In this document: positions 1 to 64,000 of the stretch, piece after piece
Layout of the letters: each line of letters starts with the position of its first letter
Numbering within the stretch: position 1 is the stretch's first letter
Assembly (NCBI RefSeq): GCF_024055715.1
Contig: NZ_JAMXMV010000023.1
Location: 1-64,000 of the forward strand
DNA: 64,000 bases
Reading direction: 5' to 3'
Origin: Actinoallomurus soli
GTDB lineage: Bacteria; Actinomycetota; Actinomycetes; Streptosporangiales; Streptosporangiaceae
Made by a program: the position numbers and the translations under genes
Notes under the pieces: model-generated
Told to the model about the DNA's origin: nothing
The model's input: the letters and a program-made list of their open reading frames with translations, nothing else
Databases searched by the model: none

Positions 1-2
1 TC

Positions 3-188
3 CGTAAGGCCGTTCGGGCCCGCGGCCACTTCCCGACCGAGGCCGCTGCTCTCAAGTGCGTCTACATGGCGCTGATGAGCCTGGACCCGACCGGCAAAGG
101 CCGCAAGAGGTGGACCCAACGCTGGAAAGCAGCCCTGAACGCCTTCGAGATCACCTTCGAAGGCCGCCTGGCCGCAGCCCGCAACTAG
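3..188 (+). pseudogene. IS256/Mutator-type transposase, C-terminal fragment
   Basis: The frame is open from the window edge to TAG at 186-188 and encodes 61 residues ending a transposase. The run with RKAVRARGHFPTE, then a segment containing SLDPTGKGRKRW and the ending NAFEITFEGR, is the typical C-terminus of IS256-family DDE transposases. The 5' part lies outside the window, so I cannot tell whether the element is intact. It marks the left side of an accessory region. Confidence 0.85.
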
Positions 189-202
189 ACCCCGCAAAAC
201 CG

Positions 203-232
203 AGTTACACCGTTAACTGGACAGACCCGGAG
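203..232 (+). repeat. Probable right terminal inverted repeat of the IS256-type element
   Basis: Fifteen bases after the transposase stop lies a sequence containing TTACACCGTTAACTGGACA. It resembles IS256/Mutator ends in actinobacteria, which usually carry a GTTAA core and a GGACA run. The other end is outside the window, so pairing cannot be checked. Confidence 0.5.
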
Positions 233-526
233 GGACACCTGTGTGGTGAGGCTGGCGTAGTGGGTGTCTCACCAAGTCTGGAGGTATCGCGGGTATGGAT
301 CGTCGCCGACGACCTCCTCTACGAGCCACCGGACGTGCAGGTTCACACCTGGTCCGGTTCGTCGGGCCGTCCTGATACCACCTAAACGTGCACGTATCGG
401 CGTATAGGTCCCAACGCAGAGTGACAGGGCCGCCAAGGTAAGTCACAACGGGATGATGGTCGGTGCCGAAACGGCCCGCACCGGATCGTTCTTCATCAGC
501 CTGCACCGAGAGCCGTCACATGAAGA
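233..526. other. Intergenic, no gene recognised
   Basis: This stretch lies between the IS end and the 3' end of the first MFS gene. Open frames here have no recognisable protein features. I see no convincing promoter or terminator. Confidence 0.5.
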
Positions 527-1825
527 TCAACGACGTTCGCGTGCTTCCGGCGAGTGTGTCCTGGCAGTGCCTCGGCCACCGGGCGCGGTCCCGGTGGTGA
601 GGTGGCGGACGCTTGGGACCATCAGTGGTAGGAGCGCAGGCCCGGCGATGAGGGCGGCGCAGACCGCAAGGACGGTTCGGGAGCCGAGTGTGTCCGCGGC
701 GGTGCCCGCGGCGGTGTAGACGATCGGGGTGGGTAGTACGGTGGCGAGTTCCTGGTAGGCGGCCACTCGTCCGAGTTGGTTGACCGGGATGTGCTGTTGC
801 AGTGCGGTCACCCGTGCGACCTGGGCGGGCCCGAAGGCGAGGCCGGCCAGTAGGGTGCCCGCCACGATGGCGGGCAGGGGCAGGTCGGCGCCCATCGCGG
901 CGAACCCGGCCGCGGTGAACGCGGTACCAAGGCTCATGAGGATGCCGGGCCGGTGGCTTGGCCATCGGGCGGCGATGATGCTGCCGATCGAGGTCGCGGC
1001 GGCGAGCGTGCCGGTGATGGTTCCCCAGCTGAGGGCGCCGTGCAGATGCTCGCGCGCGTACAGCGGGCCGATCAGCATGGCGGCGGCGAATGCGCCGCCG
1101 GTGACGCAGTCGGCGAGGGCCGTGGTCCACAGCCAGGTTCTGCTGGTGATCGCGTGCATGCCGTCGCTGAGCTCAGCGAGACGTACGCCGGCCGGTCGGC
1201 CCGGGTTCTGCTCCCCCGTTGTCCGTACGGTGGGGAGGCGCGTGAACAAGACGGCGGCGGCGATGTAGGTGAGGCAGTCCCACAAGATGCCCCAGCCCGC
1301 GCCGATCGTGACGATGAGCACGCCGCCGGCCACAGGCCCGAGGGCGGCGATCCCGTGCTTGGTGGCCTGGGTGAGTGCGTTCGCGCGGGCGAGTGCTGCC
1401 CCAGGCAGTAGTTGGGCGAGCAGACGCCGCCCGACCGGGGTGAACAGTGCCGCTCCTGCAGCGCCTCCGCCGGAGACCGCGGCCAGCGACCACACCGTCG
1501 CCACGCCGGACAGGATCAAGGTGGCCTCGGCCAACTGGAAGAAGGCGAGGACGACCTGGGAAGCGATCAGCAGCGGTTTGCCAGGCATGCGGTCGGCGAT
1601 GACGCCGCCGACCGGGAGCAGCGCTATGTAGACGCTGAACTCAACCCCCAAGACAACGGCGATGCCCGTGCCCTGGCCGCCCAGCTGCAAGATGGCGAAG
1701 GCGAGGGTGATGGGTGCGACAGCTCCCCCGGCCGATGAGATCACCTGCGCTGCGAAGAAGACGCGGAACTGCCGGTTCGTCAGCGGGGCCGCCATTTCGG
1801 CGACGTGTCCGCGCAAGCGCCGCAT
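527..1825 (-). CDS. MFS transporter, probable drug/metabolite exporter
   Basis: A 432-aa protein built from about 12 hydrophobic segments, a usual length for the major facilitator superfamily. The conserved loop after helix 2, GGVIADRMPGKPLL at about residues 78-91, matches the MFS signature. The overall layout resembles the EntS/MFS_3 group of proton-driven exporters. It starts 4 nt downstream of the stop of a second, related MFS gene on the same strand, so the two are probably one transcript. An internal ATG 10 codons later (about 1795) is an alternative start. The substrate is unknown. The methyltransferase across the divergent promoter suggests peptide or metabolite export, but that is inference. 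Confidence 0.85.
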   Translation of the reverse strand: MRRLRGHVAEMAAPLTNRQFRVFFAAQVISSAGGAVAPITLAFAILQLGGQGTGIAVVLGVEFSVYIALLPVGGVIADRMPGKPLLIASQVVLAFFQLAEATLILSGVATVWSLAAVSGGGAAGAALFTPVGRRLLAQLLPGAALARANALTQATKHGIAALGPVAGGVLIVTIGAGWGILWDCLTYIAAAVLFTRLPTVRTTGEQNPGRPAGVRLAELSDGMHAITSRTWLWTTALADCVTGGAFAAAMLIGPLYAREHLHGALSWGTITGTLAAATSIGSIIAARWPSHRPGILMSLGTAFTAAGFAAMGADLPLPAIVAGTLLAGLAFGPAQVARVTALQQHIPVNQLGRVAAYQELATVLPTPIVYTAAGTAADTLGSRTVLAVCAALIAGPALLPLMVPSVRHLTTGTAPGGRGTARTHSPEARERR

Positions 1826-1829
1826 CGCT

Positions 1830-3218
1830 TTATCGTGCCGGTGGTTCGGCGAGCCGCCCCGCAGCCGCGCCGGCCGGTGTCTCGACCTGGTCTGCGGAGT
1901 CTTCCGCCCCTCGCTGAGTGAGCGAGCTGATCTCCTCGGCGCTGTGGGGGCCGGGCGGGTGGAGTCTCAGCCGGCGAACGTCGCGGCTCAGCAACGGCAC
2001 CAAGTTGGCGACGGCGAGCAGAGCCCCGCACCCCGTGAGGGTGGCGCGTACGCCGATCGCGCTGGTGACGGGGGCGACCAGCAGGTACCCGGCGGGTGCC
2101 AGGCAGATCTCGGTGATCCCGGCGTAGGCTGCGACGCGGCCCTGCTGGACGGTGGGGATGTGCTGCTGGATCGCGGTCTGCCAGGCGATCGAGGCGACGC
2201 TGAGGCCACCGGCGGCCACGGCGACCGCGCCCATCACTACCGGCAGTGGCGCGCCGGCGGCCATCACGGGATCGGGGAGGGCGAGCGCGGCGCAGCCGAG
2301 GCAGTTGGCCCATCCGGCGCGCGTCGGCCGCCACAGCAGCGATACGACCGCGCCCAGGGCCATACCGCAGCCCAGGCTGAAGGCGATCAGGCCCCATGCC
2401 CAGGCCCCGCCCAGATGCGCTTTCGCCCACGGCGGACCCAGAATCCCGTAGCCGACGTGCCAGCCGGGGACCATGACCGCAGCACCAATCAAGCTGGCCC
2501 AGATCCACGGCCGGGATCGGACCGCCGACCAGCCTTCCACCAGGTCCGCCCGCAAACTCAAGGCTCGGCGAGCGGCACGGGGGGCGCTGATCGTGGCGAT
2601 CAGCGCGGCGGAGGCGAAGAACGAGACCGCGTTGAGGCCGACACCGTAGGCGGGCCCGGCGGTGGCGACGATCGTGCCGCCGATGGCCGGTCCGACGGTT
2701 CGGATGACGTGGCGCGACAGTTGAACCAGCGCGTTGGCCTCCTGCAGCTGCTCGGCCGGGGCGATGGCCGGGATCAGCCCCACGCGGGCGGGTTCGGAGA
2801 ACGACGCGGCGGCCGAATTCGCCGCGGCAAGCGCCGCCAGGTTCCACACCGCCGCGCGCCCGGTGGCAATGAGAATGGTCTCGGCGACGGTGATCAAGCC
2901 GATCACGCACTCGACTACCGCGATGATCAACGCGCGGGGCAGCCGGTCGGCGACCACCCCGCCCAGCGGGCTGATCACGATGCCGGCGACCATGTTGGCC
3001 AGCAGCACCATCGCGATCCCCGGTGCACCGGCCCCGGTGCCCAACACCACGAACGCCAGGGCACCGACCTCCATCGTCGTCCCCGCGGCATTGATCTGGC
3101 CAGCGATGAAGTAGCGACGGAAGCGCCGGTCACCGCGAAGCGGCGCGCTGATCCGGTGAAGATGTTCTTTGGCCTGGTCGGATGTGGCGAGTCGTTTAAG
3201 CAGGCCACGTCTGCTCAT
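1830..3218 (-). CDS. MFS transporter, first gene of a two-transporter operon
   Basis: A 462-aa inner-membrane protein with about 12 hydrophobic helices. The MFS loop GGVVADRLPRA lies near residue 86. Both MFS proteins share the segment reading QQHIPxxQxGRVAAY, so they are paralogues and probably a tandem duplication or heterodimeric pair. About 55 C-terminal residues (EEISSLTQRG onward) are a soluble tail. It is transcribed first of the pair, divergently from the methyltransferase gene, with about 320 bp between. Specificity cannot be read from the sequence. Confidence 0.85.
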   Translation of the reverse strand: MSRRGLLKRLATSDQAKEHLHRISAPLRGDRRFRRYFIAGQINAAGTTMEVGALAFVVLGTGAGAPGIAMVLLANMVAGIVISPLGGVVADRLPRALIIAVVECVIGLITVAETILIATGRAAVWNLAALAAANSAAASFSEPARVGLIPAIAPAEQLQEANALVQLSRHVIRTVGPAIGGTIVATAGPAYGVGLNAVSFFASAALIATISAPRAARRALSLRADLVEGWSAVRSRPWIWASLIGAAVMVPGWHVGYGILGPPWAKAHLGGAWAWGLIAFSLGCGMALGAVVSLLWRPTRAGWANCLGCAALALPDPVMAAGAPLPVVMGAVAVAAGGLSVASIAWQTAIQQHIPTVQQGRVAAYAGITEICLAPAGYLLVAPVTSAIGVRATLTGCGALLAVANLVPLLSRDVRRLRLHPPGPHSAEEISSLTQRGAEDSADQVETPAGAAAGRLAEPPAR

Positions 3219-3537
3219 GTCGCCGGCGCTCGGACTACGGGCGAACCGGGGGTAGAGCCCTGCGTGCGGCGACTACTGCCGCTCCTGCAGCTTCGAAGCG
3301 CTAACTCCCAGAATGTTCGCGTCGGCGTGATCATCATCTGCCTCCCCGGGGGAACCGTGTCGGGCGGGGACACTACGCGGCGGGGCGCATGATCGGGTGG
3401 TCCGACACGTATCGGCCGCCACGGCCGCACCTGATCGGCGATGCCGGCGGAATGGCCTCGCGCAGCCCGCGACGGGTTCATGCGAACAGCGCGGTGCTGC
3501 CCCCGGTGGGCCGGTCCCTCGGATTAGGGTGACGCCG
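3219..3537. promoter_or_regulatory. Divergent promoter region, MFS operon / FxLD methyltransferase
   Basis: A 319-bp gap separates the MFS start from the methyltransferase start. A TANNNT-type -10 element (TAGGGT, 3526-3531) lies 6 nt before the GTG at 3538, consistent with leaderless transcription of the methyltransferase. No clear operator was recognised. Confidence 0.4.
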
Positions 3538-4794
3538 GTGACGACGACCGACAGCCACCGAACCCCAACCGCAAGCGTTGCGCGTGCTCTCCGCGACGCC
3601 ATGACGGACCAGCTCCTCACGGACGGCAAGATCACCTCCCCACGGGTGGAGTACGCCTTCCGTACGGTGCCGCGTGAGCAGTTCGTTCCGGCTGGCACGA
3701 CCCTGGAGGCCGCGTACGACGCCTATCAGGCGGTGGTGACCAAGACGAGTGAGAACGGGGCCGCGATCTCCTCGGTCAGCGCGCCGTTCATCCAGGCCCG
3801 CATGATCGAGCAGGCCGAGCTTCGGCCGGGCATGAGCGTGCTCGAGGTGGGATCGGGCGGCTACAACGCCGCGCTGCTGGCCGAGGTGGTCGGCCCGGAG
3901 GGGCGCGTCGTCACGGTCGACATTGACGCGGAGGTGACCGACCGCGCCAGCTTCCTGCTGGACGCCACCGGGTACGGCGGCCGGGTCACGGTGACGCTGG
4001 CCGACGCCGAGCAGGGAGCCCCCGAGTTCGCTCCCTTCGACGCGGTCATCGTCACGGTCGGCGCCTGGGACATCCCCCCGGCCTGGTGGAAGCAACTCAC
4101 CGATGGCGGGCGGCTCGTCGTACCGCTGCGGATGAACGGCATCACCCGTGCCATCGCTTTCCGCTGCGAGGCGGGTCACCTGGTGAGTACCTCCGCCGAG
4201 GTGGCGGGGTTCGTCGCGATGCAGGGCGCCGGCGCGCGTCACGAATCGGCGCTTCCGTTGACCGATGCTCAAGGTCGCCGCGTCGAGCTCCGTTTCGACG
4301 AGGGAGCACCGGAGAACCCGCACCAGCTGGACGGTGTCCTGGCGACCGAGCCCGCAGAGGTATGGTCCGGCGCCACGATCGGCCACGGCGTCTCGTTCGC
4401 CGACCTGCACCTGTGGTTCGCCTGCTTCCTGCCCGGCTTCTGCCGGATCACGGCCGAGAATGACGTGTTGGCTCTTAGCACCGGCCGGTGGTTCCCCTTC
4501 GGGGCTGTACGCGACGACTCGCTCGCCTACCTCGCCGTACGCCCGGCCGCCGGTGGCACCGGCTCGGAGTTCGGAGCACGCGCCTACGGCTGCCACGCAG
4601 AGGTCGCCGCGGCGGTGATGGTCGAGCGAATCCGGGCGTGGGACCGCCAGGCCCGGCGCGGGCCGGCCCCCACGTTCGCGTTCTGGCCCACCGGCAGCGA
4701 CGAACTCGACCTGCCGGACGGCGTCGCGGTCATGGAGAAGGCCCACGGACTGGTCGCGATCTCCTGGCCCGCTACGGAGCAGCGGTCAACGTGA
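3538..4794 (+). CDS. FxLD-type methyltransferase (isoaspartyl-methyltransferase-like), orphan
   Basis: GTG at 3538 is preferred over an upstream ATG at 3397, because the 47 extra residues look non-coding and a -10 sequence sits just before the GTG. The 418-aa product has a PCMT-like N-terminal half. Its SAM-binding motif VLEVGSGGYNAALL lies at about residues 101-114. The C-terminal half (about 220-418) is typical of methyltransferases named for the FxLD lanthipeptide system. In known FxLD clusters this enzyme sits beside a precursor peptide, a LanB-type dehydratase and a cyclase. None of these is visible here; only the two MFS exporters and, further away, other enzymes flank it. It may act on a precursor encoded elsewhere or be left over from a lost cluster. 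Confidence 0.8.
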   Translation: MTTTDSHRTPTASVARALRDAMTDQLLTDGKITSPRVEYAFRTVPREQFVPAGTTLEAAYDAYQAVVTKTSENGAAISSVSAPFIQARMIEQAELRPGMSVLEVGSGGYNAALLAEVVGPEGRVVTVDIDAEVTDRASFLLDATGYGGRVTVTLADAEQGAPEFAPFDAVIVTVGAWDIPPAWWKQLTDGGRLVVPLRMNGITRAIAFRCEAGHLVSTSAEVAGFVAMQGAGARHESALPLTDAQGRRVELRFDEGAPENPHQLDGVLATEPAEVWSGATIGHGVSFADLHLWFACFLPGFCRITAENDVLALSTGRWFPFGAVRDDSLAYLAVRPAAGGTGSEFGARAYGCHAEVAAAVMVERIRAWDRQARRGPAPTFAFWPTGSDELDLPDGVAVMEKAHGLVAISWPATEQRST

Positions 4795-4853
4795 TCAACT
4801 CAAAGGAGGTCTCCTCGCGCACGCGCACTGGCGTCCTGAACGCCGTGGGGACG

Positions 4854-5330
4854 TTAGAAGCCGTCGGTGGACACCATCGGTCCGCCGTGGAGGTAGTTCA
4901 TCAGTGCCTCGCGCGTCGTGCGTACGAACTGTGAGGGCACCTGCTCGACGGGGAACCACGTCACCTGTGAATGCTTGTGCGGCTCGGCGTTCACTGGCTC
5001 GCCGGTCCAGGTGTTGGCGACGAAGACGACGGTCAAGAAGCCGTTGGGGGCCTCGACACCCCACGCGCCGTGGATGATCCCTGCGACCTTCAGCTCGGCC
5101 GGCTCCACGACCAGGCCGGTCTCCTCCTTCAGCTCCCGGGCGGCGGTCGTGGTGATGACCTCGCCTTTGTCGGCTTTACCGACAGGCAGGTCCCAATGCC
5201 CGGCAGCGAACTTGGCTTCGGGTCCGCGCTGGATCAGCAGCACCCGGCCCGCTGCGGTGTCGTGCACGATGACGGCGGCGACGAGCAGGGTGTGGGAGTC
5301 GAGCGCCGGGGGCAGGGCGGTGTCGGTCAC
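4854..5330 (-). CDS. NUDIX hydrolase
   Basis: A 158-aa protein with the full Nudix box GKADKGEVITTTAARELKEE followed by TGL (about residues 51-73). The metal-binding REXXEE core is intact, so it should cleave nucleoside-diphosphate-linked substrates. The GTG start has GAGGA upstream. It begins 13 nt after the stop of the broken XRE/TPR-type regulator on the same strand. Such regulator-NUDIX pairs are frequent in actinomycetes. The substrate is unknown. Confidence 0.88.
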   Translation of the reverse strand: MTDTALPPALDSHTLLVAAVIVHDTAAGRVLLIQRGPEAKFAAGHWDLPVGKADKGEVITTTAARELKEETGLVVEPAELKVAGIIHGAWGVEAPNGFLTVVFVANTWTGEPVNAEPHKHSQVTWFPVEQVPSQFVRTTREALMNYLHGGPMVSTDGF

Positions 5331-5342
5331 GGGTCGATCCTC

Positions 5343-5770
5343 TCAGATGGCTGCTTGCCGGATCCGCTCCTCCAAAAGGGCCCCGCCGGGAACACCACGG
5401 CGCCGGTAAACGGTGAGGGTGGGCCGGATGGACGCCAACGCGGTTCTGATTCGGGCTGAGGCCATTCCCTCGGCCAGATCGAGTGCCCGGCTCCAGGCTG
5501 CTACGGCCTCGTCGGCGCGAGCTTGGACGGCGAGACAGTCTCCGAGGTCCATGTGGATCAGCAGGTGAACGCGCGGGAAGGCGACCGGATCCCAGGAGGT
5601 GAAGGCTGCTCGGTGCCGGGCAGGTCTCCGATTTCGGTGAGCGTTCTGGCGGTGTGGGAGTCTACGATCCCGGCGGCCGGTCCCATGAGCAGTGAGTAGG
5701 CGGGCTGCGGTTCGCCATCTCGGCCCAGGGCGTCTTCGGCAGCCAGCAGCGCGCGTGCGGTCGGGACTGA
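5343..5770 (-). pseudogene. XRE/TPR regulator, C-terminal remnant with frameshift
   Basis: Two frames must be joined to read the protein. The segment containing ALLAAEDALGRDGEPQPAYS and continuing to about 5615 is one frame. The segment with HMDLGDCLAVQARADEA, ending RIRQAAI, is another. Together they match the C-terminal TPR part of actinomycete XRE-family regulators, like the intact one at 9740. The N-terminal HTH half is missing; the gene breaks at the perfect inverted repeat at 5756-5798. The last 69 codons alone are open from an internal ATG at 5552. Confidence 0.6.
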
Positions 5771-5798
5771 ACCGATTTTCGATTCAGTCCCGACCGCA
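5756..5798. terminator. Perfect 16-bp inverted repeat, probable terminator
   Basis: TGCGGTCGGGACTGAA (5756-5771) and its exact reverse complement (5783-5798) flank an 11-nt loop. The repeat lies 70 nt downstream of the adenylating-enzyme stop (5868) on the minus strand and could terminate that operon. There is no strong T-run. It also coincides with the breakpoint of the truncated regulator, so it could be a rearrangement scar. Confidence 0.55.
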
Positions 5799-5867
5799 TG
5801 CCATAACCAGATATGACCTTGGCTCCCGTTGCTGCGCGAGGTGGCTGTCGATACCCCCGTAGGCCGG

Positions 5868-7112
5868 TCAGCGCGGCTGGCTTCGTGTGAGCTTGACCGA
5901 GTGCAGGAGGGGCGTTGGGCCCTGGCTGGTCACGAAGACGTCGTCGGGTGATACGCCCAGAGCATCGGCGGCGCGGCACTGGATCGCGGTGGTGTACTCG
6001 GCGCTGGCCTCGGCGAGCAGGCGGATTGTCGCCCGGCCGGTGTGATGGCGGACGAGCGCGCAGCGCCGGCGCAGGAACGGCCCGAGGACGTCGAGGGTGT
6101 CTCGGGGCCACAGACCACCGATCTGCTCGTCGCCGATGCGGCCGAGCAGCCGCAGCCGGCCGCGATCATCGAGGCGGCCGAGGTCGGTTGTGCGCAGCCG
6201 CCCTCCGGGCGCAGACTCGGCAGGATCGAGAGGTACGCCGATGGCCGGGCTGGCGACCTCGACGACGGGTCCACCGCCAACGGTGTCGATGACGGTGCGC
6301 ACGCCGGGCATCCCGAAACCGACCGTTCCGACTGAGGGGATTCCGGCATCGGTGTCGAAGTGGGTGAGGCTCGCGGTCTCGGTGAGGCCGTAGCCCTCGC
6401 GGAGGTCGACGCCGTGGTTGCGGTATTCCATGACCGCGGTGGTGCTGAGCGGTGCGCCGCCGGAGTCGACCAGGACGTGACGCGGCAGCGGGCCAGCCGC
6501 TTGAGCCTGGTCGAGGATGACGGGGTTGGCCAGGACGACGAGCCGATCCGCCGCACTCGCCAGCTGCTTGGCGTCGTGCAGGACCCGTGGAAGGGATCGG
6601 CTGAGGTGCAGGCGGGCGCCGAGCCGGGCGGCGAGGAGAACGCCGGCGACGAAGGTGAAGTTGTAGGCGGCCGGAAGCGCGGTGACAAGGATGCTGTCCT
6701 TGCTGACCTGGTAGATCTGCTCGTACCAGGCGGTGACCTGCTCCAGCTGCGGGCTGGTGAACCCGTACCCACGCGGGGTCCCGGTGCTGCCGGAGGTGAA
6801 CATCGCCACCTCCCAGCCGCCGCGGACATCCCCGCCGGTGTGCTCGTCGACGCGGACTCGCCGCTCGCCAATCCGCACGGCGATGCCGTCGGGCAGGGCG
6901 CCGGTCTGCGGCGGGCCGGGGAGCAGGACGAGGCGATGGCCGGCCTGCAGCGCGGTCTGCGCGGCCGCGGCGATCCGGGCCTGGTCGGATCCGTGCATCA
7001 GGTAGGTGCTCGGAGCGTGGGTCGGACGGGTCAGGGGCAGGTGAGTCTCCTCGGCGATGACCCGGGCGGGTGCCGGGTCGGTGCCGGTGGTGGAGATCGT
7101 CCAGTCAGGCAT
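5868..7112 (-). CDS. ANL-superfamily adenylating enzyme (acyl-CoA synthetase-like), short form
   Basis: A 414-aa protein. The ATP-binding A3 loop FTSGSTGTPRG lies at 105-115, the A5 motif GYGLTETA at about 240-247, and the A7/A8 region TTDLGRLDDRG...LLGRIGD at 308-328. A C-terminal lysine (K407 in HSVKLTR) occupies the A10 position. It should activate a carboxylate as an acyl-adenylate. It is about 100 residues shorter than usual because the N-terminal lobe is reduced, as in some pathway-dedicated ligases. It overlaps the upstream SDR gene by 8 nt and is last in a three-gene operon. The acyl substrate and acceptor are unknown, and no carrier protein is visible nearby. Confidence 0.8.
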   Translation of the reverse strand: MPDWTISTTGTDPAPARVIAEETHLPLTRPTHAPSTYLMHGSDQARIAAAAQTALQAGHRLVLLPGPPQTGALPDGIAVRIGERRVRVDEHTGGDVRGGWEVAMFTSGSTGTPRGYGFTSPQLEQVTAWYEQIYQVSKDSILVTALPAAYNFTFVAGVLLAARLGARLHLSRSLPRVLHDAKQLASAADRLVVLANPVILDQAQAAGPLPRHVLVDSGGAPLSTTAVMEYRNHGVDLREGYGLTETASLTHFDTDAGIPSVGTVGFGMPGVRTVIDTVGGGPVVEVASPAIGVPLDPAESAPGGRLRTTDLGRLDDRGRLRLLGRIGDEQIGGLWPRDTLDVLGPFLRRRCALVRHHTGRATIRLLAEASAEYTTAIQCRAADALGVSPDDVFVTSQGPTPLLHSVKLTRSQPR

Positions 7113-7782
7113 GCCAGACCTCCTCGGTGCGGGCGGCGTGCTTTTGGGTGATGAACTGGGTGATGGCCGCGACGGCCGCCGCCAGGGCTTCGTTCGGGCG
7201 TTGGCCGGCGGTCCGGGGTGGCGGTGGCGAGCCGGGGACGGCCGCGCGCATCGGCACGCCGATGTCGGGGAGCCGCACGGTCAGCAGCGCGATCCCCGGT
7301 GCGGTCGCTTCGATCGCGGCGTGGCGGAAGGCTTCCTCGGCGGCGGCTTTGGCCGCGGCGTAGACGAGCGTGCCGGGTGCCGGGGCGCCGACCACGTCGC
7401 TGGAGACGAGCACGACGGGCAGCGGCCGCTGCAGCGGCCAGCTGGCGGCGCGCAGCAGTTGCAGGTGGGCCAGGCAGTTCACCTGCATGCACGCGGTGAA
7501 CGCGTCCGGAGTGAGGTCGTCCAGGGTGGCGCGGGAGTCGACGCCGGCCGCGCACACCAGCGCGGTGATCGCGGACCCGTCGGCGAGGTGTTCGGCGGCC
7601 GCCGTGGTGGCAGCCGGGTCGGCCAGGTCACAGGACAGGAAGTCGTGCCCGGCGGGTAGCCGGGCCGGGCAGGCCCGGCCGACCGCGCACAGGCGACCGG
7701 GCCACACCGGAGCCAGCGCGGCGAGCAGATGCTCGCCGACCGTCCCGGTGCCGCCGGTGAGCACCAGCACATGGTCATTCAT
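7105..7782 (-). CDS. Short-chain dehydrogenase/reductase
   Basis: A 225-aa Rossmann-fold oxidoreductase. TGGTGTVGEHLL near residue 9 is the NAD(P)-binding loop, SSD near residue 130 the catalytic serine area, and YAAAKAAAEEAF gives the YxxxK pair. It is the middle gene of the operon and overlaps both neighbours by 8 nt, which implies translational coupling. It probably reduces or oxidises an intermediate handled by the adenylating enzyme, but the sequence gives no direct evidence for the substrate. Confidence 0.85.
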   Translation of the reverse strand: MNDHVLVLTGGTGTVGEHLLAALAPVWPGRLCAVGRACPARLPAGHDFLSCDLADPAATTAAAEHLADGSAITALVCAAGVDSRATLDDLTPDAFTACMQVNCLAHLQLLRAASWPLQRPLPVVLVSSDVVGAPAPGTLVYAAAKAAAEEAFRHAAIEATAPGIALLTVRLPDIGVPMRAAVPGSPPPPRTAGQRPNEALAAAVAAITQFITQKHAARTEEVWHA

Positions 7783-9631
7783 CGCAGACCACCACGCGGC
7801 CGGTGGCGGCGTTGAAGTGCACGGTCACCATCCGCAGCGGCAGACCGAGCAGCTTCAGGAGCTGGCGGACGCGGCTCTGCTGGACCTCGTAGTAGTCCTC
7901 TAGGACGTTGAGGTGCGCGGTGACCGGCGCGGCGTGGTCGAGCACGTCGGCCACGAGCGCGGTGATGTGCGGGTCGGGCCGGTGCGGGTCCGTGACGTCG
8001 GCGAACCGCCGGTAGTACTCGCCGAGCTCGGCGACCTTCTCATCGTGCGGCTGGTCACCGGACAGAATCTGCGCGGCCTGCTCGTGCACCCCGACCCTGA
8101 GGCCGTACCGCTCGGCGAAGTACCGGTCGAACCGTGCGGGGGCGGTGCGGTACGTCAGCAGCGCGGTCTCGAAGAACACGCAACCGGTGATCGGCGTACC
8201 GTCGATGCCCTCGAACAGTTCGCAGTGGCTGCCGTCGGGCAGCGGCAGGAACAGGTTGCCGCCGCGGCGGTCGAACCGGTTGCCGAGCTTGGAGTTCCGC
8301 AGCCGCTGATAGAGCGCGACGACGATGGCGCGGATGATCGGTGAGGACTCACAGATCAGGTGCATCGGCGCGCCGCCGAACGTCTGCCGCAGGAACTGGC
8401 GGTAGGCGGTCGGGGCGAGCCGGACCAGGACGTGATCGTCGTCCATCATCGGCGTGAGCACCGGCGGCCGGGTCTGCCGGGGAGCGAGCAGTTCCATCAG
8501 CGCGGCGCCGATGGCCACGCCGGTGTCCTGGTCGACGTCGAGGTCCCGGTCCAGGTGGATGTGGCCGGCCTCCATGCTGACCAGCTCCGGGCCGGTGTAG
8601 CGGGAGAGCAGGAGGCGGGCCTCCTCGGCCATGGCCTGATGCGTGACGGCGCCGGTTTCCGGTGGCGCGGTCAGGGTCGCGGCCGTGGCGTTGCTGGTCT
8701 GGTCGGTCACGGTGGCGGCGGCGAACGCGTTTGCGGTGATGCGGTAGGCGCCCTGGCCCATCGGAACGACGGTGCTGCGTCCGGTCGTCAGGGTGGTGAT
8801 GGCCGGGAGCTGCCGGGCGACGTGGCCGATGACGTCGTTGGTCTCGGGCCGGGCGCCGGGCTGGTAGGTCCAGGAGGCCGCGGTGACGCCGCACGGGTCG
8901 GCCTGGACGACCAGGAAGTCGACGCCTGTGGGCAGCTGCTGCTCGTGCGCGTGCGCCCACAGGGCGAGCGCGGCCTCGACCGGGGTCAGGTACTCCAGGA
9001 GCGCGGACAGCTCATAGCGGAACTGCCGGCGCAGGCGGCGCCGGGCACAGCGCACCGCCATCCAGTAGTCCGGGGTCGCCGGCGGCGCGGCGATGGTCAC
9101 GTCGCCGGTGTCGGTCTCGGCGGCGGGGTCGGGCCGCAGCCACGGCGTCGGCAGCAGGCGGCCTCGCTGGGTCAGCCGGGCCCGGGTCACGATGACCAGC
9201 TCCGACAGGACCTTCAGCGAGTCCGGGAGCCGATCGGAGCCGCGTAGCCGGCGCAGCGCGTGCTCGTCGACGCCGGCCTGCAGGCCGAGCTGGCCGATGT
9301 CGACGATGCGGGAGAAGTGGACGAGCTCCTGCTGGATCTCGCTCGCCTCGCCCGAAATCGTGCCGGTGCCGTGTTCGAGGTAGGCCGCGGCCAGGTCGAC
9401 GGGGTCGACGCTGCCGGCGTCGACGTCGGCCAGGGCGGACAGGAACTGGGCGGGCACGTCGCTGCCGTGCAGGGCGGCCAGGACGGCCAGCCGGCGCAGC
9501 AGCCGGTCGAGCGCGCCGGCCAGCGCGTCGGGCGACAGGCCGGCGGTGGTGGCGTGGTCGAGGGCGGAGAACGCCGCGAGCAGGTCCCGGCTGAGGCTGG
9601 TCTGATCGCGGTAAGTGCTGGTGAGGATCAT
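7775..9631 (-). CDS. Unknown 618-aa protein, first gene of the adenylation/SDR operon
   Basis: I do not recognise this family. The protein is soluble, with no signal peptide or membrane segment. The N-terminal 130 residues are alanine/leucine-rich and helical. A central mixed region follows. A more conserved-looking C-terminal part (about residues 390-560) includes RRGGNLFLPLPDGSHCELFEG. It starts with ATG after GGGAGCG and overlaps the SDR gene by 8 nt. The operon is divergent from the XRE/TPR regulator, with a 108-bp shared promoter region. Its place with an acyl-activating enzyme and a reductase suggests a core or scaffold enzyme of a small biosynthetic pathway, but that is context only. 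Confidence 0.75.
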   Translation of the reverse strand: MILTSTYRDQTSLSRDLLAAFSALDHATTAGLSPDALAGALDRLLRRLAVLAALHGSDVPAQFLSALADVDAGSVDPVDLAAAYLEHGTGTISGEASEIQQELVHFSRIVDIGQLGLQAGVDEHALRRLRGSDRLPDSLKVLSELVIVTRARLTQRGRLLPTPWLRPDPAAETDTGDVTIAAPPATPDYWMAVRCARRRLRRQFRYELSALLEYLTPVEAALALWAHAHEQQLPTGVDFLVVQADPCGVTAASWTYQPGARPETNDVIGHVARQLPAITTLTTGRSTVVPMGQGAYRITANAFAAATVTDQTSNATAATLTAPPETGAVTHQAMAEEARLLLSRYTGPELVSMEAGHIHLDRDLDVDQDTGVAIGAALMELLAPRQTRPPVLTPMMDDDHVLVRLAPTAYRQFLRQTFGGAPMHLICESSPIIRAIVVALYQRLRNSKLGNRFDRRGGNLFLPLPDGSHCELFEGIDGTPITGCVFFETALLTYRTAPARFDRYFAERYGLRVGVHEQAAQILSGDQPHDEKVAELGEYYRRFADVTDPHRPDPHITALVADVLDHAAPVTAHLNVLEDYYEVQQSRVRQLLKLLGLPLRMVTVHFNAATGRVVVCDE

Positions 9632-9739
9632 GAGCGCTCCCTGACTCGGGGGTCTTGGGGGTCAGTGAAGAGCGCCGCGGGTCCGGGCGGAAGGTCGGAA
9701 CGTATTGAAGGCAATGCAATCGGTGGGCATGCTGGCGGC
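9632..9739. promoter_or_regulatory. Divergent promoter region with GGGGGTC direct repeats
   Basis: A 108-bp gap lies between two divergent start codons. It contains GGGGGTC twice (9648-9654 and 9657-9663), flanked by CTGAC (9641-9645) and GTCAG (9661-9665). This is a plausible binding site for the XRE regulator encoded alongside; no experiment is implied. Confidence 0.35.
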
Positions 9740-11053
9740 ATGGCGCGTCAGCGAAGCCGCCCCATCCAGAACCCCGCGTTACGAGCGGCGATCGACCAGG
9801 CCGGATGGACCCTGGCCGCCGCGGCCGAGGCCATCAACGCGGTCGGGGCTGAGAACGACCTCCCTCTGACCTACGGTGCTGGTGCGATCGCGCACTGGAT
9901 CGCCGGCGTCGTCCCCCGCGACGAGGCCATCCCGATCACCGTCGAGGCCTTCGCGCGGGCCCTCAGCAGTCCGGAACTGACGGCCGAGGATCTTGGCTGG
10001 GATGCCCCGGCGATGACCGACATTCGCGCGGACCCGTGGCAAGGTGACCCCGTGGCGTGGCTGATGCGGCTGGCAAGGAGTGACATGGACCGCCGAACTG
10101 CACTGGCCACCGGCCTCTACAGCCTGGCCGCCCTCACGATGCCGACCGACCCGCACCGCATCCTGTCCCGCTCCGGGCCCGGTCGCCGCGCCGGCGCGGC
10201 CGACGTCGCCCGGATCCGGGCCACCACCAGGCACCTGGCTGATATGGATGACCTGTACGGCGGCGGCAACGCCCGCGCCGCGATCGCCGGGTACCTCGCC
10301 GGCGAGATCGGCCCGCTGCTGCGCGGCACCACCGGCCGGGCCCGCCCGGACCTGTTCCGCGCCGCCTCCGAACTGACCTACCTCGCCGGGTGGATGGCGG
10401 CCGACGCCGGCGCGAACGGCCTCGGTCAGAAGTACTACATCGAGTCCGTGCGCCTGGCCGAAGAGGCCGGCGACCCTCTGCTGCGCGCGACCGCGCTGCG
10501 CTCGATGGCGATTCAGGCGATCGAGCTCGGTCACCCGCACCGCGCTGTCGACCTGGCCGAGGCCGCGGTGTCCGAGATCCGGCGCGGCTGCCCGACACGT
10601 ACCCGCGCCTGGATCACCGGGGCGCATGCCGAGGCGCTGGCCGCCGCAGCCGACGGCCGCGACGCGCGCCAGATCCTCACCCGAGCCGAACGCGACCTCG
10701 AGCGCGCCGACTCCCTCCCCGAGGATGCCTGGTACGGCGGCTACCGCCGCGAATCCTTCGAGCACCAGACCGGCACCCTCCTGGCGAGCCTCGGCGACCT
10801 GCCCGAAGCCGAACGACACCTCGCCGCCTCCGTGAACACCCGCCGACCCATCGAACGCCGCACCCGCGCGCTGATCGCCACGCGGCTCGCCCGCGTCCAG
10901 TACCGCCGCGGCCACCGGGACGCCGCCGCGCAGACCCTCGGACGGATCCGCACAGAGCTGACGACGGTCGCCTCGGCCCGCATCCGCCGCGAACTGGCTC
11001 CCCTCCCCCACGACCTGCTTCCGGACAGCCCTCACCGAAATCACCGGAGTTGA
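9740..11053 (+). CDS. XRE-type HTH / TPR transcriptional regulator
   Basis: Translation from ATG 9740 gives 437 aa. Upstream in-frame codons run back through the antisense of the 618-aa gene and are not credible. An N-terminal HTH-like region (about residues 9-90) covers helix AAIDQAGWTLAAAAEAIN and a recognition segment near YGAGAIAHWIAG. A long TPR-like helical region (about 140-420) follows, with paired alanine-rich helices. Actinomycete proteins of this type regulate an adjacent divergent operon, here probably the 618-aa/SDR/ligase operon. The broken copy at 5343 may be a paralogue. Confidence 0.82.
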   Translation: MARQRSRPIQNPALRAAIDQAGWTLAAAAEAINAVGAENDLPLTYGAGAIAHWIAGVVPRDEAIPITVEAFARALSSPELTAEDLGWDAPAMTDIRADPWQGDPVAWLMRLARSDMDRRTALATGLYSLAALTMPTDPHRILSRSGPGRRAGAADVARIRATTRHLADMDDLYGGGNARAAIAGYLAGEIGPLLRGTTGRARPDLFRAASELTYLAGWMAADAGANGLGQKYYIESVRLAEEAGDPLLRATALRSMAIQAIELGHPHRAVDLAEAAVSEIRRGCPTRTRAWITGAHAEALAAAADGRDARQILTRAERDLERADSLPEDAWYGGYRRESFEHQTGTLLASLGDLPEAERHLAASVNTRRPIERRTRALIATRLARVQYRRGHRDAAAQTLGRIRTELTTVASARIRRELAPLPHDLLPDSPHRNHRS

Positions 11054-11079
11054 TCACGCGGCGTGGTTACCATCGGCCC

Positions 11080-12036
11080 GTGACCACGCCCCAATCCGTA
11101 CAGCCGGCCGCTACAGCCGTACGCCCACGCTGGGGGGAGTTGCCCGCCCCGCTCCGCGAGGGCCTGGCCGAGCTGCTCGGCGACATCACCACCGCCCACG
11201 TCCAGGGCGGCGGCTTCACACCCGGCCTAGCCGCCCGAATTCAACTCGCCGACGGCCGCCGCGTCTTTGCCAAGGGCATCCCCGCCGCGCACCCGCTCGC
11301 CGGGAAGTATCGCGACGAGGCCGCGGCCACCCGGGCGCTTCCGGCGGCCGCGCCCGCGCCCCGGCTCCACTGGGACGGCCAGATCGCCGACTGGGTCGTC
11401 CTCGTCCTGGACGACGTCGACGCCCGGCACGCCGACCTGTCACCCGGCTCCCCGGACGTTCCTGGGGTGGTGGTCACGATCGCCGGCCTGGCCGACGTCC
11501 TGACCCCCTGCCCCGTCGATGCACCCGCCGCCGAGATCGACCTCGCCGACTTCGTGCACGGCTGGGGAACCCTGGCGGCCACGCCGCCCCCCGACTTGGA
11601 CGAGTGGACCCGGCGGCACCTGGACGACCTGGCCGCGCTCGAGACCGCCTGGCTTACGGCGGCCGCCGGGGACACGCTGGTCCACGGCGACGTGAACGCC
11701 TCCAACCTTCTCCTCGACCCGGAGGGCAGGGTGTTCTTGATCGACTGGGCGCAACCGGCCCGCGGGGCTGCCTGGCTCGATGTCGTCGACCTCGTCCCGC
11801 ACCTGATCCTGGCCGGGCACACGCCCGCCGCGGCCGAAGCCGCGCTCGCCGACGTACCGGCCTGGCGGGACACCGACCCGGCCATCATCACCAGCTACGC
11901 CGCGGCGTTCGCCGGCTACTGGGCCCGCAGCTCACGTCAGCCAGCGCCGCCGGGAGTTCCTCACCTGCGCAGCCACCAGGGACGAGCCGCTCGCGCGGCG
12001 ATCGCCTGGACGGCGCACCGCACCACCTGGAGATAG
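11080..12036 (+). CDS. Aminoglycoside phosphotransferase (APH)-family kinase
   Basis: A 318-aa protein from GTG 11080. A TACCAT -10 element 7 nt upstream suggests leaderless transcription. The Brenner motif HGDVNASNLLLDPEGRVFLI and the DFG-equivalent IDW (about residues 205-227) identify the APH/choline-kinase fold. The N-lobe lysine is probably in RRVFAKGIP. This family phosphorylates small molecules; the target is not readable. Being 26 nt after the regulator gene does not prove co-transcription, since it seems to have its own promoter. Confidence 0.85.
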   Translation: MTTPQSVQPAATAVRPRWGELPAPLREGLAELLGDITTAHVQGGGFTPGLAARIQLADGRRVFAKGIPAAHPLAGKYRDEAAATRALPAAAPAPRLHWDGQIADWVVLVLDDVDARHADLSPGSPDVPGVVVTIAGLADVLTPCPVDAPAAEIDLADFVHGWGTLAATPPPDLDEWTRRHLDDLAALETAWLTAAAGDTLVHGDVNASNLLLDPEGRVFLIDWAQPARGAAWLDVVDLVPHLILAGHTPAAAEAALADVPAWRDTDPAIITSYAAAFAGYWARSSRQPAPPGVPHLRSHQGRAARAAIAWTAHRTTWR

Positions 12037-12045
12037 GAGGGCGCC

Positions 12046-12159
12046 ACGCAGGCCAAGCTGGACGAGCACAAGCAGCGCGCCGCCCGGCTGCGGGATCAGG
12101 TCCTGCCCGAGCTCGAGCAGTACGCTGCCAGCTGCCGTGCCGCGCAGTACACCGGCTGA
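12046..12159 (+). CDS. Small 37-aa ORF with ACG in start position
   Basis: A strong Shine-Dalgarno AGGAGG (12035-12040) lies 5 nt before ACG 12046. From there the frame is open to TGA 12157-12159 and encodes a charged helical peptide containing KLDEHKQRAARLRDQ and ending AAQYTG. No ATG/GTG/TTG fits. Either ACG is a rare start, or an ATG has mutated and the gene is dying. It overlaps the terminal bases of the APH gene only through its ribosome site. Confidence 0.45.
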   Translation, partial: TQAKLDEHKQRAARLRDQVLPELEQYAASCRAAQYTG

Positions 12160-12231
12160 AGCCGGGAGCCAGGCGGCCCTATCCGCCGCGTCCGCTAACC
12201 CGCCTCCGGCTACCACGCCCAGGAGCCGACC

Positions 12232-12519
12232 ATGAGCACCACCCCGCTGCTGCACACACCCGACGAGGCCGCGGAGAAGCTCCGCTGCAAGCCGTCATGG
12301 CTCAAGGAGCAGGCACGAAAGCGCCGTATCCCCTTCACCTTCATAGGCGGCGCGTACCGCTTCACCGACGCGCACCTCTAGCAAATCATCCGGCAGTTCG
12401 AGCAGCAGCCCGAGGACGTGGGCCCGGCCGCCGCGCCGCGCAGAAAGAAGACCGCCGAGGCGGCGACGACAGGCGTCGCTCAGCTCCATGCGCGGCCGCC
12501 CAAGCGGCGAGCCTCCTGA
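12232..12519 (+). pseudogene. Excisionase-like helix-turn-helix protein interrupted by an in-frame TAG
   Basis: From ATG 12232 the frame encodes a MerR/excisionase-type HTH: HTPDEAAEKLRCKPSWLKE, then KRRIPFTFIGGAYRFTDAHL. It hits TAG at 12379-12381. The same frame then continues without another stop to TGA 12519, reading QIIRQFEQQPEDVGP and a basic tail. A sense codon such as CAG or GAG at the TAG would give a normal 95-aa small regulator. The first 49 codons may still make a functional HTH. A GGAG ribosome site (12221-12224 region) precedes the ATG. Confidence 0.6.
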
Positions 12520-12520
12520 C

Positions 12521-12826
12521 ATGAAGAACAGCCGTTGCAACCCGGCTAAGGCCCCTCCTGGAAGGCATCACCGCAGGTAGAAGCCTTCTTGCCGTATTCG
12601 CCGACGGGGCCGGCCGCCGCCCGGAGGTCATCACGATCGACCGTGGCCACGGGCCCCAGCCGGTCATCCGCGCGACCTGGAACGGCTTCCTCCTCGGATA
12701 CGGCTACTACGCCCGGCTCGAGGACGCCCTCGCCCTGGTCAACGTCGAGACTCTCGTCGAGCTCGTCACCCATCCAGCCGGAGTCGACCGGACCGTCCGT
12801 CGGCAAGGTATAACCAGCTCAAGGTA
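12521..12826 (+). pseudogene. Start-less conserved-looking reading frame
   Basis: An open frame with no usable start runs through TRLRPLLEGITAGRSLL, VITIDRGHGPQPVIRATWNG and FLLGYGYYARLEDALAL to TAG 12826. The composition is protein-like, and the frame follows the HTH gene directly. It is probably the remnant of a gene whose start was lost. Function unknown. Confidence 0.35.
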
Positions 12827-12901
12827 GATCCTCCGCGGAAGCGTTGGGACAGCAGGAGCTTGGCCGAGACGCTGGAGCAATAGACGTTCTTGGAGATTTA
12901 C

Positions 12902-13141
12902 ATGGTCAGACCACATCGGCTTTATCGGACGCCCGACGAAGCATTCCAGGCTGGGTTCGGGAATGCCGCGAATGATCCGCCGCTGACGGATACACAGATC
13001 GCCCGGCTCCGCCAAATCCTTTACGACTGGCCGGAGCGCATCGCAGAGAGTGTCGAGCGGCGCCAAAGAGAACGGACTCATGAGCTCCCGGCTGCCGACG
13101 CTGCACGGCACCGCATGCACAGCATCAGCAGGCGACCTTAG
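12902..13141 (+). CDS. Small hypothetical protein (79 aa)
   Basis: ATG 12902 has GGAGAT upstream (an ATG at 12890 is also possible). The segment DPPLTDTQIARLRQIL is typical of small actinomycete proteins encoded near phage-type or plasmid-type genes. No domain can be named. The local G+C is lower than in the flanking metabolic genes, which fits acquired DNA. Confidence 0.45.
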   Translation: MVRPHRLYRTPDEAFQAGFGNAANDPPLTDTQIARLRQILYDWPERIAESVERRQRERTHELPAADAARHRMHSISRRP

Positions 13142-13549
13142 AGACCCAGCTTCCGGGTCTTGGGCCGTTCCCACACGACCGGGATCGTCCGCTCCCAATG
13201 ACCAGGAGCACCCGTTGACTCGCCGACGGGCCGGTCGCACCGGCACGTCCACACGTCGACCTCGTCACCCTCACGAGGCGCCCAGAACTGGAACCGGATC
13301 TTCTTGGTCTTCGCCTGCTTCGACCCGGGCGGCCAGAGCTCGATGTGGAACGTGGCCGGCTGATCGGCGTGGAGCACGCGGTTCCCCGGGCCGAGTGAAA
13401 GGGTCGGCGTCGGTCACCGTGAAATCGTGCCGCAGCCGCAAGGACAGGGCCATCCCGTCGGCGAGCCGGTCGTCCCCGATCACGCTGTCATCGCCCGGCA
13501 TGCCGACACGATACGGGAACTCGCAGGTAAGGCGCCCCCCGGTCGGCAT
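13138..13549 (-). pseudogene. Frameshifted hypothetical gene downstream of the Argonaute gene
   Basis: Two minus-strand frames each look coding and meet near 13385. The upstream part has CEFPYRVGMPGDDSVIGDDR and LRLRHDFTVTDADP. The downstream part has FHIELWPPGSKQAKTKK, FQFWAPREGDEVDVWTC and ends TRKLGL. One single-base indel would join them into about 130 aa. I do not recognise the family. It follows the short Argonaute gene on the same strand, so it could once have been part of that locus. Confidence 0.4.
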
Positions 13550-13555
13550 GCAGCC

Positions 13556-15004
13556 CTACATGTAATAGGCATAGCGGGTGGCGATTCGGGCGTCAGGCGG
13601 CACCTGCTTGAGGATGGAACCGACCCGGTAGGCGGTACGCAAGGTGAGCGGGTCACGTTCGTCTAGCTGGGCATTGTTCCAGTTCATCTTGGACAGGGCG
13701 AGTATGTCGGTGCCAGCGAGCAGCAGATCGGTACCCCGTGATGCGAGCCGGATCAGTAGCGGCTGGGGAACGTACATACCGGGGTAGGTGCGGAAGTACG
13801 GCACCGAGCCGCGGGTGTACAGCAATAGTGAGCGTGCATCCAATTGGACCGTAGTGCCGCGCAACGGCGGGAGTTGCCCGGTGCGGTAAAGGTGCGGGGC
13901 GCCGCGCCGCTGGATCCACAGCATGTCGACCTGGTCGATGTCGCGTTCGTCGGCGGCTTCGTGGAAGCCGTCGATCTCGCTGGGAGTGAAGTTCGAGGTT
14001 TTGTGGACAACGATGCGCGCTGGCTGGTGGCCGTGGTTGTTGCGGTATTCGCTTAGCGCGTCCAGCAGTAGCCGCCGGGCGTCGGAGAGCGCCAGGTGGG
14101 GCTGGCGGTCGCTCTTGGAGATCTGCGCGGTGCCGCCGCGTACGACAACTCCGTCGCCGCGCTCATTGAAGATCTGGGCAACAGCGGTGTGCAACTCCTG
14201 CCCATTCGCGGAGCGGTAGAAGCTGACTCCGACGTAGCAGGTGGCCAGGTCTGTGCTGTGGCGCTGCATGCGCCAAGGTGTCCCGCCGGCCTTGTAGTAC
14301 AAGGCCGTGTGCAGGTTCCAGGCCCTGGTGGCCTCGTCCTGTAGGGGCCGGGTGACCTGCCCACCGGTCCTCGCCGGGATCCCGGTCCAGGTCTCCTTGC
14401 GCATCAGCTGCAGTGGCGCCGACAGCGTAAGCATTCTGGCTTTGAGCAGGTCGTGAAAGTCGCCTCCTGCCTCACGATCTTCCTGCTCCTCCTCGTCGGG
14501 CGCGCTTGCCACCGGCGACGGGCGGTCTTCACAGTCGTTGAGCTCGTCGGGACGGGCGCAGATCACGACCCGGCAGCGCCCGGTTTCGGCCAACGACCGG
14601 GCGGCCTCGGCGTAGATCTCGACCGCATCGGCGGTGGCGGAGGCGACGTCGGCGCGAGCTAGACGGCGCAGCTGACGTTCGGGGATCTCTCGGACAAGGG
14701 CGCTGTCGAAGACGAGCTCAGCGCCGAACTGGGAGTCGACGCTAAAGCCGGGAAAGGGCTGGTGCAGGTTCTCCTGCCCGGATTTTGTGTCCTTGGCCTC
14801 GATCCGATTCTGGCATCGCTGCAGCCAGCTTTGGATGCCATCGACCGCCTGAGCGGGACCGACCAGAGCGACTGGGATCTGGTGCGGTGCGGTCGGGGAG
14901 TCGGCGTCGGCCGGGCCGAATACGCTGAGGCCGTAGCGGGGGTCGATGTGTCGGTTTCCGGCGCGGAACTCCAGCTCCGGCTCGTGTAGCACGTGTGCTC
15001 TCAT
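13556..15004 (-). CDS. Short prokaryotic Argonaute (MID-PIWI), SPARDA type
   Basis: Translation from the ATG at 15004 gives 482 aa, the normal size for short pAgos, which have only MID and PIWI domains. That start forms an ATGA overlap with the stop of the upstream DREN-APAZ gene; an ATG farther upstream lies inside that gene. The MID region (about 90-235) includes FHDLLKARMLTL and PLQLMRKET. The PIWI region (about 255-482) includes CYVGVSFYRS, RIVVHKTSNF and the C-terminal end YAYYM. The PIWI position that normally carries the first catalytic Asp is Ser261, and the HRD-like segment reads HKT, so target cleavage by this protein is unlikely. Known short pAgos guide a partner effector, here the adjacent nuclease. 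Confidence 0.85.
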   Translation of the reverse strand: MRAHVLHEPELEFRAGNRHIDPRYGLSVFGPADADSPTAPHQIPVALVGPAQAVDGIQSWLQRCQNRIEAKDTKSGQENLHQPFPGFSVDSQFGAELVFDSALVREIPERQLRRLARADVASATADAVEIYAEAARSLAETGRCRVVICARPDELNDCEDRPSPVASAPDEEEQEDREAGGDFHDLLKARMLTLSAPLQLMRKETWTGIPARTGGQVTRPLQDEATRAWNLHTALYYKAGGTPWRMQRHSTDLATCYVGVSFYRSANGQELHTAVAQIFNERGDGVVVRGGTAQISKSDRQPHLALSDARRLLLDALSEYRNNHGHQPARIVVHKTSNFTPSEIDGFHEAADERDIDQVDMLWIQRRGAPHLYRTGQLPPLRGTTVQLDARSLLLYTRGSVPYFRTYPGMYVPQPLLIRLASRGTDLLLAGTDILALSKMNWNNAQLDERDPLTLRTAYRVGSILKQVPPDARIATRYAYYM

Positions 15005-16314
15005 CGCGGCAGCTCCCACAGGCCCTCGGCCAGCCCGTTTACGCTCGGCTTCGGAGCGGGCTCTTGCGGAACCCAGGCCGTATCGTCGATCGCGGCATCG
15101 CAATCCAGCTCCAGGAGCTGGCCGAACCGGATGCGCTCATCCCGGCTGCTGAACAGATTGTCCTCGCCTTGCAGATAGTCGGCCCAGGCGCGCACGAGCT
15201 GGTAGACGGCGTTGTTGCGCTCCATACGCTTGATCTTCCTTACGTACTCAGCGTCGTACAGCGAGTCGCGTCGGCCGTCGATAGTGAAGTGGTAGGTGGG
15301 ATTGATCTCCAGGAACCACTGCTCGCCCCAGCGGCGGAAATACAGGCTGGCGGCGTAGTGACGACAAAAGCTGATCTTTGTTTCGTCGTCCTTGCCAAAG
15401 TACGGAGTGAAAAAGCTGCGCCCGCGGCTGCCCCGATAGCGGCCCTTGATCCTCCGATTGGAGCGGTCTGGCGGCGCCTGCATGTAAACGACCTTCTTTT
15501 TAGAGTGCCATACAAGGTCGCGATGGTGGGCCGAGCGCAGGGTGAAATTCAACAGGGACACGAAAATCCGTTGTAGGTCAGAGTCCTCGGTGTTCGACCA
15601 GGTCTCGGTCGGAACGGAAGTCACCGGACCGTCACACAGCACTGCCAGCGGACCCTCGTCCAGGCGGCACAGCGAGAGGATCCGCCCGGCGGCCAGATGG
15701 AAGCCGCCCTCGAACTTGTTGCCGTTCGAACGCATTCGCTCCCAGGCATCGCCGCGGTCGCGGCATGGCGTCGACGCCTCGTAGACAAAGGGGGCGAACC
15801 CTTCGACAGCGAGCAGGTTCGAGACGAGCTGCTCGCTGCGCTCGAGCCGCGGCAGCGGCTCCCCGACAGGCACACCCAGGCCCGATAGCTGGCTAAAGGC
15901 GTCAGGGTCGAAGCGGTCTGCGCTCTTATCGAACTGGACCACGCACCGCGCCTTGCGCTCGGGGTCGGCGAACCAGGTGTCGACGCGCTTCCACCACGCC
16001 TGTTGGACACGGAGGTCCACGCAGATCAGCACGACCGGTCGACCCAGTCGAAGCCAGTAGTCGACGTGGTCGGCCTTGCAGGAGAACTTGAACCCCGTCG
16101 CTGTCTCACCCGGGAATCCGACCTCTGTGGCCTTCACTTGGGCTACTACGGCGACCCCGGTGACTTCACGGTCGGTGTCCACGAACTCGATCTGGCCGTC
16201 GATCGCAAAGTCGCGTCGGGTGTCGTTCCACACGTGACCGGCGTCGGAGACAGCCTTGTCAACGAATGCCTCGCCCCGGTATCCAGCACGCTGCTGGACG
16301 CTACGCTTAGGCAT
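15001..16314 (-). CDS. DREN-APAZ effector nuclease (DUF4365 + APAZ), SPARDA partner
   Basis: A 437-aa protein. Residues about 1-150 form a DUF4365/RecB-like nuclease. The PD-(D/E)XK core is visible as D39 and E43 in DFAIDGQIEF and Q59-V60-K61 in VVAQVKATE, with E15 preceding. The remaining 270 residues have the position and style of an APAZ domain, the Argonaute-associated domain that binds a short pAgo. In characterised SPARDA systems the pAgo-DREN heterodimer, guided by RNA to invading DNA, assembles and releases collateral DNA cleavage that kills or stalls the cell. Gene order (effector first, ATGA overlap) and the intact nuclease residues fit that model. G+C is lower than in neighbouring metabolic genes. 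Confidence 0.85.
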   Translation of the reverse strand: MPKRSVQQRAGYRGEAFVDKAVSDAGHVWNDTRRDFAIDGQIEFVDTDREVTGVAVVAQVKATEVGFPGETATGFKFSCKADHVDYWLRLGRPVVLICVDLRVQQAWWKRVDTWFADPERKARCVVQFDKSADRFDPDAFSQLSGLGVPVGEPLPRLERSEQLVSNLLAVEGFAPFVYEASTPCRDRGDAWERMRSNGNKFEGGFHLAAGRILSLCRLDEGPLAVLCDGPVTSVPTETWSNTEDSDLQRIFVSLLNFTLRSAHHRDLVWHSKKKVVYMQAPPDRSNRRIKGRYRGSRGRSFFTPYFGKDDETKISFCRHYAASLYFRRWGEQWFLEINPTYHFTIDGRRDSLYDAEYVRKIKRMERNNAVYQLVRAWADYLQGEDNLFSSRDERIRFGQLLELDCDAAIDDTAWVPQEPAPKPSVNGLAEGLWELPR

Positions 16315-16825
16315 CCGATCACGGCCCCGACACCGGCGCAGGCGCGTGCGCCGCAGCCCGGTTGAATCCGGTAGGCCAACGCCACCGTACGTCCGTACCC
16401 CACGTCATGCGTTAATCCTTCGCTCGCTGTCAAGCTGTGCCCCGAGCTATATTCAACATAGGCTGACCCACCGACAATTCCGGCTTGGCAGCCAGGCGCT
16501 GGCGGCTCAGTAGCGTCGTTGACGGCCGATGTGGTGCTAACACTCGCGAACAGAGTGCACCTGACACCATCCGCTCAACTAGTGGGGGTCGATCAGTTGG
16601 CCGAGTCTACGATGGTCAACGCCTTCGACCTTTATGTGTCAGGACCTCGAAATCCCAACGACCGCTTTTCGGCAGAAGAGTGCGTCCGACAGAGAGACGG
16701 CATCACGCTACGTAACTGAAGATCGTCATCAAGGCGAACGCGCCAACGACGCATGAGGACTACAGGTGGGGTCGCCGCTCACGAACGTTGATCACCCGGC
16801 GCTGGGCGGTGTTGACGACCGGCTC
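16315..16825. other. Intergenic region between SPARDA and lipoprotein genes
   Basis: About 510 bp of comparatively A+T-rich DNA with no convincing gene. It must hold the SPARDA promoter (minus strand). TTGACA on the minus strand (in the reverse complement of about 16426-16433) could be a -35 element, but I cannot find a well-spaced -10. A 66-codon plus-strand frame at 16519-16719 has no recognisable features. Confidence 0.4.
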
Positions 16826-17302
16826 TCAGGAGGCGACCTGGGCTCGCGCCGCCTCGGAGAAGAGCGGATTGGTCATCGCGATGACCTTGGGTCGGAAGTT
16901 GCCTTTCGCGCAGACCATGCCTGTTGCCTTTTCGCCTGGGGCGAGGCTCGTCGTGTCGATCTGTCCCTCGTACCGGCCGAGGGCGGAGCTGCTGTCGTGC
17001 TTGGTGTTCCGGGTGTCGGTGATCGAGAAGTACAGCGGGTTGACATCGAGTTGCTTCTTGGTCTGGTTGGTGACGGTGACCTTGACGCAGGACAGGGCGC
17101 TGCCGTCGCTCAGGATGCTTTTGTCGGCGTGTGCCCACCTGGCGGTGAGCTTGATCGGGAACGTCATTTTCCGGGTCGCGCTGCCGCTCTTGCCCGCCGG
17201 CTTGCCGGGGTCGGCCGACTGGACGGTGACCGGGTCCTGGTCGAGGTTGCAGCCGGTGGTGAGGATGGCGACCGCACCGAGGCTGATGATGATCTTTCGC
17301 AT
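16826..17302 (-). CDS. Secreted lipoprotein, DUF4352-like
   Basis: A 158-aa protein from ATG 17302, with GGAGG 9 nt upstream. It has a lipoprotein signal peptide with lipobox LTTGC, so the mature protein begins at Cys18. The mature part is an immunoglobulin-like beta domain: KVTVTNQTKKQLDVNP, then FSITDTRN, then LAPGEKATGMVCA. This pattern is typical of DUF4352/telokin-like domains. It should be anchored on the outer face of the membrane. It lies 41 nt downstream of the exonuclease-BRCT gene and is probably co-transcribed. A link to the nearby defence genes is not shown by sequence. Confidence 0.75.
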   Translation of the reverse strand: MRKIIISLGAVAILTTGCNLDQDPVTVQSADPGKPAGKSGSATRKMTFPIKLTARWAHADKSILSDGSALSCVKVTVTNQTKKQLDVNPLYFSITDTRNTKHDSSSALGRYEGQIDTTSLAPGEKATGMVCAKGNFRPKVIAMTNPLFSEAARAQVAS

Positions 17303-17343
17303 GGAATCCTCCTTGATCGCGGGGGCGTATGCTGCGTGGCGCG

Positions 17344-18273
17344 TCACACGGCCACTGCGAGCAGTTCGTAGAACTCTTCGGCGTCGATGACCGTGATGTC
17401 GTGACCCGACTCGCGGAGCCGTTCGGCTTTGGCGAGCTTGCCGGTCTTCGTCGTCCCGGGGGCGAGTTGGTGGGGCCTGATACCGGCGACCACCAGTAGG
17501 TCGACGGACTTGGTGACGTCGGGGACGGTCCGGGCTCCGAGGGCGGCGATCCGTTCGGCGGCGGTGTTCCGGGTCAGGCCCGGCAGTGATCCGGTGAAGC
17601 AGACGGTGAGCCCGAAGAACGGGTTGTCCGGGTCGGCGTCGGGATTGGCGTCCGGAAACGGCCTGCGCGCCGCGGCTCCCCGGTATCTGCATCCCTGGCG
17701 GACGCCGCCGCGGGAGGAGCCCATCTGGATCCTGTGGACCGTAAGGAGCTCGTCCAGGGTGGCCGTTCTCTGCTGTTCCTGCGCGGCCAGCATCACCTGG
17801 GCCGCTGTGCGCGCGTCGTCGCCGGCGTCATGGTGGCGGGGCAGTTCGATGCCCAGGGCGTCGGCGAGGACTGGGAGCTTGTACGAGAGCAGGCCGGTCC
17901 AGACTCGTCGCGCGATCACGTACGTGCAGGCGAACCGGAGGTCTGGAACGGGGAGGCCGCTCGCCCTGCAGGCATCGGCGAGAACTCCGATGTCGAAGGC
18001 CGCGTTGTGCGCCACGAAAGGTACGTCGCCGGCGAACTGGGCGATGCGCTGCAGCGTATCCGGCCAGCTGGGGGCGTCCCTGACGTGGTTCGCCGTGATG
18101 CCGTGAATGCGCACGTTGAAGGCGTCGAAGTGGTCGTAGCCGGGCGGCGGCTTGATCAACGATGACCACTCCTCGACAATCTGCCCTTCCTTCACCTTGA
18201 CCAGTCCGACCGAGCACGGGCTTGCCCGCACAGCGTTCGCCGTCTCGAAGTCGATCGCCACCCAACTCGTCAT
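17344..18273 (-). CDS. DnaQ-type 3'-5' exonuclease with C-terminal BRCT domain
   Basis: A 309-aa protein from ATG 18273 (ribosome site GAGGAG), preferred over an in-frame ATG 66 nt upstream. The DEDDh exonuclease motifs are complete: DFET near residue 8, HNAAFDIGVL near 90, and HHDAGDDA near 148. The C-terminal 90 residues (FFGLTVCFTGSLPGLTRN...) form a BRCT domain like that of NAD-dependent DNA ligase. This architecture resembles epsilon-like repair exonucleases. The gene is divergent from the modification-system operon, with 130 bp between, and may be a bystander or an accessory of the defence island. Confidence 0.88.
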   Translation of the reverse strand: MTSWVAIDFETANAVRASPCSVGLVKVKEGQIVEEWSSLIKPPPGYDHFDAFNVRIHGITANHVRDAPSWPDTLQRIAQFAGDVPFVAHNAAFDIGVLADACRASGLPVPDLRFACTYVIARRVWTGLLSYKLPVLADALGIELPRHHDAGDDARTAAQVMLAAQEQQRTATLDELLTVHRIQMGSSRGGVRQGCRYRGAAARRPFPDANPDADPDNPFFGLTVCFTGSLPGLTRNTAAERIAALGARTVPDVTKSVDLLVVAGIRPHQLAPGTTKTGKLAKAERLRESGHDITVIDAEEFYELLAVAV

Positions 18274-18403
18274 CCGTCGCTCCTCACACTGAGTCGTTGA
18301 AAGCATGACCATGAGAGCATGACGTGAAAGCACTGTCAAATGGCTCTGCTGTATTGGATGGTGTACAGTGGCGGTGCTTCAGAAAGCTGACGAGGAAGTT
18401 CCG
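18274..18403. promoter_or_regulatory. Divergent promoter region of the modification system and exonuclease
   Basis: This 130-bp gap separates the two divergent starts and is relatively A+T-rich around 18300-18370 (ATGAGAGCATGACGTG, CTGCTGTATTGG). It is the only obvious place for the promoter of the four-gene defence operon. No palindrome is strong enough to name. The HTH at the N-terminus of the first gene product could bind here. Confidence 0.4.
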
Positions 18404-20500
18404 ATGGCATCGCAGAGCGAGCAGTTGACCGCCGCCGAGATCTCTCGGCTCGCCGGTGTGACACGGGCGACCGTGAGCAACTGGCGCCGGCGCCACGCCG
18501 ACTTTCCGCAGCCCAGTGGGGGGACGGAGGCCAGCCCCAGCTACGACCGGCGGCAGGTCGAGGTGTGGCTCGACGCCCGGGGCCGCCTGCCCACGCGTTC
18601 GTCAAAAGACGACTTGCGAACCCACCTGCGCGGACGTGTGCCGCGCGAGGCCGAGGCCGTAGCCCTGTTCACGGCGCACGTCGCCGGGCTGGGTGACAAG
18701 AAACGCGCCGGGATCGCGACGCTGGACGACGAGGAGCTGCTCGCGCTGCATGCCGAAGCGGTGTCATCCGACTCTGGTACCGACGAATTGAGCCCTGCGG
18801 GCATCTCCGCGGCGCTTCTGCGATCGGCGGCGAACGTGATTCGCCAGGAAGGCCCTCTCGCCGTCTTCGACGTGCTCGAGGAACATGGCGAAGCGCCGAT
18901 CGGCATCCGCGGGACCCATCCGACGCCGGAGGCGCTCGCCGACCTGATGGCCGGGTTGGCAACGTCCGGAGGCCCGCGTGTCCACAGCGTTCTCGACCCG
19001 GCCTGCGGAGGTGGACGCCTCCTCGCCGCGACGGCGGCTGCCCTCAAGCCAGGCGCACGGATACACGGCCAGGAATACCGTCTCGTCACTGCGGCTCAGG
19101 CCAGGGCCCGGCTGGCCGAAGGGCCGGCTAAAGCCTCTGTGGATGTCAGGTCTGGGGACAGCCTGCGCGACGACGCCTTTCCCGGCCTTCGGGTGGACGC
19201 CGTGGTGTGCAACCCGCCGTACGGCGACCGCGAGTGGGGGCATGACGAACTGGCACTCGACACGCGCTGGGCGTACGGCGTGCCACCGCGCTCGGAGCCG
19301 GAACTCGCCTGGGTCCAGCACGCCCTGGCGCACCTTACCGAGGGCGGCCACGCCGTGCTGCTGCTTCCACCGGCGACCGCGTCACGATCCTCCGGCCGCC
19401 GCATCCGGGCTGAGCTGCTTCGGCAGGGAGCGCTCTGCGCAGTCATCGCCCTCCCGCCGGGCCTCGCGGTGCCCCACCACATCGGGCTTCACCTGTGGAT
19501 ACTCCGGCGCCCCGAAGCGAGCCGCCCCGGCCGGGATCTGGTCCTCCTGATGGACGCCTCCAACGAGCACGTCTCGACGGACCAGCCGGCCGCCCAAGGC
19601 GAGACACCGGACAAGAACAGGCTCCACGAGACGATCCTCAGCACGTGGAAGGCGTTCACCGCGCCGACCGAGTTCACCGAGATACCCGGTACCGCCCGGG
19701 CGGTACCGGCGATCGACCTCCTGGACGAGCTCGTCGATCTCTCGCCGGCACGACACGTCCGCACGGCACCAGTGATCAGCCCGGACGCGGCCCTGCGCAA
19801 CGTGACCGAGCTCGCCGAGCGCCTCAAAGCGGACGTGGCCGCTCTGGCGGCGGCGAGCGAGATCGGACCACTGACCTCGGCCGGGGAGACCAGCCGCAGC
19901 TGGCGCAGCGCCACGGTCGCCGACCTGGCCCGCGGCGGCGCGCTCGCCGTCCATAAGGGAGTGCGGTCCCTCTCAGCCGGTACCGCGCCTACCGACCTTG
20001 CGAATCGTCCCATCCTCCGGGCGCGCGACCTGATCGACGGGATCCGCGCCAGCGGCGACGCACGCGAGTTGCACCTGGCCGACCCGTTCGTCATCGAGGC
20101 GGGGGACGTCCTGCTCACCCAGAACGTCGGTCCGCAGGGCGTCGCGACCCGCGTGGCGGGTGAGGACGATGCCGGATGCCTGCTCGGCAACGGCGTGATC
20201 TTGCTCCGGCCGGATCCCAGACGTCTCGATCCGTGGTTCCTCGCCGGGTTCGTGAGCGCACCCGACAACGTCAGCCAGGCGACGACCGGCTCATCCACAT
20301 TCCAACTCGTGGCGTCCCGGCTGCGTATCCCGCTGCTCCCGCTTGATGGGCAAACCGCTTACGGCCACGTTTTCCGGAAGATTCACAAACTTCGGACCAG
20401 CGCGCGGAACGCCGCGGCGTGCGCGGATGAGACAGCGGACCTCGTGGCCACGACCCTCAGCAGCGGCGCGCTGCTTCCCCATGGAGCCGAGTTGCCATGA
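18404..20500 (+). CDS. HTH - N6-adenine DNA methyltransferase - HsdS-like specificity fusion
   Basis: A 698-aa protein from ATG 18404 (GAGGAAG 6 nt upstream); a GTG at 18368 is in frame but has no ribosome site. Residues about 7-40 form a MerR/resolvase-type HTH (LTAAEISRLAGVTRATVSNW). Residues about 130-400 form a type I-like N6-methylase with SAM motif DPACGGG starting at residue 198 and catalytic NPPY at 270. Residues about 500-698 resemble one HsdS target-recognition unit: LRARDLIDG, GDVLLTQNVGPQG and SSTFQLVASRLRIPLLPL, followed by a helical spacer. It combines M and S functions in one chain with its own DNA-binding head. It is the first gene of the defence operon; the kinase-helicase gene follows after 132 bp. 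Confidence 0.85.
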   Translation: MASQSEQLTAAEISRLAGVTRATVSNWRRRHADFPQPSGGTEASPSYDRRQVEVWLDARGRLPTRSSKDDLRTHLRGRVPREAEAVALFTAHVAGLGDKKRAGIATLDDEELLALHAEAVSSDSGTDELSPAGISAALLRSAANVIRQEGPLAVFDVLEEHGEAPIGIRGTHPTPEALADLMAGLATSGGPRVHSVLDPACGGGRLLAATAAALKPGARIHGQEYRLVTAAQARARLAEGPAKASVDVRSGDSLRDDAFPGLRVDAVVCNPPYGDREWGHDELALDTRWAYGVPPRSEPELAWVQHALAHLTEGGHAVLLLPPATASRSSGRRIRAELLRQGALCAVIALPPGLAVPHHIGLHLWILRRPEASRPGRDLVLLMDASNEHVSTDQPAAQGETPDKNRLHETILSTWKAFTAPTEFTEIPGTARAVPAIDLLDELVDLSPARHVRTAPVISPDAALRNVTELAERLKADVAALAAASEIGPLTSAGETSRSWRSATVADLARGGALAVHKGVRSLSAGTAPTDLANRPILRARDLIDGIRASGDARELHLADPFVIEAGDVLLTQNVGPQGVATRVAGEDDAGCLLGNGVILLRPDPRRLDPWFLAGFVSAPDNVSQATTGSSTFQLVASRLRIPLLPLDGQTAYGHVFRKIHKLRTSARNAAACADETADLVATTLSSGALLPHGAELP

Positions 20501-20638
20501 GGACCGAGGGTTCGTCGGTATGCGGGGCTCGACGATCAGCTCAAGAAGTGGTGTGCGCGCGTTAATGGCCTGTGGTGGCCAACCGATATCAGAGGCCCCG
20601 CGTCTCCGAATAGACGGGCGGGAAGATGAGGTGTGGCT

Positions 20639-23600
20639 GTGACTGTGGATAGCATCGCGAACCGGTTCCGTGTGACAGGCCCTCTCGGTAAGGGCAACAT
20701 GGGCGAGGTCCACCGCGCCGTTGACCTCCAGGCGGACGGTGACGACCAGGACCGCGAGGTCGCTGTGAAGGTGATCCTGCGTGGCCGCACGGGTGCACTG
20801 ATCGACTCGCGAGCCGATTCGAAGGCCGTTCAGCGGTTCGAGCGCGAAATCCGCATCATGCAGCGCCTCAACGAGCACCCGAATCTTCCGCGCATTATCG
20901 CCGGTGGCCTCGACGAGGGCGACGGCCTGCCGTTCATCGCCATGGAGCTCCTCAAAGGCCACACCTTGCGCGTACTGACAGGTGAGCATGCCCAGCTTCC
21001 GGTGGCCTGGGTGGCCGCCCTCGGCGCACAGATCGCGGACGGTTTGTCGGCCGCGCACCGGGCGGGGATCGTGCACCGTGATCTCAAGCCCGCGAACGTG
21101 ATGCTGCTTCCCGGGGGGCAGGTCAAGGTCCTCGATTTCGGCATGGGCCGGATCATCGACGATGCCGAGGCCGGCAGGGTGACGAGCACCGGGGTTACGG
21201 TCGGCACCGCTCGGTATATGGCCCCTGAGCAGTTCCTCAACGCGGCGGTGACTCAGGCCGCCGATCTTTACGCGCTCGGCTGCATGCTGTACGAGCTGCT
21301 GACAGGTGCCCCGCCGTTCGTGAGCGAGAACGCGCTCGAACTGGGGCAGAAGCACAGGACGGAGGAGCCGGCTCCGCTGCGGCTGCTGCGTTCGGACGTC
21401 CCTGAGGACATGGCCCGGCTGGTGGAGCGTCTCCTCAACAAGCAGCCGGAGGACCGGCCGGCCGATGCGGTGGCGGTCCGCGAGGCGCTTCTTCCCTTCG
21501 CCAAGGGCGAGTCGGTGGTCCAGGACTGGGAGTCTTATGACCCGGTCCGCTATCTCGCGTCGACTGATGAGGCGCCCGTGCCCGAACCGGCTCCGGTGGT
21601 GGAGAAGCCGCGCGTGGCGGGTTCGGTGATGGACGTGTTCGGGCTGCATCGGCAGCTCATCAAGGACTACCGGGAGTTCACCGAGGGCGGGACGATCATC
21701 CGCGACGACCGCATCGCCGCGTTCGTCGAGTCCGATCTCGACGCCAAGTCCCAGTGGCCGGACCCGTGGGTGTCGCTCAATCCGTTCTTCGCGTCGGGTG
21801 GCACCGTCTCGGAGCTGAGCGGCAAGCTCCTCCACGAGGAGTGCGCTCGCATCTTCCAGGCGGACAAGACCCGAAAGGGCACGAAATGCGACGGGCGCCC
21901 GCTCACCCTGCACCGCCACCAGCTTGAGGCGATTGAGGCCGCCAAGCGCAAGCAGTCCTATGTCCTGACGACCGGCACCGGCTCCGGCAAGTCCCTGTCC
22001 TACATCGTGCCCATCGTCGACCAAGTGCTGCGCGAGCGCGAGACGACGTCGGAGAAACGCGTCCGGGCGATCATCGTCTACCCGATGAACGCTCTGGTCA
22101 ACAGCCAGGTCAATGAGCTGAAGAAGTACCTGCGGGACGGCTATGGCAAGGGTAACGAGCCTGTCACCTTCGCCCGCTACACCGGGCAGGAGGACGATGA
22201 GCGCCGTAAGGAGATTCGCGACAATCCGCCGGACATCCTGCTGACCAACTACGTGATGCTCGAGCTGATGCTCACCCGCCCAAAGGATCGCAGTTCGCTG
22301 ATCCGGATGGCGAAGGGCCTGGAGTTCCTTGTCTTCGACGAGTTGCACACCTACCGGGGACGCCAGGGCGCGGACGTCGCGCTACTCATTCGTCGGGTGC
22401 GCGAGGCGTGCCAGGCGGAGCACCTGCAGTGCATCGGCACGTCGGCGACAATGTCGAGCGAGGGCACTTTCGATGACCAGAGGAAGGCGGTCGCTCGCGT
22501 GGCGACCACCCTCTTCGGGGTCGAGGTCGACACGGACAACGTCATCGGCGAGACGCTGGTCCGTGCGACCGAGGAGGCGCCGGAGACGGTCCCGGCTGAG
22601 CGGTTGCGGGCGCCAGCCGCCCCGCGCGCGTACGACGACCTGGTTAGGGACCCGCTGGCCCGCTGGATCGAGACGCGGTTCGGTCTCGCGAAGGACCCGA
22701 CGGGACGTCTCGTCCGCCAGAAGCCCTCGAAGATCGAGGAAGCCGCCGCCGATCTCGCGCACAAGTCCGGAGTTCCTGAGGATGTATGCGCTGAGGCGAT
22801 CCGCCGCACGCTGGAGGCCGGTTCGGAGGCCCGGCACGCGGTGACCGAGCGCCCGCTGTTCGCATTCCGGCTGCACCAGTTCCTGTCCAAAGGCGACACC
22901 GTATACGTCACCCTAGAGGACCCGGCGATCCGGCAGCTCACCCGCGACTACCAGCTCATCCAACCCGGTTCGGACGGCAAGATCCTGCTGCCATTGGCGT
23001 TCTGTCGCGAGTGCGGCCAGGAGTACCTGACCGTGTGGCGTAGCGACAAGGACGGCATGGTCCGCTACGAGCCGCGCCGTGACACTGCGGCCTCGGGCGG
23101 CCGTGAGGGCGACGGCTACCTGTACGTCGATTCGGGCCGGCCGTGGCCGCGTACCACCGAGGAGGCGATCGACGGCCGTCGCCTGCCGGAGTCGTGGCTG
23201 GAGGTCGACGACACTGGGCAGGAGGTCGTACGCGCCAACTACCGGTCGAAGCTTCCCATCCCGGTCCGCGTCGATCCCTATGGTGCTGAGGGCCAAGGGG
23301 AGCTGGAGGCCGCGTTCATTCCGGCGCCGTTCCGGTTCTGCCTGCACTGTGGAGTGAGCTACGAGCAGGTCCGCGGCAAGGATTTCGCCAAGCTGGCAAC
23401 GCTCGACCAGGAGGGACGCTCGTCGGCGACATCGCTAGTGTCCTCGTCGATCATCCGTTTCCTGCGGGCGGTGCCGGAGAATGCGCTGCTTCCCGAGGCA
23501 CGCAAGCTGCTCACGTTCGTCGACAACCGGCAGGACGCCTCGCTGCAGGCCGGCCACTTCAACGACTTCGTGCAGATCACCCAGCTTCGTGGGGCGCTGT

Positions 23601-26600
23601 ACCGGGCGGCGGTGGAGGCAGGTGACGAAGGCATCAGCCACGAGGATCTGGCGTCCAGGGTCGTCGGCGCCCTCGGCCTGGACGTCGCCGACTACACCGG
23701 CTCCTCGGACCTGCCCCCGTCAATGGCCCGCAACGCGGCTCGGACACTTCGAGACGTCGTCGCCTTCCGTCTCTATCTCGACCTGGAGCGCGGCTGGCGC
23801 GTCACCATGCCCAACCTGGAGCAGACGGGCCTGCTGCGGATCGACTACGAGGATCTCGACTGGGTGGCCAGCAAGGAAGACCGCTGGGAGAAGACCCATC
23901 GGGTGTTGCGCGACGCCGCGCCGGGCAGCCGTGCAGAAATTATGCGTGCGCTACTGGACGAAATGCGCCGTTCCCTCGCCATCGATGTGCAGTATTTCCG
24001 GGACGACTTCGACAGTCTGCGTCGTGCCAGCGAGGAGCGGCTCGTCGACCCGTGGGTCCTGTCGAAGAGCGACGAGCCCAAGGTCGGCACGGCCTACCCG
24101 CAGAAGGCCCGCCCCGGCCTCGACCGTTCGGGCCTGTTCCTGTCCGGGCTCAACAAGTTCGGCAAGTACCTGCGGCGCGTGCATTTCAACGACCTGTCGG
24201 TCGACGACGCCCAGCTGCTCATCGAGCAGCTGCTCCAGGTCCTGACCAAGGCGAACCTGGTCAAGGAGGTCTCGGTGACGCCCGGGTGGACCAGGCGCGG
24301 CCGCCGCCCCACCGGTCAGGCGATCACCGGCTATCGCGTCTCTGCGGCATGCCTGGTGTGGCGCGCCGGTACAGGCGAGATGGGCGCCCACGACCCTCTC
24401 ACTCGCACCTACGCCAGCGGCGATGGTCCCCGTGTCAACGTCTTCTTCCGGGACCTGTACCGCAACACCGCCGCCGAACTCGGCGGCCTCATCGCCCGTG
24501 AACACACCGCCCAGGTCGACCCGGAGGAGCGCCGCAAGCGCGAGGAAGCGTTCAGCGAGGCAAAGCTGAAGCTGCTGTACTGCTCACCCACGATGGAGCT
24601 GGGTGTGGACATCCGCGACCTCAACACGGTGATGATGCGCAACGTGCCGCCGACACCCGCGAATTACGCCCAGCGCAGCGGACGCGCAGGACGGTCCGGG
24701 CAGCCGGCGCTCGTCACCACCTACTGCGCGACCGGCAACAGTCATGACCAGTACTACTTCCGCCGTTCGGCGCGGATGGTGGCCGGCGCGGTCGCGCCGC
24801 CGCGCCTCGACCTGGCGAACGAGGATCTCGTCCGGTCACACATCCAGGCGATCTGGCTCGCCGAGACGGGCCTGGAACTGCACAACAACATCCCCGCGAT
24901 CATCGACATCGCCTACGACGAGGACTCCCGCCGACCTGACCCGCCCCTCCCCCTGCACGACACTGTCGTTCAGACGATCCATAGCGAGGCCGCACAGAAG
25001 CGTGCCGTGAGGGCCGCGAAGCAGGTGCTCGGCGGGCTCCTGGCCGACTTCGCAGCCACCGTCTGGTGGGACGACAACTGGATCGAGGAAACGGTCCGCA
25101 CCGCTCCCGAGCGTTTCGACCGGGCCTTCGACCGCTGGCGGCAACTGTTCAAGGCGGCGCTGGTGGATCAAGCGGAACAGAACCGCCGCGTCCTGGACAC
25201 CACCCTCTCCGACCGCGACAACAAGATCGCCGTCGGCCGCCGTCGGGAAGCGGAAACCCAGCTTGACCTGCTGAAGAATCAGTCGGCGGAAAGCCGATCG
25301 GTCCTGTCGGACTTCAGCCCGCACCGCTACCTGGCGAGCGAGGGTTTCCTGCCCGGCTACTCATTCCCACGGCTCCCGCTGGCCGCCTACATCAACATGC
25401 AGGACCGCCGTTTCCGTGACGGCGACTACCTGCAGCGCCCCCGGTTCCTGGCAATCCGTGAGTTCGGGCCAGGCGCGCTGATCTACCACGAGGGCGCTCG
25501 CTACCAGGTGACCCGCATCCAGCTCCCGCCGGGCGGGACGGGCGATGTGGTCACGTCCGAGGCCCGCCGCTGCGCGAGCTGCGGCTACCACCACGACTCG
25601 ACCGACCGCGCGGACCTCTGCCAGATGTGCAAGGAGCCGCTGCCCGAGGCCAAGTACGGGCTGCTGCAGATGCACACCGTCTACACCAAGGCCCGCGCGC
25701 GGATCTCCTCCGACGAGGAGGAACGCCGCCGGGCGGGTTTCCGGCTGGTGACGTCCTACCGGTTCAACGACCATGGCGAACGCTCGGGCCGCCAGGATGC
25801 CCTGGTCACCGACGACGACGGGCACATCGCCACTCTGGCCTTCGGCGACTCGGCGACGGTCCGGATCACCAACCTGGGCCGGCTGCGCGCCAAGGAAGGT
25901 GAGCCGGACGGTTTCTGGCTCGACCCCGCGACCGGCGAGTGGATGACCGAGAAGGCCGCGTCGGATGCGTCCGGCGACTCCAGCGAGATGCCGGTCGTGG
26001 ACGCGAGCGGCAACGAGAAGCGGCGTAAGAAGCGTGTCATCCCGTACGTGGAGGACCGCCGCAACATCCTGGTCGCCCAGCTGGCCGAGCCGCTGGAAGA
26101 GCCGGTCGCGCTGTCGCTGATGTATGCGCTGGAGCGCGGGATCGAGGCGGCGTTCGAGCTGGAGGATTCCGAGCTGTCGAGCGAGCTGCTGCCGCCCGAC
26201 GAGGGGCCCCGCGACCGTATGCTGTTCACCGAGGCCGCCGAGGGCGGCGCCGGCGTGCTGCGGCTGATGCAGTCGACGTCCGGCGCGCTGGCGAAGGCCG
26301 CGAAGGCGGCCCTGGACATCTGCCACTTCGACGAGCGTGGCAACGACCTCGGCGGCCCGCACCCGGACCGGCCATGCGCCCGCGGCTGCTACGACTGCCT
26401 GCTCACCTACGGCAACCAGCTCGACCACGCCTTGATCGACCGGCACGCCATCAAGGACATCCTGCTGCGCCTGGCCCACGCGAAGACCGTCGCGACCGGA
26501 CGCGGCGAGTCCCGAACCGAGCAGCTCGCGCGCCTGTCCGACCAGTCCGAGAGTCCGCTCGAACGCCGGTTCGTCGCCTGGCTGAAGGAACGCGGCCTGC

Positions 26601-26860
26601 GGATGCCCGATGAGGCGCAGACCTACGTTCCCGACGCGCAGGCCCGCCCCGACTTCGTGTACCGGTTGCCGGGAGTGCCAGTCGCGGTGTTCGTGGACGG
26701 CCCCGTTCACGAACACGACAACATCAAGGAGCGCGACCGCCAGGCGGAACAGCGGCTGGATCAGCAGGGCTGGGACGTGGTCCGCTTCCCCTACGACGCC
26801 GACTGGGACGCCATCGTCGCCGAGACACCGAGCTACTTCGGCGCTTCCTCCACCGCCTGA
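20639..26860 (+). CDS. Ser/Thr kinase - DEAD helicase - DUF1998 - Vsr-like nuclease polyprotein
   Basis: About 2073 aa; GTGs at 20633, 20639 and 20645 are all possible starts after GATGAGG. Residue numbers count from 20633. A Hanks-type kinase occupies about 10-285, with GKGNMGEV near 19, VAVKV, HRDLKPAN from 148, DFG from 168 and APEQ; all catalytic residues are present. A linker follows, then a superfamily 2 helicase with Walker A TTGTGSGKS from 446, DELH at 569-572, GTSATM, and motif VI QRSGRAGRSGQ from 1347. Cys clusters CRECG/CLHCG and CASCG/CQMC look zinc-binding. A DUF1998 domain ends in CARGCYDCLLTYGNQ (Cys 1915, 1919, 1922), as in DrmB and MrfA-type proteins. The last 100 residues resemble Vsr/DUF559 nucleases (D2007 in RPDF, D2022 in FVDG, then HEH). 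It combines DrmA- and DrmB-like parts with a kinase and a nuclease. Confidence 0.88.
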   Translation: MTVDSIANRFRVTGPLGKGNMGEVHRAVDLQADGDDQDREVAVKVILRGRTGALIDSRADSKAVQRFEREIRIMQRLNEHPNLPRIIAGGLDEGDGLPFIAMELLKGHTLRVLTGEHAQLPVAWVAALGAQIADGLSAAHRAGIVHRDLKPANVMLLPGGQVKVLDFGMGRIIDDAEAGRVTSTGVTVGTARYMAPEQFLNAAVTQAADLYALGCMLYELLTGAPPFVSENALELGQKHRTEEPAPLRLLRSDVPEDMARLVERLLNKQPEDRPADAVAVREALLPFAKGESVVQDWESYDPVRYLASTDEAPVPEPAPVVEKPRVAGSVMDVFGLHRQLIKDYREFTEGGTIIRDDRIAAFVESDLDAKSQWPDPWVSLNPFFASGGTVSELSGKLLHEECARIFQADKTRKGTKCDGRPLTLHRHQLEAIEAAKRKQSYVLTTGTGSGKSLSYIVPIVDQVLRERETTSEKRVRAIIVYPMNALVNSQVNELKKYLRDGYGKGNEPVTFARYTGQEDDERRKEIRDNPPDILLTNYVMLELMLTRPKDRSSLIRMAKGLEFLVFDELHTYRGRQGADVALLIRRVREACQAEHLQCIGTSATMSSEGTFDDQRKAVARVATTLFGVEVDTDNVIGETLVRATEEAPETVPAERLRAPAAPRAYDDLVRDPLARWIETRFGLAKDPTGRLVRQKPSKIEEAAADLAHKSGVPEDVCAEAIRRTLEAGSEARHAVTERPLFAFRLHQFLSKGDTVYVTLEDPAIRQLTRDYQLIQPGSDGKILLPLAFCRECGQEYLTVWRSDKDGMVRYEPRRDTAASGGREGDGYLYVDSGRPWPRTTEEAIDGRRLPESWLEVDDTGQEVVRANYRSKLPIPVRVDPYGAEGQGELEAAFIPAPFRFCLHCGVSYEQVRGKDFAKLATLDQEGRSSATSLVSSSIIRFLRAVPENALLPEARKLLTFVDNRQDASLQAGHFNDFVQITQLRGALYRAAVEAGDEGISHEDLASRVVGALGLDVADYTGSSDLPPSMARNAARTLRDVVAFRLYLDLERGWRVTMPNLEQTGLLRIDYEDLDWVASKEDRWEKTHRVLRDAAPGSRAEIMRALLDEMRRSLAIDVQYFRDDFDSLRRASEERLVDPWVLSKSDEPKVGTAYPQKARPGLDRSGLFLSGLNKFGKYLRRVHFNDLSVDDAQLLIEQLLQVLTKANLVKEVSVTPGWTRRGRRPTGQAITGYRVSAACLVWRAGTGEMGAHDPLTRTYASGDGPRVNVFFRDLYRNTAAELGGLIAREHTAQVDPEERRKREEAFSEAKLKLLYCSPTMELGVDIRDLNTVMMRNVPPTPANYAQRSGRAGRSGQPALVTTYCATGNSHDQYYFRRSARMVAGAVAPPRLDLANEDLVRSHIQAIWLAETGLELHNNIPAIIDIAYDEDSRRPDPPLPLHDTVVQTIHSEAAQKRAVRAAKQVLGGLLADFAATVWWDDNWIEETVRTAPERFDRAFDRWRQLFKAALVDQAEQNRRVLDTTLSDRDNKIAVGRRREAETQLDLLKNQSAESRSVLSDFSPHRYLASEGFLPGYSFPRLPLAAYINMQDRRFRDGDYLQRPRFLAIREFGPGALIYHEGARYQVTRIQLPPGGTGDVVTSEARRCASCGYHHDSTDRADLCQMCKEPLPEAKYGLLQMHTVYTKARARISSDEEERRRAGFRLVTSYRFNDHGERSGRQDALVTDDDGHIATLAFGDSATVRITNLGRLRAKEGEPDGFWLDPATGEWMTEKAASDASGDSSEMPVVDASGNEKRRKKRVIPYVEDRRNILVAQLAEPLEEPVALSLMYALERGIEAAFELEDSELSSELLPPDEGPRDRMLFTEAAEGGAGVLRLMQSTSGALAKAAKAALDICHFDERGNDLGGPHPDRPCARGCYDCLLTYGNQLDHALIDRHAIKDILLRLAHAKTVATGRGESRTEQLARLSDQSESPLERRFVAWLKERGLRMPDEAQTYVPDAQARPDFVYRLPGVPVAVFVDGPVHEHDNIKERDRQAEQRLDQQGWDVVRFPYDADWDAIVAETPSYFGASSTA

Positions 26861-26902
26861 TACGCATACGAAATCCGACGAGCACCACGACGCGAGGACC
26901 CC

Positions 26903-29809
26903 TTGACGACAACGGCCTACACCCCCGGTTCCCTGGTCTCGGTCCGCGACCGCGAATGGGTCGTGCTGCCCGAGAGCGAGCCGGACATGCTGGTGCTGCG
27001 CCCACTCGGCGGCGCCGATGACGACATCGCGGCGGTATTCCCAGCGTTCGAAGACGTGCGGGAAACCAAATTCGAGGCGCCGTCGCCACAGGACCTCGGC
27101 GACGCGCGCGCGGCGGGCCTGCTGAGGACTGCGCTGCGCATCGGGTTCCGGTCGGGCGCGGGACCGTTCCGATCGTTGGCTGGGATCGCGGTGGAGCCGC
27201 GTGCGTACCAGCTCGTCCCGCTGATGATGGCGTTGCGGCAGAAGACGGTCCGGATGCTGATCTCCGATGACGTCGGCATCGGCAAGACCGTCGAGGCCGG
27301 TCTGATCGCGAGCGAACTGCTGGCGCAGGGGGAGGCGAAGGGCCTCGCGGTATTGTGCTCGCCGGCACTCGCCGAGCAGTGGCAGGACGAGCTGCGCGCC
27401 AAGTTCGGCATCGACGCCGAGCTCGTCCTGTCCTCCACGGTCACCCGGCTCGAACGGGACCTGGACATGGGCCAGTCCCTGTTCGACAAGCACCCCAACG
27501 TGATCGTGTCGACGGACTTCATCAAGTCGTACCGGCACCGCGACGACTTCGTCCGCCGCTGCCCGGACCTGGTCATCGTGGACGAAGCCCACACCTGCGT
27601 CGCCGCCGACGACAGCACCTCGCAGCAGAGCCAGCGCCGTTACGAGTTGCTCCAGCGCATCGCCGAGGACAAGGACCGGCACTTGCTGCTGGTGACCGCG
27701 ACGCCGCACAGCGGCAAGGAGAGCTCGTTCCGCAACCTCCTCGCCCTGCTGAAGCCCGAGTTCGGCGACCTGGACATGAACAGCGGTCCCGACCGTGCTC
27801 GCCTCGCCCTGCATTTCGTCCAGCGTCGCCGTGCCGACATCCGCAAGTACCTCGACGAGGAGACCGAGTTCCCCGCCGACCGGTTCTTCAAGGACGAGAC
27901 CTACAAGCTGTCCCCTGCATACCGGTCGCTGCTGGAGGACGCGATCGGCTACGCGAGCGAGCGGGTCACCGTCGCGGGAGAGCAGGGCAGGCGGGAGGCC
28001 CGGATCGCCTGGTGGTCGGCCATCGCGCTGCTGCGGTCGCTGGTGTCGTCGCCGCGCGCCGCCGCGCAGACCCTGCGGACCCGTTCAGCCGCCGCGTCCG
28101 CCGCCACAGCGGAGGAGGCCGACGAGTTGGGCGCGCCGCTGACCCGCGACTCCGCGGACAACGATGCGCTGGAGGGCCTGGACGTCGCGCCCGGTGCCGA
28201 GACAGACCCGGAGATCGGTGTGGCGGGGGCGAGACTCGCCGCGCTGGCCGACCGTGCCGCCGAACTCGAGGGCCCGGACCGAGATCTGAAACTGAAGGCC
28301 TTGATCAAGCACCTGAAGGCGCTGCTCAAGGAGGGCTACCACCCGATCGTCTTCTGCCGCTACATCCCGACCGCCGAGTACGTCCGCGACCACCTCGACG
28401 GCAAGCTCGGTAAGAAGACCGTCGTCCGGGCCGTGACGGGCACCCTGTCCCCACAGCAGCGTCTCCAGCGCATCGAAGACCTCGCCGACGAAACGGCCGA
28501 CGACCCGGACACCCGCCGCGTTCTCGTCGCCACCGACTGCCTGTCTGAAGGCGTCAACCTACAACATCATTTCGACGCGGTTGTTCATTACGACCTGGCG
28601 TGGAACCCGACCCGCCACGACCAGCGCGAAGGACGCGTCGACCGCTACGGCCAGAGGCGCGACGAAGTCAAAGTCATCACTATCTACGGCAGCGACAACG
28701 GCATCGACGGCAAGGTCCTGGAAGTCCTCATTCGCAAGCACCGCCGGATCCGCGATGACCTCGGCATCTCCGTCTCCGTGCCCGATGAGGCGTCCTCGGG
28801 GGTGACGGACGCGATCGTCGAGTGGCTGCTTATGCGCAGCCAGCGCGGCGAGCAGGAGGCCCTGTTCGGCGCCGAGGACATCTCGTCCGTCAACCAGAAG
28901 GCCGCCGAGCTGGAACAGGAGTGGAACTCCACCGTCGAGCGTGAGAAGGCGTCCCGCTCCCGGTTCGCGCACAACGCTATCCGCCTCGAGGAGGTCAAGC
29001 GTGAGGTCGACGCCACCCGGGACGCGCTCGGCGACGCTGGCGAGATCCGCGACTTCGTCCGCCACGCCCTCTCCGCCCTCGACGGCGTCCTGTACGAGGG
29101 CGGGGAGGCCCTCGGCGACTTCGGCGCGGACCTGAGCGGCAGCCCCGTCGGGCTCCGCGATGTGCTGGCGCCGATGCTGGGCGGCGGGATCATCGAGAAC
29201 GGCAAGCAGGTCCCGTTCCGCAACGTGTCGGCGGTTTCGCGCGGCGAGGCGGCGCTCGTCCGTACGGATCCGGTCGTCGGCGCGCTCGCCGGCCACCTCC
29301 TCAACTCCGCCCTCGATTCTCAGACCGACGGCCCCCGCCCGGCCCGCCGCTGCGGTGTCATCCGCACGAGAGCGGTTACCACTCGGACGACGCTGCTGCT
29401 CGTTCGCTACCGGTTCCACCTGACGCTTCCGTCGCGCGTGGGCGAACGGCAGCTCGTCGCCGAGGACGCCCGGCTCCTCGCTTTCCAGGGTTTCCCCGCC
29501 GACGCGACGTGGCTGTCCGCCGAGGAAGCCGCGCGCCTGCTACACGCCACCGCCGATGAGAACACCGACCCCACCTTCGGAGAACGGACGATGAAACGGG
29601 TCCTGGACGCTCTGCCCGACGCCACGGAATATCTCAGTGAGTACGGCGACCGGCTCGCGACCGAACTCCGCGACTCGCACCGCCGCGTCCGCAGCGCCGC
29701 TGGCGAAATCATCCGAGGCGTGGACGTGAAGGCGCAGAAGCCCGCCGACATCCTCGGCGCTTACGTGTACCTGCCGGTGTCCGGCACCGTCTCCGGAGGA
29801 GCCGCCTGA
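26903..29809 (+). CDS. SNF2-family helicase, DrmD-like
   Basis: A 968-aa protein starting at TTG 26903 with GAGGA upstream. The SNF2/RapA-type ATPase motifs are intact: DVGIGKT (Lys128), DEAH from 227, and LLVTATPHSGKE. In the second lobe come VATDCLSEGVNLQHH and WNPTRHDQREGRVDRYGQ. The C-terminal third is a long helical region. This architecture matches the SNF2 helicase (DrmD) of class 1 DISARM. It follows the kinase-helicase gene by 42 bp and ends in a TGATG 1-nt overlap with the methylase gene, so the three are one operon. Together with that methylase it forms the recognisable DISARM-like half of the system. Confidence 0.87.
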   Translation: MTTTAYTPGSLVSVRDREWVVLPESEPDMLVLRPLGGADDDIAAVFPAFEDVRETKFEAPSPQDLGDARAAGLLRTALRIGFRSGAGPFRSLAGIAVEPRAYQLVPLMMALRQKTVRMLISDDVGIGKTVEAGLIASELLAQGEAKGLAVLCSPALAEQWQDELRAKFGIDAELVLSSTVTRLERDLDMGQSLFDKHPNVIVSTDFIKSYRHRDDFVRRCPDLVIVDEAHTCVAADDSTSQQSQRRYELLQRIAEDKDRHLLLVTATPHSGKESSFRNLLALLKPEFGDLDMNSGPDRARLALHFVQRRRADIRKYLDEETEFPADRFFKDETYKLSPAYRSLLEDAIGYASERVTVAGEQGRREARIAWWSAIALLRSLVSSPRAAAQTLRTRSAAASAATAEEADELGAPLTRDSADNDALEGLDVAPGAETDPEIGVAGARLAALADRAAELEGPDRDLKLKALIKHLKALLKEGYHPIVFCRYIPTAEYVRDHLDGKLGKKTVVRAVTGTLSPQQRLQRIEDLADETADDPDTRRVLVATDCLSEGVNLQHHFDAVVHYDLAWNPTRHDQREGRVDRYGQRRDEVKVITIYGSDNGIDGKVLEVLIRKHRRIRDDLGISVSVPDEASSGVTDAIVEWLLMRSQRGEQEALFGAEDISSVNQKAAELEQEWNSTVEREKASRSRFAHNAIRLEEVKREVDATRDALGDAGEIRDFVRHALSALDGVLYEGGEALGDFGADLSGSPVGLRDVLAPMLGGGIIENGKQVPFRNVSAVSRGEAALVRTDPVVGALAGHLLNSALDSQTDGPRPARRCGVIRTRAVTTRTTLLLVRYRFHLTLPSRVGERQLVAEDARLLAFQGFPADATWLSAEEAARLLHATADENTDPTFGERTMKRVLDALPDATEYLSEYGDRLATELRDSHRRVRSAAGEIIRGVDVKAQKPADILGAYVYLPVSGTVSGGAA

Positions 29810-32800
29810 TGTCCGCCACCGCCCGCACACAGATCTTTTCGGCCGTCCACACCATCGGTGGCCTCCTCCCTGCAGACATGCTCGTACGCATTTCCGAGGG
29901 GAAGGACGTCCAGGGCTCCAGGCCCGCCGACTATGACATCTTCGGCGCCCGTTCCGTCCGCGACGAGGCCGAACGCCACTGGGACTACCTCAAGTCCGTG
30001 TGGAAGGAACTGCGCGACAAGCTGCCCGTCGCGCCGGAGGCAGAGACCCCCGCCGACCCCACCGGCCTCGCGATCCGGCAGTGGCTGGAGCCGCTGTTCG
30101 CCGAACTGAGCTTCGGCCGCCTCACGGCCCTCGGCGCGTCCGGCATCGAGGCAAACGGCGATGGTAAGACGTTCGCGATTAGCCACCTGTGGACGCACGT
30201 CCCGATCCACCTGGCCGCCTGGAACACCCGACTCGACTCCCGCCCCGGCGGCCCCGGGACCGTCCCGCCGCAGTCGCTCGTCCAGGAGTGCCTGAACCGC
30301 ACCGAAGCCCACCTGTGGGCAATGCTGACGAACGGACGCCAGCTCAGGTTGCTGCGCGACTCCAGCGCCCTCGCCACCGCCGCCTACGTCGAATTCGACC
30401 TTGAGGCCATCTTCGATGGGGAGCTGTTCAGCGAGTTTGTGCTGCTGTACCGCCTCCTGCACGCCTCCCGCTTCGCTGTCGACGACGGCGCGCCGCCTTC
30501 TTCATGCTGGCTTGAAAAGTGGCGGACAGACGCGATCGCGTCTGGCGCCCGAGCCCTGGACCAACTCCGCAAGGGTGTCCAGGACGCCATCACCACGCTC
30601 GGGACGGGCTTCCTGAAGCACCCCGCCAACACCGAGCTTCGAGAGAACATCGACACGCAGGCCATGCACAAGGCGCTGCTGCGTCTCGTCTACCGGCTGC
30701 TGTTCCTATTCGTCGCCGAAGACCGCGACGTCCTCCACTCGCCCGAGGCCTCCGACCAGACGCGCGAGCGGTACTCGAAGTACTTCTCGTCAGACCGGCT
30801 GCGCGGACACGCCCGCCGACGACGCGGCACCGCCCACGGTGACCTCTATCAGGCCCTAAAGATCGTGCTAAACGCGCTCGGCAACGAGAACGGACGCCCC
30901 GAACTCGGCCTGCCCGGTCTCGGCGGCCTGTTCTCCGACACCGACGCCGATGCTCCGCTGCGCGGCCTGTCCCTCTCGAACGAGTATCTGCTCACCGCCG
31001 TCCGCCACCTCTCCCAGGTCCGCGATCCAGCGACTCACCGCTGGCGGACCGTCGACTACAAACACCTGGACGCTGAGGAACTCGGTTCCATCTACGAATC
31101 GCTGCTGGAGCTCGATCCCAGGCACAGCGCCGTCGACCGCACCTTCGAGCTGGTCGAACTCGCCGGCAACTCCCGTAAGACGACCGGTTCGTACTACACG
31201 CCGTCGTCCCTGATCGACTGCCTGCTGGACGCGACGCTCGATCCAGTCATCGACGATGCCGAGAAGCGCGGCGAGGAAAAGGCAGCGGAGGCCGGTGAGC
31301 CGGACTCGGCGGAAGCGATCGTTTCGGAGCTGCTCTCCCTAACCGTCTGCGACCCGGCCTGCGGCTCCGGCCACTTCCTCGTGGCCGCCGCCCGCCGCAT
31401 CGCCAAACGCGTCGCCGCAGTCCGCGAGCGTAATCCCGAACCAACGTCGGACTCAGTGCGCCGCGCGTTGCACGAGGTCATCGCTCGCTGCGTGTATGGC
31501 GTGGACCTTAACCCAATGGCCGTGGAACTGGCCAAGGTCTCGTTGTGGCTCGAGGCCATGGAACCCGGCAAACCACTTGGCTTCCTCGACGCCCACATCA
31601 AGCACGGCAACGCGCTGATCGGAGCCACTCCGGCCCTGCTGAAGGGCGGCATTCCGGACGAGGCCTTCATCGCCACGGAGGGCGACGACAAGAAGCAGGC
31701 CAAGATCCTTGAGAAGCTCAACACCGACGAGCGCAGCGGGCAGCACACCCTGTTCGACGGCGACGAGGACGCGGTCAAAGTCACCAACACCGCGTTTGCG
31801 GACGGCCTGCGCCGCATTACCACTGCCCCCTCCGACAGTCTCCGCGCCGTCAAGCGCCAAGCCGAGGCGTACGAGGCATGGGAGAAGTCCGCCGAGTACA
31901 TCCGTGCCCTGCACGTCGCGGACGCCTGGTGCGCTGCGTTCATGTGGCTTAAGACCAAGGATTCGCCTCGAGCCGTCACCCAGAAGATCTTTCTCGCTCT
32001 CGAGGACCCGGACGCCGAGGGCATCCCGGCCGCCACGCACGACGAGATCGTCCGGCTTCGCGACCAGTACCGCTTCTTCCACTGGCATCTGGAGTTCCCC
32101 GAGGTCTTCACCGTCCCGGACTCCGGCCAGACGGCCGCGGTCAACAGCGCCACCGGCTGGGCGGGCGGCTTCTCCTGCGTCCTCGGCAACCCGCCCTGGG
32201 ACAGCGTCGAACTCAAGGAGCAGGAGTTCTTCGAGCAGCGTTTGCCTTCCATCGCAAGGGTCTCCAAAGCTGACGCCCGCAAGAAGCTGATCGCCGCTCT
32301 CCAGGATTCCCCGGATACGCTGCCAATTTATACTCAATACACTTCAGCGAAGCGATTCATCCACGCAGAGAGCCACTTCCTGCGCAGATCTGGCCGCGTT
32401 CCACTCACCGGCCAGGGCAACATCAACAAATACGCGGTGTTCGCGGAAACCGACCGCGTCCTCACCAGCCCACGCGGTCGCGTTGGGATCATCGTCCCCA
32501 CAGGTATCGCCACCGATGCGAGGACCCAATTCTTCTTCAAGGACCTGGTACAGCAAGGCTTGATCGCCGCCCTGTACGACTTCGAGAACCGCTCCGGCCT
32601 CTTCCCTGCCGTGGACTCCCGACAGAAGTTCTGCGTCCTCTCTCTCACTGGGCCAGGTCAGCGAGGAGAAGCCGCAAAGTTTGGCTTCTTCCTCCACGAC
32701 CCCACCGAGTTGGACGACGCGGGCAAGTCGTTCACCCTCAGCCCGGAGGAAATTACTCTTCTCAACCCAAACACTGGCACTTGCCCCATCTTCCGCTCCC

Positions 32801-33867
32801 GCCGCGATGCCGAAATAACTCTCGCAATATACGAGCGAATGCCAGTCCTAGTGAAAGAACGCTCCCCAGAAGGGAATGCTTGGTGCCTATCCTTCACGCA
32901 AGGACTCTTTAATATGTCACACGATGCGGGATTCTTTCATTCCGCCAATGAGCTGGAAGAGGAGGGCTGGAACCTAAGGGGAAATACTTTTTATTCCCCC
33001 TCTAAAGTCATGCTCCCACTCTACGAAGCAAAGATGGTCGACCTTTACAATCATCGGGCAGCGGACGTAGTCAAGAGCGCAACGGCCGCCAAAAGGACGA
33101 GCCAACCACGGTACTTGACTACAGCGGAATTGAATGATGCCCACAGGACACCCTTCCCCATGCACTGGGTGACAGAGACCGAAGTTACCAAGAAACTCTC
33201 CTCCGCACAGTGGACTAGAGAATGGCTCTATGGCTGGTGCGACGTAACAAGCGCCACAAACGAGCGCACAGCAGTGCCCGTCATAATTCCACGGTCGGCC
33301 GTAGGACACAAGATCCCCCTAATGTTCTCTCAAAGACCATCAGCCCTACTTGCCGGACTATATGCTGCACAATCATCGATGGCGTTCGATTACGTGAGTC
33401 GCCAAAAGGTTGGCGGCGTGAGCATGGCGAAATTTATCTGGCAACAACTGCCCGCACCAAGCCCGGACATGATCTCAACTCATACCCATTTCTTGAGGCG
33501 CCGCGTCCTGGAGCTTATATATACTGCGAGCGACATATCCGGGTTTGCGCGTGACCTTGGCGAAAAAGGCACTCCGTTCCAGTGGGATGAGGAGCGGCGC
33601 GCTGTCATCCGCGCGGAGCTGGACGCTTTTTTCTTCCACCTATACGGCATCAGCCGCGACGATGTTGACTACATCATGGATACGTTCCCGATCGTCAAGC
33701 GGAAAGACGAGGCCAAGTACGGGACCTACCGGACGAAGGATCTCGTGCTCGCTGAGTACGACCGGATGGCCGCCGCTGGCGTTGATCTCGATAAGCCGCT
33801 GGTGGACGGCGAGAACTACACGTCCACGCTCACCCCGCCACCGGGGAACGGGCCTCGGCACGGGTAA
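29809..33867 (+). CDS. Large Eco57I-type N6-adenine methyltransferase, DrmMI-like
   Basis: A 1352-aa protein, in the size class of DISARM DrmMI and BREX PglX. SYYTPSSLIDCLL near 464, the SAM motif CDPACGSGHFL around Asp515, GVDLNPMAVELAKVSLWLE near 564, and the catalytic NPPW from 794 identify an Eco57I-like N6-adenine methylase. No nuclease motif is seen in the N-terminal 450 residues. A target-recognition region lies at about 960-1250. The end DTFPIVKRKDEAKYGTYRTK is typical of type IIG/PglX-like proteins. DNA for the recognition region is far more A+T-rich (near 50% G+C) than the rest of the gene, suggesting exchange of specificity. It is the last gene of the operon. Confidence 0.87.
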   Translation: MSATARTQIFSAVHTIGGLLPADMLVRISEGKDVQGSRPADYDIFGARSVRDEAERHWDYLKSVWKELRDKLPVAPEAETPADPTGLAIRQWLEPLFAELSFGRLTALGASGIEANGDGKTFAISHLWTHVPIHLAAWNTRLDSRPGGPGTVPPQSLVQECLNRTEAHLWAMLTNGRQLRLLRDSSALATAAYVEFDLEAIFDGELFSEFVLLYRLLHASRFAVDDGAPPSSCWLEKWRTDAIASGARALDQLRKGVQDAITTLGTGFLKHPANTELRENIDTQAMHKALLRLVYRLLFLFVAEDRDVLHSPEASDQTRERYSKYFSSDRLRGHARRRRGTAHGDLYQALKIVLNALGNENGRPELGLPGLGGLFSDTDADAPLRGLSLSNEYLLTAVRHLSQVRDPATHRWRTVDYKHLDAEELGSIYESLLELDPRHSAVDRTFELVELAGNSRKTTGSYYTPSSLIDCLLDATLDPVIDDAEKRGEEKAAEAGEPDSAEAIVSELLSLTVCDPACGSGHFLVAAARRIAKRVAAVRERNPEPTSDSVRRALHEVIARCVYGVDLNPMAVELAKVSLWLEAMEPGKPLGFLDAHIKHGNALIGATPALLKGGIPDEAFIATEGDDKKQAKILEKLNTDERSGQHTLFDGDEDAVKVTNTAFADGLRRITTAPSDSLRAVKRQAEAYEAWEKSAEYIRALHVADAWCAAFMWLKTKDSPRAVTQKIFLALEDPDAEGIPAATHDEIVRLRDQYRFFHWHLEFPEVFTVPDSGQTAAVNSATGWAGGFSCVLGNPPWDSVELKEQEFFEQRLPSIARVSKADARKKLIAALQDSPDTLPIYTQYTSAKRFIHAESHFLRRSGRVPLTGQGNINKYAVFAETDRVLTSPRGRVGIIVPTGIATDARTQFFFKDLVQQGLIAALYDFENRSGLFPAVDSRQKFCVLSLTGPGQRGEAAKFGFFLHDPTELDDAGKSFTLSPEEITLLNPNTGTCPIFRSRRDAEITLAIYERMPVLVKERSPEGNAWCLSFTQGLFNMSHDAGFFHSANELEEEGWNLRGNTFYSPSKVMLPLYEAKMVDLYNHRAADVVKSATAAKRTSQPRYLTTAELNDAHRTPFPMHWVTETEVTKKLSSAQWTREWLYGWCDVTSATNERTAVPVIIPRSAVGHKIPLMFSQRPSALLAGLYAAQSSMAFDYVSRQKVGGVSMAKFIWQQLPAPSPDMISTHTHFLRRRVLELIYTASDISGFARDLGEKGTPFQWDEERRAVIRAELDAFFFHLYGISRDDVDYIMDTFPIVKRKDEAKYGTYRTKDLVLAEYDRMAAAGVDLDKPLVDGENYTSTLTPPPGNGPRHG

Positions 33868-34570
33868 CGGGGCAGCCAGTAGGTAGCGGAAGTGCGAACG
33901 GGAAGGACCGACCACCGCGACGCCGTCTCGCCAGTCCTTGAGGCGGCCTGGAGCGCTCTTCGACCATGTACAGCAGCCGGGCGGGGCCGGCCTTGTTGCA
34001 TGCGAGAGTGAGGTCGATGGCGCTGATGTGCTTGTCGTCGAGCCTGATGTGACGCCAGACGTGCCGCCGATTACCCGCACGCCGTTGAACCGGCCAGGGC
34101 CACCGATAAACACCCGCCGCCCTCAGCCAGGAGCGCACTGTTGCTGGTGTGCCACGACGCCCCGAGCCTGGCCGACGACGCGGTCGGCGGTGAGGTGGTC
34201 GATCACGATGCTCTCCAGCGCCTACCACAACCCCAGCGTTACAGCTTCGCCTTCAGCGGTGCGGCCTTCGCGGTGTTCTGCCGCCAGACCCGCCCGCATC
34301 CGCCGCACCGGTAGCGGCGTACCCGGACCAGCAGGGCCGTGGGCCGGTTCCCGAACGACTCGTGGGCGAGACGGCGCGCCACCGTGCCCCGCGGCGCCCC
34401 TCCGCGCCGCCCCTGCGGACCACGGATCGCGGTGGGGCTCGGCGACGCGGCACTCGACCATCGCCCGGCCCGGTTTCAGCCGCTGCCCGACCGCCTCCAA
34501 TCCGAGTTCCTCGAAGCGGCAGAATGCGGTCAGGTCAGGGGCATGCCGGTCGCTGCTGGCGGCAGGCGGA
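33850..34570 (-). pseudogene. ISL3-type transposase remnant
   Basis: Minus-strand pieces in different frames match an ISL3-family transposase in order. The N-terminal part contains FCRFEELGLEAVGQRLKPGR and AMVECRVAEPHRDPW. The zinc-finger/HTH part is broken. A central part reads HISAIDLTLACNKAGPARLL then YMVEERS. Frames change at least twice and the C-terminal catalytic part is missing, so it is inactive. It lies between the defence operon and tRNA-Lys, a usual position for debris at the edge of an island. Confidence 0.7.
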
Positions 34571-34783
34571 TTCAGGCACCACCTACACCCTCGATTGCGA
34601 TGAGCCCGCAGACGGCCCAACACCGCCACGTTGGATAGTTATGCAACAGGGCGCACGCCCCCGGATGGCTGCCCTGCACAAGATCGGAACAAACGAGCAC
34701 CCACGGAGCACCCACGGCCCCGAAACGATCACTACAAGATCCACCGGACCGGAGAAACCGCAGGTCGGCGGCCAGGTGAGTGG

Positions 34784-34856
34784 TAGGGCGCCTGGGACTC
34801 GAACCCAGAACCTATGGATTAAAAGTCCACAGCTCTGCCAATTGAGCTAACGCCCC
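34784..34856 (-). tRNA. tRNA-Lys (anticodon TTT)
   Basis: On the minus strand the gene begins GGGGCGT and the acceptor closes with GCGCCCT plus discriminator A (two G-U pairs). The D-arm TAGCTCAATTGG, anticodon loop CTTTTAA and T-arm GGTTCGAGTCC are normal. CCA is not fully encoded (the next bases are CCAC). Its 3' end faces the defence island at lower coordinates, the standard orientation for a tRNA used as an integration site. Confidence 0.95.
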
Positions 34857-34859
34857 GCT

Positions 34860-35528
34860 GACACCTGAGCGTACCGGAGGTACCGTACACCCCGCGCGCC
34901 GAATACCAGCGGGTTGAGGGCACCGCAGGCCGCGGCGCTCGGCCGTCCCGACCCGCACGGGCCGGCCGGGTTCGACCGGGTCCGGCCGGAGACGCGATGT
35001 ACTCCTCGAAGGGGCCTCGCCGCCCGGAAGCGCGTGCGACGGCTCGGCCGCGAAGCCGTGCGCACGCCGCTCCTCGGCGAACAGCCCGAAGGGCGGTCGC
35101 CGAAGCCTGCCCGCGTCACCCGCCGGTGGGAGCGGACGCCGAGGCGTGCACCCACGGGAACGCGGTCAGGCGGCCTGGAAGCCTCGAAACGGGGAGATCG
35201 GCGCGCCCGGCGACGCCCTGAACCGCCTTGCGCGAGCGGGGCATCGTCACGGTCCGACCTCCCTTGAAGCAGCGGTTTCCCGGTCGATCGGATCCAGCTC
35301 TGCACATCGCCAGGGCAGACATTCCCGTGCGCGAGTACACGCGAAACCTGGAGTCACGTTCCCCTGATCAGGCCATATGCCGCAATTTGCCGGACCTTTG
35401 GCGGCCGGGCGTACCGGTCGGCGACAGGCGGCCAAGCGGTAGCGGCCGCGGCGAACCGGCCGACCGCAGCGGCCAGGCCGGTGGCAGGCGGCCAGGCCGG
35501 GCAAGGCGGACGGGCAGGGGTGGGCCGG
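34860..35528. other. Intergenic, G+C-rich, no gene recognised
   Basis: About 670 bp between tRNA-Lys and the acyl-CoA dehydrogenase stop. Frames on both strands look like random high-GC translation. A GGCGGCCAGGCCGG-like sequence is repeated at about 35465-35510, near where the dehydrogenase transcript should end. I see no canonical terminator with a T-run. Confidence 0.5.
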
Positions 35529-36680
35529 TCAGCGGTAGGCGGACAGGCCGGTGATCGCCTCGCCGAGGACCAGCGTGTGGACCTCCTGGGTGCCCTCGTA
35601 CGTCAGCACGGACTCGAGGTTCGTCATGTGCCGGATCACCGGGTACTCCAGTGTGACGCCGTTCGCTCCGAGGACGGACCGGGCCTGACGGGCGACGTCG
35701 AGCGCGGCCCGTACGTTGGCGAGCTTGCCGAACGACACCTGCTGCGGCGTGACCTTCCCGGCCTCCTTCAGCCGCCCGATGTGCAGGGCGACCAGCCCGG
35801 CCTGGCCGAGGGCCACCTCCATCCAGGCGAGCTTCTCCTGGGTGAGCTGGAACCCGCCGATCGGGCGGCCGAACTGCTCGCGCGTACGGGCGTAGTCGAC
35901 GGCCGTCTCGTAGCAGGAACGCCCGGCGCCGATCGCGCCCCAGATGATGCCGTACCGCGCCTCCGACAGGCAGCCGAGCGGCCCCCTGAGGCCCTTGACG
36001 CCGGGCAGCATCGCGTCCTCCGGCAGGCGCACGTCCTCGAGGCTGAGCTCCGAGGTGACGGACGCGCGCAGCGACAGCTTCTTGTGCACGTCCCGGGTGG
36101 TGAACCCCGGCGTACCGCGCGGCACGAGGAACCCGCGGATGCCGTCGTCCGTACGGGCCCACACGACGGCGACGTCGGCGATCGAGCCGTTCGTGATCCA
36201 CATCTTGGCGCCGTTCAGGATCCAGTCGGAGCCCTCGCGCTTGGCGCGGGTGCGCATGTTCGCCGGGTCGGAGCCGTGGTCGGGCTCGGTCAGGCCGAAG
36301 CAGCCGATGGCGCGGCCCGCGGCCATGCGGGGCAGCCACTCCTGCTTCTGCTCCTCCGAGCCGTACTTGTGGATCGCGGACATGGCCAGCGACCCCTGCA
36401 CGGACACGAAGCTGCGCAGCCCGGAGTCGGCGGCCTCCAGCTCGCGGCAGGCGACCCCGTACGCGACCGCGCCCGCCCCCGGGCAGCCGTACCCCGACAG
36501 GTGCATCCCGAGGAACCCCAGCTCCCCGAGCTCGGGCGCGAGCTCGGCCGCCGGGAAGACGCCGTCTTCGAACCAATCGGCGACGTACGGCTCGATCCGA
36601 TCGGCGGCGTACCGCCGTGCGGTGTCGCGGACCAGGCGCTCCTCGTCGGTGAGCTGGTCGTCCACACGCAGCAGATCCAT
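35529..36680 (-). CDS. Acyl-CoA dehydrogenase, probably glutaryl-CoA dehydrogenase
   Basis: A 383-aa flavoprotein. The FAD/substrate signatures GCFGLTEPDHGSDP and MWITNGSIADVAVVWA are present. The later ARTREQFGRPIGGFQL motif is standard for the family. Near the C-terminus LTYEGTQEVHTLVLG carries the catalytic glutamate in the context usual for glutaryl-CoA dehydrogenase, which oxidatively decarboxylates glutaryl-CoA to crotonyl-CoA in lysine/tryptophan breakdown. Length fits. It stands alone between tRNA-Lys and a PspC gene and looks like chromosomal core. A related acyl-CoA dehydrogenase specificity cannot be excluded. Confidence 0.85.
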   Translation of the reverse strand: MDLLRVDDQLTDEERLVRDTARRYAADRIEPYVADWFEDGVFPAAELAPELGELGFLGMHLSGYGCPGAGAVAYGVACRELEAADSGLRSFVSVQGSLAMSAIHKYGSEEQKQEWLPRMAAGRAIGCFGLTEPDHGSDPANMRTRAKREGSDWILNGAKMWITNGSIADVAVVWARTDDGIRGFLVPRGTPGFTTRDVHKKLSLRASVTSELSLEDVRLPEDAMLPGVKGLRGPLGCLSEARYGIIWGAIGAGRSCYETAVDYARTREQFGRPIGGFQLTQEKLAWMEVALGQAGLVALHIGRLKEAGKVTPQQVSFGKLANVRAALDVARQARSVLGANGVTLEYPVIRHMTNLESVLTYEGTQEVHTLVLGEAITGLSAYR

Positions 36681-36840
36681 CGGTCCTCCCAGGGGCTCGC
36701 GGACGCCGACAGAGCGGAGGGGGGCGCCCCGCAGGCATCAGCGTACGTCGGCGTGCCCATTCGGCGGTCAGGGGGCTCTCAGGGACGTATCAGGGCAAGC
36801 CCCCATGGCTGACGGGCGCGTCCGCAGGCACCATCGAAGC

Positions 36841-37119
36841 ATGAACGAGAACACCGCTCACCCCGGTCCCGCCGACGCTCCGCGTCGCCTCACCCGCACC
36901 CGCGACGGGCGCATGATCACGGGCGTCTGCTCCGGCGCCGCCGCGTACTTCGGCGTCGACCCGACGATCGTCCGGATCGTGCTCGCCGTCCTGACCCTCC
37001 TCACCAGCGGCGCCGGCATCCTGCTGTACGTCGCCGGCACGCTGATCATCCCGGAGGAGGGCAAGGAGACGTCGATCGCCCAGGACCTGATCAACAAGCA
37101 GACCAAGGGCGTCGGATAG
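36841..37119 (+). CDS. PspC-domain membrane protein
   Basis: A 92-aa protein from ATG 36841. After a short polar N-terminus comes the PspC signature: RTRDGRMITGVCSGAAAYFG, then a transmembrane helix reading IVLAVLTLLTSGAGILLYVA and the ending GTLIIPEE. Such short PspC proteins sit in the membrane and are linked to envelope stress. It is divergent from the dehydrogenase gene. Confidence 0.88.
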   Translation: MNENTAHPGPADAPRRLTRTRDGRMITGVCSGAAAYFGVDPTIVRIVLAVLTLLTSGAGILLYVAGTLIIPEEGKETSIAQDLINKQTKGVG

Positions 37120-37127
37120 TCGCCGGA

Positions 37128-38393
37128 TCAGGCGGCGGCGCTCATCGCGCGCTCCTGGTTCGACGCGATCACCTCGCCTCTGATCCGCGTCCACGACATC
37201 GCGAGCATCGTGGCGGCCGACAGGCCGGCGATCCCCGCCAGGGCGACAACGGGCTCGGGACCCAGCACCTGGGCCAGCGCCCCGCCGACGAGGATGCCGA
37301 TGCCCTGGCTGGCGAGGATCCCCGACTGCGCCAGCCCGAACGCCTGACCGCGCCCGTCCGGCGGCACCGCGGCGACGTACGCGGCGTTCGCGGCCAGCTG
37401 GTAGGCGCTGCCCACCCCGGACAGCGCCAGCAGCACGATCACGGCCCACAGCGGCGGCCGCAGGGCCGTCCCCAGCAGCGGCGCGCACGACAGCATCGCC
37501 ATCCAGCCCATGAACCGCAGCCGGTCGTCGGGGCGGACGAACCGGCTGTACGCCAGCGAGCCGAGCACCATCCCGCACGGCATCGCGGACATCAGCAGCC
37601 CGACGAACACCGGACCCGCGCCGAACGTCTTCGCGTACGGCGCGGCGAGCCCCTCCGGCAGCACGTAGAACCCGCACAGCCACGCGAAGCACACCAGGGG
37701 CCGCAGCGTACGGTCCCGGAACACCAGCCGCGCGCCGTCCCGCGTGATCGCCCACAGCGACGGACGCTCGCGGCTCTCCGGACGCGGCGCCGGCCGCGCC
37801 CGTACGCCGGCCATCAGGATGAGCGCGGAGATCGCGAACGTCGCCGCGTCGACCGCGAGCGCCTGATGCGCGCCCACCGCGAAGATCACCGCGCCGCCCA
37901 CCAGGAAGCCCAGCACCTGGGTGAACTGATGCGTGATGTTGTTGATCGCCGAACCGACGACGTACAGGTCGCCGGGCAGCACCTCCGTCAGCAGCGCGGC
38001 GCGCGCGGCGGTGAACGGGGCGCCCAGGAGAACGGTCCAAAAGATCAGGAAGCACAGCACCGCGAAGGGCAGGTGGTGCAGCGCCATCAGCGCCACGATG
38101 CCCGTACGGGCTACGTCGCACACGATCATGACGCGGCGGCGCGGGAGCAGGTCGGCCAGCACCGAGAGCACCGGCCCGCCCATGATCGACGGTAGGTAGG
38201 TCAGGGCGTACGCGACGGCGGTGCGCAACGCCGAGTGGGTGTTGTTGTAGACGAGTACCGCGAGGGCGATCTGGGCGAGCTGGTCGCCGATGTACGAGAG
38301 GGTCTGGGCCAGCCAGATCGAGCGGAACTCACCGACGCCGAAAACCTCGTGATAGGTGACCTGGCGATCGAAGGGCCGCCGATGTCTTCCCAC
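37128..38393 (-). CDS. MFS transporter
   Basis: GTG 38393 with GGGGAG upstream is the chosen start, giving 421 aa; 25 upstream in-frame codons have no hydrophobic or conserved character. The protein has about 12 membrane helices. The loop LADLLPRRRVMIVCDVARTG near residue 60 fits MFS_3/EntS-like exporters. The G-rich second-half helix contains ALSGVGSAYQLAANAAYVAA. It is convergent with the PspC gene (8 nt apart). Substrate unknown. Confidence 0.85.
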   Translation of the reverse strand: MGRHRRPFDRQVTYHEVFGVGEFRSIWLAQTLSYIGDQLAQIALAVLVYNNTHSALRTAVAYALTYLPSIMGGPVLSVLADLLPRRRVMIVCDVARTGIVALMALHHLPFAVLCFLIFWTVLLGAPFTAARAALLTEVLPGDLYVVGSAINNITHQFTQVLGFLVGGAVIFAVGAHQALAVDAATFAISALILMAGVRARPAPRPESRERPSLWAITRDGARLVFRDRTLRPLVCFAWLCGFYVLPEGLAAPYAKTFGAGPVFVGLLMSAMPCGMVLGSLAYSRFVRPDDRLRFMGWMAMLSCAPLLGTALRPPLWAVIVLLALSGVGSAYQLAANAAYVAAVPPDGRGQAFGLAQSGILASQGIGILVGGALAQVLGPEPVVALAGIAGLSAATMLAMSWTRIRGEVIASNQERAMSAAA

Positions 38394-38508
38394 GCGCGCT
38401 CCCCTGCCGGTGAACGTCGTCCGGCCGCCTTGCCAAGCGGCCGGTCGGTCTGCCGGACAGTATCTCACGCTGTGTTCAGTTCAGGTGACCCAACGTGCGC
38501 AATCGGGA

Positions 38509-38850
38509 TCACCAGCCGAGCTCGTGCAATCGGTCGTCGTCGATCCCGAAGTGATGGGCGATCTCGTGCACCACTGTCGTACGCACCTCTTTCACCAGGT
38601 CATCGCGGGTACGGCAGATCCTCTGCAACGGCCGCCGGTAGAGCGTGACGCGGTCGGGAAGGTAGCCCGCGTACGTGTCGCCGCGCTCGGTCAGCGGTAC
38701 GCCCTCGTACAGCCCGAGAAGCCCGCGTTCCGGCGCTTCGTCCTCGACCAGCACCACGACGTTCCGCATCAGAGCGGTCAGGTCGGGCGGGATCGTGTCG
38801 AGCGCCTCGGCGACCAGATCCTCGAACTCTTCCCGCGTTACCTCGATCAC
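38509..38850 (-). CDS. Zincin-like metallopeptidase family protein
   Basis: A 113-aa protein starting at GTG 38850. The C-terminal VVHEIAHHFGIDDDRLHELGW contains HEXXH plus a downstream acidic/His segment, the signature of the small actinobacterial zincin family (Pfam Zincin_1). The N-terminal VTREEFEDLVAEALDTIP is typical of that family. It is probably cytosolic with unknown substrate. It is divergent from the metallophosphoesterase gene, with 29 nt between the starts. Confidence 0.85.
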   Translation of the reverse strand: MIEVTREEFEDLVAEALDTIPPDLTALMRNVVVLVEDEAPERGLLGLYEGVPLTERGDTYAGYLPDRVTLYRRPLQRICRTRDDLVKEVRTTVVHEIAHHFGIDDDRLHELGW

Positions 38851-38879
38851 GTCGTCATTGTGCGTGGATCCTTGCCGTC

Positions 38880-40442
38880 GTGAGCATACGTACCAACGTG
38901 TTGACCCGAGCATGGAACGAACCACGGCGGCTCCTCGCGCGCCCCCGGGTACGCCTCACCGGACGCGTCACGGCCGTCATCGCGATCGGCCTCATCGGCG
39001 GCTGGATCGGCCTCCTGGCCGGCGGGCACGCCCGGACCGACATCGGACCCGCCGACGTGAACTTCGCCCTCCGCCCGTCGACCTCCGGCGGCACCGTGAT
39101 CGACATCCCGCCGCTGGGCACCCTCCGCCTGGACAGCCACGCGGGTCCCGTACGGATCGAGGCGCAGGTCACCCGGCTCCGGCCCGACCGCGCCCGCGAG
39201 CTCATCGAGGACCCCTCCGCCTTCGACCGCCTCTCCGACACGATCGGCGGGGACGTACGGCACGCGTTCGTCATCATGGCGGTCAAGGCGGCCGCCGCCG
39301 CCCTCGTCTGCGCCGCCCTCGCGGGGTTCCTCATCTTCCGCAGCTGGCGCCGTACGGTGTGGACGACCGTCAGCGCGCTCAGCGGACTGCTCGTCGTCGG
39401 CCTGATCGGCGGCCTGACGTTCAACCCCGAGTCGATCGCCGAACCCCGCTTCACCGGCATCCTCGCCAGCGCCCCCCAGGTCGTCGGCGACGCCAAGACG
39501 ATCGTGTCGCGCATCGGGGCGTACCGGGAGCAACTGGCCCGGCTCGTCGGCAACCTGTCCCGCCTGTACGACGTGACGTCCACCCTCCCGACGTACGAGC
39601 CCGACCCCACCACCATCCGCGTCCTGCACGTCTCCGACATCCACCTCAACCCGGTCGCCTGGAACGTCATCCGCCAGGTCGTCGACCAGTTCCACATCCA
39701 GGTCATCATCGACACCGGCGACCTGACGGACCACGGGACCAAGGCCGAGGACAAGTTCGCGAACAGCATCGGCAAGCTCAAGGTCCCGTACGTCTTCATC
39801 AAGGGCAACCACGACTCCCCTGAGATCGAGAAGGCCGTACGCCGCCAGAAGAACGCCGTCGTCCTCGACGACCGCATCGCCGACGTCGGCGGCCTGCGGA
39901 TCTTCGGCACCCCCGACCCGCGGTTCACCCCCGACAAGACGACCCGCGACGACGACGTCAACGGCCCGCAGATGCTCGCCTACGGGCAGACCGCCGTGCA
40001 GAGGCTCCGCGCCCTCGGCCGCAAGCCCGACCTCGTGCTCGCCCACGACCCGGCCGAAGGCGCGGCGTTCGACGGCACCGCGCCGCTCATCCTGTCCGGC
40101 CACCTCCACCGGCGGTCGACGCGGCTCCTGCCCGGCGGCACCCGGCTGTTCGTCCAGGGCTCGACCGGCGGTGCCGGCATGCGCGGCCTCGAACACGAAC
40201 AGCCCACCCCGATCGAGATGTCGGTCCTGTACTTCAACCAGGCCAGCCACCGGCTCCAGGGCTGGGACGACATCCAACTGGGTGGTCTAGGTCTCACCTC
40301 CGCCCAGATCGAGCGCACCCTGGAACCCAAACCGGACCGCCCGATAAGCCCGCCACCAGCACAGACGCCCTCCGGGACGCCCCTCACGCCCAGCCCCTCA
40401 CCTTCGGCCTCCCGGCCGTCCCAGGCGGGCCGTCCGCGTTAG
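38880..40442 (+). CDS. Membrane-anchored metallophosphoesterase
   Basis: A 520-aa protein from GTG 38880. Two hydrophobic stretches (about 28-50 and 125-185) place an outside loop of about 80 residues and anchor the enzyme. The calcineurin-like phosphoesterase motifs follow in order from about residue 240: VSDIHLN, DTGDLTD, KGNHDSP and LSGHLHR. All metal ligands are present. The last 60 residues are Pro/Ser-rich and disordered. The gene precedes a tRNA cluster and looks like core genome. Substrate unknown. Confidence 0.88.
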   Translation: MSIRTNVLTRAWNEPRRLLARPRVRLTGRVTAVIAIGLIGGWIGLLAGGHARTDIGPADVNFALRPSTSGGTVIDIPPLGTLRLDSHAGPVRIEAQVTRLRPDRARELIEDPSAFDRLSDTIGGDVRHAFVIMAVKAAAAALVCAALAGFLIFRSWRRTVWTTVSALSGLLVVGLIGGLTFNPESIAEPRFTGILASAPQVVGDAKTIVSRIGAYREQLARLVGNLSRLYDVTSTLPTYEPDPTTIRVLHVSDIHLNPVAWNVIRQVVDQFHIQVIIDTGDLTDHGTKAEDKFANSIGKLKVPYVFIKGNHDSPEIEKAVRRQKNAVVLDDRIADVGGLRIFGTPDPRFTPDKTTRDDDVNGPQMLAYGQTAVQRLRALGRKPDLVLAHDPAEGAAFDGTAPLILSGHLHRRSTRLLPGGTRLFVQGSTGGAGMRGLEHEQPTPIEMSVLYFNQASHRLQGWDDIQLGGLGLTSAQIERTLEPKPDRPISPPPAQTPSGTPLTPSPSPSASRPSQAGRPR

Positions 40443-40538
40443 GGAGGGAATCACTTTGGTGGTTGGGGCGGTTGTCCCCTATGCTGACGGAGTCCCCGAC
40501 GGCAGGCGCCAAGGGCAACGGCGGCCCAGGCCGTCGGA

Positions 40539-40611
40539 GTCCCCATCGTCTAGCGGCCTAGGACTCCGCCCTTTCAAGGCGGCAGCGCGGGTTCGAATCC
40601 CGTTGGGGGCA
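40539..40611 (+). tRNA. tRNA-Glu (anticodon TTC)
   Basis: GTCCCCA pairs with TGGGGGC (acceptor), discriminator A. The anticodon loop CTTTCAA gives TTC. D-arm TCGTCTAGCGGCCTAGGA and T-arm GGTTCGAATCC are normal. Confidence 0.96.
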
Positions 40612-40649
40612 CGGTATCCTTCCGGGGGTACTACAAAGCAAGACAGCAA

Positions 40650-40724
40650 GGTCCTGTGGAGCAGCTAGGAGTGCTCGCCACCCTGTCAAGGTGGAGGCCG
40701 CGGGTTCAAATCCCGTCAGGACCG
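40650..40724 (+). tRNA. tRNA-Asp (anticodon GTC)
   Basis: Acceptor GGTCCTG pairs with CAGGACC, discriminator G. The anticodon loop CTGTCAA gives GTC. It lies 38 nt after tRNA-Glu. Confidence 0.96.
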
Positions 40725-40748
40725 CTGAGGCGCCGTTCGGCGCCGTGC

Positions 40749-40825
40749 GGGCAGGTAGCTCAGTCGGTACGAGCGTCCGCCTGAAAAGCGGAAGGTCGGC
40801 GGTTCGACCCCGCCCCTGCCCACCA
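40749..40825 (+). tRNA. tRNA-Phe (anticodon GAA), att site of the downstream island
   Basis: Acceptor GGGCAGG pairs with CCTGCCC, discriminator A, and CCA is encoded (40823-40825). The anticodon loop CTGAAAA gives GAA. Bases 40780-40822 reappear at 52201-52243 with two mismatches, which marks this tRNA as the integration site of a genomic island. Confidence 0.96.
40780..40822 (+). repeat. attL-like repeat: 3' half of tRNA-Phe
   Basis: This 43-bp segment from the anticodon stem to the discriminator matches 52201-52243 at 41 of 43 positions. It defines the left end of an 11.4-kb island. Confidence 0.75.
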
Positions 40826-40843
40826 CACGTGACCTGCAGAAAC

Positions 40844-40874
40844 AGCCCCGAGACGCTACGTCTCGGGGCTTTTT
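40844..40874 (+). terminator. Rho-independent terminator after tRNA-Phe
   Basis: AGCCCCGAGACG, loop CTA, CGTCTCGGGGCT, then TTTT: a 12-bp perfect stem with a U-tract, 18 nt after the CCA end. Confidence 0.92.
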
Positions 40875-41113
40875 CGTGACGGTAACCGCATTGCGAGCCG
40901 ACCGTCCGCTTTCAGCAGACGGTCGGCACGACATCTGATCTCTCACCCGACCAGCCTGCGATACTCCCGACATGGCGGTCACCTTGCAGCTCGCCGGATC
41001 ACTTCAGCGCCGGCCCCGATCGCTCCAGCCACGCCCAGCAGTGAGACCGGCGCTGGTCGGCCATCACCACAGCCGCCGTGCTAGAACGGTGCCCGCCGGT
41101 GGTGTTGGTCGGA

Positions 41114-42754
41114 TCAGCGGTTGTGAGCACCAGGACCGCTGTGCCGGTCGTGGTCACCGGAGTCGCCGGTACGGTGGTCAGGGCGTGGCCTGGCACGGGT
41201 GAGGGTGCAGCCTTGGCGAGACAGGTCCAGCTGCGACCCCTTGGTCAGACAGGCCGCGATCATGTGAACCTGCTGACCATAGGCACGGCCCTGCACTGAG
41301 GTCACGGCCCCGTCCGTGCCCACCTCGCAGGGGTTGTTGTCGGTGCACTGCTCACCGGCATCGTTGTGGGTGTTGTGGATTCCCACGACCGTGTTGCCGT
41401 CGGGCGCCAGCAGCGCCGACCCGGATGTGCCGTGCCAGGGGGCGCAGTCCTCGCTGGTCGCGTACCGGATCGAGTCGTCCTGCTGGTAGCCGCCCTCCCG
41501 CAGGTGTGTGACCACGGCCTCGGCGGTGCAGTTCAAGCGGATGCTGGTGTAGGCCATGGTCAGCTTGTCGCCTGCGCGCACGGGGGTGGACGTGAGTTGG
41601 AAGACTTTCGCGCCCGCGGCCCTCAACTGCGCGTAGGTCTTGTCCAGGCGGTAGAGCGCGATGTCGGTGCCGGTCATCGTCGCGTACACCAGCCGGTTCG
41701 CGCGGGCGGTGGTCTGGGGGTAGCCCTGGGGGTCGGCGATGGGCACCTCGCGGTCGGCGGGCTGGTCCACTAGTGCGGTTCCGGGTGCGGGCGGCTGTCC
41801 TTGCACGCAGTGACCGTTGGTCAGCATCAGCGCCGGGTCTTTCGGCCGGGAGGCGGAGGTGCGGACTACTGAGCCCGTACAGTCGTTCAGATCCACCGCG
41901 CCTTCCACGTTCGGGATCTGGTCATCGGGGGGCACGTTGGTGCCGGTGATGATGCCGTTGATCCAGTCGGCGTGCCTGGTGACATCGGTGAACAGCGTTG
42001 GCGCATTGTCGCCGCCGGGGCCGCTGACCACGCCGGCCACCGCCCACCGGCCGCCTTCGCGGACCAGCGCAGGGCCGCCGGAGTCCATGTTGCTCGCCGC
42101 GACGCTGCCGTCGCGGCTACCGATGCACAACTCTCCGCTGGGCGCGGCCGACGGACACGTCGAGATCGGCTGTACCACGGTGTCGGCCTCCCGCAGCCGC
42201 GTGGGGAAACACGCCGGATTGTCGCTGTCGTCGCAGGTCATTCCCCAGCCGATGATACGGACGGGCGTGTTGTCCGCTGGCGTGGTCGAGGCGATCCGCA
42301 CGGGCTTGGCCCGCACTGGGGTCCGCAGGTGCATCAACGCGAGGTCCCTGCCCCAGAAACCCCCCTCATCGCGGTTGGTCGCCAGCCGGTAGTAGTGGTC
42401 GACCTGGGCGACCTCGCCTCCGGACGTGGTGTCCAGTGACCCGACCCGGACCTTCCATCCTCGCGGAACCCCCACCTTCGCCCCGGTCGGGTTCCTGCCG
42501 GCGCAGTGGCTGGCGGTCAGTACCCACCGCGGTGCGAGGACCTCCACCCCACAGCCGTGTCCATCCGCGCGCGGTGGCCGGGGAAAGGACGGCTGGAACG
42601 AGCCCATGAACGAGTAAGCCCGGGTCGACTCGGTACCACCGACGATGGCCTGCGCCGGAAAGGCGGCCATCAGGGGCGCGGTCAGCGCCAGGGCAGCGGC
42701 GGCCAGAGCCGCTACGGCAGTGCCGGCCGACCGCCGGGGTCGGGAAAGGTGCAT
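41114..42754 (-). CDS. Secreted protein with two trypsin-like protease domains
   Basis: A 546-aa protein with a signal peptide of about 36 residues. The first domain (about 37-265) starts IVGGTES. It has the His loop LTASHCAG, Asp in DLALM, and Ser in NMDSGGPAL; the usual GDSGG reads MDSGG. The second domain (about 285-510) has LTNGHCV, DIALYRL and HGTSGSALLAPDG, a glutamyl-endopeptidase/V8-like triad. Tandem fusion of two different chymotrypsin-fold domains is uncommon. The last 25 residues look low-complexity. GGAGG precedes the ATG. A probable response-regulator site lies about 110 bp upstream and is shared with the efflux operon. Confidence 0.85.
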   Translation of the reverse strand: MHLSRPRRSAGTAVAALAAAALALTAPLMAAFPAQAIVGGTESTRAYSFMGSFQPSFPRPPRADGHGCGVEVLAPRWVLTASHCAGRNPTGAKVGVPRGWKVRVGSLDTTSGGEVAQVDHYYRLATNRDEGGFWGRDLALMHLRTPVRAKPVRIASTTPADNTPVRIIGWGMTCDDSDNPACFPTRLREADTVVQPISTCPSAAPSGELCIGSRDGSVAASNMDSGGPALVREGGRWAVAGVVSGPGGDNAPTLFTDVTRHADWINGIITGTNVPPDDQIPNVEGAVDLNDCTGSVVRTSASRPKDPALMLTNGHCVQGQPPAPGTALVDQPADREVPIADPQGYPQTTARANRLVYATMTGTDIALYRLDKTYAQLRAAGAKVFQLTSTPVRAGDKLTMAYTSIRLNCTAEAVVTHLREGGYQQDDSIRYATSEDCAPWHGTSGSALLAPDGNTVVGIHNTHNDAGEQCTDNNPCEVGTDGAVTSVQGRAYGQQVHMIAACLTKGSQLDLSRQGCTLTRARPRPDHRTGDSGDHDRHSGPGAHNR

Positions 42755-43069
42755 GAAGACCTCCAGGGACTCGCACGCGCGATTCGCATGCCGGAGCCAC
42801 TTTGAACGCCGGAGGTGTCCGGTCCGCCGCGACGCTGTTTCAGTGACCGCTTGGGCGTGTATCGACCCTGTATCGGCAGCTCGACATCAGGAATCCAGGT
42901 CGACGGTGGCGACGGCACGGCGGCATCTGACCAGACCCGGACGACGAGACGTACCCACCCCGGTCCCGCGGGGTCGACGCGTGTGCAGCCGACCGGCCAC
43001 GCTGCACGGCGTACGTGTTGGTCCCGGCAGGCCCTCGCCGGCGCTGAACGGATCGCGCTCCCGATGCGG
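42755..43069. other. Protease promoter region
   Basis: A 315-bp gap between the protease start and the permease stop. It contains the TGTATCG direct repeats described separately; no other gene is seen. Confidence 0.5.
42847..42877 (-). promoter_or_regulatory. Direct-repeat operator, probable OmpR-type response-regulator site (protease promoter)
   Basis: TGTATCG occurs at 42858-42864 and again at 42869-42875, an 11-bp period typical of OmpR/PhoB-family tandem binding. The surrounding 31 bp match the site at 46654-46684 at 24 of 31 positions, and both sites lie about 110 bp from the start codon they precede. Confidence 0.6.
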
Positions 43070-44275
43070 TTACGCGTTCAGCGACGCCGTCGGAGGGGTT
43101 CTCGCCGCCCGGATGGCCGGGTAGAGGCCGGCGACCGCCCCGATCAGGAGCGTCGCGCCGATGCCGGCGGCGAATATGGCGGGCGGTACCGCGATGGGCC
43201 AGCCGTTCACCCTGGCGAACACCGCGACGGCTCCGAACCCGACGGCCGCTCCGACCACGCCGCCGAGCGCGGACAGCAACAGCGCCTCGGCGAGGAACTG
43301 GATCCGGATGTGTCCCCGCGTGGCGCCGAGGGAGCGCCGTAGCCCGATCTCGTGGCGGCGTTCGAGTACGGAGATGACCATCGTGTTGGCGACGCCGATG
43401 CCTCCGACGAGCAGCGCGACGGAGCCCAGTCCGACGAGCAGGCCGGTGAACGTGAGGTCCGCGGCGTTCTTGGCCGCCAGGGCGTCGGAGGGTCGCGAGA
43501 CGTCCACGTTTTCGGGGTTCTCCGGGTTAACGGTACGTGGCAGGAGGTCGCGTACCGCCCCGACGTCCGCGTCGGCCGAGCGTTCGTAGAGGGTGGTCGG
43601 CTTGCCGTCCCAGTCGAACCGCGCCGTGGCGTACGCCTCGCCGATGAGCGCGGAGCTGTCCAGGTCCGGCGCGAGGGGAAGGGCGCCGAGAATGCCGATG
43701 ACCGTGAACTGGGTGTCGCCGAGCCAGATCTGGCTCCCCGGACTCACGATGCCGAGCCGGTCGGCGGCGATGCCGCCGAGTACGACGGTGGGGTAGTTCG
43801 CGGTCACCTTGGTGAGCCAGGTTCCCTCCCGTAGCCGGCCGCCCAGGAGGCCGAGAAGATCGAGGTCGGCGGCTCGCACATCGATGCCGCTGGTGTTGTT
43901 CGGGTCGATGAGCCGGCTCCGGTACACGTCCACGCTCCGCAGAGTGGCGACCGCCCCGACTTTGGTGACCTTGCCGATCAGCCCGACCTTCCCCGGGGAG
44001 TCGGCCGGCAGGGTGGTGTCCTGGCCGTCGATGGACGTACCCGGCTGGGTGGTCAGCAGGTTCGTGCCGAGCGCGGCGAGTTGGTCGTTGAGCCTGGCCC
44101 GGCTCGAGGTGGAGATGCCCACGACGGCGATCATCGCCGCGATACCGATCGCGATGCCGAGTGCGGACAGGATGACCCGGGTGGGACGTGCTCTCAGCCC
44201 CGCCGCGCCCACGCGGTACACGTCGGGGTAGAGCAGACGCGACCGGCGCGCGTGGGTCCGCTCGCCGTGGCTCAT
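43070..44275 (-). CDS. ABC transporter permease, MacB/FtsX type
   Basis: A 401-aa protein with one N-terminal membrane helix near 32-52, a large extracellular domain (about 55-270), and three C-terminal helices. The segment VLERRHEIGLRRSLGATRGHI is the MacB/FtsX-family cytoplasmic signature. It is the last gene of a four-gene operon, joined to the ATPase gene by an ATGA overlap. With the adaptor it should form a MacAB-like exporter suited to a single-membrane actinomycete. Confidence 0.9.
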   Translation of the reverse strand: MSHGERTHARRSRLLYPDVYRVGAAGLRARPTRVILSALGIAIGIAAMIAVVGISTSSRARLNDQLAALGTNLLTTQPGTSIDGQDTTLPADSPGKVGLIGKVTKVGAVATLRSVDVYRSRLIDPNNTSGIDVRAADLDLLGLLGGRLREGTWLTKVTANYPTVVLGGIAADRLGIVSPGSQIWLGDTQFTVIGILGALPLAPDLDSSALIGEAYATARFDWDGKPTTLYERSADADVGAVRDLLPRTVNPENPENVDVSRPSDALAAKNAADLTFTGLLVGLGSVALLVGGIGVANTMVISVLERRHEIGLRRSLGATRGHIRIQFLAEALLLSALGGVVGAAVGFGAVAVFARVNGWPIAVPPAIFAAGIGATLLIGAVAGLYPAIRAARTPPTASLNA

Positions 44276-44961
44276 ACCGTCACTTCTCGGTCGTCGGCGA
44301 CGATCTGGCCGTCGCGCATGCTGATCCGCCTCGGTATCCGTTCGGCGAGCCGTACGTCATGCGTGATCATCATGACGGTGGTGCCCATCTCGTTGAGCTC
44401 CTGCAGCAGTTCCATCACACCCGCACCGGAGCGCTGGTCGAGGTTGCCGGTGGGTTCGTCCGCCAGCAACAGCGCCGGGTCGGACACGATCGCCCGGGCG
44501 ATGGCGACGCGCTGGCGTTCGCCGCCGGACAGCTGGTCGGGCTTGTGGTGGAGGCGGCCCGCCAGGCCGACGCGGGTAAGGCTCGCCACGGCCCTGCGCC
44601 GCCGTTCGGCACGGGGCGTTCCGGTGTAGAGGAGACCGTCCGGGACGTTGTCGACCGCACTGACCCCGAGTGCGAGGTGGAACTGCTGGAAGACGAACCC
44701 GATGCGGTACGCGCGCAGCGCCGACAGTGCCGCGTCGCTCATCGCGCCGACGTCGCGGCCGTCGACGCGCGCGCGTCCGCTCGTCGGGCGGTCCAGTGTG
44801 CCGATGATGTTGAGCAGGCTGGACTTGCCCGAGCCGCTGGGGCCGACGATGGCGGCGAACTCGCCTGGTGCGACCGACAACGAGACGTGGTCGACGGCTC
44901 GAACGGGTGGGTTGCCGTGGTCGCGGACTACGCGGTCGAGTTCGATGACGGAATCATTCAT
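44272..44961 (-). CDS. ABC transporter ATP-binding protein, MacB/LolD type
   Basis: A 229-aa ATPase with Walker A GPSGSGKSS near 40, Q-loop FQQFHLALG, signature LSGGERQRVAIARA, Walker B LLLADEPTGNLD and the H-loop MITHD. Its start overlaps the adaptor stop (ATGA) and its stop overlaps the permease start (ATGA). Confidence 0.93.
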   Translation of the reverse strand: MNDSVIELDRVVRDHGNPPVRAVDHVSLSVAPGEFAAIVGPSGSGKSSLLNIIGTLDRPTSGRARVDGRDVGAMSDAALSALRAYRIGFVFQQFHLALGVSAVDNVPDGLLYTGTPRAERRRRAVASLTRVGLAGRLHHKPDQLSGGERQRVAIARAIVSDPALLLADEPTGNLDQRSGAGVMELLQELNEMGTTVMMITHDVRLAERIPRRISMRDGQIVADDREVTV

Positions 44962-46055
44962 AGTGTCGGTACCACGACTTTCTGGCCCGCGGTGAGTCGG
45001 TCGCCGGTCACTTCCACGAAGCCGCCGGCGAACAGTCCGGGCTCGACCTTGATCGTCTCGGTCGTGGCGGCGTCCCGGACCACCTCCACGCCGTACCCGC
45101 TGCCCGGCAGGGCGATGAGAGCCGAGACCGGCACCGTCAGGACGTTCTTGCGGCTGGCGGTCGGGAAATCGACCAGCACCGAGGCCTCTTGCAGGGAGCC
45201 CGCGTCCGACGGGTGGTCGAGAGTGATCGTCACCGGAACGACGACGGTCTTCCCGCTGTTCTGGTCGACCTGCTCGGGCACGCCGACCCTGGAGATGGTG
45301 CCGGTCGTCGTCTTGCCAGAGGGCAAATCGACGGTCACGTCGCCGCCCACCTTGGCCACGGCCTGGTTCGCGCTCTTGAGCTGGGCGGAAACGACCTTGC
45401 GGAGGCTCGACAGTTTCAGCACGGCTGTGCCCGCTGCGACCCGGTCGCCGAGGTGTGCCACGGTCTGCGCGACGCGCACATCGTCGGGGGCGAAGACGAT
45501 CTGTCCGAGCGGGATCGTCCCGGTCTCCTTCACCTTGCAGGCGTCCTGCCATCGCCGGATCGCGGCATTCGTCGTCCAGTTGAAGTGAGCGTCGGGCGCA
45601 CCGGTGAAGTAGCCGAGCGTGGCGAGGCTCTGCTCCAGCTGCCGCACGTCCGGCCCGTCGGACATGCCGCTCGTCAGCGTCCGCCACATCGGGGTGTGTC
45701 CCCGCAACAGCTGCACGGGCCGGTTGTCGACGGAGTAGAGGGCCCCGCCGAGCTTCACCTGGCTGCCCGCACGCGGGAGACGGGTGATGATGCCGGCGCG
45801 GCCTGCACTGAGCTCGCCGGCCCGGCTGTAGCCCAGCGATCCGGGCGCGGTGACGGTCTCTCGGAGCGTCCTGCGTTCTACGAGAGCGGTGTTCGGCACA
45901 CGCTTGTGCTCGGCCTCCTGCGCGGCACCGCCTCCGGACCGCACGACGACCGACGCGGCGACGGCGACGGCGACGGCCACCGCCATCGACCAGACCCAGG
46001 CTCGGCCGCGCCGTTGCGGCACCGGAGCGACTCCCGGCTGTTCGGAATGCGTCAT
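44958..46055 (-). CDS. Efflux adaptor (HlyD/MacA-like) with peptidoglycan-binding domain
   Basis: A 365-aa protein from ATG 46055 with one N-terminal membrane helix (about 20-38). A short beta-barrel segment near TVTAPGSLGY is followed by a PG_binding_1-type domain, SDGPDVRQLEQSLATLGYFTG and WTTNAAIRRWQ (about 130-180). A lipoyl/HlyD-like half with SLRKVVSAQLKSANQAVAKVG follows. This mix is common in actinobacterial exporters, where the adaptor links the transporter to the cell wall. It overlaps the upstream lipoprotein gene and the downstream ATPase gene by ATGA. Confidence 0.88.
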   Translation of the reverse strand: MTHSEQPGVAPVPQRRGRAWVWSMAVAVAVAVAASVVVRSGGGAAQEAEHKRVPNTALVERRTLRETVTAPGSLGYSRAGELSAGRAGIITRLPRAGSQVKLGGALYSVDNRPVQLLRGHTPMWRTLTSGMSDGPDVRQLEQSLATLGYFTGAPDAHFNWTTNAAIRRWQDACKVKETGTIPLGQIVFAPDDVRVAQTVAHLGDRVAAGTAVLKLSSLRKVVSAQLKSANQAVAKVGGDVTVDLPSGKTTTGTISRVGVPEQVDQNSGKTVVVPVTITLDHPSDAGSLQEASVLVDFPTASRKNVLTVPVSALIALPGSGYGVEVVRDAATTETIKVEPGLFAGGFVEVTGDRLTAGQKVVVPTL

Positions 46056-46564
46056 GCCTTCGTGCACGCGTCGAGGTCCTGCTGCTTGACGGCCACGTTC
46101 TCCGGCATCACCAGGGGCTCTTCCGGCTTGGGGTCCTTGACGTCGTATCCGCGGTCGCGGAAACACCGGGCCATTCGGAGATTCTTCTCCTGCATCTGCT
46201 TGTCCTGCATCTGCTTGCTGGACGTGTTCTGCTTGGCACGGGCCGTCGGCGGCTGGCCGATCTGCTTGAGACAGGCATCCTCCGCGACCTTGTACGCGTC
46301 CTGCCGGTCACCGAAGTCGATCTTCCCGGGCTCCTTCGGAAGCTCGAAGCCCTTGTCGCTCAGGCACGACCGGAACTTGACCTGCCAGGCGCTGTACTGC
46401 TGGTCCAGCGTGCCGGCGGAACCGGCACTCGACGCGGGAGCCGCTGAGCCGCCCGCCGCGGCACTCGGATCGCCACCTTTCCCGCAACCGGCCAGCAGGC
46501 TCGCGAGGCAGGCGACGGCCGCGAGTGCGACACGAGCACGAGGGGCGTGGAATGTGCTGGGCAT
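46052..46564 (-). CDS. Secreted lipoprotein, first gene of the efflux operon
   Basis: A 170-aa protein with lipobox LLAGC (Cys27) after a 26-residue signal peptide. A Ser/Ala/Gly-rich linker follows. The body has paired cysteines in a repeated pattern: FRSCLSDKGFELP and ARCFRDRGYDV, each in an FxxC(L/F)xDxG context. No enzyme motif is seen. It probably sits outside the membrane and may sense or bind the exporter's substrate. AAGGG precedes the ATG. The operon operator lies about 110 bp upstream. Confidence 0.82.
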   Translation of the reverse strand: MPSTFHAPRARVALAAVACLASLLAGCGKGGDPSAAAGGSAAPASSAGSAGTLDQQYSAWQVKFRSCLSDKGFELPKEPGKIDFGDRQDAYKVAEDACLKQIGQPPTARAKQNTSSKQMQDKQMQEKNLRMARCFRDRGYDVKDPKPEEPLVMPENVAVKQQDLDACTKA

Positions 46565-46653
46565 GGTGTTCCCTTCGGTTGCTGTGACGTGCGGTGGCGC
46601 ACGCCACCATGCCGGGCGCGGGTGTCCATGCCGTCGCGGTCGCGTATCCCCGG

Positions 46654-46684
46654 CCGCTCGGACGTGTATCAGGCATGTATCAGC
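46654..46684 (-). promoter_or_regulatory. Direct-repeat operator, probable OmpR-type response-regulator site (efflux operon promoter)
   Basis: TGTATCA occurs at 46665-46671 and 46676-46682, an 11-bp period. Twenty-four of 31 bases are identical to the protease-promoter site at 42847-42877. The response regulator encoded next door (48008) is the obvious candidate binder. Confidence 0.6.
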
Positions 46685-46740
46685 CTGCGGGCGACGAGCC
46701 CGCGGCTGCAGAGCCTGGGGCGTCGATGAGGTTCCGGCCC

Positions 46741-48006
46741 TCAGGTCCGGTCGCCGGCCGGCAGGTGAAGCCTGGCGATCGCGCCACCGTCCGGTGCGTT
46801 GCCGAACGTCAGACGGCCGCCGATCACTCGCGCATGCCCGCTGGCGATGGTCAGGCCCAGGCCGTGGCCCCGGCCGCGTTCGGCCGCGCCGGTGCGGAAC
46901 CGTTGTGGCCCGTCCACCAGCAGCGCCTCGGGGAACCCGGGGCCGTGGTCGCGTACGACGATCGTCGTGCCGCTGACGGTGACCTCGACCGGAGGGCGCC
47001 CGTGGCGGTGCGCGTTGATGACCAGGTTGGCGATGATCCGGTTGAGCCGGCGCGGATCGGTGTAGGCGACCGGGGCGCCGGTCACCGTCAGCCGGGCCCG
47101 CACTTCCGTCCGGTGTACGGACTCCTCGACGACCTGGTCCAACGGCACCGAAGCGAGATCGGCCTGCTCCACGCCCGCGTCGATCCGGGTGATCTCCAGC
47201 AGGTCTTCGACCAGCGACCGCAGGGCCCGCACCCGGTCGCGTACGAGCTCGGTGGCCTCGCCGGCGGGAAGCAGCTCGGTGGAGGTGACCAGGCCCATCA
47301 GCGGAGTCCGCAGCTCGTGGGCCACATCGGCGGTGAACCGCTGCTCGCTGAGCAGTCGTTCCTGCAGCGCGCCCGCCATCGCGTCGACGGCCACCGAGAT
47401 CTCGGTGATCTCGTCGCCATCCCGGCCGCGACGGCCACCCCTCATCGCCCGGGCGTCCAGATCGCCGTCCGCGATGCGCCGTGCGGTCCGGGCGACCCGT
47501 CTCAGCCGCCGGTTGGGCAGCTCGGCGGCCAGCGCCGCCAGGGGCACGACAACCGCCAGTACGGCCAGTGAGGCCTCCACGACATGCCGATCGAGGGCCT
47601 GCAGGCTGCGCATCGCGGTGCCCATATCGATCTGCACGAACAGCACCCGGCCGTCGACCGGCTGCGCCGCCCACATCCAGGGGCTGTCCGGTCGCCGGTC
47701 GTCGTACCAGGTGGTGAACCCTCCCGATCTGTCCACCTGCTCGATCAGGACGGGCGGGATCTGCTGCGGGGTATAGCTGTCCGGTGCGACGCCCGTACTC
47801 AGGTAGGTGGCCACGTCCTCCTGCATTGCGACGTAAGCCTGTGACCTGCCCTGGTTCATCAACCATCCGAGCGTGGTCTTGTGGACCAGTAGGCCAACGG
47901 CCAGCGCGACCGCACAGGACGCCACGGCCGCCAGCGCAGCGATCTTCCAGCGGAGCGATCGCCAGTTCAGCAGGCTACGTGTCCATCGGACAATGGCGTT
48001 TCCCAC
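46741..48006 (-). CDS. Two-component sensor histidine kinase
   Basis: A 421-aa protein from GTG 48006, one base after the response-regulator stop. Two membrane helices (about 18-40 and 145-170) flank an extracellular sensor of about 100 residues. A HAMP linker (RRLRRVARTARRIADGDL) follows. The H-box is VAHELRTPL, the N-box NLVINAHRHG, and G-boxes DHGPGFP and GHGLGLTIA complete the catalytic domain. It pairs with the upstream regulator and is next to the efflux operon. Confidence 0.92.
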   Translation of the reverse strand: MGNAIVRWTRSLLNWRSLRWKIAALAAVASCAVALAVGLLVHKTTLGWLMNQGRSQAYVAMQEDVATYLSTGVAPDSYTPQQIPPVLIEQVDRSGGFTTWYDDRRPDSPWMWAAQPVDGRVLFVQIDMGTAMRSLQALDRHVVEASLAVLAVVVPLAALAAELPNRRLRRVARTARRIADGDLDARAMRGGRRGRDGDEITEISVAVDAMAGALQERLLSEQRFTADVAHELRTPLMGLVTSTELLPAGEATELVRDRVRALRSLVEDLLEITRIDAGVEQADLASVPLDQVVEESVHRTEVRARLTVTGAPVAYTDPRRLNRIIANLVINAHRHGRPPVEVTVSGTTIVVRDHGPGFPEALLVDGPQRFRTGAAERGRGHGLGLTIASGHARVIGGRLTFGNAPDGGAIARLHLPAGDRT

Positions 48007-48007
48007 G

Positions 48008-48724
48008 TCAGCGCCGCAGCTTGTAGCCGAAGCCGCGGACCGTTTCGATCCGCTCGGCGCCGATCTTCTTGCGCAGCCGCTGTACGCACAGGTCGACGAC
48101 GCGGCTGTCACCGTCCCACCCGTAGTCCCAGACGTCGCGCAGCAGTGTTCGCCGGTCCAGCACGATCCCCGGGTTCGCCGCGAACGCCAGTAGCAGGCGC
48201 AACTCGGTGGGCGCCAGGGCCACCGGCTCACCGGCCCGGCGCACCTCCAGACCTCCCGGATCGATCGTCAGATCCCCGAAGACCAGGTCGGAGGCCGCGC
48301 CGGGAGCGGGCTCCGGGGGATTCCCGGAAGCCGGCCGGAATGCGGCCCGGCGCAACAGGGAACGCATCCTGGCCACCAGCACGGAGGTGTCCACGGGCTT
48401 GACGACGTAGTCGTCGGCTCCCGCCTCCAACCCCGCCACGACGTCCAGCCCGTCACCGCGCGCGGACATCATCAGGATCGGGACCTGGCTCCACTCCCTG
48501 ACCTTCCGGCACAGCCCGATACCGTCCAGGACCGGCAGCATCACGTCCAGCAAAAGGAGATCGTGCCGCTGCTCCCGGTACGATTCCAGGCCCGTGAGGC
48601 CATCGCCCGCCACACTCATCCGATAGCCGTAGCGCTCCAGCGCCATCGCGACGGTCTTCCTGATCACCTCATCGTCCTCGACGAGCAGCACCGTGACCGG
48701 AGCCGACGAACCGCTACCGACATC
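48008..48724 (-). CDS. Two-component response regulator, OmpR/PhoB family
   Basis: The receiver domain has VLLVEDDE, the phosphoacceptor Asp in LLLDVMLPVLDG, and Lys in DDYVVKPV. The winged-helix DNA-binding domain ends RVVDLCVQRLRKKIG...GFGYKLRR. The start is uncertain: a TTG/GTG near 48724 after GGGGAG fits best, although an upstream ATG at 48784 is in frame. OmpR-family members bind tandem 11-bp-spaced direct repeats, exactly the arrangement found upstream of the protease and efflux genes of this island. Confidence 0.88.
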   Translation of the reverse strand, partial: DVGSGSSAPVTVLLVEDDEVIRKTVAMALERYGYRMSVAGDGLTGLESYREQRHDLLLLDVMLPVLDGIGLCRKVREWSQVPILMMSARGDGLDVVAGLEAGADDYVVKPVDTSVLVARMRSLLRRAAFRPASGNPPEPAPGAASDLVFGDLTIDPGGLEVRRAGEPVALAPTELRLLLAFAANPGIVLDRRTLLRDVWDYGWDGDSRVVDLCVQRLRKKIGAERIETVRGFGYKLRR

Positions 48725-48784
48725 CAAAACCGAAATCTCCCCGGGACATGACGCATCGTTGCGACGGAGACGATACAGAACCAC

Positions 48785-49194
48785 CGCAACTGCGTGACTG
48801 CGCGTGATACGGAGCCACCAGGGCCGGCCGCGCGGGCCGAGAACTCGGCCGCCCTATGCGACCTGGGAACAAGAAGATCCCGTTCTCGACCTGTTTATGC
48901 ACTTGAAGGAATCGATCGTCCCGTGTATCACACCAGTCTGGCAGGGAGGGGGTCGAAATCCGGAATGCCGGCAAGTCGTTCGCCGTAGTCGTCGACCAGC
49001 CCGTATAGGTCGCGCTGGCTGCACCTATCTTCGGGGGTACTCCCCATACAGCCCGGGGACGTGGTGAAGCGCCGGGAAGACGGGCTTCATGGCGGCGTCA
49101 ACCTGGACAGAGCCAACGAGATCCCATTCGAAACGTACAGAAACCTCCATCGCTCCCTCTCTCGGTCAGCCAGGCGGCTAGATCACTATGACAA
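48785..49194. other. Intergenic, probable response-regulator promoter, no gene recognised
   Basis: About 410 bp. Single TGTATC-like half-sites occur (CGATACAG at 48771-48778, TGTATCA at 48924-48930), but no 11-bp-spaced pair, so autoregulation is only a possibility. Confidence 0.4.
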
Positions 49195-49229
49195 AGAGAC
49201 GCGCTTCGGTCAGACCGAAGCGCGTCTCT
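49195..49229. terminator. Perfect 17-bp inverted repeat, terminator of the integrase gene
   Basis: AGAGACGCGCTTCGGTC, a single A, and its exact reverse complement lie 10 nt beyond the integrase stop on the minus strand. The hairpin is followed by a short TTT on that strand. Confidence 0.7.
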
Positions 49230-49239
49230 CGGAATCGGA

Positions 49240-50025
49240 CTAGCCGAGGGCGTCCCCCAGCTTCCGCAGTGCCTTGCGTTTCTCGTCGAGCGCTGCGTGG
49301 GCGTAGATCGTCATCGTGACCTCGATGTCGCTGTGGCCGACGATGTCGCGGACGATGTGCGGCGGGACGCCGAGGTCGAGCAGGAGTGAGACGCAGGTGT
49401 GCCGGATGTCGTGGAACCGGACATCACCGAGGCCGGCCGCCTTCCTGATCCGTCCCAGGCTTCGCCGGAGGTTGTCCGGCTCCAGGGGTGTACCGAGCCG
49501 GGAGGGGAAGACGACGTCGTTGTCCTGCCAGTTCGGCCAGGCGTCCGCCCGCTCGGCCTTCTGCCGGTCCTTGTGCAGTAGGAGAGCGTCGACGCAGATC
49601 GTGGGCAGGGGGATGGTCCGCTGGGAGTCGTCCGACTTCGGCCGGACGAACCGCAGTTCTCCCCCGACCCGCTGGAGCGCGTGGACGACTTCGAGGGTGC
49701 CGGCGTCGAGGTCAACGTCCGACCAGCGCATGCCGAAGAGCTCCCCGCGCCGAAGGCCCAGGCAGAGCGCCAGGACGTAAAGGGCGTACAGCCGCTCGTC
49801 GTACGCGGCGTCGAGGACGGTGCGGGTACTGCTCGACCGTCCAGCTCTCGGACGCGACCGGGATGCCCTCGTCGGCCTGGGGCTTTAGCTTGACGTACTT
49901 GGCGTGGCACTCCTCACGGCTCTTGCCGTACACGCTGAGTCGCTTGAAGGTGCCCGCCGTCGTGAGGACGAACACCTTGGCCTCGTATCGCCCGTCTTTG
50001 CGCTGGACGGTCGTTCGCGGTCATG
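49240..50025 (-). pseudogene. Tyrosine recombinase (phage-type integrase) with core-binding domain deleted
   Basis: The catalytic C-terminal domain is well preserved: RRGELFGMRWSDVDL (first Arg), HDIRHTCVSLLLDLG (HxxR), GHSDIEVTM, and IYAHAALDEKRKAL (Tyr). Just upstream the frame shifts. The N-terminal arm (KDGRYEAKV, then FKRLSVYGKSREECHAKYVK and SWTVEQY) joins directly to RTVLDAAYDERLY, so the roughly 100-residue SAM-like core-binding domain is missing. The enzyme should be inactive. It is the integrase expected for the tRNA-Phe island and lies 2.2 kb from the right repeat. Confidence 0.82.
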
Positions 50026-50052
50026 GACTGTTGTTACGCGAAGTAGCTCAGG

Positions 50053-50637
50053 ATGCGCATCTCCCTCAGGACCACCCTCCTCGCCAGCACACTCACGCTC
50101 GTCACCACGCTGGGAACGGCCCCCGCGCATGCCACAACGACAACGGCCAGTACGGGCCTGGCCCCGAAAGACCAAGCACGCGCAGCGGACAACGCGATCA
50201 CCTGCCGAGGAGGCAGCCTCCACGCCCACTTCAACCCGAGTGTCATGTTCCAGCAGCATCCAATCCAGGTCCAGGCCACCGGCGACCTCAGCGCCTGCAC
50301 ATCGCTTCGGAACCCGAACCGCACCGGCGGAAGATTCAGCCTTAGCGGATCCGGCACCGGCACCTGTGCCAACCAGTTCGCGGTCGGCTCCGGCAAGCTC
50401 CACATCAGCTGGAATGACGGCACCACATCGACCATCGCGCAGACGAACTTCCGGTTTGAGGCGGCCACGTGGAGCTTCGACGGTGGTCGGGTGAGTGAAC
50501 GGGAGTTCAAGGGCCAGACCGCCCGCGCCAACGGCCGGAGCACCCGCTCGGCGGTCGAGATGAGCGCCGAGTGCCTCACGAGCGGTCTGAACAGCTACAC
50601 CGGCGCGGTGGGCACTTTCACGATCGGATCCGTCTGA
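50053..50637 (+). CDS. Secreted protein, paralogue 1
   Basis: A 194-aa protein with a clear signal peptide (cleavage after AHA, about residue 27). The mature part has four cysteines and the pattern SGSGTGTC, WNDGTTSTI, FKGQTARANG, ending GAVGTFTIGS. The same order of motifs occurs in the protein encoded at 50913. It is an actinomycete-specific extracellular beta-rich family of unknown function. No enzyme motif. Confidence 0.72.
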   Translation: MRISLRTTLLASTLTLVTTLGTAPAHATTTTASTGLAPKDQARAADNAITCRGGSLHAHFNPSVMFQQHPIQVQATGDLSACTSLRNPNRTGGRFSLSGSGTGTCANQFAVGSGKLHISWNDGTTSTIAQTNFRFEAATWSFDGGRVSEREFKGQTARANGRSTRSAVEMSAECLTSGLNSYTGAVGTFTIGSV

Positions 50638-50912
50638 CCTAACAGATGCAGCCCCGCCAGATCGAAGATCGCCGTGCGGTCCGACTGAAGAGTTCCCGGG
50701 CTTAGTGCAGTGCCCGCCGGACCGTCACTGGGCCGGGTGCTGGCCCTTTTCCCAGCTCGCGGCGCACCGTAGCCGTTTTTTCACACAGAGGTCTATTGCG
50801 GAGTGTATTCAGTCAACTACGCTACGGCCGCAGGCCGCTGTCTGGGAGTTCAGATCTCGGCGACTAGCTACGGGTCCTTCCGGAGGGCCCCCTACGCAGA
50901 ACGGACGCAACA

Positions 50913-51470
50913 GTGAAGACTACGAAAACACGGCCCCGCATCGTCATGTCAGCAGCGGCAGCCACCCTGATGACGGCGGCCGTCATGGCCAGCCCGCAAT
51001 CGGCCCGGGCCGCTACCAGCCTGGTCACCTGCAACACCGGCACCTACAGCTTTAACCTCCGCCCGGGGCTGACCATCACCGATCGCAGCTTCACTCTGTC
51101 TGGGACCGGAGCGCTTGCGGGATGTGTGTCCCCGCCGGTCACGGGAGACCCGGCCGTGAACGGCAACGCCACCGCCACCCTCTCCGGCTCAGGATCGGGC
51201 AGCTGCACCAGCGGCGCCTCCGCAAAATTCACCACGATCATCACCTGGGCCAACCGTCAGACCAGCACCCAGAGCGGCACCGCGACGATGAAAATCGTGA
51301 ATGGGGTTCCGGTCTTCACCCTCTCCAGCACCACCACCGCCGGCAAATTCGCCGGAAGCACAGTCGCCGCCGTGCCCACCATCGCCTTCAACCCAGCGGA
51401 CTGCGCAACCCCCCAGGGCGTGACCCGGATGAACGGAACGTTGACCGCGTTCACCGTCCTTGGAGTCTGA
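50913..51470 (+). CDS. Secreted protein, paralogue 2
   Basis: A 185-aa protein from GTG 50913, with a signal peptide ending near ARAATS (about residue 33). Four cysteines and SGSGSGSC, WANRQTSTQSGTATM, FAGSTVAA and LTAFTVLGV align in order with the protein encoded at 50053. The two genes are a tandem duplication 275 bp apart. Function unknown. Confidence 0.72.
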   Translation: MKTTKTRPRIVMSAAAATLMTAAVMASPQSARAATSLVTCNTGTYSFNLRPGLTITDRSFTLSGTGALAGCVSPPVTGDPAVNGNATATLSGSGSGSCTSGASAKFTTIITWANRQTSTQSGTATMKIVNGVPVFTLSSTTTAGKFAGSTVAAVPTIAFNPADCATPQGVTRMNGTLTAFTVLGV

Positions 51471-51517
51471 GCACGGGAATCAGCCGCGGATCACGCAGTG
51501 GAAAGAGCAGGAAAGGG

Positions 51518-52034
51518 TCAGACAGGGGTGAGGCGAACCCACGTCTCCAGTGCCCGCAGGCGTGCGGACAGTCGGGCGATCAGGGACCGGTCGTCGGCAG
51601 GATCGATGCCGATGGCGGGGGTGACCGACTCGGTGCAGGTAGGTCCGGCCAGTCGAACGACGAGGACATGACCGCCATCGTGGACACCACCAGCCAGACT
51701 CTCACCCTCGTGAAGGCGTTGGCCCGGCACTCGGGGCTGGACCCGAACAAGCTCCTGGCCCAGGCCGAGGACGACGCCGACGAGTCCGCCAGCGACTGAG
51801 ATCGGTACGCCCATCCAGAAGCCCCAGCCGGCCCAGCTCGCCAACCCATGACATGAGGAGCCCGAACAGCGTCACCGCAGTGATCAACGTCAAGGAGCTG
51901 ACGTACAGCCATCGCACCACCAGCGGAGCGAGGCAACGTTCGAACTCGACATCGAGCAGGTCCGCCAGTTTCGAACGTCGCTTCCGCTTCGATGGACAGG
52001 CAGGCGCGCCCGGTTGCGATGTCTGGAAGGCCAT
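51518..52034 (-). pseudogene. Frameshifted small membrane protein (DUF4282-like)
   Basis: One minus-strand frame reads LADLLDVEFERCLAPLVVRW then LYVSSLTLITAVTLFGLLM. Another continues with SWAGWGFWMGVPISVAGGLVGVVLG. Joined, they give two membrane helices in the arrangement of DUF4282 proteins. The continuation is disrupted again. Probably a dead gene near the island end; the family assignment is tentative. Confidence 0.35.
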
Positions 52035-52200
52035 GCACTCAAGGTTCCACTCCTCCGCTCACGGGGTCCCGCGGCGAGCCCGACGCATGGCGAACCTGCA
52101 TGCGACCTGACGACAACGTCGGCTTCCATAGGCTCACACGGGCACCCGTCGACCACCGTCTGACCACGGCAGACGCAGCCTGAACCGGGGTGATGTCACT

Positions 52201-52243
52201 CCTGAAAAGCGGAAGGTCGGCGGTTCGGCCCCGCCCCCGCCCA
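52201..52243 (+). repeat. attR-like repeat: duplicated 3' part of tRNA-Phe
   Basis: CCTGAAAAGCGGAAGGTCGG and the following 23 bases copy tRNA-Phe 40780-40822 with two substitutions. The 5' half of a tRNA is absent, so this is not a functional gene but the right attachment-site scar of the island. Confidence 0.75.
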
Positions 52244-52245
52244 CT

Positions 52246-52297
52246 CACCCCCTGGTGCTCGTCGATCTTCGATCGACTTCGCCGGGGGCTTTGTGTT
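52246..52297 (+). terminator. Hairpin after the tRNA-Phe fragment, probable original tRNA terminator
   Basis: An inner perfect palindrome GTCGATC-TTC-GATCGAC (52261-52277) sits inside an outer CCCC/GGGG stem, followed by CTTTGTGTT. A terminator directly after a tRNA remnant is what integration into a tRNA 3' end should leave. Confidence 0.55.
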
Positions 52298-52438
52298 CTC
52301 CCAGGGGAGCGACCCCCTGGAACCCCCGATGCAGGGGCTCCGCCTCCGCACCCCCGACTCGCCGCTTCGAGCAGTCAGACGGCGTCGGTAGGCCACGCGA
52401 GAAGACAACGGTTTCCAGGGTTCACCTCGACACGTTCT

Positions 52439-52696
52439 CTAATGACGGCTGCCACTCCAGCACGGGATCTCAAGCGTGCCGTCGAGTGACTTGGTGAGCC
52501 AGCCGGCGAGGGTCATTTGCTGCGGGAAGAGAGCGTGTTCCAAACAACAACCATTCGGATCCCACGCCCACATTGGCCCGGCCGGGTCCCGGCAGTCGAC
52601 CAGCGACCAGATCGCACATCCCCAGTCGCGCAGCCAGACCAACCCGGCCGGAGGCCGTGGTTCCGGGGCCGTGCTGAAGGCTTGATAGACCTCCAC
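52439..52696 (-). pseudogene. SUKH (SMI1/KNR4)-family fragment, N-terminus lost
   Basis: The 85-codon frame reads LVWLRDWGCAIWSLVDC, then PAGPMWAWDPNG and LAGWLTKSLDG. This is the C-terminal half of a SUKH domain, used by immunity proteins against polymorphic toxins. The N-terminal half is missing; upstream in-frame codons (GGPWIGDWADI) carry a little more of it. No toxin gene is visible beside it. Confidence 0.55.
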
Positions 52697-52784
52697 GATG
52701 TCCGCCCAGTCGCCGATCCACGGGCCACCACGAGCACCGAGAACGACGGAGGCTAGCGCACCACCCGAGAGCCGAGCGCCAGGT

Positions 52785-53396
52785 TCAAAGGGTCGCTGTA
52801 TCGGTGGCGCCGGCCCCGAGGGTCAGGGCTCGGTTGATTGCGGTGCGGGTGTCGTCCACCAGGGTGAGCGGGTTGTTGCCGAGGCGCTTGGCGGTCTGGA
52901 AGCAGGCCAGGGCGATCTGGCCGGCGAGGACGGCGGTGGCCTCGTCGGCTCCGCGTCGGATGAGCAGTTCGCTCAGCTTGTCCCCGAACTGCTGCATCTT
53001 CACGGCGTCGCGGTCGCGCAGTTCCGGGTGCTGCTCGATCAACGCGAAGTGGCGCGTGTAGCCCGCGGGGTCGGCGGTCGCCTGGGCGCACAGGGCGAGC
53101 AGAACCGGGCCGAGCTGTGCGACGCCCTCGGTCACGCTGCGCGGGGGAAGCGCGTCGTCTGCTTGGCCGGCCGCGGCGACCATGTCGAGCAGCTCCTGCT
53201 CCCGGGCGAACACGACCTCCTGTTTGTCGCGGAAGTGGCGGAAGAACGTGGTGCGTCCGACTTCGGCGCGTTCGGCGATGTCGCCGACCGAAACGCCGTC
53301 GAAACCGTGCTCTCGGAACAGCTCCTGAGCGGCCTCGATGATGCGCTGGCGCGCCTGGCGCTGCTTGCGTTCGACGAGGGGCCGGGAGGAGGTCAT
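52785..53396 (-). CDS. TetR-family transcriptional regulator
   Basis: A 203-aa protein from ATG 53396, with GGAGG upstream of the start. The N-terminal HTH (IIEAAQELFREHGFDGVSVG, then DIAERAEVGRTTFFRHF) is standard TetR. The ligand domain is unspecific. It is divergent from the SnoaL-like gene, and a 6-3-6 palindrome lies in the shared 87-bp gap, so it probably represses that gene and itself. Confidence 0.92.
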   Translation of the reverse strand: MTSSRPLVERKQRQARQRIIEAAQELFREHGFDGVSVGDIAERAEVGRTTFFRHFRDKQEVVFAREQELLDMVAAAGQADDALPPRSVTEGVAQLGPVLLALCAQATADPAGYTRHFALIEQHPELRDRDAVKMQQFGDKLSELLIRRGADEATAVLAGQIALACFQTAKRLGNNPLTLVDDTRTAINRALTLGAGATDTATL

Positions 53397-53450
53397 GCCC
53401 GCAAGCATACCCGCGACCGGTTGCCGTCCCATGAGGGATCAAGTACTTTC

Positions 53451-53465
53451 TGGTACGCCGTACCA
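53451..53465. promoter_or_regulatory. TetR operator TGGTAC-GCC-GTACCA
   Basis: A perfect inverted repeat with 6-bp arms and a 3-bp centre, flanked by TTTC and AAAA. It lies 18 nt upstream of the SnoaL-like ATG and 55 nt upstream of the TetR ATG. Confidence 0.65.
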
Positions 53466-53483
53466 AAACGAACGGAGATCCGA

Positions 53484-53918
53484 ATGGCACGCGAACTGTC
53501 CGTGGAAGACCGCCAGGCGATCGGCCGGACCCTGGCCCTGACCGGACACATCTTCGACCGAGGCGAGCTGCACCGGCTCGAAGAGATCTTCACGCCCAAG
53601 GTCGTCTACGACCTCAGCGACGTGGGAGCGGGGACGTTCGAGGGCGTCGAGTCCATCAGGAACGGCGCCCTGAAGCTCGGCGCGGGCAACCCCATCGCGC
53701 ATCACGTCACGAACATCGTGATCACCGGCCAGGAGGACGACCTGGTCACCGCGCAGTCCAAGGGTCTCATCATCATGGCCGACGGGTCCGTCGCAAGCGT
53801 GACGCACCTCGACACCCTGCGAGGCGAGGACAGCACCTGGCGGATCAGCCGGCGAGTCATCCTGGCGCAGCGCACGCCGCTCGGCGGCCTCCATCTGACG
53901 CACACGGGCGAGCGCTAG
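53484..53918 (+). CDS. SnoaL/NTF2-like fold protein
   Basis: A 144-aa protein from ATG 53484 (GGAG upstream). The order AIGRTLALTGHIFDRGE, LEEIFTPKVVYDLSD, HHVTNIVIT, and TWRISRRVILAQR is the cone-shaped NTF2/SnoaL fold used by small cyclases, isomerases and hydrolases. No catalytic residues can be assigned. Probably under control of the divergent TetR. Confidence 0.82.
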   Translation: MARELSVEDRQAIGRTLALTGHIFDRGELHRLEEIFTPKVVYDLSDVGAGTFEGVESIRNGALKLGAGNPIAHHVTNIVITGQEDDLVTAQSKGLIIMADGSVASVTHLDTLRGEDSTWRISRRVILAQRTPLGGLHLTHTGER

Positions 53919-53997
53919 CCGTGGAGCGCACCATCGCACGTCACCGCGACCAACGTGATTCCTCGATATCCACCACCCGCCCGATGGGACAAACGCC

Positions 53998-54753
53998 ATG
54001 ACCGAGCCGCTCGTCGTCACCCGGATCACCCACAGCTGCCACCTGGTCCAGATCGGCGGCCTGACGGTGCTGACCGATCCCTGGTTCTCTCAACGCACCT
54101 TCTACCACCCGGGCGAACCGATCGCCCTGCAGCCGGAGACGCTGCCGCATCTCGACGCGGTCGTGATCAGCCACGAGCACTACGACCACTGCGACCTTGA
54201 CGCCTTCAGCCGCTATCCCCGCAAGGACGTGCCCCTACTGGTCGCCGGACCGGTCGTCGAGAAAGCCCGCAAGGCAGGATTCAGCGACGTCCGCGCGCTC
54301 GAGCCCTGGCAGTCCGCGCGGGTCGGCGATCTGACCATCTCCGCAGCGCCAGGCAAGCACGGCGTATACGAGGTCACCTACGTGATCAGCGGCGGTGGGC
54401 GCAGCGCCTACTTCGCCGGGGACACGCTGCTCGTCCCGGAGTTGCACACCCTCACAGACCGCTACGGTCCGCTCGATGTGGCACTGCTCCCCGTCAACGG
54501 CCTGCACATCCGGATACCGCGAGCCAAACAGGTCGTCATGAACGCCGAAGAGGCCGCCGAGCTCACCGCCACCCTTCGACCTAAGATCGCGATCCCGCAG
54601 CACTACGCCTTCACCGGCGGCACGATAGGGGACGCGCTCTTCCTCAAGAGCGACAAGAACCCCGCCCTCTTCGTCGACGCGGTCCGTCGCCTCGTCCCCG
54701 ACGTCCCGGTCAAAGTCATCAACCCTGGCGAACCACTGACTATCGCCCCCTGA
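53998..54753 (+). CDS. Metallo-beta-lactamase-fold hydrolase (UlaG-like)
   Basis: A 251-aa protein. The metal site HEHYDHCD near residue 59, a following His (GKHGVYE) and GDTLL near 140 define an MBL-fold enzyme of the UlaG/L-ascorbate-6-P-lactonase-like group. The late His in QHYAFTGG supports this. It begins 79 nt after the SnoaL-like gene and may be co-transcribed. Confidence 0.88.
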   Translation: MTEPLVVTRITHSCHLVQIGGLTVLTDPWFSQRTFYHPGEPIALQPETLPHLDAVVISHEHYDHCDLDAFSRYPRKDVPLLVAGPVVEKARKAGFSDVRALEPWQSARVGDLTISAAPGKHGVYEVTYVISGGGRSAYFAGDTLLVPELHTLTDRYGPLDVALLPVNGLHIRIPRAKQVVMNAEEAAELTATLRPKIAIPQHYAFTGGTIGDALFLKSDKNPALFVDAVRRLVPDVPVKVINPGEPLTIAP

Positions 54754-55284
54754 CCCACGTTTGCGGTCCCGGCGAGGCCGCCGAGACCGCGGACCGCACT
54801 TCAGGCCCTACTCACCAGAGAATCGCTTCTACCCCTACGGGGCCTGCGCGGAGGCCGATTACCTCCGGACCCGGCACACGCACAACCTCATCATGGCCGT
54901 GCCCACCCTCAGCACCGCCGGGCCGGAAAGCCTCCACGACAGCGATACGGCACTCACCGCAATGGCAGGCCCCCGCGCCACGGCCCCGCAAGAACGATGC
55001 CGGTCTGAAGGTGGTTGGGACCGGATGCGGTGGCCTCCTCCTCATCCTCATCGCGATGGCGGCGCTCGGCGCGATCGTCGGCTCGCCTAAGAAGACGCCA
55101 CACACCGCAGTGCCGACAGCCCCAGCCAGGCTCTGTAGCCAGAGGGCTGTATACGTCGAGCTTTGACTGACTAGACACTCTTTTATAGATTGAGAGTCCA
55201 TCCGGCCGAGGTTTCCGGGCTGACAGTGAGGCCCTTGCCTCAGACCGGGCCGGACCAGTCCTCCACCTCGGGCAAGGAATCGAT
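54754..55284. other. Intergenic region with SDR promoter and a membrane-protein remnant
   Basis: About 530 bp. It holds the operator/promoter at 55163-55189. A start-less plus-strand frame at about 54955-55165 reads RKNDAGLKVVGTGCGGLLLI and a TM helix, ending TGA 55165. This looks like the 5' part of a small actinomycete membrane protein, now broken. Confidence 0.4.
55168..55189. promoter_or_regulatory. Shared TetR operator/promoter upstream of the SDR gene
   Basis: CACTCTTTTATAGATTG (55176-55192) is nearly identical to the palindromic site at 56338-56356. A block of 22 bases matches with two differences. TTGACT (55163-55168) and TATAGA (55184-55189) could be -35 and -10, although the 15-bp spacing is short. 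Confidence 0.55.
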
Positions 55285-56247
55285 ATGAACACCACTGATC
55301 ATCGCCTCACGCCCACGGCGTGGATCATCACGGGACCGACCTCCGGCATCGGGCGCCGCACCGCCTTCAACCTCGCCCAGCACGGCACCGTCGTGCTGGT
55401 GGGCCGCGACCCGAACAAGCTCAAAGAGGTCGAAGCCGAGATCAACGCACGCCCCCGAGGCCACGCGATATCCGTCGTCTGCGACTTCTCCGACATCCCA
55501 AGCGTGCGGCGTGCCGCCGCCGAGATCATCGCGCTCGATCTGCCGATCGCGGGGCTGCTCAACAACGCGGGCATCTTCCCCTTGGGCGCCCGTCAGAACG
55601 CGCAGGGATGGGACCTCGCCTTCACGACCAACCACCTGGGGCCGTTCACCCTGACGGACCTGCTGATCCCGCACCTTCCCGATGGGGCGAACGTCGTCTT
55701 CACGTGCTCGGGCGCGGAAGACCCGGAACGCAAGCCCGCCAGAGTCTCCGGCTATCGCGGCGCGCGCTACATCTCCGCCGAGGCCTGCGCCCGCGGCGAG
55801 TGGCAGCCCGGCGGCTCGACCAAGCCCGGATTCGACGCCTACGCGACTTCCAAGCAGTGCAACCTCGCCACCGTGCTCACCTTCGCCCGCGAGATCCCAC
55901 GGCTGCGCTTCAACGCGGTCGAACCCGGCTTCACCCCCGGCACCGGCCTCGGCCGCGACGCCAACCCCGCACTCCGCTTCCTGGCCGCCTACGTACTCGC
56001 GCCCCTGGCGCCCCTCATCAAGTACTGGAGCACCCCTACGCGCGCCGCCCGGCTGATCACCGAGGTGCTGACCGACACTTCGGACCGCACCGGCGTGTAC
56101 TACGACGAGAAGGGCAAGCCCATGCTCGGCTCCGCCCAGGTACGCGATGCCGATTTCGGCGAGCGCGTGGTCGCTGAGACCCGTGCCCTGCTCGCCCAGA
56201 TCCCGGGCACCACCCCCGAGCACCAGCCAAGGACCACGCTCGGGTAA
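55285..56247 (+). CDS. SDR-family oxidoreductase
   Basis: A 320-aa protein from ATG 55285. The cofactor loop is TGPTSGIG near residue 17, NNAG is near 93, and the active-site YATSK is near 192. The length and the inserted segment after the Ser region suggest a retinol-dehydrogenase/WWOX-like SDR. It carries the same operator as the following TetR gene. Confidence 0.87.
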   Translation: MNTTDHRLTPTAWIITGPTSGIGRRTAFNLAQHGTVVLVGRDPNKLKEVEAEINARPRGHAISVVCDFSDIPSVRRAAAEIIALDLPIAGLLNNAGIFPLGARQNAQGWDLAFTTNHLGPFTLTDLLIPHLPDGANVVFTCSGAEDPERKPARVSGYRGARYISAEACARGEWQPGGSTKPGFDAYATSKQCNLATVLTFAREIPRLRFNAVEPGFTPGTGLGRDANPALRFLAAYVLAPLAPLIKYWSTPTRAARLITEVLTDTSDRTGVYYDEKGKPMLGSAQVRDADFGERVVAETRALLAQIPGTTPEHQPRTTLG

Positions 56248-56337
56248 GCCTCTCGTCACCGATCATTGCCGCGCGCGGACCGGTGACGAGGAGAGCGGCC
56301 CCGCCCCCCAGCCGCCAAGTGTCGAACAGCTGACTGG

Positions 56338-56356
56338 TCACTCTTTTATAGAGTGA
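56338..56356. promoter_or_regulatory. TetR operator TCACTCT-TTTAT-AGAGTGA
   Basis: A perfect inverted repeat with 7-bp arms overlaps the probable -10 (TATAGA) and ends 4 nt before the TetR ATG at 56361. A near copy lies upstream of the SDR gene. Confidence 0.65.
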
Positions 56357-56360
56357 GGCC

Positions 56361-56951
56361 ATGGCCAGACCACGCAGTCAGGACCGCCGCAACGCGATCC
56401 TGTCGGCGGCGACCCGAGTGATCGCCGCCCAGGGCCTCGGGGCCCCGACAGCAGCGATCGCCAAGGGGGCGGGCGTCTCCAACGGCTCGCTGTTCGTCTA
56501 CTTCGACACCAAGGCAGCGCTGCTGAACGAGCTCTACGTGGTCCTGAAGACCGAGATGGCGACGACAGCGCTCGCCGGGCTTCCCGTCGAGGCCGCTCCG
56601 CGCGAGCAGGTCCACCGTATGTGGTCGCAATGGGTGCACTGGGCCACGACAGCCCCGGACAAGCGACGCGCGCTCGCCCAACTCCAGATGTCAGACGACA
56701 TCACCGAGCAGAGCCATCAGACCGTGAGCGCCGCCTTCCGCGGTATCGCCGATCTCCTGGAACGCAGCCGCGCCAACGGACCGATGCAGGACGCGCCCCT
56801 CGGCTTCCTGCTGACCTTGACCGACGCCATGGCCAACGCGGCCATCGACACCATGATCCGCGAGCCCGACCAAGCCGAGTCCCACAGTCGCGTCGCATTC
56901 GAGGCCGTCTGGCGGGTGATCGCCGGCAGCTCCATGCCTGCCATGGCGTGA
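56361..56951 (+). CDS. TetR-family transcriptional regulator
   Basis: A 196-aa protein. The HTH is ILSAATRVIAAQGLGAPTAA then IAKGAGVSNGSLFVYFDTK. The C-terminal ligand domain is not assignable. With a palindrome over its own start and a copy before the SDR gene, it probably represses both. It is co-directional with and 113 bp after the SDR gene. Confidence 0.92.
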   Translation: MARPRSQDRRNAILSAATRVIAAQGLGAPTAAIAKGAGVSNGSLFVYFDTKAALLNELYVVLKTEMATTALAGLPVEAAPREQVHRMWSQWVHWATTAPDKRRALAQLQMSDDITEQSHQTVSAAFRGIADLLERSRANGPMQDAPLGFLLTLTDAMANAAIDTMIREPDQAESHSRVAFEAVWRVIAGSSMPAMA

Positions 56952-56993
56952 GTCATGACCGCCTCACTGTGGCCGGCGAGTCGGAGTGATGCG

Positions 56994-58382
56994 TCACAGC
57001 CGCCACAGGTGGATGCGGCCGTCCGAACCACCACCGGCCAGCATCGTGCCGTCCGGACTGAACGCCACTGAGAAGCCGGTCGTCGAGCCGAACGTGTGGA
57101 CCTCCTTGGCGGTTCGCGCGTCCCAGACCGTGACGGTCGGGCCGTTCTCCTCGTCGCAGGCGGCCAGGTAACGGCCGTCGGGGCTGAACGCGACCTTGCC
57201 ACTCGTGCCGCCGGCGAAGCGTACGGCGGGCTTGTGCGTGGCGACGTCCCAGGTCGCGACGTCGACCTTGGCGCCGGCACCGGCCACGGTCGTCCCGTCC
57301 GGGCTGAACGCCACGACGTGCCGGGACTTCTGGGGGTCGCCGGTGCCTCGGGACAGCACGGCGGTCTGCCGTCCCGCGGCGGTGTCCCACAGCCGGACGG
57401 CGTCGCCGTTGTCGGCGCTGGCGAGTGTCCTGCCGTCCGGGCTGAACGCCACGTCCCACACCCCGGCCGAGTCGGTGTCGAGCACGCGGTCGGCCGGCGG
57501 GCCGGGGGTCGGCCGGAGGTCGGCCACCGTACGGACCGGGCGCGGACTCGGGAGGAGTGGCGGGCGGTGGCGCGGCCTGCTGGACGAGGAGGGCGCGGAC
57601 GGCCTCCGGGGTGGGCCGGGCGTCGGGGTCCTTGCTGAGGAGGCCGGTGAGGACGTCCGTCAGGGGGCCCGCGCGGGTCGGCGGCGGTGGGTCTTCGGTG
57701 GCGATGGCGACGAAGACCGCGCCGTGTGTCGGCCCCTGGAACGGGGGCGGCCCTCGACCGCGGCGTACAGGGTGGCGCCGAGCGCCCACAGGTCCGACCG
57801 CGGCGTGGCGGCGTGGCCGCGGACCTGTTCCGGTGACATGTACGCCGGGGTGCCGAGCTGGACGCCGGACTTCGTCAGCGTGGCGTCGCCCTCCAGCACG
57901 GCGATGCCGAAGTCGGTGAGGACCGCGCGGTCGCCGTCCAGCAGCACGTTCGGCGGCTTGACGTCGCGGTGCACGATGCCGGCGGCGTGCGCGGCGGCGA
58001 GCGCGTCCAGCATCTGACGGCCGATGTCCGCGACCCGCCGTACGGGCAGCGGCCCGTCCGTACGCAGCACCTGGTCCAGCGACCGCCCCGGGACCAGCTC
58101 CATGACCAGCCACGGACGGCCGACATCGATCACCCGGTCGTGCAGGGCCACGATGCCGGGGTGGTGCAGGCGGGCGGCGGCGCGCGCCTCGCGGGCGGCC
58201 CGGGCGTACCACTCGCGCCGGTCGGCGTCATCGATCTCGTCGGGCAGCCGCAGCTCCTTGACGGCGACCTCACGATCGAGCTCGGCGTCGTACGCGCGCC
58301 ACACGCGGCCCATGCCGCCGCGCCCGATGAGCCCGAGGATCCGGTAGCGGCCGGCAAGGATTTCCCCGGGTTGACCGTGCAT
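56994..58382 (-). pseudogene. Ser/Thr protein kinase with WD40 repeats, two frameshifts
   Basis: The kinase domain starts at 58382 (GRGGMGRVW, VAVKEL, HRDVKPPN, DFGIA, SPEQVRG). Near 57745 the frame slips after YAAVEGRP within a C-run on the minus strand; the correct continuation PFQGPTHGAVFVAIATEDPP is in another frame. A second slip near 57540 leads to the WD40 part (VWDVAFSPDGRTLASADNG, VAFSPDGTTVAG, VAFSPDGRYLAACD, VAFSPDGTMLAGG). One indel at each point would restore a roughly 460-aa cytosolic kinase-WD40 protein. It is either a recent pseudogene or carries assembly errors. Confidence 0.75.
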
Positions 58383-58502
58383 TGAACGAACATAGCGAAC
58401 CGGACATTACGCCGAGTCGGCACTGCCGCAGCCGCGAGCCGATCACTGAGTCCCTGCCTGTCCTCGCTCTGGGATGGGAGCCTCGACCGTCCGCGTGACC
58501 CC

Positions 58503-59240
58503 TTATTCAGATACGCGGAGGATGTCGGGCTGCTCGGGGCCGTGCGGGATGTCGAAGGTGTCCTCGCCGGTGCGCAGCAGCCGCAGCACAACGCCGGCCG
58601 CGTACTCCGGCCGGTGAACCACCATGCCCGGCCGGGGTGGCACGCCGTCCTTGAAGATGCCGTTGCCGAACTCGGTCGCGGTCACCGAGGGCAGCAGCAG
58701 CGACACCGCGATTCCGTCCGCGGCGAGTTCTTCTCGCAACACCGAGCTGATCATGTTCACCGCCGACTTGGTCGCCGCGTACGCCCCCACCCCGGTCGCG
58801 ACCCGGCGGGTGGTGCCCGAGCTGACGTTCACGATCCGCCCGAAGCCCCGCTCCCGCATGGCCGGCAGCACCGCCTGGGTGACGGCGACCAGGCTGGCCA
58901 CGTTGAGGTCGAGGATCTTGCGGTACTCGGCGACATCGATGTCGGCGATCGGTCCCGCGATGCTGGCGCCGGCGTTGTTCACCAAGCCGTCGATCCGCCC
59001 GTGCCGGTCCAGTGCGGCTGCGACCAGGTCGCGCACCTGCGTGGCGTCGGTCACGTCGGTGGGCACCGCCAGCGCCCCGTCGAGTTCCTCGCTCAACGCG
59101 GCCAGCCGGTCCGCCCGGCGCGCGGCCAGTACCGGATACGCCCCGGCGGCGTGCAGCAGCCGCGCGGTGGCCTCGCCGATCCCGGACGACGCGCCCGTGA
59201 CGATCACCGTCCGGCCGGTCAGGTCAATCAGATCCGTCAT
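58503..59240 (-). CDS. SDR-family oxidoreductase
   Basis: A 245-aa classical SDR: TGASSGIG near 15, NNAG near 88, and catalytic YAATK near 152 with Ser in VNVSSGTT. It looks like a clavulanate-dehydrogenase/YdfG-type NADP reductase. It stands alone, with no operator recognised upstream. Confidence 0.9.
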   Translation of the reverse strand: MTDLIDLTGRTVIVTGASSGIGEATARLLHAAGAYPVLAARRADRLAALSEELDGALAVPTDVTDATQVRDLVAAALDRHGRIDGLVNNAGASIAGPIADIDVAEYRKILDLNVASLVAVTQAVLPAMRERGFGRIVNVSSGTTRRVATGVGAYAATKSAVNMISSVLREELAADGIAVSLLLPSVTATEFGNGIFKDGVPPRPGMVVHRPEYAAGVVLRLLRTGEDTFDIPHGPEQPDILRVSE

Positions 59241-59408
59241 GGTTCAACGTGTATCAGACCGCGGCGCCAGGCGATCACGGTGCAGCCGCCGATGGGGCGC
59301 ACGGTGAGGTCCGGTAAGGGAGAGGGACACCTGCTTACAAAAATGGGCGCACCCGTGCCGTTATCAGGAAGCCCGTACAGTGACCATGAGGCTTCGAATA
59401 AGCGACAG

Positions 59409-59451
59409 AAAAAGGTACGTGGCGGCGGGAGTTCGCGGAGCGCCGCCACGT
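59409..59451 (-). terminator. Rho-independent terminator of the secreted-protein gene
   Basis: An 11-bp stem ACGTGGCGGCG/CGCCGCCACGT (59417-59427 and 59441-59451) is followed on the minus strand by TACCTTTTT. It lies 5 nt beyond the stop at 59457. Confidence 0.85.
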
Positions 59452-59456
59452 TATTC

Positions 59457-59798
59457 TCAGTTGAAGTGGATTTCCTGGAACACCACTCCGGCCGGGCCGA
59501 AGTACAGTTCCTGGTAGTTACCGAAGCGCACGTGCTTGCCGTCACTCGCCCGGACGAGATAGCCGCTGTTGTTCCCGGCCCGGATGAGGTCGACGGCGAA
59601 TCCCATGCCGTACGTGACGTCGTGTCCCTCGAGGCACTCGCTCAGCGGCGCGCCGCCGTTGGTGCTCGAGGCGTGCAGAACGAAGAATGTATCGGGGGTG
59701 CACTCGACGTCCGCGTGCGCCGGGGAAGCAAGCATCCCCGCCGACAAGGCTGCGACACCCGCTGCGGTCATTCCGGTCGCGATCACTCGCTTGAGCAT
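59457..59798 (-). CDS. Small secreted protein
   Basis: A 113-aa protein from ATG 59798 (GGAGCCCAA upstream). The signal peptide ends AHA (about residue 29). The mature 84 residues carry two cysteines and a C-terminal segment NSGYLVRASDGKHVRFGNY, then VVFQEIHFN. This resembles the beta-strand pattern of small secreted beta/gamma-crystallin-like or Streptomyces killer-toxin-like proteins; the resemblance is weak. It has its own terminator and is monocistronic. Confidence 0.75.
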   Translation of the reverse strand: MLKRVIATGMTAAGVAALSAGMLASPAHADVECTPDTFFVLHASSTNGGAPLSECLEGHDVTYGMGFAVDLIRAGNNSGYLVRASDGKHVRFGNYQELYFGPAGVVFQEIHFN

Positions 59799-60008
59799 TT
59801 GGGCTCCTTCCAAAGCCTCCGTAGCCTTCAGGTAGTAAGACGTGGCTATACACAAAATGGTTTACTCCGCATGATCGCTGTTTTCCACGCAGCGGCCAAA
59901 GGGCGGCATCCGGTCGGTGCATTCGCGGTGGCCGGCGCCTCATGGTCCCCCGACGGGGACCACGCCGAGACTCCGGCCGCATGGGCGCCTCGCTGCTCAC
60001 CTCGGGGT

Positions 60009-60190
60009 TTCAGCCGGGCAGCAGACCGCGCTGCCCTCCGTGGACGCCCACCACGGTCCCGTTCACGTAGCTGCTGCGGTCCTCGACCAGGAACAGCACG
60101 ACGTCCGCGATCTCCCTCCGGGTCGCCGATCCGGCCGCGCGGTCACCTGGTCCATCGCATCGCCGACGGCGGCCGGCAGCGGCTCCGTCC
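60009..60190 (-). pseudogene. SDR C-terminal fragment
   Basis: The minus-strand frame reads REIADVVLFLVEDRSSYVNG and TVVGVHGGQRGLLPG, ending TGA. This is the usual C-terminus of an SDR. The rest of the gene is not present upstream. Confidence 0.6.
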
Positions 60191-60239
60191 CCTGGGTGCG
60201 CACCGGCCCGGACGCGACGCGGCCGCCCCTGCTCGCGGG

Positions 60240-61283
60240 CTATGCGGGAGGCAGCAGGAGCCCCGCGGGCGGATCCGTGGCGATGTCCTTACCGAGGCCG
60301 CCCCGGCGGCCGGAGAACGTCGCGTCGCTGAAGTCGACGGTGCCGCCGGAGAACTTGGCACCGGTGAAGACGACGGTGGTGCCGCAGAACTTCGCGTCGG
60401 TGAAGTGAAGGGTGCCGCCGGACAGAGTCGTGTCGGTGAAGTCGAGCGTGCCGCCGGAGAACGTCGCGTCGTTGAAGTGGGCGGTGGTGCCGGAGAACTC
60501 CGCACCGTTGAAGCCGAGGACGCCGCCGGAGAGCGCCGCGCCGGTGAAGTGGACGGAGCCGGCGGAGAACTCCGCGCCGGCGAAGTCGAGGGCGCCGCCG
60601 GAGCACGTCACGCCGGTGAAGTCGAGGGAGGCGCCGGAGAACACCGCGTTGATGAAGTAGTTGGTGGCACCGGAGAACGTCGCGTCGCCGAAGTGGACGG
60701 TGCCGCCGGAGAACACCGCGGAGACGAAGTGGACGGGGCCGCCCGAGAAGGTCGCTCCCGTGAAGTCGAGGGAGGCGCCGGAGAACCTGGCGCCGGTGAA
60801 GTCGACGGTGGCTCCCGAGAACACGGTGCCGGTGAAGTCGAGGGTGCCGCCGGAGAACACGGCGTCGCGGAAGTCGACGGTGCCGCTGGCGAACTCCGCG
60901 CCGCTGAAGTCGCCTCCGTCGAAGCGGGCACCGGTGAAGTTGAAGTCATGGCCTCGCCAGGAGACCCGGGCGTTGTCGCGAAGGTGCGCGGCGATGATCG
61001 AGATGACGGTGTGGTGCACCTCCTGGCTGCCGCCGAACGCCAACTGTTCGGCGGCCGGAGGGCCGGCCTCCGGGGAAGGTTCGTACGGCGTCCGCAGGTA
61101 GGCGCACAGCTCGTCGATGCAGGTCTGCCGGCCCTCCTCCCAATCGTCGGCCAGGCCGGCCAGCGCGTGAACCCCGGCCAGCCGCACCGCGGTCTCGGCG
61201 TGTCCAAGCCGCCTCGTCGCCCTGGCGAACCGTCTGTCGAACGCCCGCACCCGGTCATCCTCTCCGCGCCGCTGCTCCGACAT
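60240..61283 (-). CDS. Pentapeptide-repeat protein with regular 12-residue repeats
   Basis: From ATG 61283 (347 aa; an ATG at 61325 is also in frame). The N-terminal 115 residues, including QTCIDELCAYLRTPYEP, are the usual cap of actinomycete Pentapeptide_3 proteins. Residues about 120-330 consist of some 16 repeats of 12 residues such as AVFSGGTLDFTG and ATFSGGTVHFGD, each holding an A(x)FSG pentapeptide-like turn; they should form a beta-solenoid. The DNA repeats with a 36-bp period. The protein is probably cytosolic; function unknown, possibly DNA mimicry as in some family members. Confidence 0.82.
   Translation of the reverse strand: MSEQRRGEDDRVRAFDRRFARATRRLGHAETAVRLAGVHALAGLADDWEEGRQTCIDELCAYLRTPYEPSPEAGPPAAEQLAFGGSQEVHHTVISIIAAHLRDNARVSWRGHDFNFTGARFDGGDFSGAEFASGTVDFRDAVFSGGTLDFTGTVFSGATVDFTGARFSGASLDFTGATFSGGPVHFVSAVFSGGTVHFGDATFSGATNYFINAVFSGASLDFTGVTCSGGALDFAGAEFSAGSVHFTGAALSGGVLGFNGAEFSGTTAHFNDATFSGGTLDFTDTTLSGGTLHFTDAKFCGTTVVFTGAKFSGGTVDFSDATFSGRRGGLGKDIATDPPAGLLLPPA
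60320..60930. repeat. 36-bp tandem DNA repeats inside the pentapeptide gene
   Basis: Units of 36 bp built around GCCGCCGGAGAAC and GTGAAGTCGA recur about 16 times with substitutions. They encode the 12-residue protein repeats and are a likely place for slippage. Confidence 0.8.
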
Positions 61284-61476
61284 TTTCCCGTCTTCGGCGC
61301 GACACCGTTTGCGGGAGTTCATCACCGACGAACTCCAGCGCGTCCAGGATGCCCTGCACCGACAGGGGTGTACATGCCTTCAGGCGCGGGAGGGAGATCG
61401 CGCGCGTGGAGGATGACGAGGGCGGCTCGGCCGTACGGAGCAGGGGCCACCGGCAGGAGACCCCACACCTGGGCCG

Positions 61477-62409
61477 CTAAGCGGGTGTGCGAGAAGGGAT
61501 GGCGTCGAGCGTGGCGAGGGTGGCCGCGTCGATGGTGAGCGCACCGGCTGCGATGTTCTCTTCGAGGTGTTCCTGACCGGCGGTGCCGGGGATCGGCAGG
61601 ACGTTCGGTGCGCGGTGGAGCAGCCAGGCGAGGCCGACCTGCGCCGGGGTGCAGCGGAGGGATCCAGCGGCGGCGAGAACGGCCGGCTCGTCCGTCACCT
61701 TCGGGGAGCCGGGCAGTTCGCCGCCGAGGGGAAAGTAGGGAACCCATGCGATGCCCGCCTCGGCGCACAGTCGCAGCATGTCCTCGTCGCCGCGGGAGAC
61801 GAGGCTGTAGGCGTTCTGCACGCAGGCGATGCCGGCCGGGAGCGCGCGGCGCAGCTCGTCCAGGGTCACGGTGCTCAGCCCGATCGCGCCGATTTTGCCT
61901 TCCTCGCGTAGTGCGATCATCGCCGCGAGCTGGTCGTCGAGGTCCACGACCTGGTCCGCCCCGACGGGAATGGGAGGGTTGGCACCGGGGCGGCGCAGGT
62001 TGACGACCGGGATCTGGTCGAGGCCGAGGCCGGTGAGGTTGGCATCGACGCCGGCGGCGAGCTCTTCCGGCCGCTGCGCGAGGCGCAGCGGGTGGGGACC
62101 GCCCGGGTCGGGTTCGGCACCGACCTTGCTGACGACCGTGACGCCGTCACCGGGACCGATCGCCGCGCGGATGAGCTCGTTGACGAAGCCGTCGCCGTAG
62201 AAGTGGGCGGTGTCCAGGTGATCGACGCCGAGTTCCACGGCGCGGCGCAGGAGCGCGACGGCCGCGTCGGGGTCGTGTCGCAGGTGCCGTAGCTGCATCG
62301 CGCCGTAGCCGATGCGCGCGACGGTGCGTCCGGCCATCCGCCCGGGGCCGCCGGGGCGTCCGCGGCCTTCGCGCGCCGGCTCTGCCGGTGAATCGCTCCG
62401 TGATGTCAT
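61477..62409 (-). CDS. Aldo/keto reductase
   Basis: A 310-aa TIM-barrel oxidoreductase. LGVDHLDTAHFYGDG carries the catalytic Asp and Tyr (about 66), VVSKVG the Lys (about 94), and GAIGLST plus the late IPGTAGQEHLEEN the cofactor-binding segments. It is divergent from a TetR gene with tandem operators between them and is its probable target. Confidence 0.9.
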   Translation of the reverse strand: MTSRSDSPAEPAREGRGRPGGPGRMAGRTVARIGYGAMQLRHLRHDPDAAVALLRRAVELGVDHLDTAHFYGDGFVNELIRAAIGPGDGVTVVSKVGAEPDPGGPHPLRLAQRPEELAAGVDANLTGLGLDQIPVVNLRRPGANPPIPVGADQVVDLDDQLAAMIALREEGKIGAIGLSTVTLDELRRALPAGIACVQNAYSLVSRGDEDMLRLCAEAGIAWVPYFPLGGELPGSPKVTDEPAVLAAAGSLRCTPAQVGLAWLLHRAPNVLPIPGTAGQEHLEENIAAGALTIDAATLATLDAIPSRTPA

Positions 62410-62440
62410 GGGATCCTGCTCTCGTCAGTGACGGACGAAA

Positions 62441-62453
62441 CGGAGGGCCTCCG
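62441..62453. promoter_or_regulatory. TetR operator copy 1 (CGGAGGGCCTCCG)
   Basis: An inverted repeat CGGAG-NNN-CTCCG followed by CTT, with a second copy 34 bp away. It lies 32 nt upstream of the aldo/keto-reductase ATG. Confidence 0.6.
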
Positions 62454-62474
62454 CTTAGTCCACCGTAGCGTTAA

Positions 62475-62487
62475 CGGAGGATCTCCG
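62475..62487. promoter_or_regulatory. TetR operator copy 2 (CGGAGGATCTCCG)
   Basis: The same inverted repeat as 62441-62453 and the same flank ACGGAGG...CTCCGCTT. It ends 2 nt before the TetR TTG start and overlaps its ribosome-binding site. Confidence 0.6.
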
Positions 62488-62489
62488 CT

Positions 62490-63152
62490 TTGAGTCAGCC
62501 CGAACCGGCGCCCACCGGTCAACGGCCCGGCGCGGCAGGACGGCCGGCGCGCGCTGACGCACGGCGTAACCGCGAGAAACTCATCACGGCCGCACGGGCC
62601 GCGTTCGCCGCCGCTCCCGGCGGCCAGGTCGCGCTGGAGGCCATCGCCTCCCAGGCCGGGGTCGGCACCGGCACTCTCTACCGGCACTTCCCCACGCGCG
62701 AGGCGCTCATCGAAGCGGTCCACGCGGCCGAGCTCGACGACGTCACGGCGAGCGCCTCCGTGCTGCTCGGCCGGTTCCCCCCCGACGTCGCGCTGAGAGC
62801 GTGGATGGACCGCTACGCCACGTTCTGGGAGACCAAGCACGCCATGCTCGGCGCGCTGCGAGCGGGCTCCGCGCCAGGGCGCATCTCGCCCTCCACCCGA
62901 GAGCGCGTCATCACCGCGATCACGCCGATCCTCGCGTGCGGCGCCGAAGCGGGCCTGCTGCGCGCGGACGTCCGTCCCGACGACGTCGCGGGCCTGCTGC
63001 TCGGTGTTTTCCTCTCCACCGCCGCCAGCGGCACTCCCGAGGAGGCCGGCCGGCTACTCGATCTCGTCGTCGACGCACTCCGCCCGCGGGGCGACGGCAC
63101 CGCGGGGGATCCCGCCTCCCAGGAGGCGACGGCGGACCGCCGAAGCCGCTGA
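62490..63152 (+). CDS. TetR-family transcriptional regulator
   Basis: A 220-aa protein starting at TTG 62490. The HTH is LITAARAAFAAAPGGQVALE then AIASQAGVGTGTLYRHFPTR, as in the AcrR-like regulators often found beside reductases. Its start is overlapped by one of two identical palindromes, indicating autorepression and control of the divergent aldo/keto reductase. Confidence 0.9.
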   Translation: MSQPEPAPTGQRPGAAGRPARADARRNREKLITAARAAFAAAPGGQVALEAIASQAGVGTGTLYRHFPTREALIEAVHAAELDDVTASASVLLGRFPPDVALRAWMDRYATFWETKHAMLGALRAGSAPGRISPSTRERVITAITPILACGAEAGLLRADVRPDDVAGLLLGVFLSTAASGTPEEAGRLLDLVVDALRPRGDGTAGDPASQEATADRRSR

Positions 63153-63163
63153 CAGGACCCCGC

Positions 63164-64000
63164 CTACGCCTGCCGTCGCGGCTCCGTCGGATAGACGAGG
63201 GGAAGGCCGGCGACGCCGACCAGTCCGGCCGGCCAGAGGGCCGCCGGGCGTACTCCCTCGGCGAGTTCGTAGGTCGGGATGCGGCGGTGCCATTCCTCCA
63301 GGACCGTCTTCATCTCCAGCCGCGCGAGATGAGCCCCGAGGCAGAAGTGCGGGCCGATGCCGAAGGCCAGATGGGGCTGGCGGCGGTGGAAGTCGATCGT
63401 GTCGGGCTCGGGATGCTCCGCGGGGTCTCGGTCGGCGACCGCGACGGCGACATGGACGGCGGAACCCGCGGTGACCCGGTGGCCGTCCAGGTGCACGTCC
63501 TCGACGGCCACGCGGGGAAGGGTCAGGATCGGGCCGTCGATGCGCAGGAGCTCCTCGATCGCGTCGGGGACGATGCCCGGGTCGTCGACGAGCTGCCGCC
63601 GTAGGTCCGGCCGGGTGGCCAGGATCGCGAAGGCGTTCGAGAGGGCGTCGGTCACGGTGTCGAGCCCCGCGAGGACGAATTGGAAGCACATGCCGAGGAG
63701 CTCATGCTCGGTGAGGCGGTCGTCACCGGTGTCGGCGAGGAGGACCGCCAGCAGATCGGTGCCGCCGCTCTCCGTGCGGCGCGCCGCGATGTGCTCGACC
63801 AGATAGCCGAAGAGCTCGCGGGCGGCCGTGGCGGCGGCCTCGGAGGGGGCCTCGGCCCCGAACTCGGGAGCCGAGCTGAGGATGGCGTCCTTCCAGGCGA
63901 TCAGGCGATCGCGATCGGCGAGCGGCAGCCCGAACATCGTCAGGAACACCTGCGCCGGCAGGGGCACGGCGATGCTCGAGACGAAGTCGCAGCGGCCCGC
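63164..64000 (-). CDS. Cytochrome P450, N-terminus beyond the window
   Basis: The last 278 residues are visible. The I-helix reads FVLAGLDTVTDALSNAF (A/G-G-x-D-T oxygen-activation motif), the K-helix EELLR (ExxR), and the haem-binding loop FGIGPHFCLGAHLARLE (Cys ligand). This is a soluble class I bacterial P450 that needs ferredoxin and a reductase. Neither is visible in the window. It is convergent with the TetR gene. Confidence 0.92.
   Translation of the reverse strand, partial: AGRCDFVSSIAVPLPAQVFLTMFGLPLADRDRLIAWKDAILSSAPEFGAEAPSEAAATAARELFGYLVEHIAARRTESGGTDLLAVLLADTGDDRLTEHELLGMCFQFVLAGLDTVTDALSNAFAILATRPDLRRQLVDDPGIVPDAIEELLRIDGPILTLPRVAVEDVHLDGHRVTAGSAVHVAVAVADRDPAEHPEPDTIDFHRRQPHLAFGIGPHFCLGAHLARLEMKTVLEEWHRRIPTYELAEGVRPAALWPAGLVGVAGLPLVYPTEPRRQA

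What the first reader, a model, noticed from the sequence alone, without database searches (positions are those of the whole stretch)
18404..33867. Kinase-fused DISARM-like modification system (candidate new defence system)
Seen: four co-directional genes with short gaps or a TGATG overlap encode (1) an HTH + N6-methylase + HsdS-like unit, (2) one 2073-2075-aa chain with an intact Hanks kinase, a DEAD-type helicase, zinc clusters, DUF1998 and a Vsr/DUF559-like nuclease end, (3) a DrmD-like SNF2 helicase, and (4) a DrmMI-like Eco57I methylase. Known: class 1 DISARM has separate drmD, drmMI, drmA, drmB (DUF1998) and drmC (PLD); BREX type 2 uses a kinase (PglW) with PglX and PglZ. Here DrmA/B-like parts are fused to a kinase and a nuclease, a second methylase is added, and neither PLD nor PglZ is present. 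Inference: a hybrid in which phosphorylation controls helicase/nuclease action against unmodified DNA.
Basis: partly seen in the sequence, partly recalled or inferred. Interest (0 to 1): 0.92.

Follow-up and report, generated by a model that had tools for sequence, protein, structure and literature searches.

The report
Kinase-fused ARMADA phage-defence operon
A soil actinomycete carries a large anti-phage DNA-restriction operon of a recently named kind (ARMADA type I) whose central DNA-unwinding, DNA-cutting enzyme has gained its own protein kinase, and the same kinase lineage and the methylase beside it also turn up together next to other DNA-restriction systems, which suggests a reusable phosphorylation switch for immunity.

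Summary
The four genes exist as described, at 18404-33867. The last three are not a new system. They are ARMADA type I, named in a September 2025 preprint (PMC12458937): a YprA/DruE-like helicase with a Vsr-like nuclease end, a BrxHII/RapA-like helicase, and a PglX/DrmMI-like methylase. Their order held in 93 of 94 loci with enough flank. What is new is the N-terminal Hanks kinase. It arose once, in actinomycetes, and is kept in 32 of 33 descendants sampled, with every catalytic residue invariant. The preprint's main text never uses the word kinase. Gene 1 (HTH + N6-methylase + HsdS-like) is an accessory: it lies upstream in 16 of 46 kinase-bearing loci and 0 of 48 kinase-less ones. Elsewhere, 24 of 33 homologues of gene 1 have a same-strand kinase downstream, 13 of them across a type I RM operon. 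Those kinases and the ARMADA kinase form one clade. Gene 4 has a swapped recognition block, as expected of the specificity subunit. Most likely this is a methylation-guided, non-abortive restriction system with a phosphorylation switch. ARMADA membership is well supported; the kinase's role is inferred. Verdict: new variant of a known kind.

The parts
18404..20500 (+). Gene 1 (M1): HTH + N6-adenine methylase + HsdS-like end, 698 aa; accessory methylase
   Evidence: N6_Mtase 170-452 E 1e-35; PADLOC MTase_I PDLC03037 580 bits, HTH like mad1, HsdS-like 533-676; DPACGGG at 198 and NPPY at 270
20633..26860 (+). Gene 2 (K-H2): kinase + YprA/DruE-like helicase + Zn domains + MZB/DUF1998 + Vsr-like nuclease, 2075 aa (ArmC-like)
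20672..21463 (+). Hanks-type Ser/Thr kinase domain, residues 14-277
   Evidence: Pfam Pkinase E 7e-42; VAVK K46, E72, HRD D150, N155, DFG D168, APE E199 identical in 32/32 relatives; activation-loop T184 in 32/32, T186 in 28/32 and Ser in 4
21914..22459 (+). RecA1/DEAD domain, Walker A GTGSGKS at 448, DELHT at 569
22505..23632 (+). Insert region typical of the ARMADA/Druantia lineage: helical part, then a cysteine-bearing beta domain (residues 625-1000)
   Evidence: AlphaFold2 pLDDT 83; profile matches the helicase chain 9wae 565-849, E 6e-4; Foldseek gave no significant hit
24485..24700 (+). RecA2 / Helicase_C, motif VI QRSGRAGR at 1347
26117..26401 (+). MrfA Zn-binding domain (MZB, DUF1998)
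   Evidence: Pfam PF09369 E 2e-8
26570..26797 (+). C-terminal Vsr/DUF559-type PD-(D/E)XK nuclease domain
   Evidence: AlphaFold2 pLDDT 90; weak Foldseek matches, many of them PD-(D/E)XK-type endonucleases
26903..29809 (+). Gene 3 (D3): BrxHII/DrmD/RapA-like SF2 helicase, 968 aa (ArmA-like)
   Evidence: PADLOC PDLC02853 1606 bits over full length (labelled DpdE), DrmD 294 bits; RapA in PDB E 5e-23; GIGKT at 125, DEAH at 227
29809..33867 (+). Gene 4 (M4): PglX/DrmMI-like N6-adenine methylase, 1352 aa (ArmB-like)
   Evidence: Eco57I E 4e-15; DrmMI 226 bits; DPACGSG at 515, NPPW at 794
32206..33558 (+). Variable, recognition-domain-like block of gene 4 (residues ~800-1250)
   Evidence: 26-58% identity per 100 residues to two near relatives against about 90% at both ends and in genes 2-3; G+C 56% against 67%

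Best explanation
This is an ARMADA type I anti-phage restriction system carrying a lineage-specific kinase. Gene 4 marks host DNA at a specific adenine motif. The gene 2 and gene 3 helicases load on and travel along unmarked incoming DNA, and the nuclease end of gene 2 cuts it, without killing the cell. The fused kinase is a switch in cis: it autophosphorylates and phosphorylates partners (the helicase-nuclease, gene 3 or gene 1) to license or restrain the machine, most plausibly in response to DNA engagement. Gene 1 is an accessory second methylase/DNA-binding unit that works with this kinase lineage in several different restriction systems. Shown here: gene content, conservation, single origin and retention of the kinase, intact catalytic motifs, recognition-block swapping, recurrent methylase-kinase linkage. 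Inferred from ARMADA type II, DISARM and Druantia work: methylation-guided DNA attack. Inferred only: what the kinase phosphorylates and the sign of its effect. Separate confidences: ARMADA type I membership about 0.92; kinase as regulator of the system about 0.6.
For: Core order H2-D3-M4 on one strand in 93 of 94 loci with enough flank (the 94th has an intervening gene), across many phyla. ARMADA type I is defined by these genes, this order and a Vsr-type C-terminus, and ARMADA type II protects E. coli without cell death, losing activity when Walker or NPPW motifs are mutated (PMC12458937); the corresponding motifs are intact here. Kinase fusion: one gain and one loss on a 103-row tree, clade support 99; K46, E72, D150, N155, D168 invariant in 32/32. 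M1 upstream in 16/46 kinase loci against 0/48 kinase-less (Fisher p 2e-6, not corrected for relatedness), with at least three separate co-directional recruitments on the M1 tree. M1 homologues elsewhere: 24/33 have a same-strand kinase downstream, about 1.5 expected. The ARMADA, type I RM and M1-pair kinases form one clade, 99/98, apart from 23 other kinases of this genome. Recognition-block swap in gene 4. Short-Argonaute defence genes lie next door.
Against: No experiment on type I ARMADA or on this kinase was found. Most ARMADA type I systems have no kinase, so it is not needed for the basic function. Three of five additional kinases that fall in the clade (Streptomyces) have no M1 nearby. 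Clustering of related sequences inflates the counts. The nuclease fold match is weak and the active site looks degraded in a few relatives. The BrxA-like insert could not be confirmed.
Confidence: 0.6

Rival explanations
1. The kinase is a backup, self-directed effector: when restriction fails it phosphorylates host proteins and stops growth, as proposed for the kinase modules of PglW and DndF and as known (from general knowledge) for Stk2-like abortive kinases.
For: PMC12839542 proposes suicidal backup roles for NERD-kinase parts of PglW/DndF; the kinase scores well against PADLOC PD-T4-6 models.
Against: PD-T4-6 models also hit every other kinase scanned, so they are not specific. ARMADA type II acts without abortive death (PMC12458937). 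The kinase is fused to the helicase, and its lineage sits with methylases and restriction operons.
Confidence: 0.2
2. The kinase and the HTH-bearing gene 1 form an expression control circuit (as CapK-CapS does): the kinase phosphorylates gene 1 to release repression or change modification, while the restriction core is unchanged.
For: Gene 1 has an N-terminal HTH; CapK is an ssDNA-activated kinase that phosphorylates a repressor of immune operons (PMC13373217); M1-kinase neighbourhood is recurrent.
Against: Gene 1 keeps intact methylase motifs and no homologue was detected upstream of 30 of 46 kinase-bearing loci; CapK is an anti-sigma-type kinase, not a Hanks kinase.
Confidence: 0.15
3. The kinase protects the system against phage-borne kinases or inhibitors (decoy or counter-counter-defence).
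For: Phages encode kinases that inactivate DNA-targeting defences (reviewed in PMC12904381).
Against: Every catalytic residue is conserved, which a decoy would not need.
Confidence: 0.05

Closest known systems
ARMADA type I (Bell et al. 2025 preprint, PMC12458937)
   Same: Same three core genes in the same order, same helicase architecture with DUF1998 and a Vsr-type C-terminus; abundant in Actinomycetota.
   Different: N-terminal Hanks kinase fused to the YprA helicase; accessory HTH-methylase-HsdS-like gene upstream. The word kinase does not occur in the preprint's main text; its supplement could not be read.
ARMADA type II (E. coli; L131 from plasmid NZ_CP080067)
   Same: YprA helicase, RapA-like helicase, PglX-like methylase.
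   Different: Type II has the RapA-like and methylase genes first and a fourth GajB-like helicase; only RecA1 of its YprA protein aligns well with gene 2.
DISARM class 1 (drmD, drmMI, drmA, drmB, drmC)
   Same: DrmD- and DrmMI-related genes, a DUF1998 helicase module.
   Different: One fused YprA protein instead of DrmA + DrmB, no PLD DrmC, nuclease fused at the C-terminus.
Druantia (DruE)
   Same: Gene 2 helicase is closest to DruE among PADLOC proteins and to DruE-like helicases among solved chains.
   Different: No DruH/DruM partners; [quoted passage not shown] Vsr-like nuclease in place of PLD.
BREX type 2 (Pgl)
   Same: Kinase plus PglX-like methylase plus helicase.
   Different: No PglZ found; kinase is PknB-like rather than PglW-like and is fused to a helicase.
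MADS
   Same: Methylase (MAD2), HTH (MAD1) and kinase (MAD6) similarity of gene 1 and the kinase domain.
   Different: Scores far below the NCBIfam cut-offs; the other MADS genes were not seen.

Membership tests
ARMADA type I | Operon of YprA-like helicase, then BrxHII/RapA-like helicase, then PglX-like methylase | tested here: met
ARMADA type I | YprA homologue with DUF1998 module fused in one chain and most similar to DruE | tested here: met
   MZB E 2e-8; DruE best by profile, large DEAD/DEAH helicases of the DruE kind best in PDB
ARMADA type I | C-terminal active Vsr-type nuclease | tested here: inconclusive
   DUF559 in 44/54 members, Vsr in 2, Vsr listed at non-significant E, weak Foldseek matches; PDF...VDG..H motif present in the window protein; activity untested
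ARMADA type I | BrxA-like helical insert after RecA1 and Zn-binding beta-barrel in RecA2 | tested here: inconclusive
   Helical then cysteine-bearing beta region predicted, profile match to 9wae 565-849, no Foldseek hit to BrxA
ARMADA type I | Anti-phage activity | not testable with these tools
   Only type II has been tested (PMC12458937)
ARMADA type II | Methylase pair first, YprA third, GajB-like ArmD fourth | tested here: not met
   Order differs; the scanned ORFs after gene 4 show no helicase domain
DISARM class 1 | Separate drmA and drmB plus PLD drmC | tested here: not met
   Single fused protein; no PLD among scanned window ORFs
BREX type 2 | PglZ and PglW | tested here: not met
   No PglZ among scanned ORFs; PglW model only 44 bits, cut-off 990
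Druantia | DruE with DruH or DruM/F/G partners | tested here: not met
   Neighbours are a RapA-like helicase and methylases
MADS | mad1-mad8 set | tested here: not met
   MAD2 22.5 of 720 bits, MAD6 144 of 460 bits
Active Hanks kinase | Catalytic K, E, HRD, N, DFG, APE present (activity itself untested) | tested here: met
   32/32 relatives

The most novel reading that the evidence does not exclude
A defence-dedicated lineage of PknB-like kinase together with an HTH-methylase-HsdS protein is a portable phosphorylation control module that plugs into different DNA-restriction machines of actinomycetes: type I RM (M1-HsdM-HsdS-HsdR-kinase), ARMADA type I (fused to the helicase), and stand-alone pairs. 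Phosphorylation would license restriction in step with the state of DNA modification. L182 (M1-kinase-RapA-like helicase-type IIG/PglX) shows a similar gene layout with a kinase from another branch.
Probability: 0.4. Interest if true: 0.8.

Novelty: new variant of a known kind. Interest (0 to 1): 0.62.

Why it matters
How methylation-based defences avoid attacking their own host is open for ARMADA, DISARM and Druantia. A kinase fused to the central helicase-nuclease, kept by selection with all catalytic residues and recurring beside other restriction operons, offers a direct handle: point mutants can test whether bacteria license DNA restriction by Ser/Thr phosphorylation. It also links a new defence class to the Ser/Thr kinases that are abundant and poorly assigned in actinomycetes.

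Tried and rejected
A tRNA-Lys insertion site: the tRNA lies 0.9 kb after gene 4 but no matching repeat was found in the window. PADLOC's label DpdE for gene 3: the model matches at full length, but no Dpd context was seen and the gene groups with ARMADA cassettes; I treat the label as a cluster name. A PglW or MAD6 origin of the kinase: rejected on scores. Recovery of a BrxA fold by structure search: no significant hit. Phage-borne copies of gene 3: none in the phage collection. The C. acnes 'possible DISARM' (PMC7365801) may be the same cassette but could not be checked. Published description of a kinase-YprA fusion or of a methylase-kinase module with type I RM: none found in the held library, which misses most subscription papers and supplements.
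Full report
Observation. The four co-directional ORFs exist at the stated coordinates with the stated lengths and overlap. Pfam, PADLOC and NCBIfam searches confirm the domains. In this one protein the nuclease end is weak (MTES_1575 E 3e-4, DUF559 E 1e-3), but 44 of 54 relatives match DUF559. The predicted structure is confident (pLDDT 90); its Foldseek matches are all weak (E 6e-3 at best) and many are PD-(D/E)XK-type endonucleases.

What the core is. Relatives of gene 2 were sought in 396 genomes of the phylum and in a public collection of 84,980 species. In 16 of 16 first loci genes 3 and 4 follow gene 2. Over all loci with enough flank the order and strand are kept in 93 of 94, and the 94th only has an intervening gene. 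Two loci without that much flank have other arrangements, as the preprint reports for some cyanobacteria (L100, L126). The cassette occurs in Actinomycetota, Chloroflexota, Acidobacteriota, Pseudomonadota, Planctomycetota, Cyanobacteriota and others and on plasmid MP1 of Deinococcus radiodurans, where the methylase is split into two ORFs. The same set was named ARMADA type I in a 2025 preprint (PMC12458937): a YprA-family helicase with a Vsr-type C-terminus, then a BrxHII/RapA-like helicase, then a PglX-like methylase. Gene 2 is nearest to Druantia DruE by profile, and its best match among solved structures is a 2108-residue DEAD/DEAH helicase (9tu7, E 2e-76) that I take to be DruE from its size and date. 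An E. coli ARMADA type II locus with the different gene order and a Druantia III-like locus served as outgroups.

What is new: the kinase. Most members begin directly at the helicase. On a tree of 103 helicase regions the fused kinase needs one gain and one loss; 32 of the 33 rows of a clade supported at 99 carry it, from Glycomyces, Streptomonospora, Micromonospora, Amycolatopsis, Actinomadura and Streptomyces. The exception, L053, has no kinase in its upstream reading frames. K46, E72, H148, R149, D150, N155, D168, F169, G170 and E199 are identical in all 32, as is the activation-loop T184; T186 is Thr in 28 and Ser in 4. In the host family all 18 loci fetched have the fusion. This pattern points to selection for kinase activity. 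The kinase is PknB-like; the PglW model gives only 44 bits. The preprint's main text does not contain the word kinase, nor was a kinase-helicase fusion of this sort found in the BREX survey of 2026; supplements could not be read.

Gene 1. A homologue of gene 1 lies upstream, co-directional or divergent, in 16 of 46 kinase-bearing loci and in 0 of 48 kinase-less loci (Fisher p 2e-6, not corrected for relatedness). On the M1 tree the co-directional ARMADA copies fall in at least three separate places among homologues from other systems, and the divergent copies form nearly one group, so gene 1 joined kinase-bearing ARMADA several times. It is an accessory, not a core part.

A wider link. Homologues of gene 1 were sought in 297 genomes of the class without regard to ARMADA. 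Of 33 loci taken in order of score, 24 have a kinase downstream, all 24 on the same strand; about 1.5 are expected from the density of kinases in this genome. Thirteen are M1-HsdM-HsdS-HsdR-kinase, nine are M1-kinase pairs, one is M1-kinase-RapA-like-type IIG/PglX (L182) and one is ARMADA. The window's own genome has one of the type I RM kind (L174) and one pair (L173), and their kinases are the two nearest paralogues of the ARMADA kinase among about 55. A kinase tree puts the ARMADA, RM and pair kinases in one clade (99/98) apart from 23 other kinases of the genome; the L182 kinase falls outside. As an outside check, 14 further kinases found by similarity alone were added: five fell in the clade, two of these with HsdM-HsdS-HsdR beside them and three, all from one genus-level group, without M1 or RM genes nearby; the nine outside had none. 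So the link is strong but not absolute.

Specificity. Genes 2 and 3 are 89-92% identical to two near relatives along their whole length. Gene 4 is about 90% identical at both ends but 26-58% per 100 residues between residues 800 and 1250, and that block has 56% G+C against 67% for the part before it. This is the mark of an exchanged target-recognition domain and points to gene 4 as the unit that sets the modified sequence.

Mechanism. Shown: composition, order, intact catalytic motifs, kinase origin and retention, recognition-block exchange. From work on relatives: ARMADA type II protects E. coli directly and without cell death, and needs the helicase Walker and NPPW motifs (PMC12458937); DISARM's DrmAB is activated by unmethylated DNA (PMC9142583); DruE loads on ssDNA-bearing DNA and cuts (PMC13192584). 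Inference: gene 4 marks self, genes 2 and 3 attack unmarked DNA, and the fused kinase sets when they do so. A precedent for an immune kinase that senses ssDNA is CapK (PMC13373217), though of another kinase family. The sign of the effect and the substrates are unknown.

Surroundings. A short Argonaute with its REase-APAZ partner (SPARDA-like) lies at 13556-16314, so this is a defence island. The block shared with two relatives runs from about 16805 to 33913 and includes a DnaQ-BRCT exonuclease and a DUF4352 gene upstream.

Limits. The 80 loci of the large scan are the best of at least 590 and lean towards the window, so the share with a kinase is not a prevalence; in the phylum sample only this genome and one other (G023) have the fusion. 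Gene calls in fetched loci are mechanical. No experiment on type I was found.

Noticed in passing
window 13556-16314 (-): Short prokaryotic Argonaute (PADLOC pAgo_I 561 bits) with an upstream DUF4365/REase-APAZ partner (470 bits): a SPARDA-like system in the same defence island.
   Followed up: partly
window 16826-18339 (-): DUF4352 protein and DnaQ-like exonuclease with BRCT, divergent from gene 1, conserved at DNA level with the operon in L047 and L193; may travel with it.
   Followed up: partly
L174, L179-L181, L183, L185, L186, L211-L213, L220, L223, L224: Type I RM operons preceded by an HTH-methylase-HsdS-like gene and followed on the same strand by a Hanks kinase.
   Followed up: partly
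L182 (3479-15255, -): M1-kinase-RapA-like helicase-type IIG/PglX operon without a YprA helicase found in the 20 kb; its kinase is from another branch.
   Followed up: no
L127 (D. radiodurans R1 plasmid MP1, record 157173-168669): Kinase-less ARMADA type I with the methylase annotated as two ORFs, in a model organism.
   Followed up: no
L049: Contig assigned to a Melainabacteria MAG carries a kinase-ARMADA locus 74% identical to gene 2 of the window; it groups with Actinocrispum, so the contig is probably misbinned.
   Followed up: no
L028 14220-17291 (+): SF1 helicase fused to a PLD-like domain and DUF5710, divergent from kinase-ARMADA in G023.
   Followed up: no
window 34781-34856 (-): tRNA-Lys just after the operon; no att-like repeat found within the window.
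   Followed up: yes
downstream of gene 4 in 14 kinase-ARMADA loci (e.g. L054, L066, L115): A recurrent HTH regulator-like gene, mostly convergent, in some loci next to a short ORF resembling an ATP-binding regulator; may be ordinary for actinomycetes.
   Followed up: no
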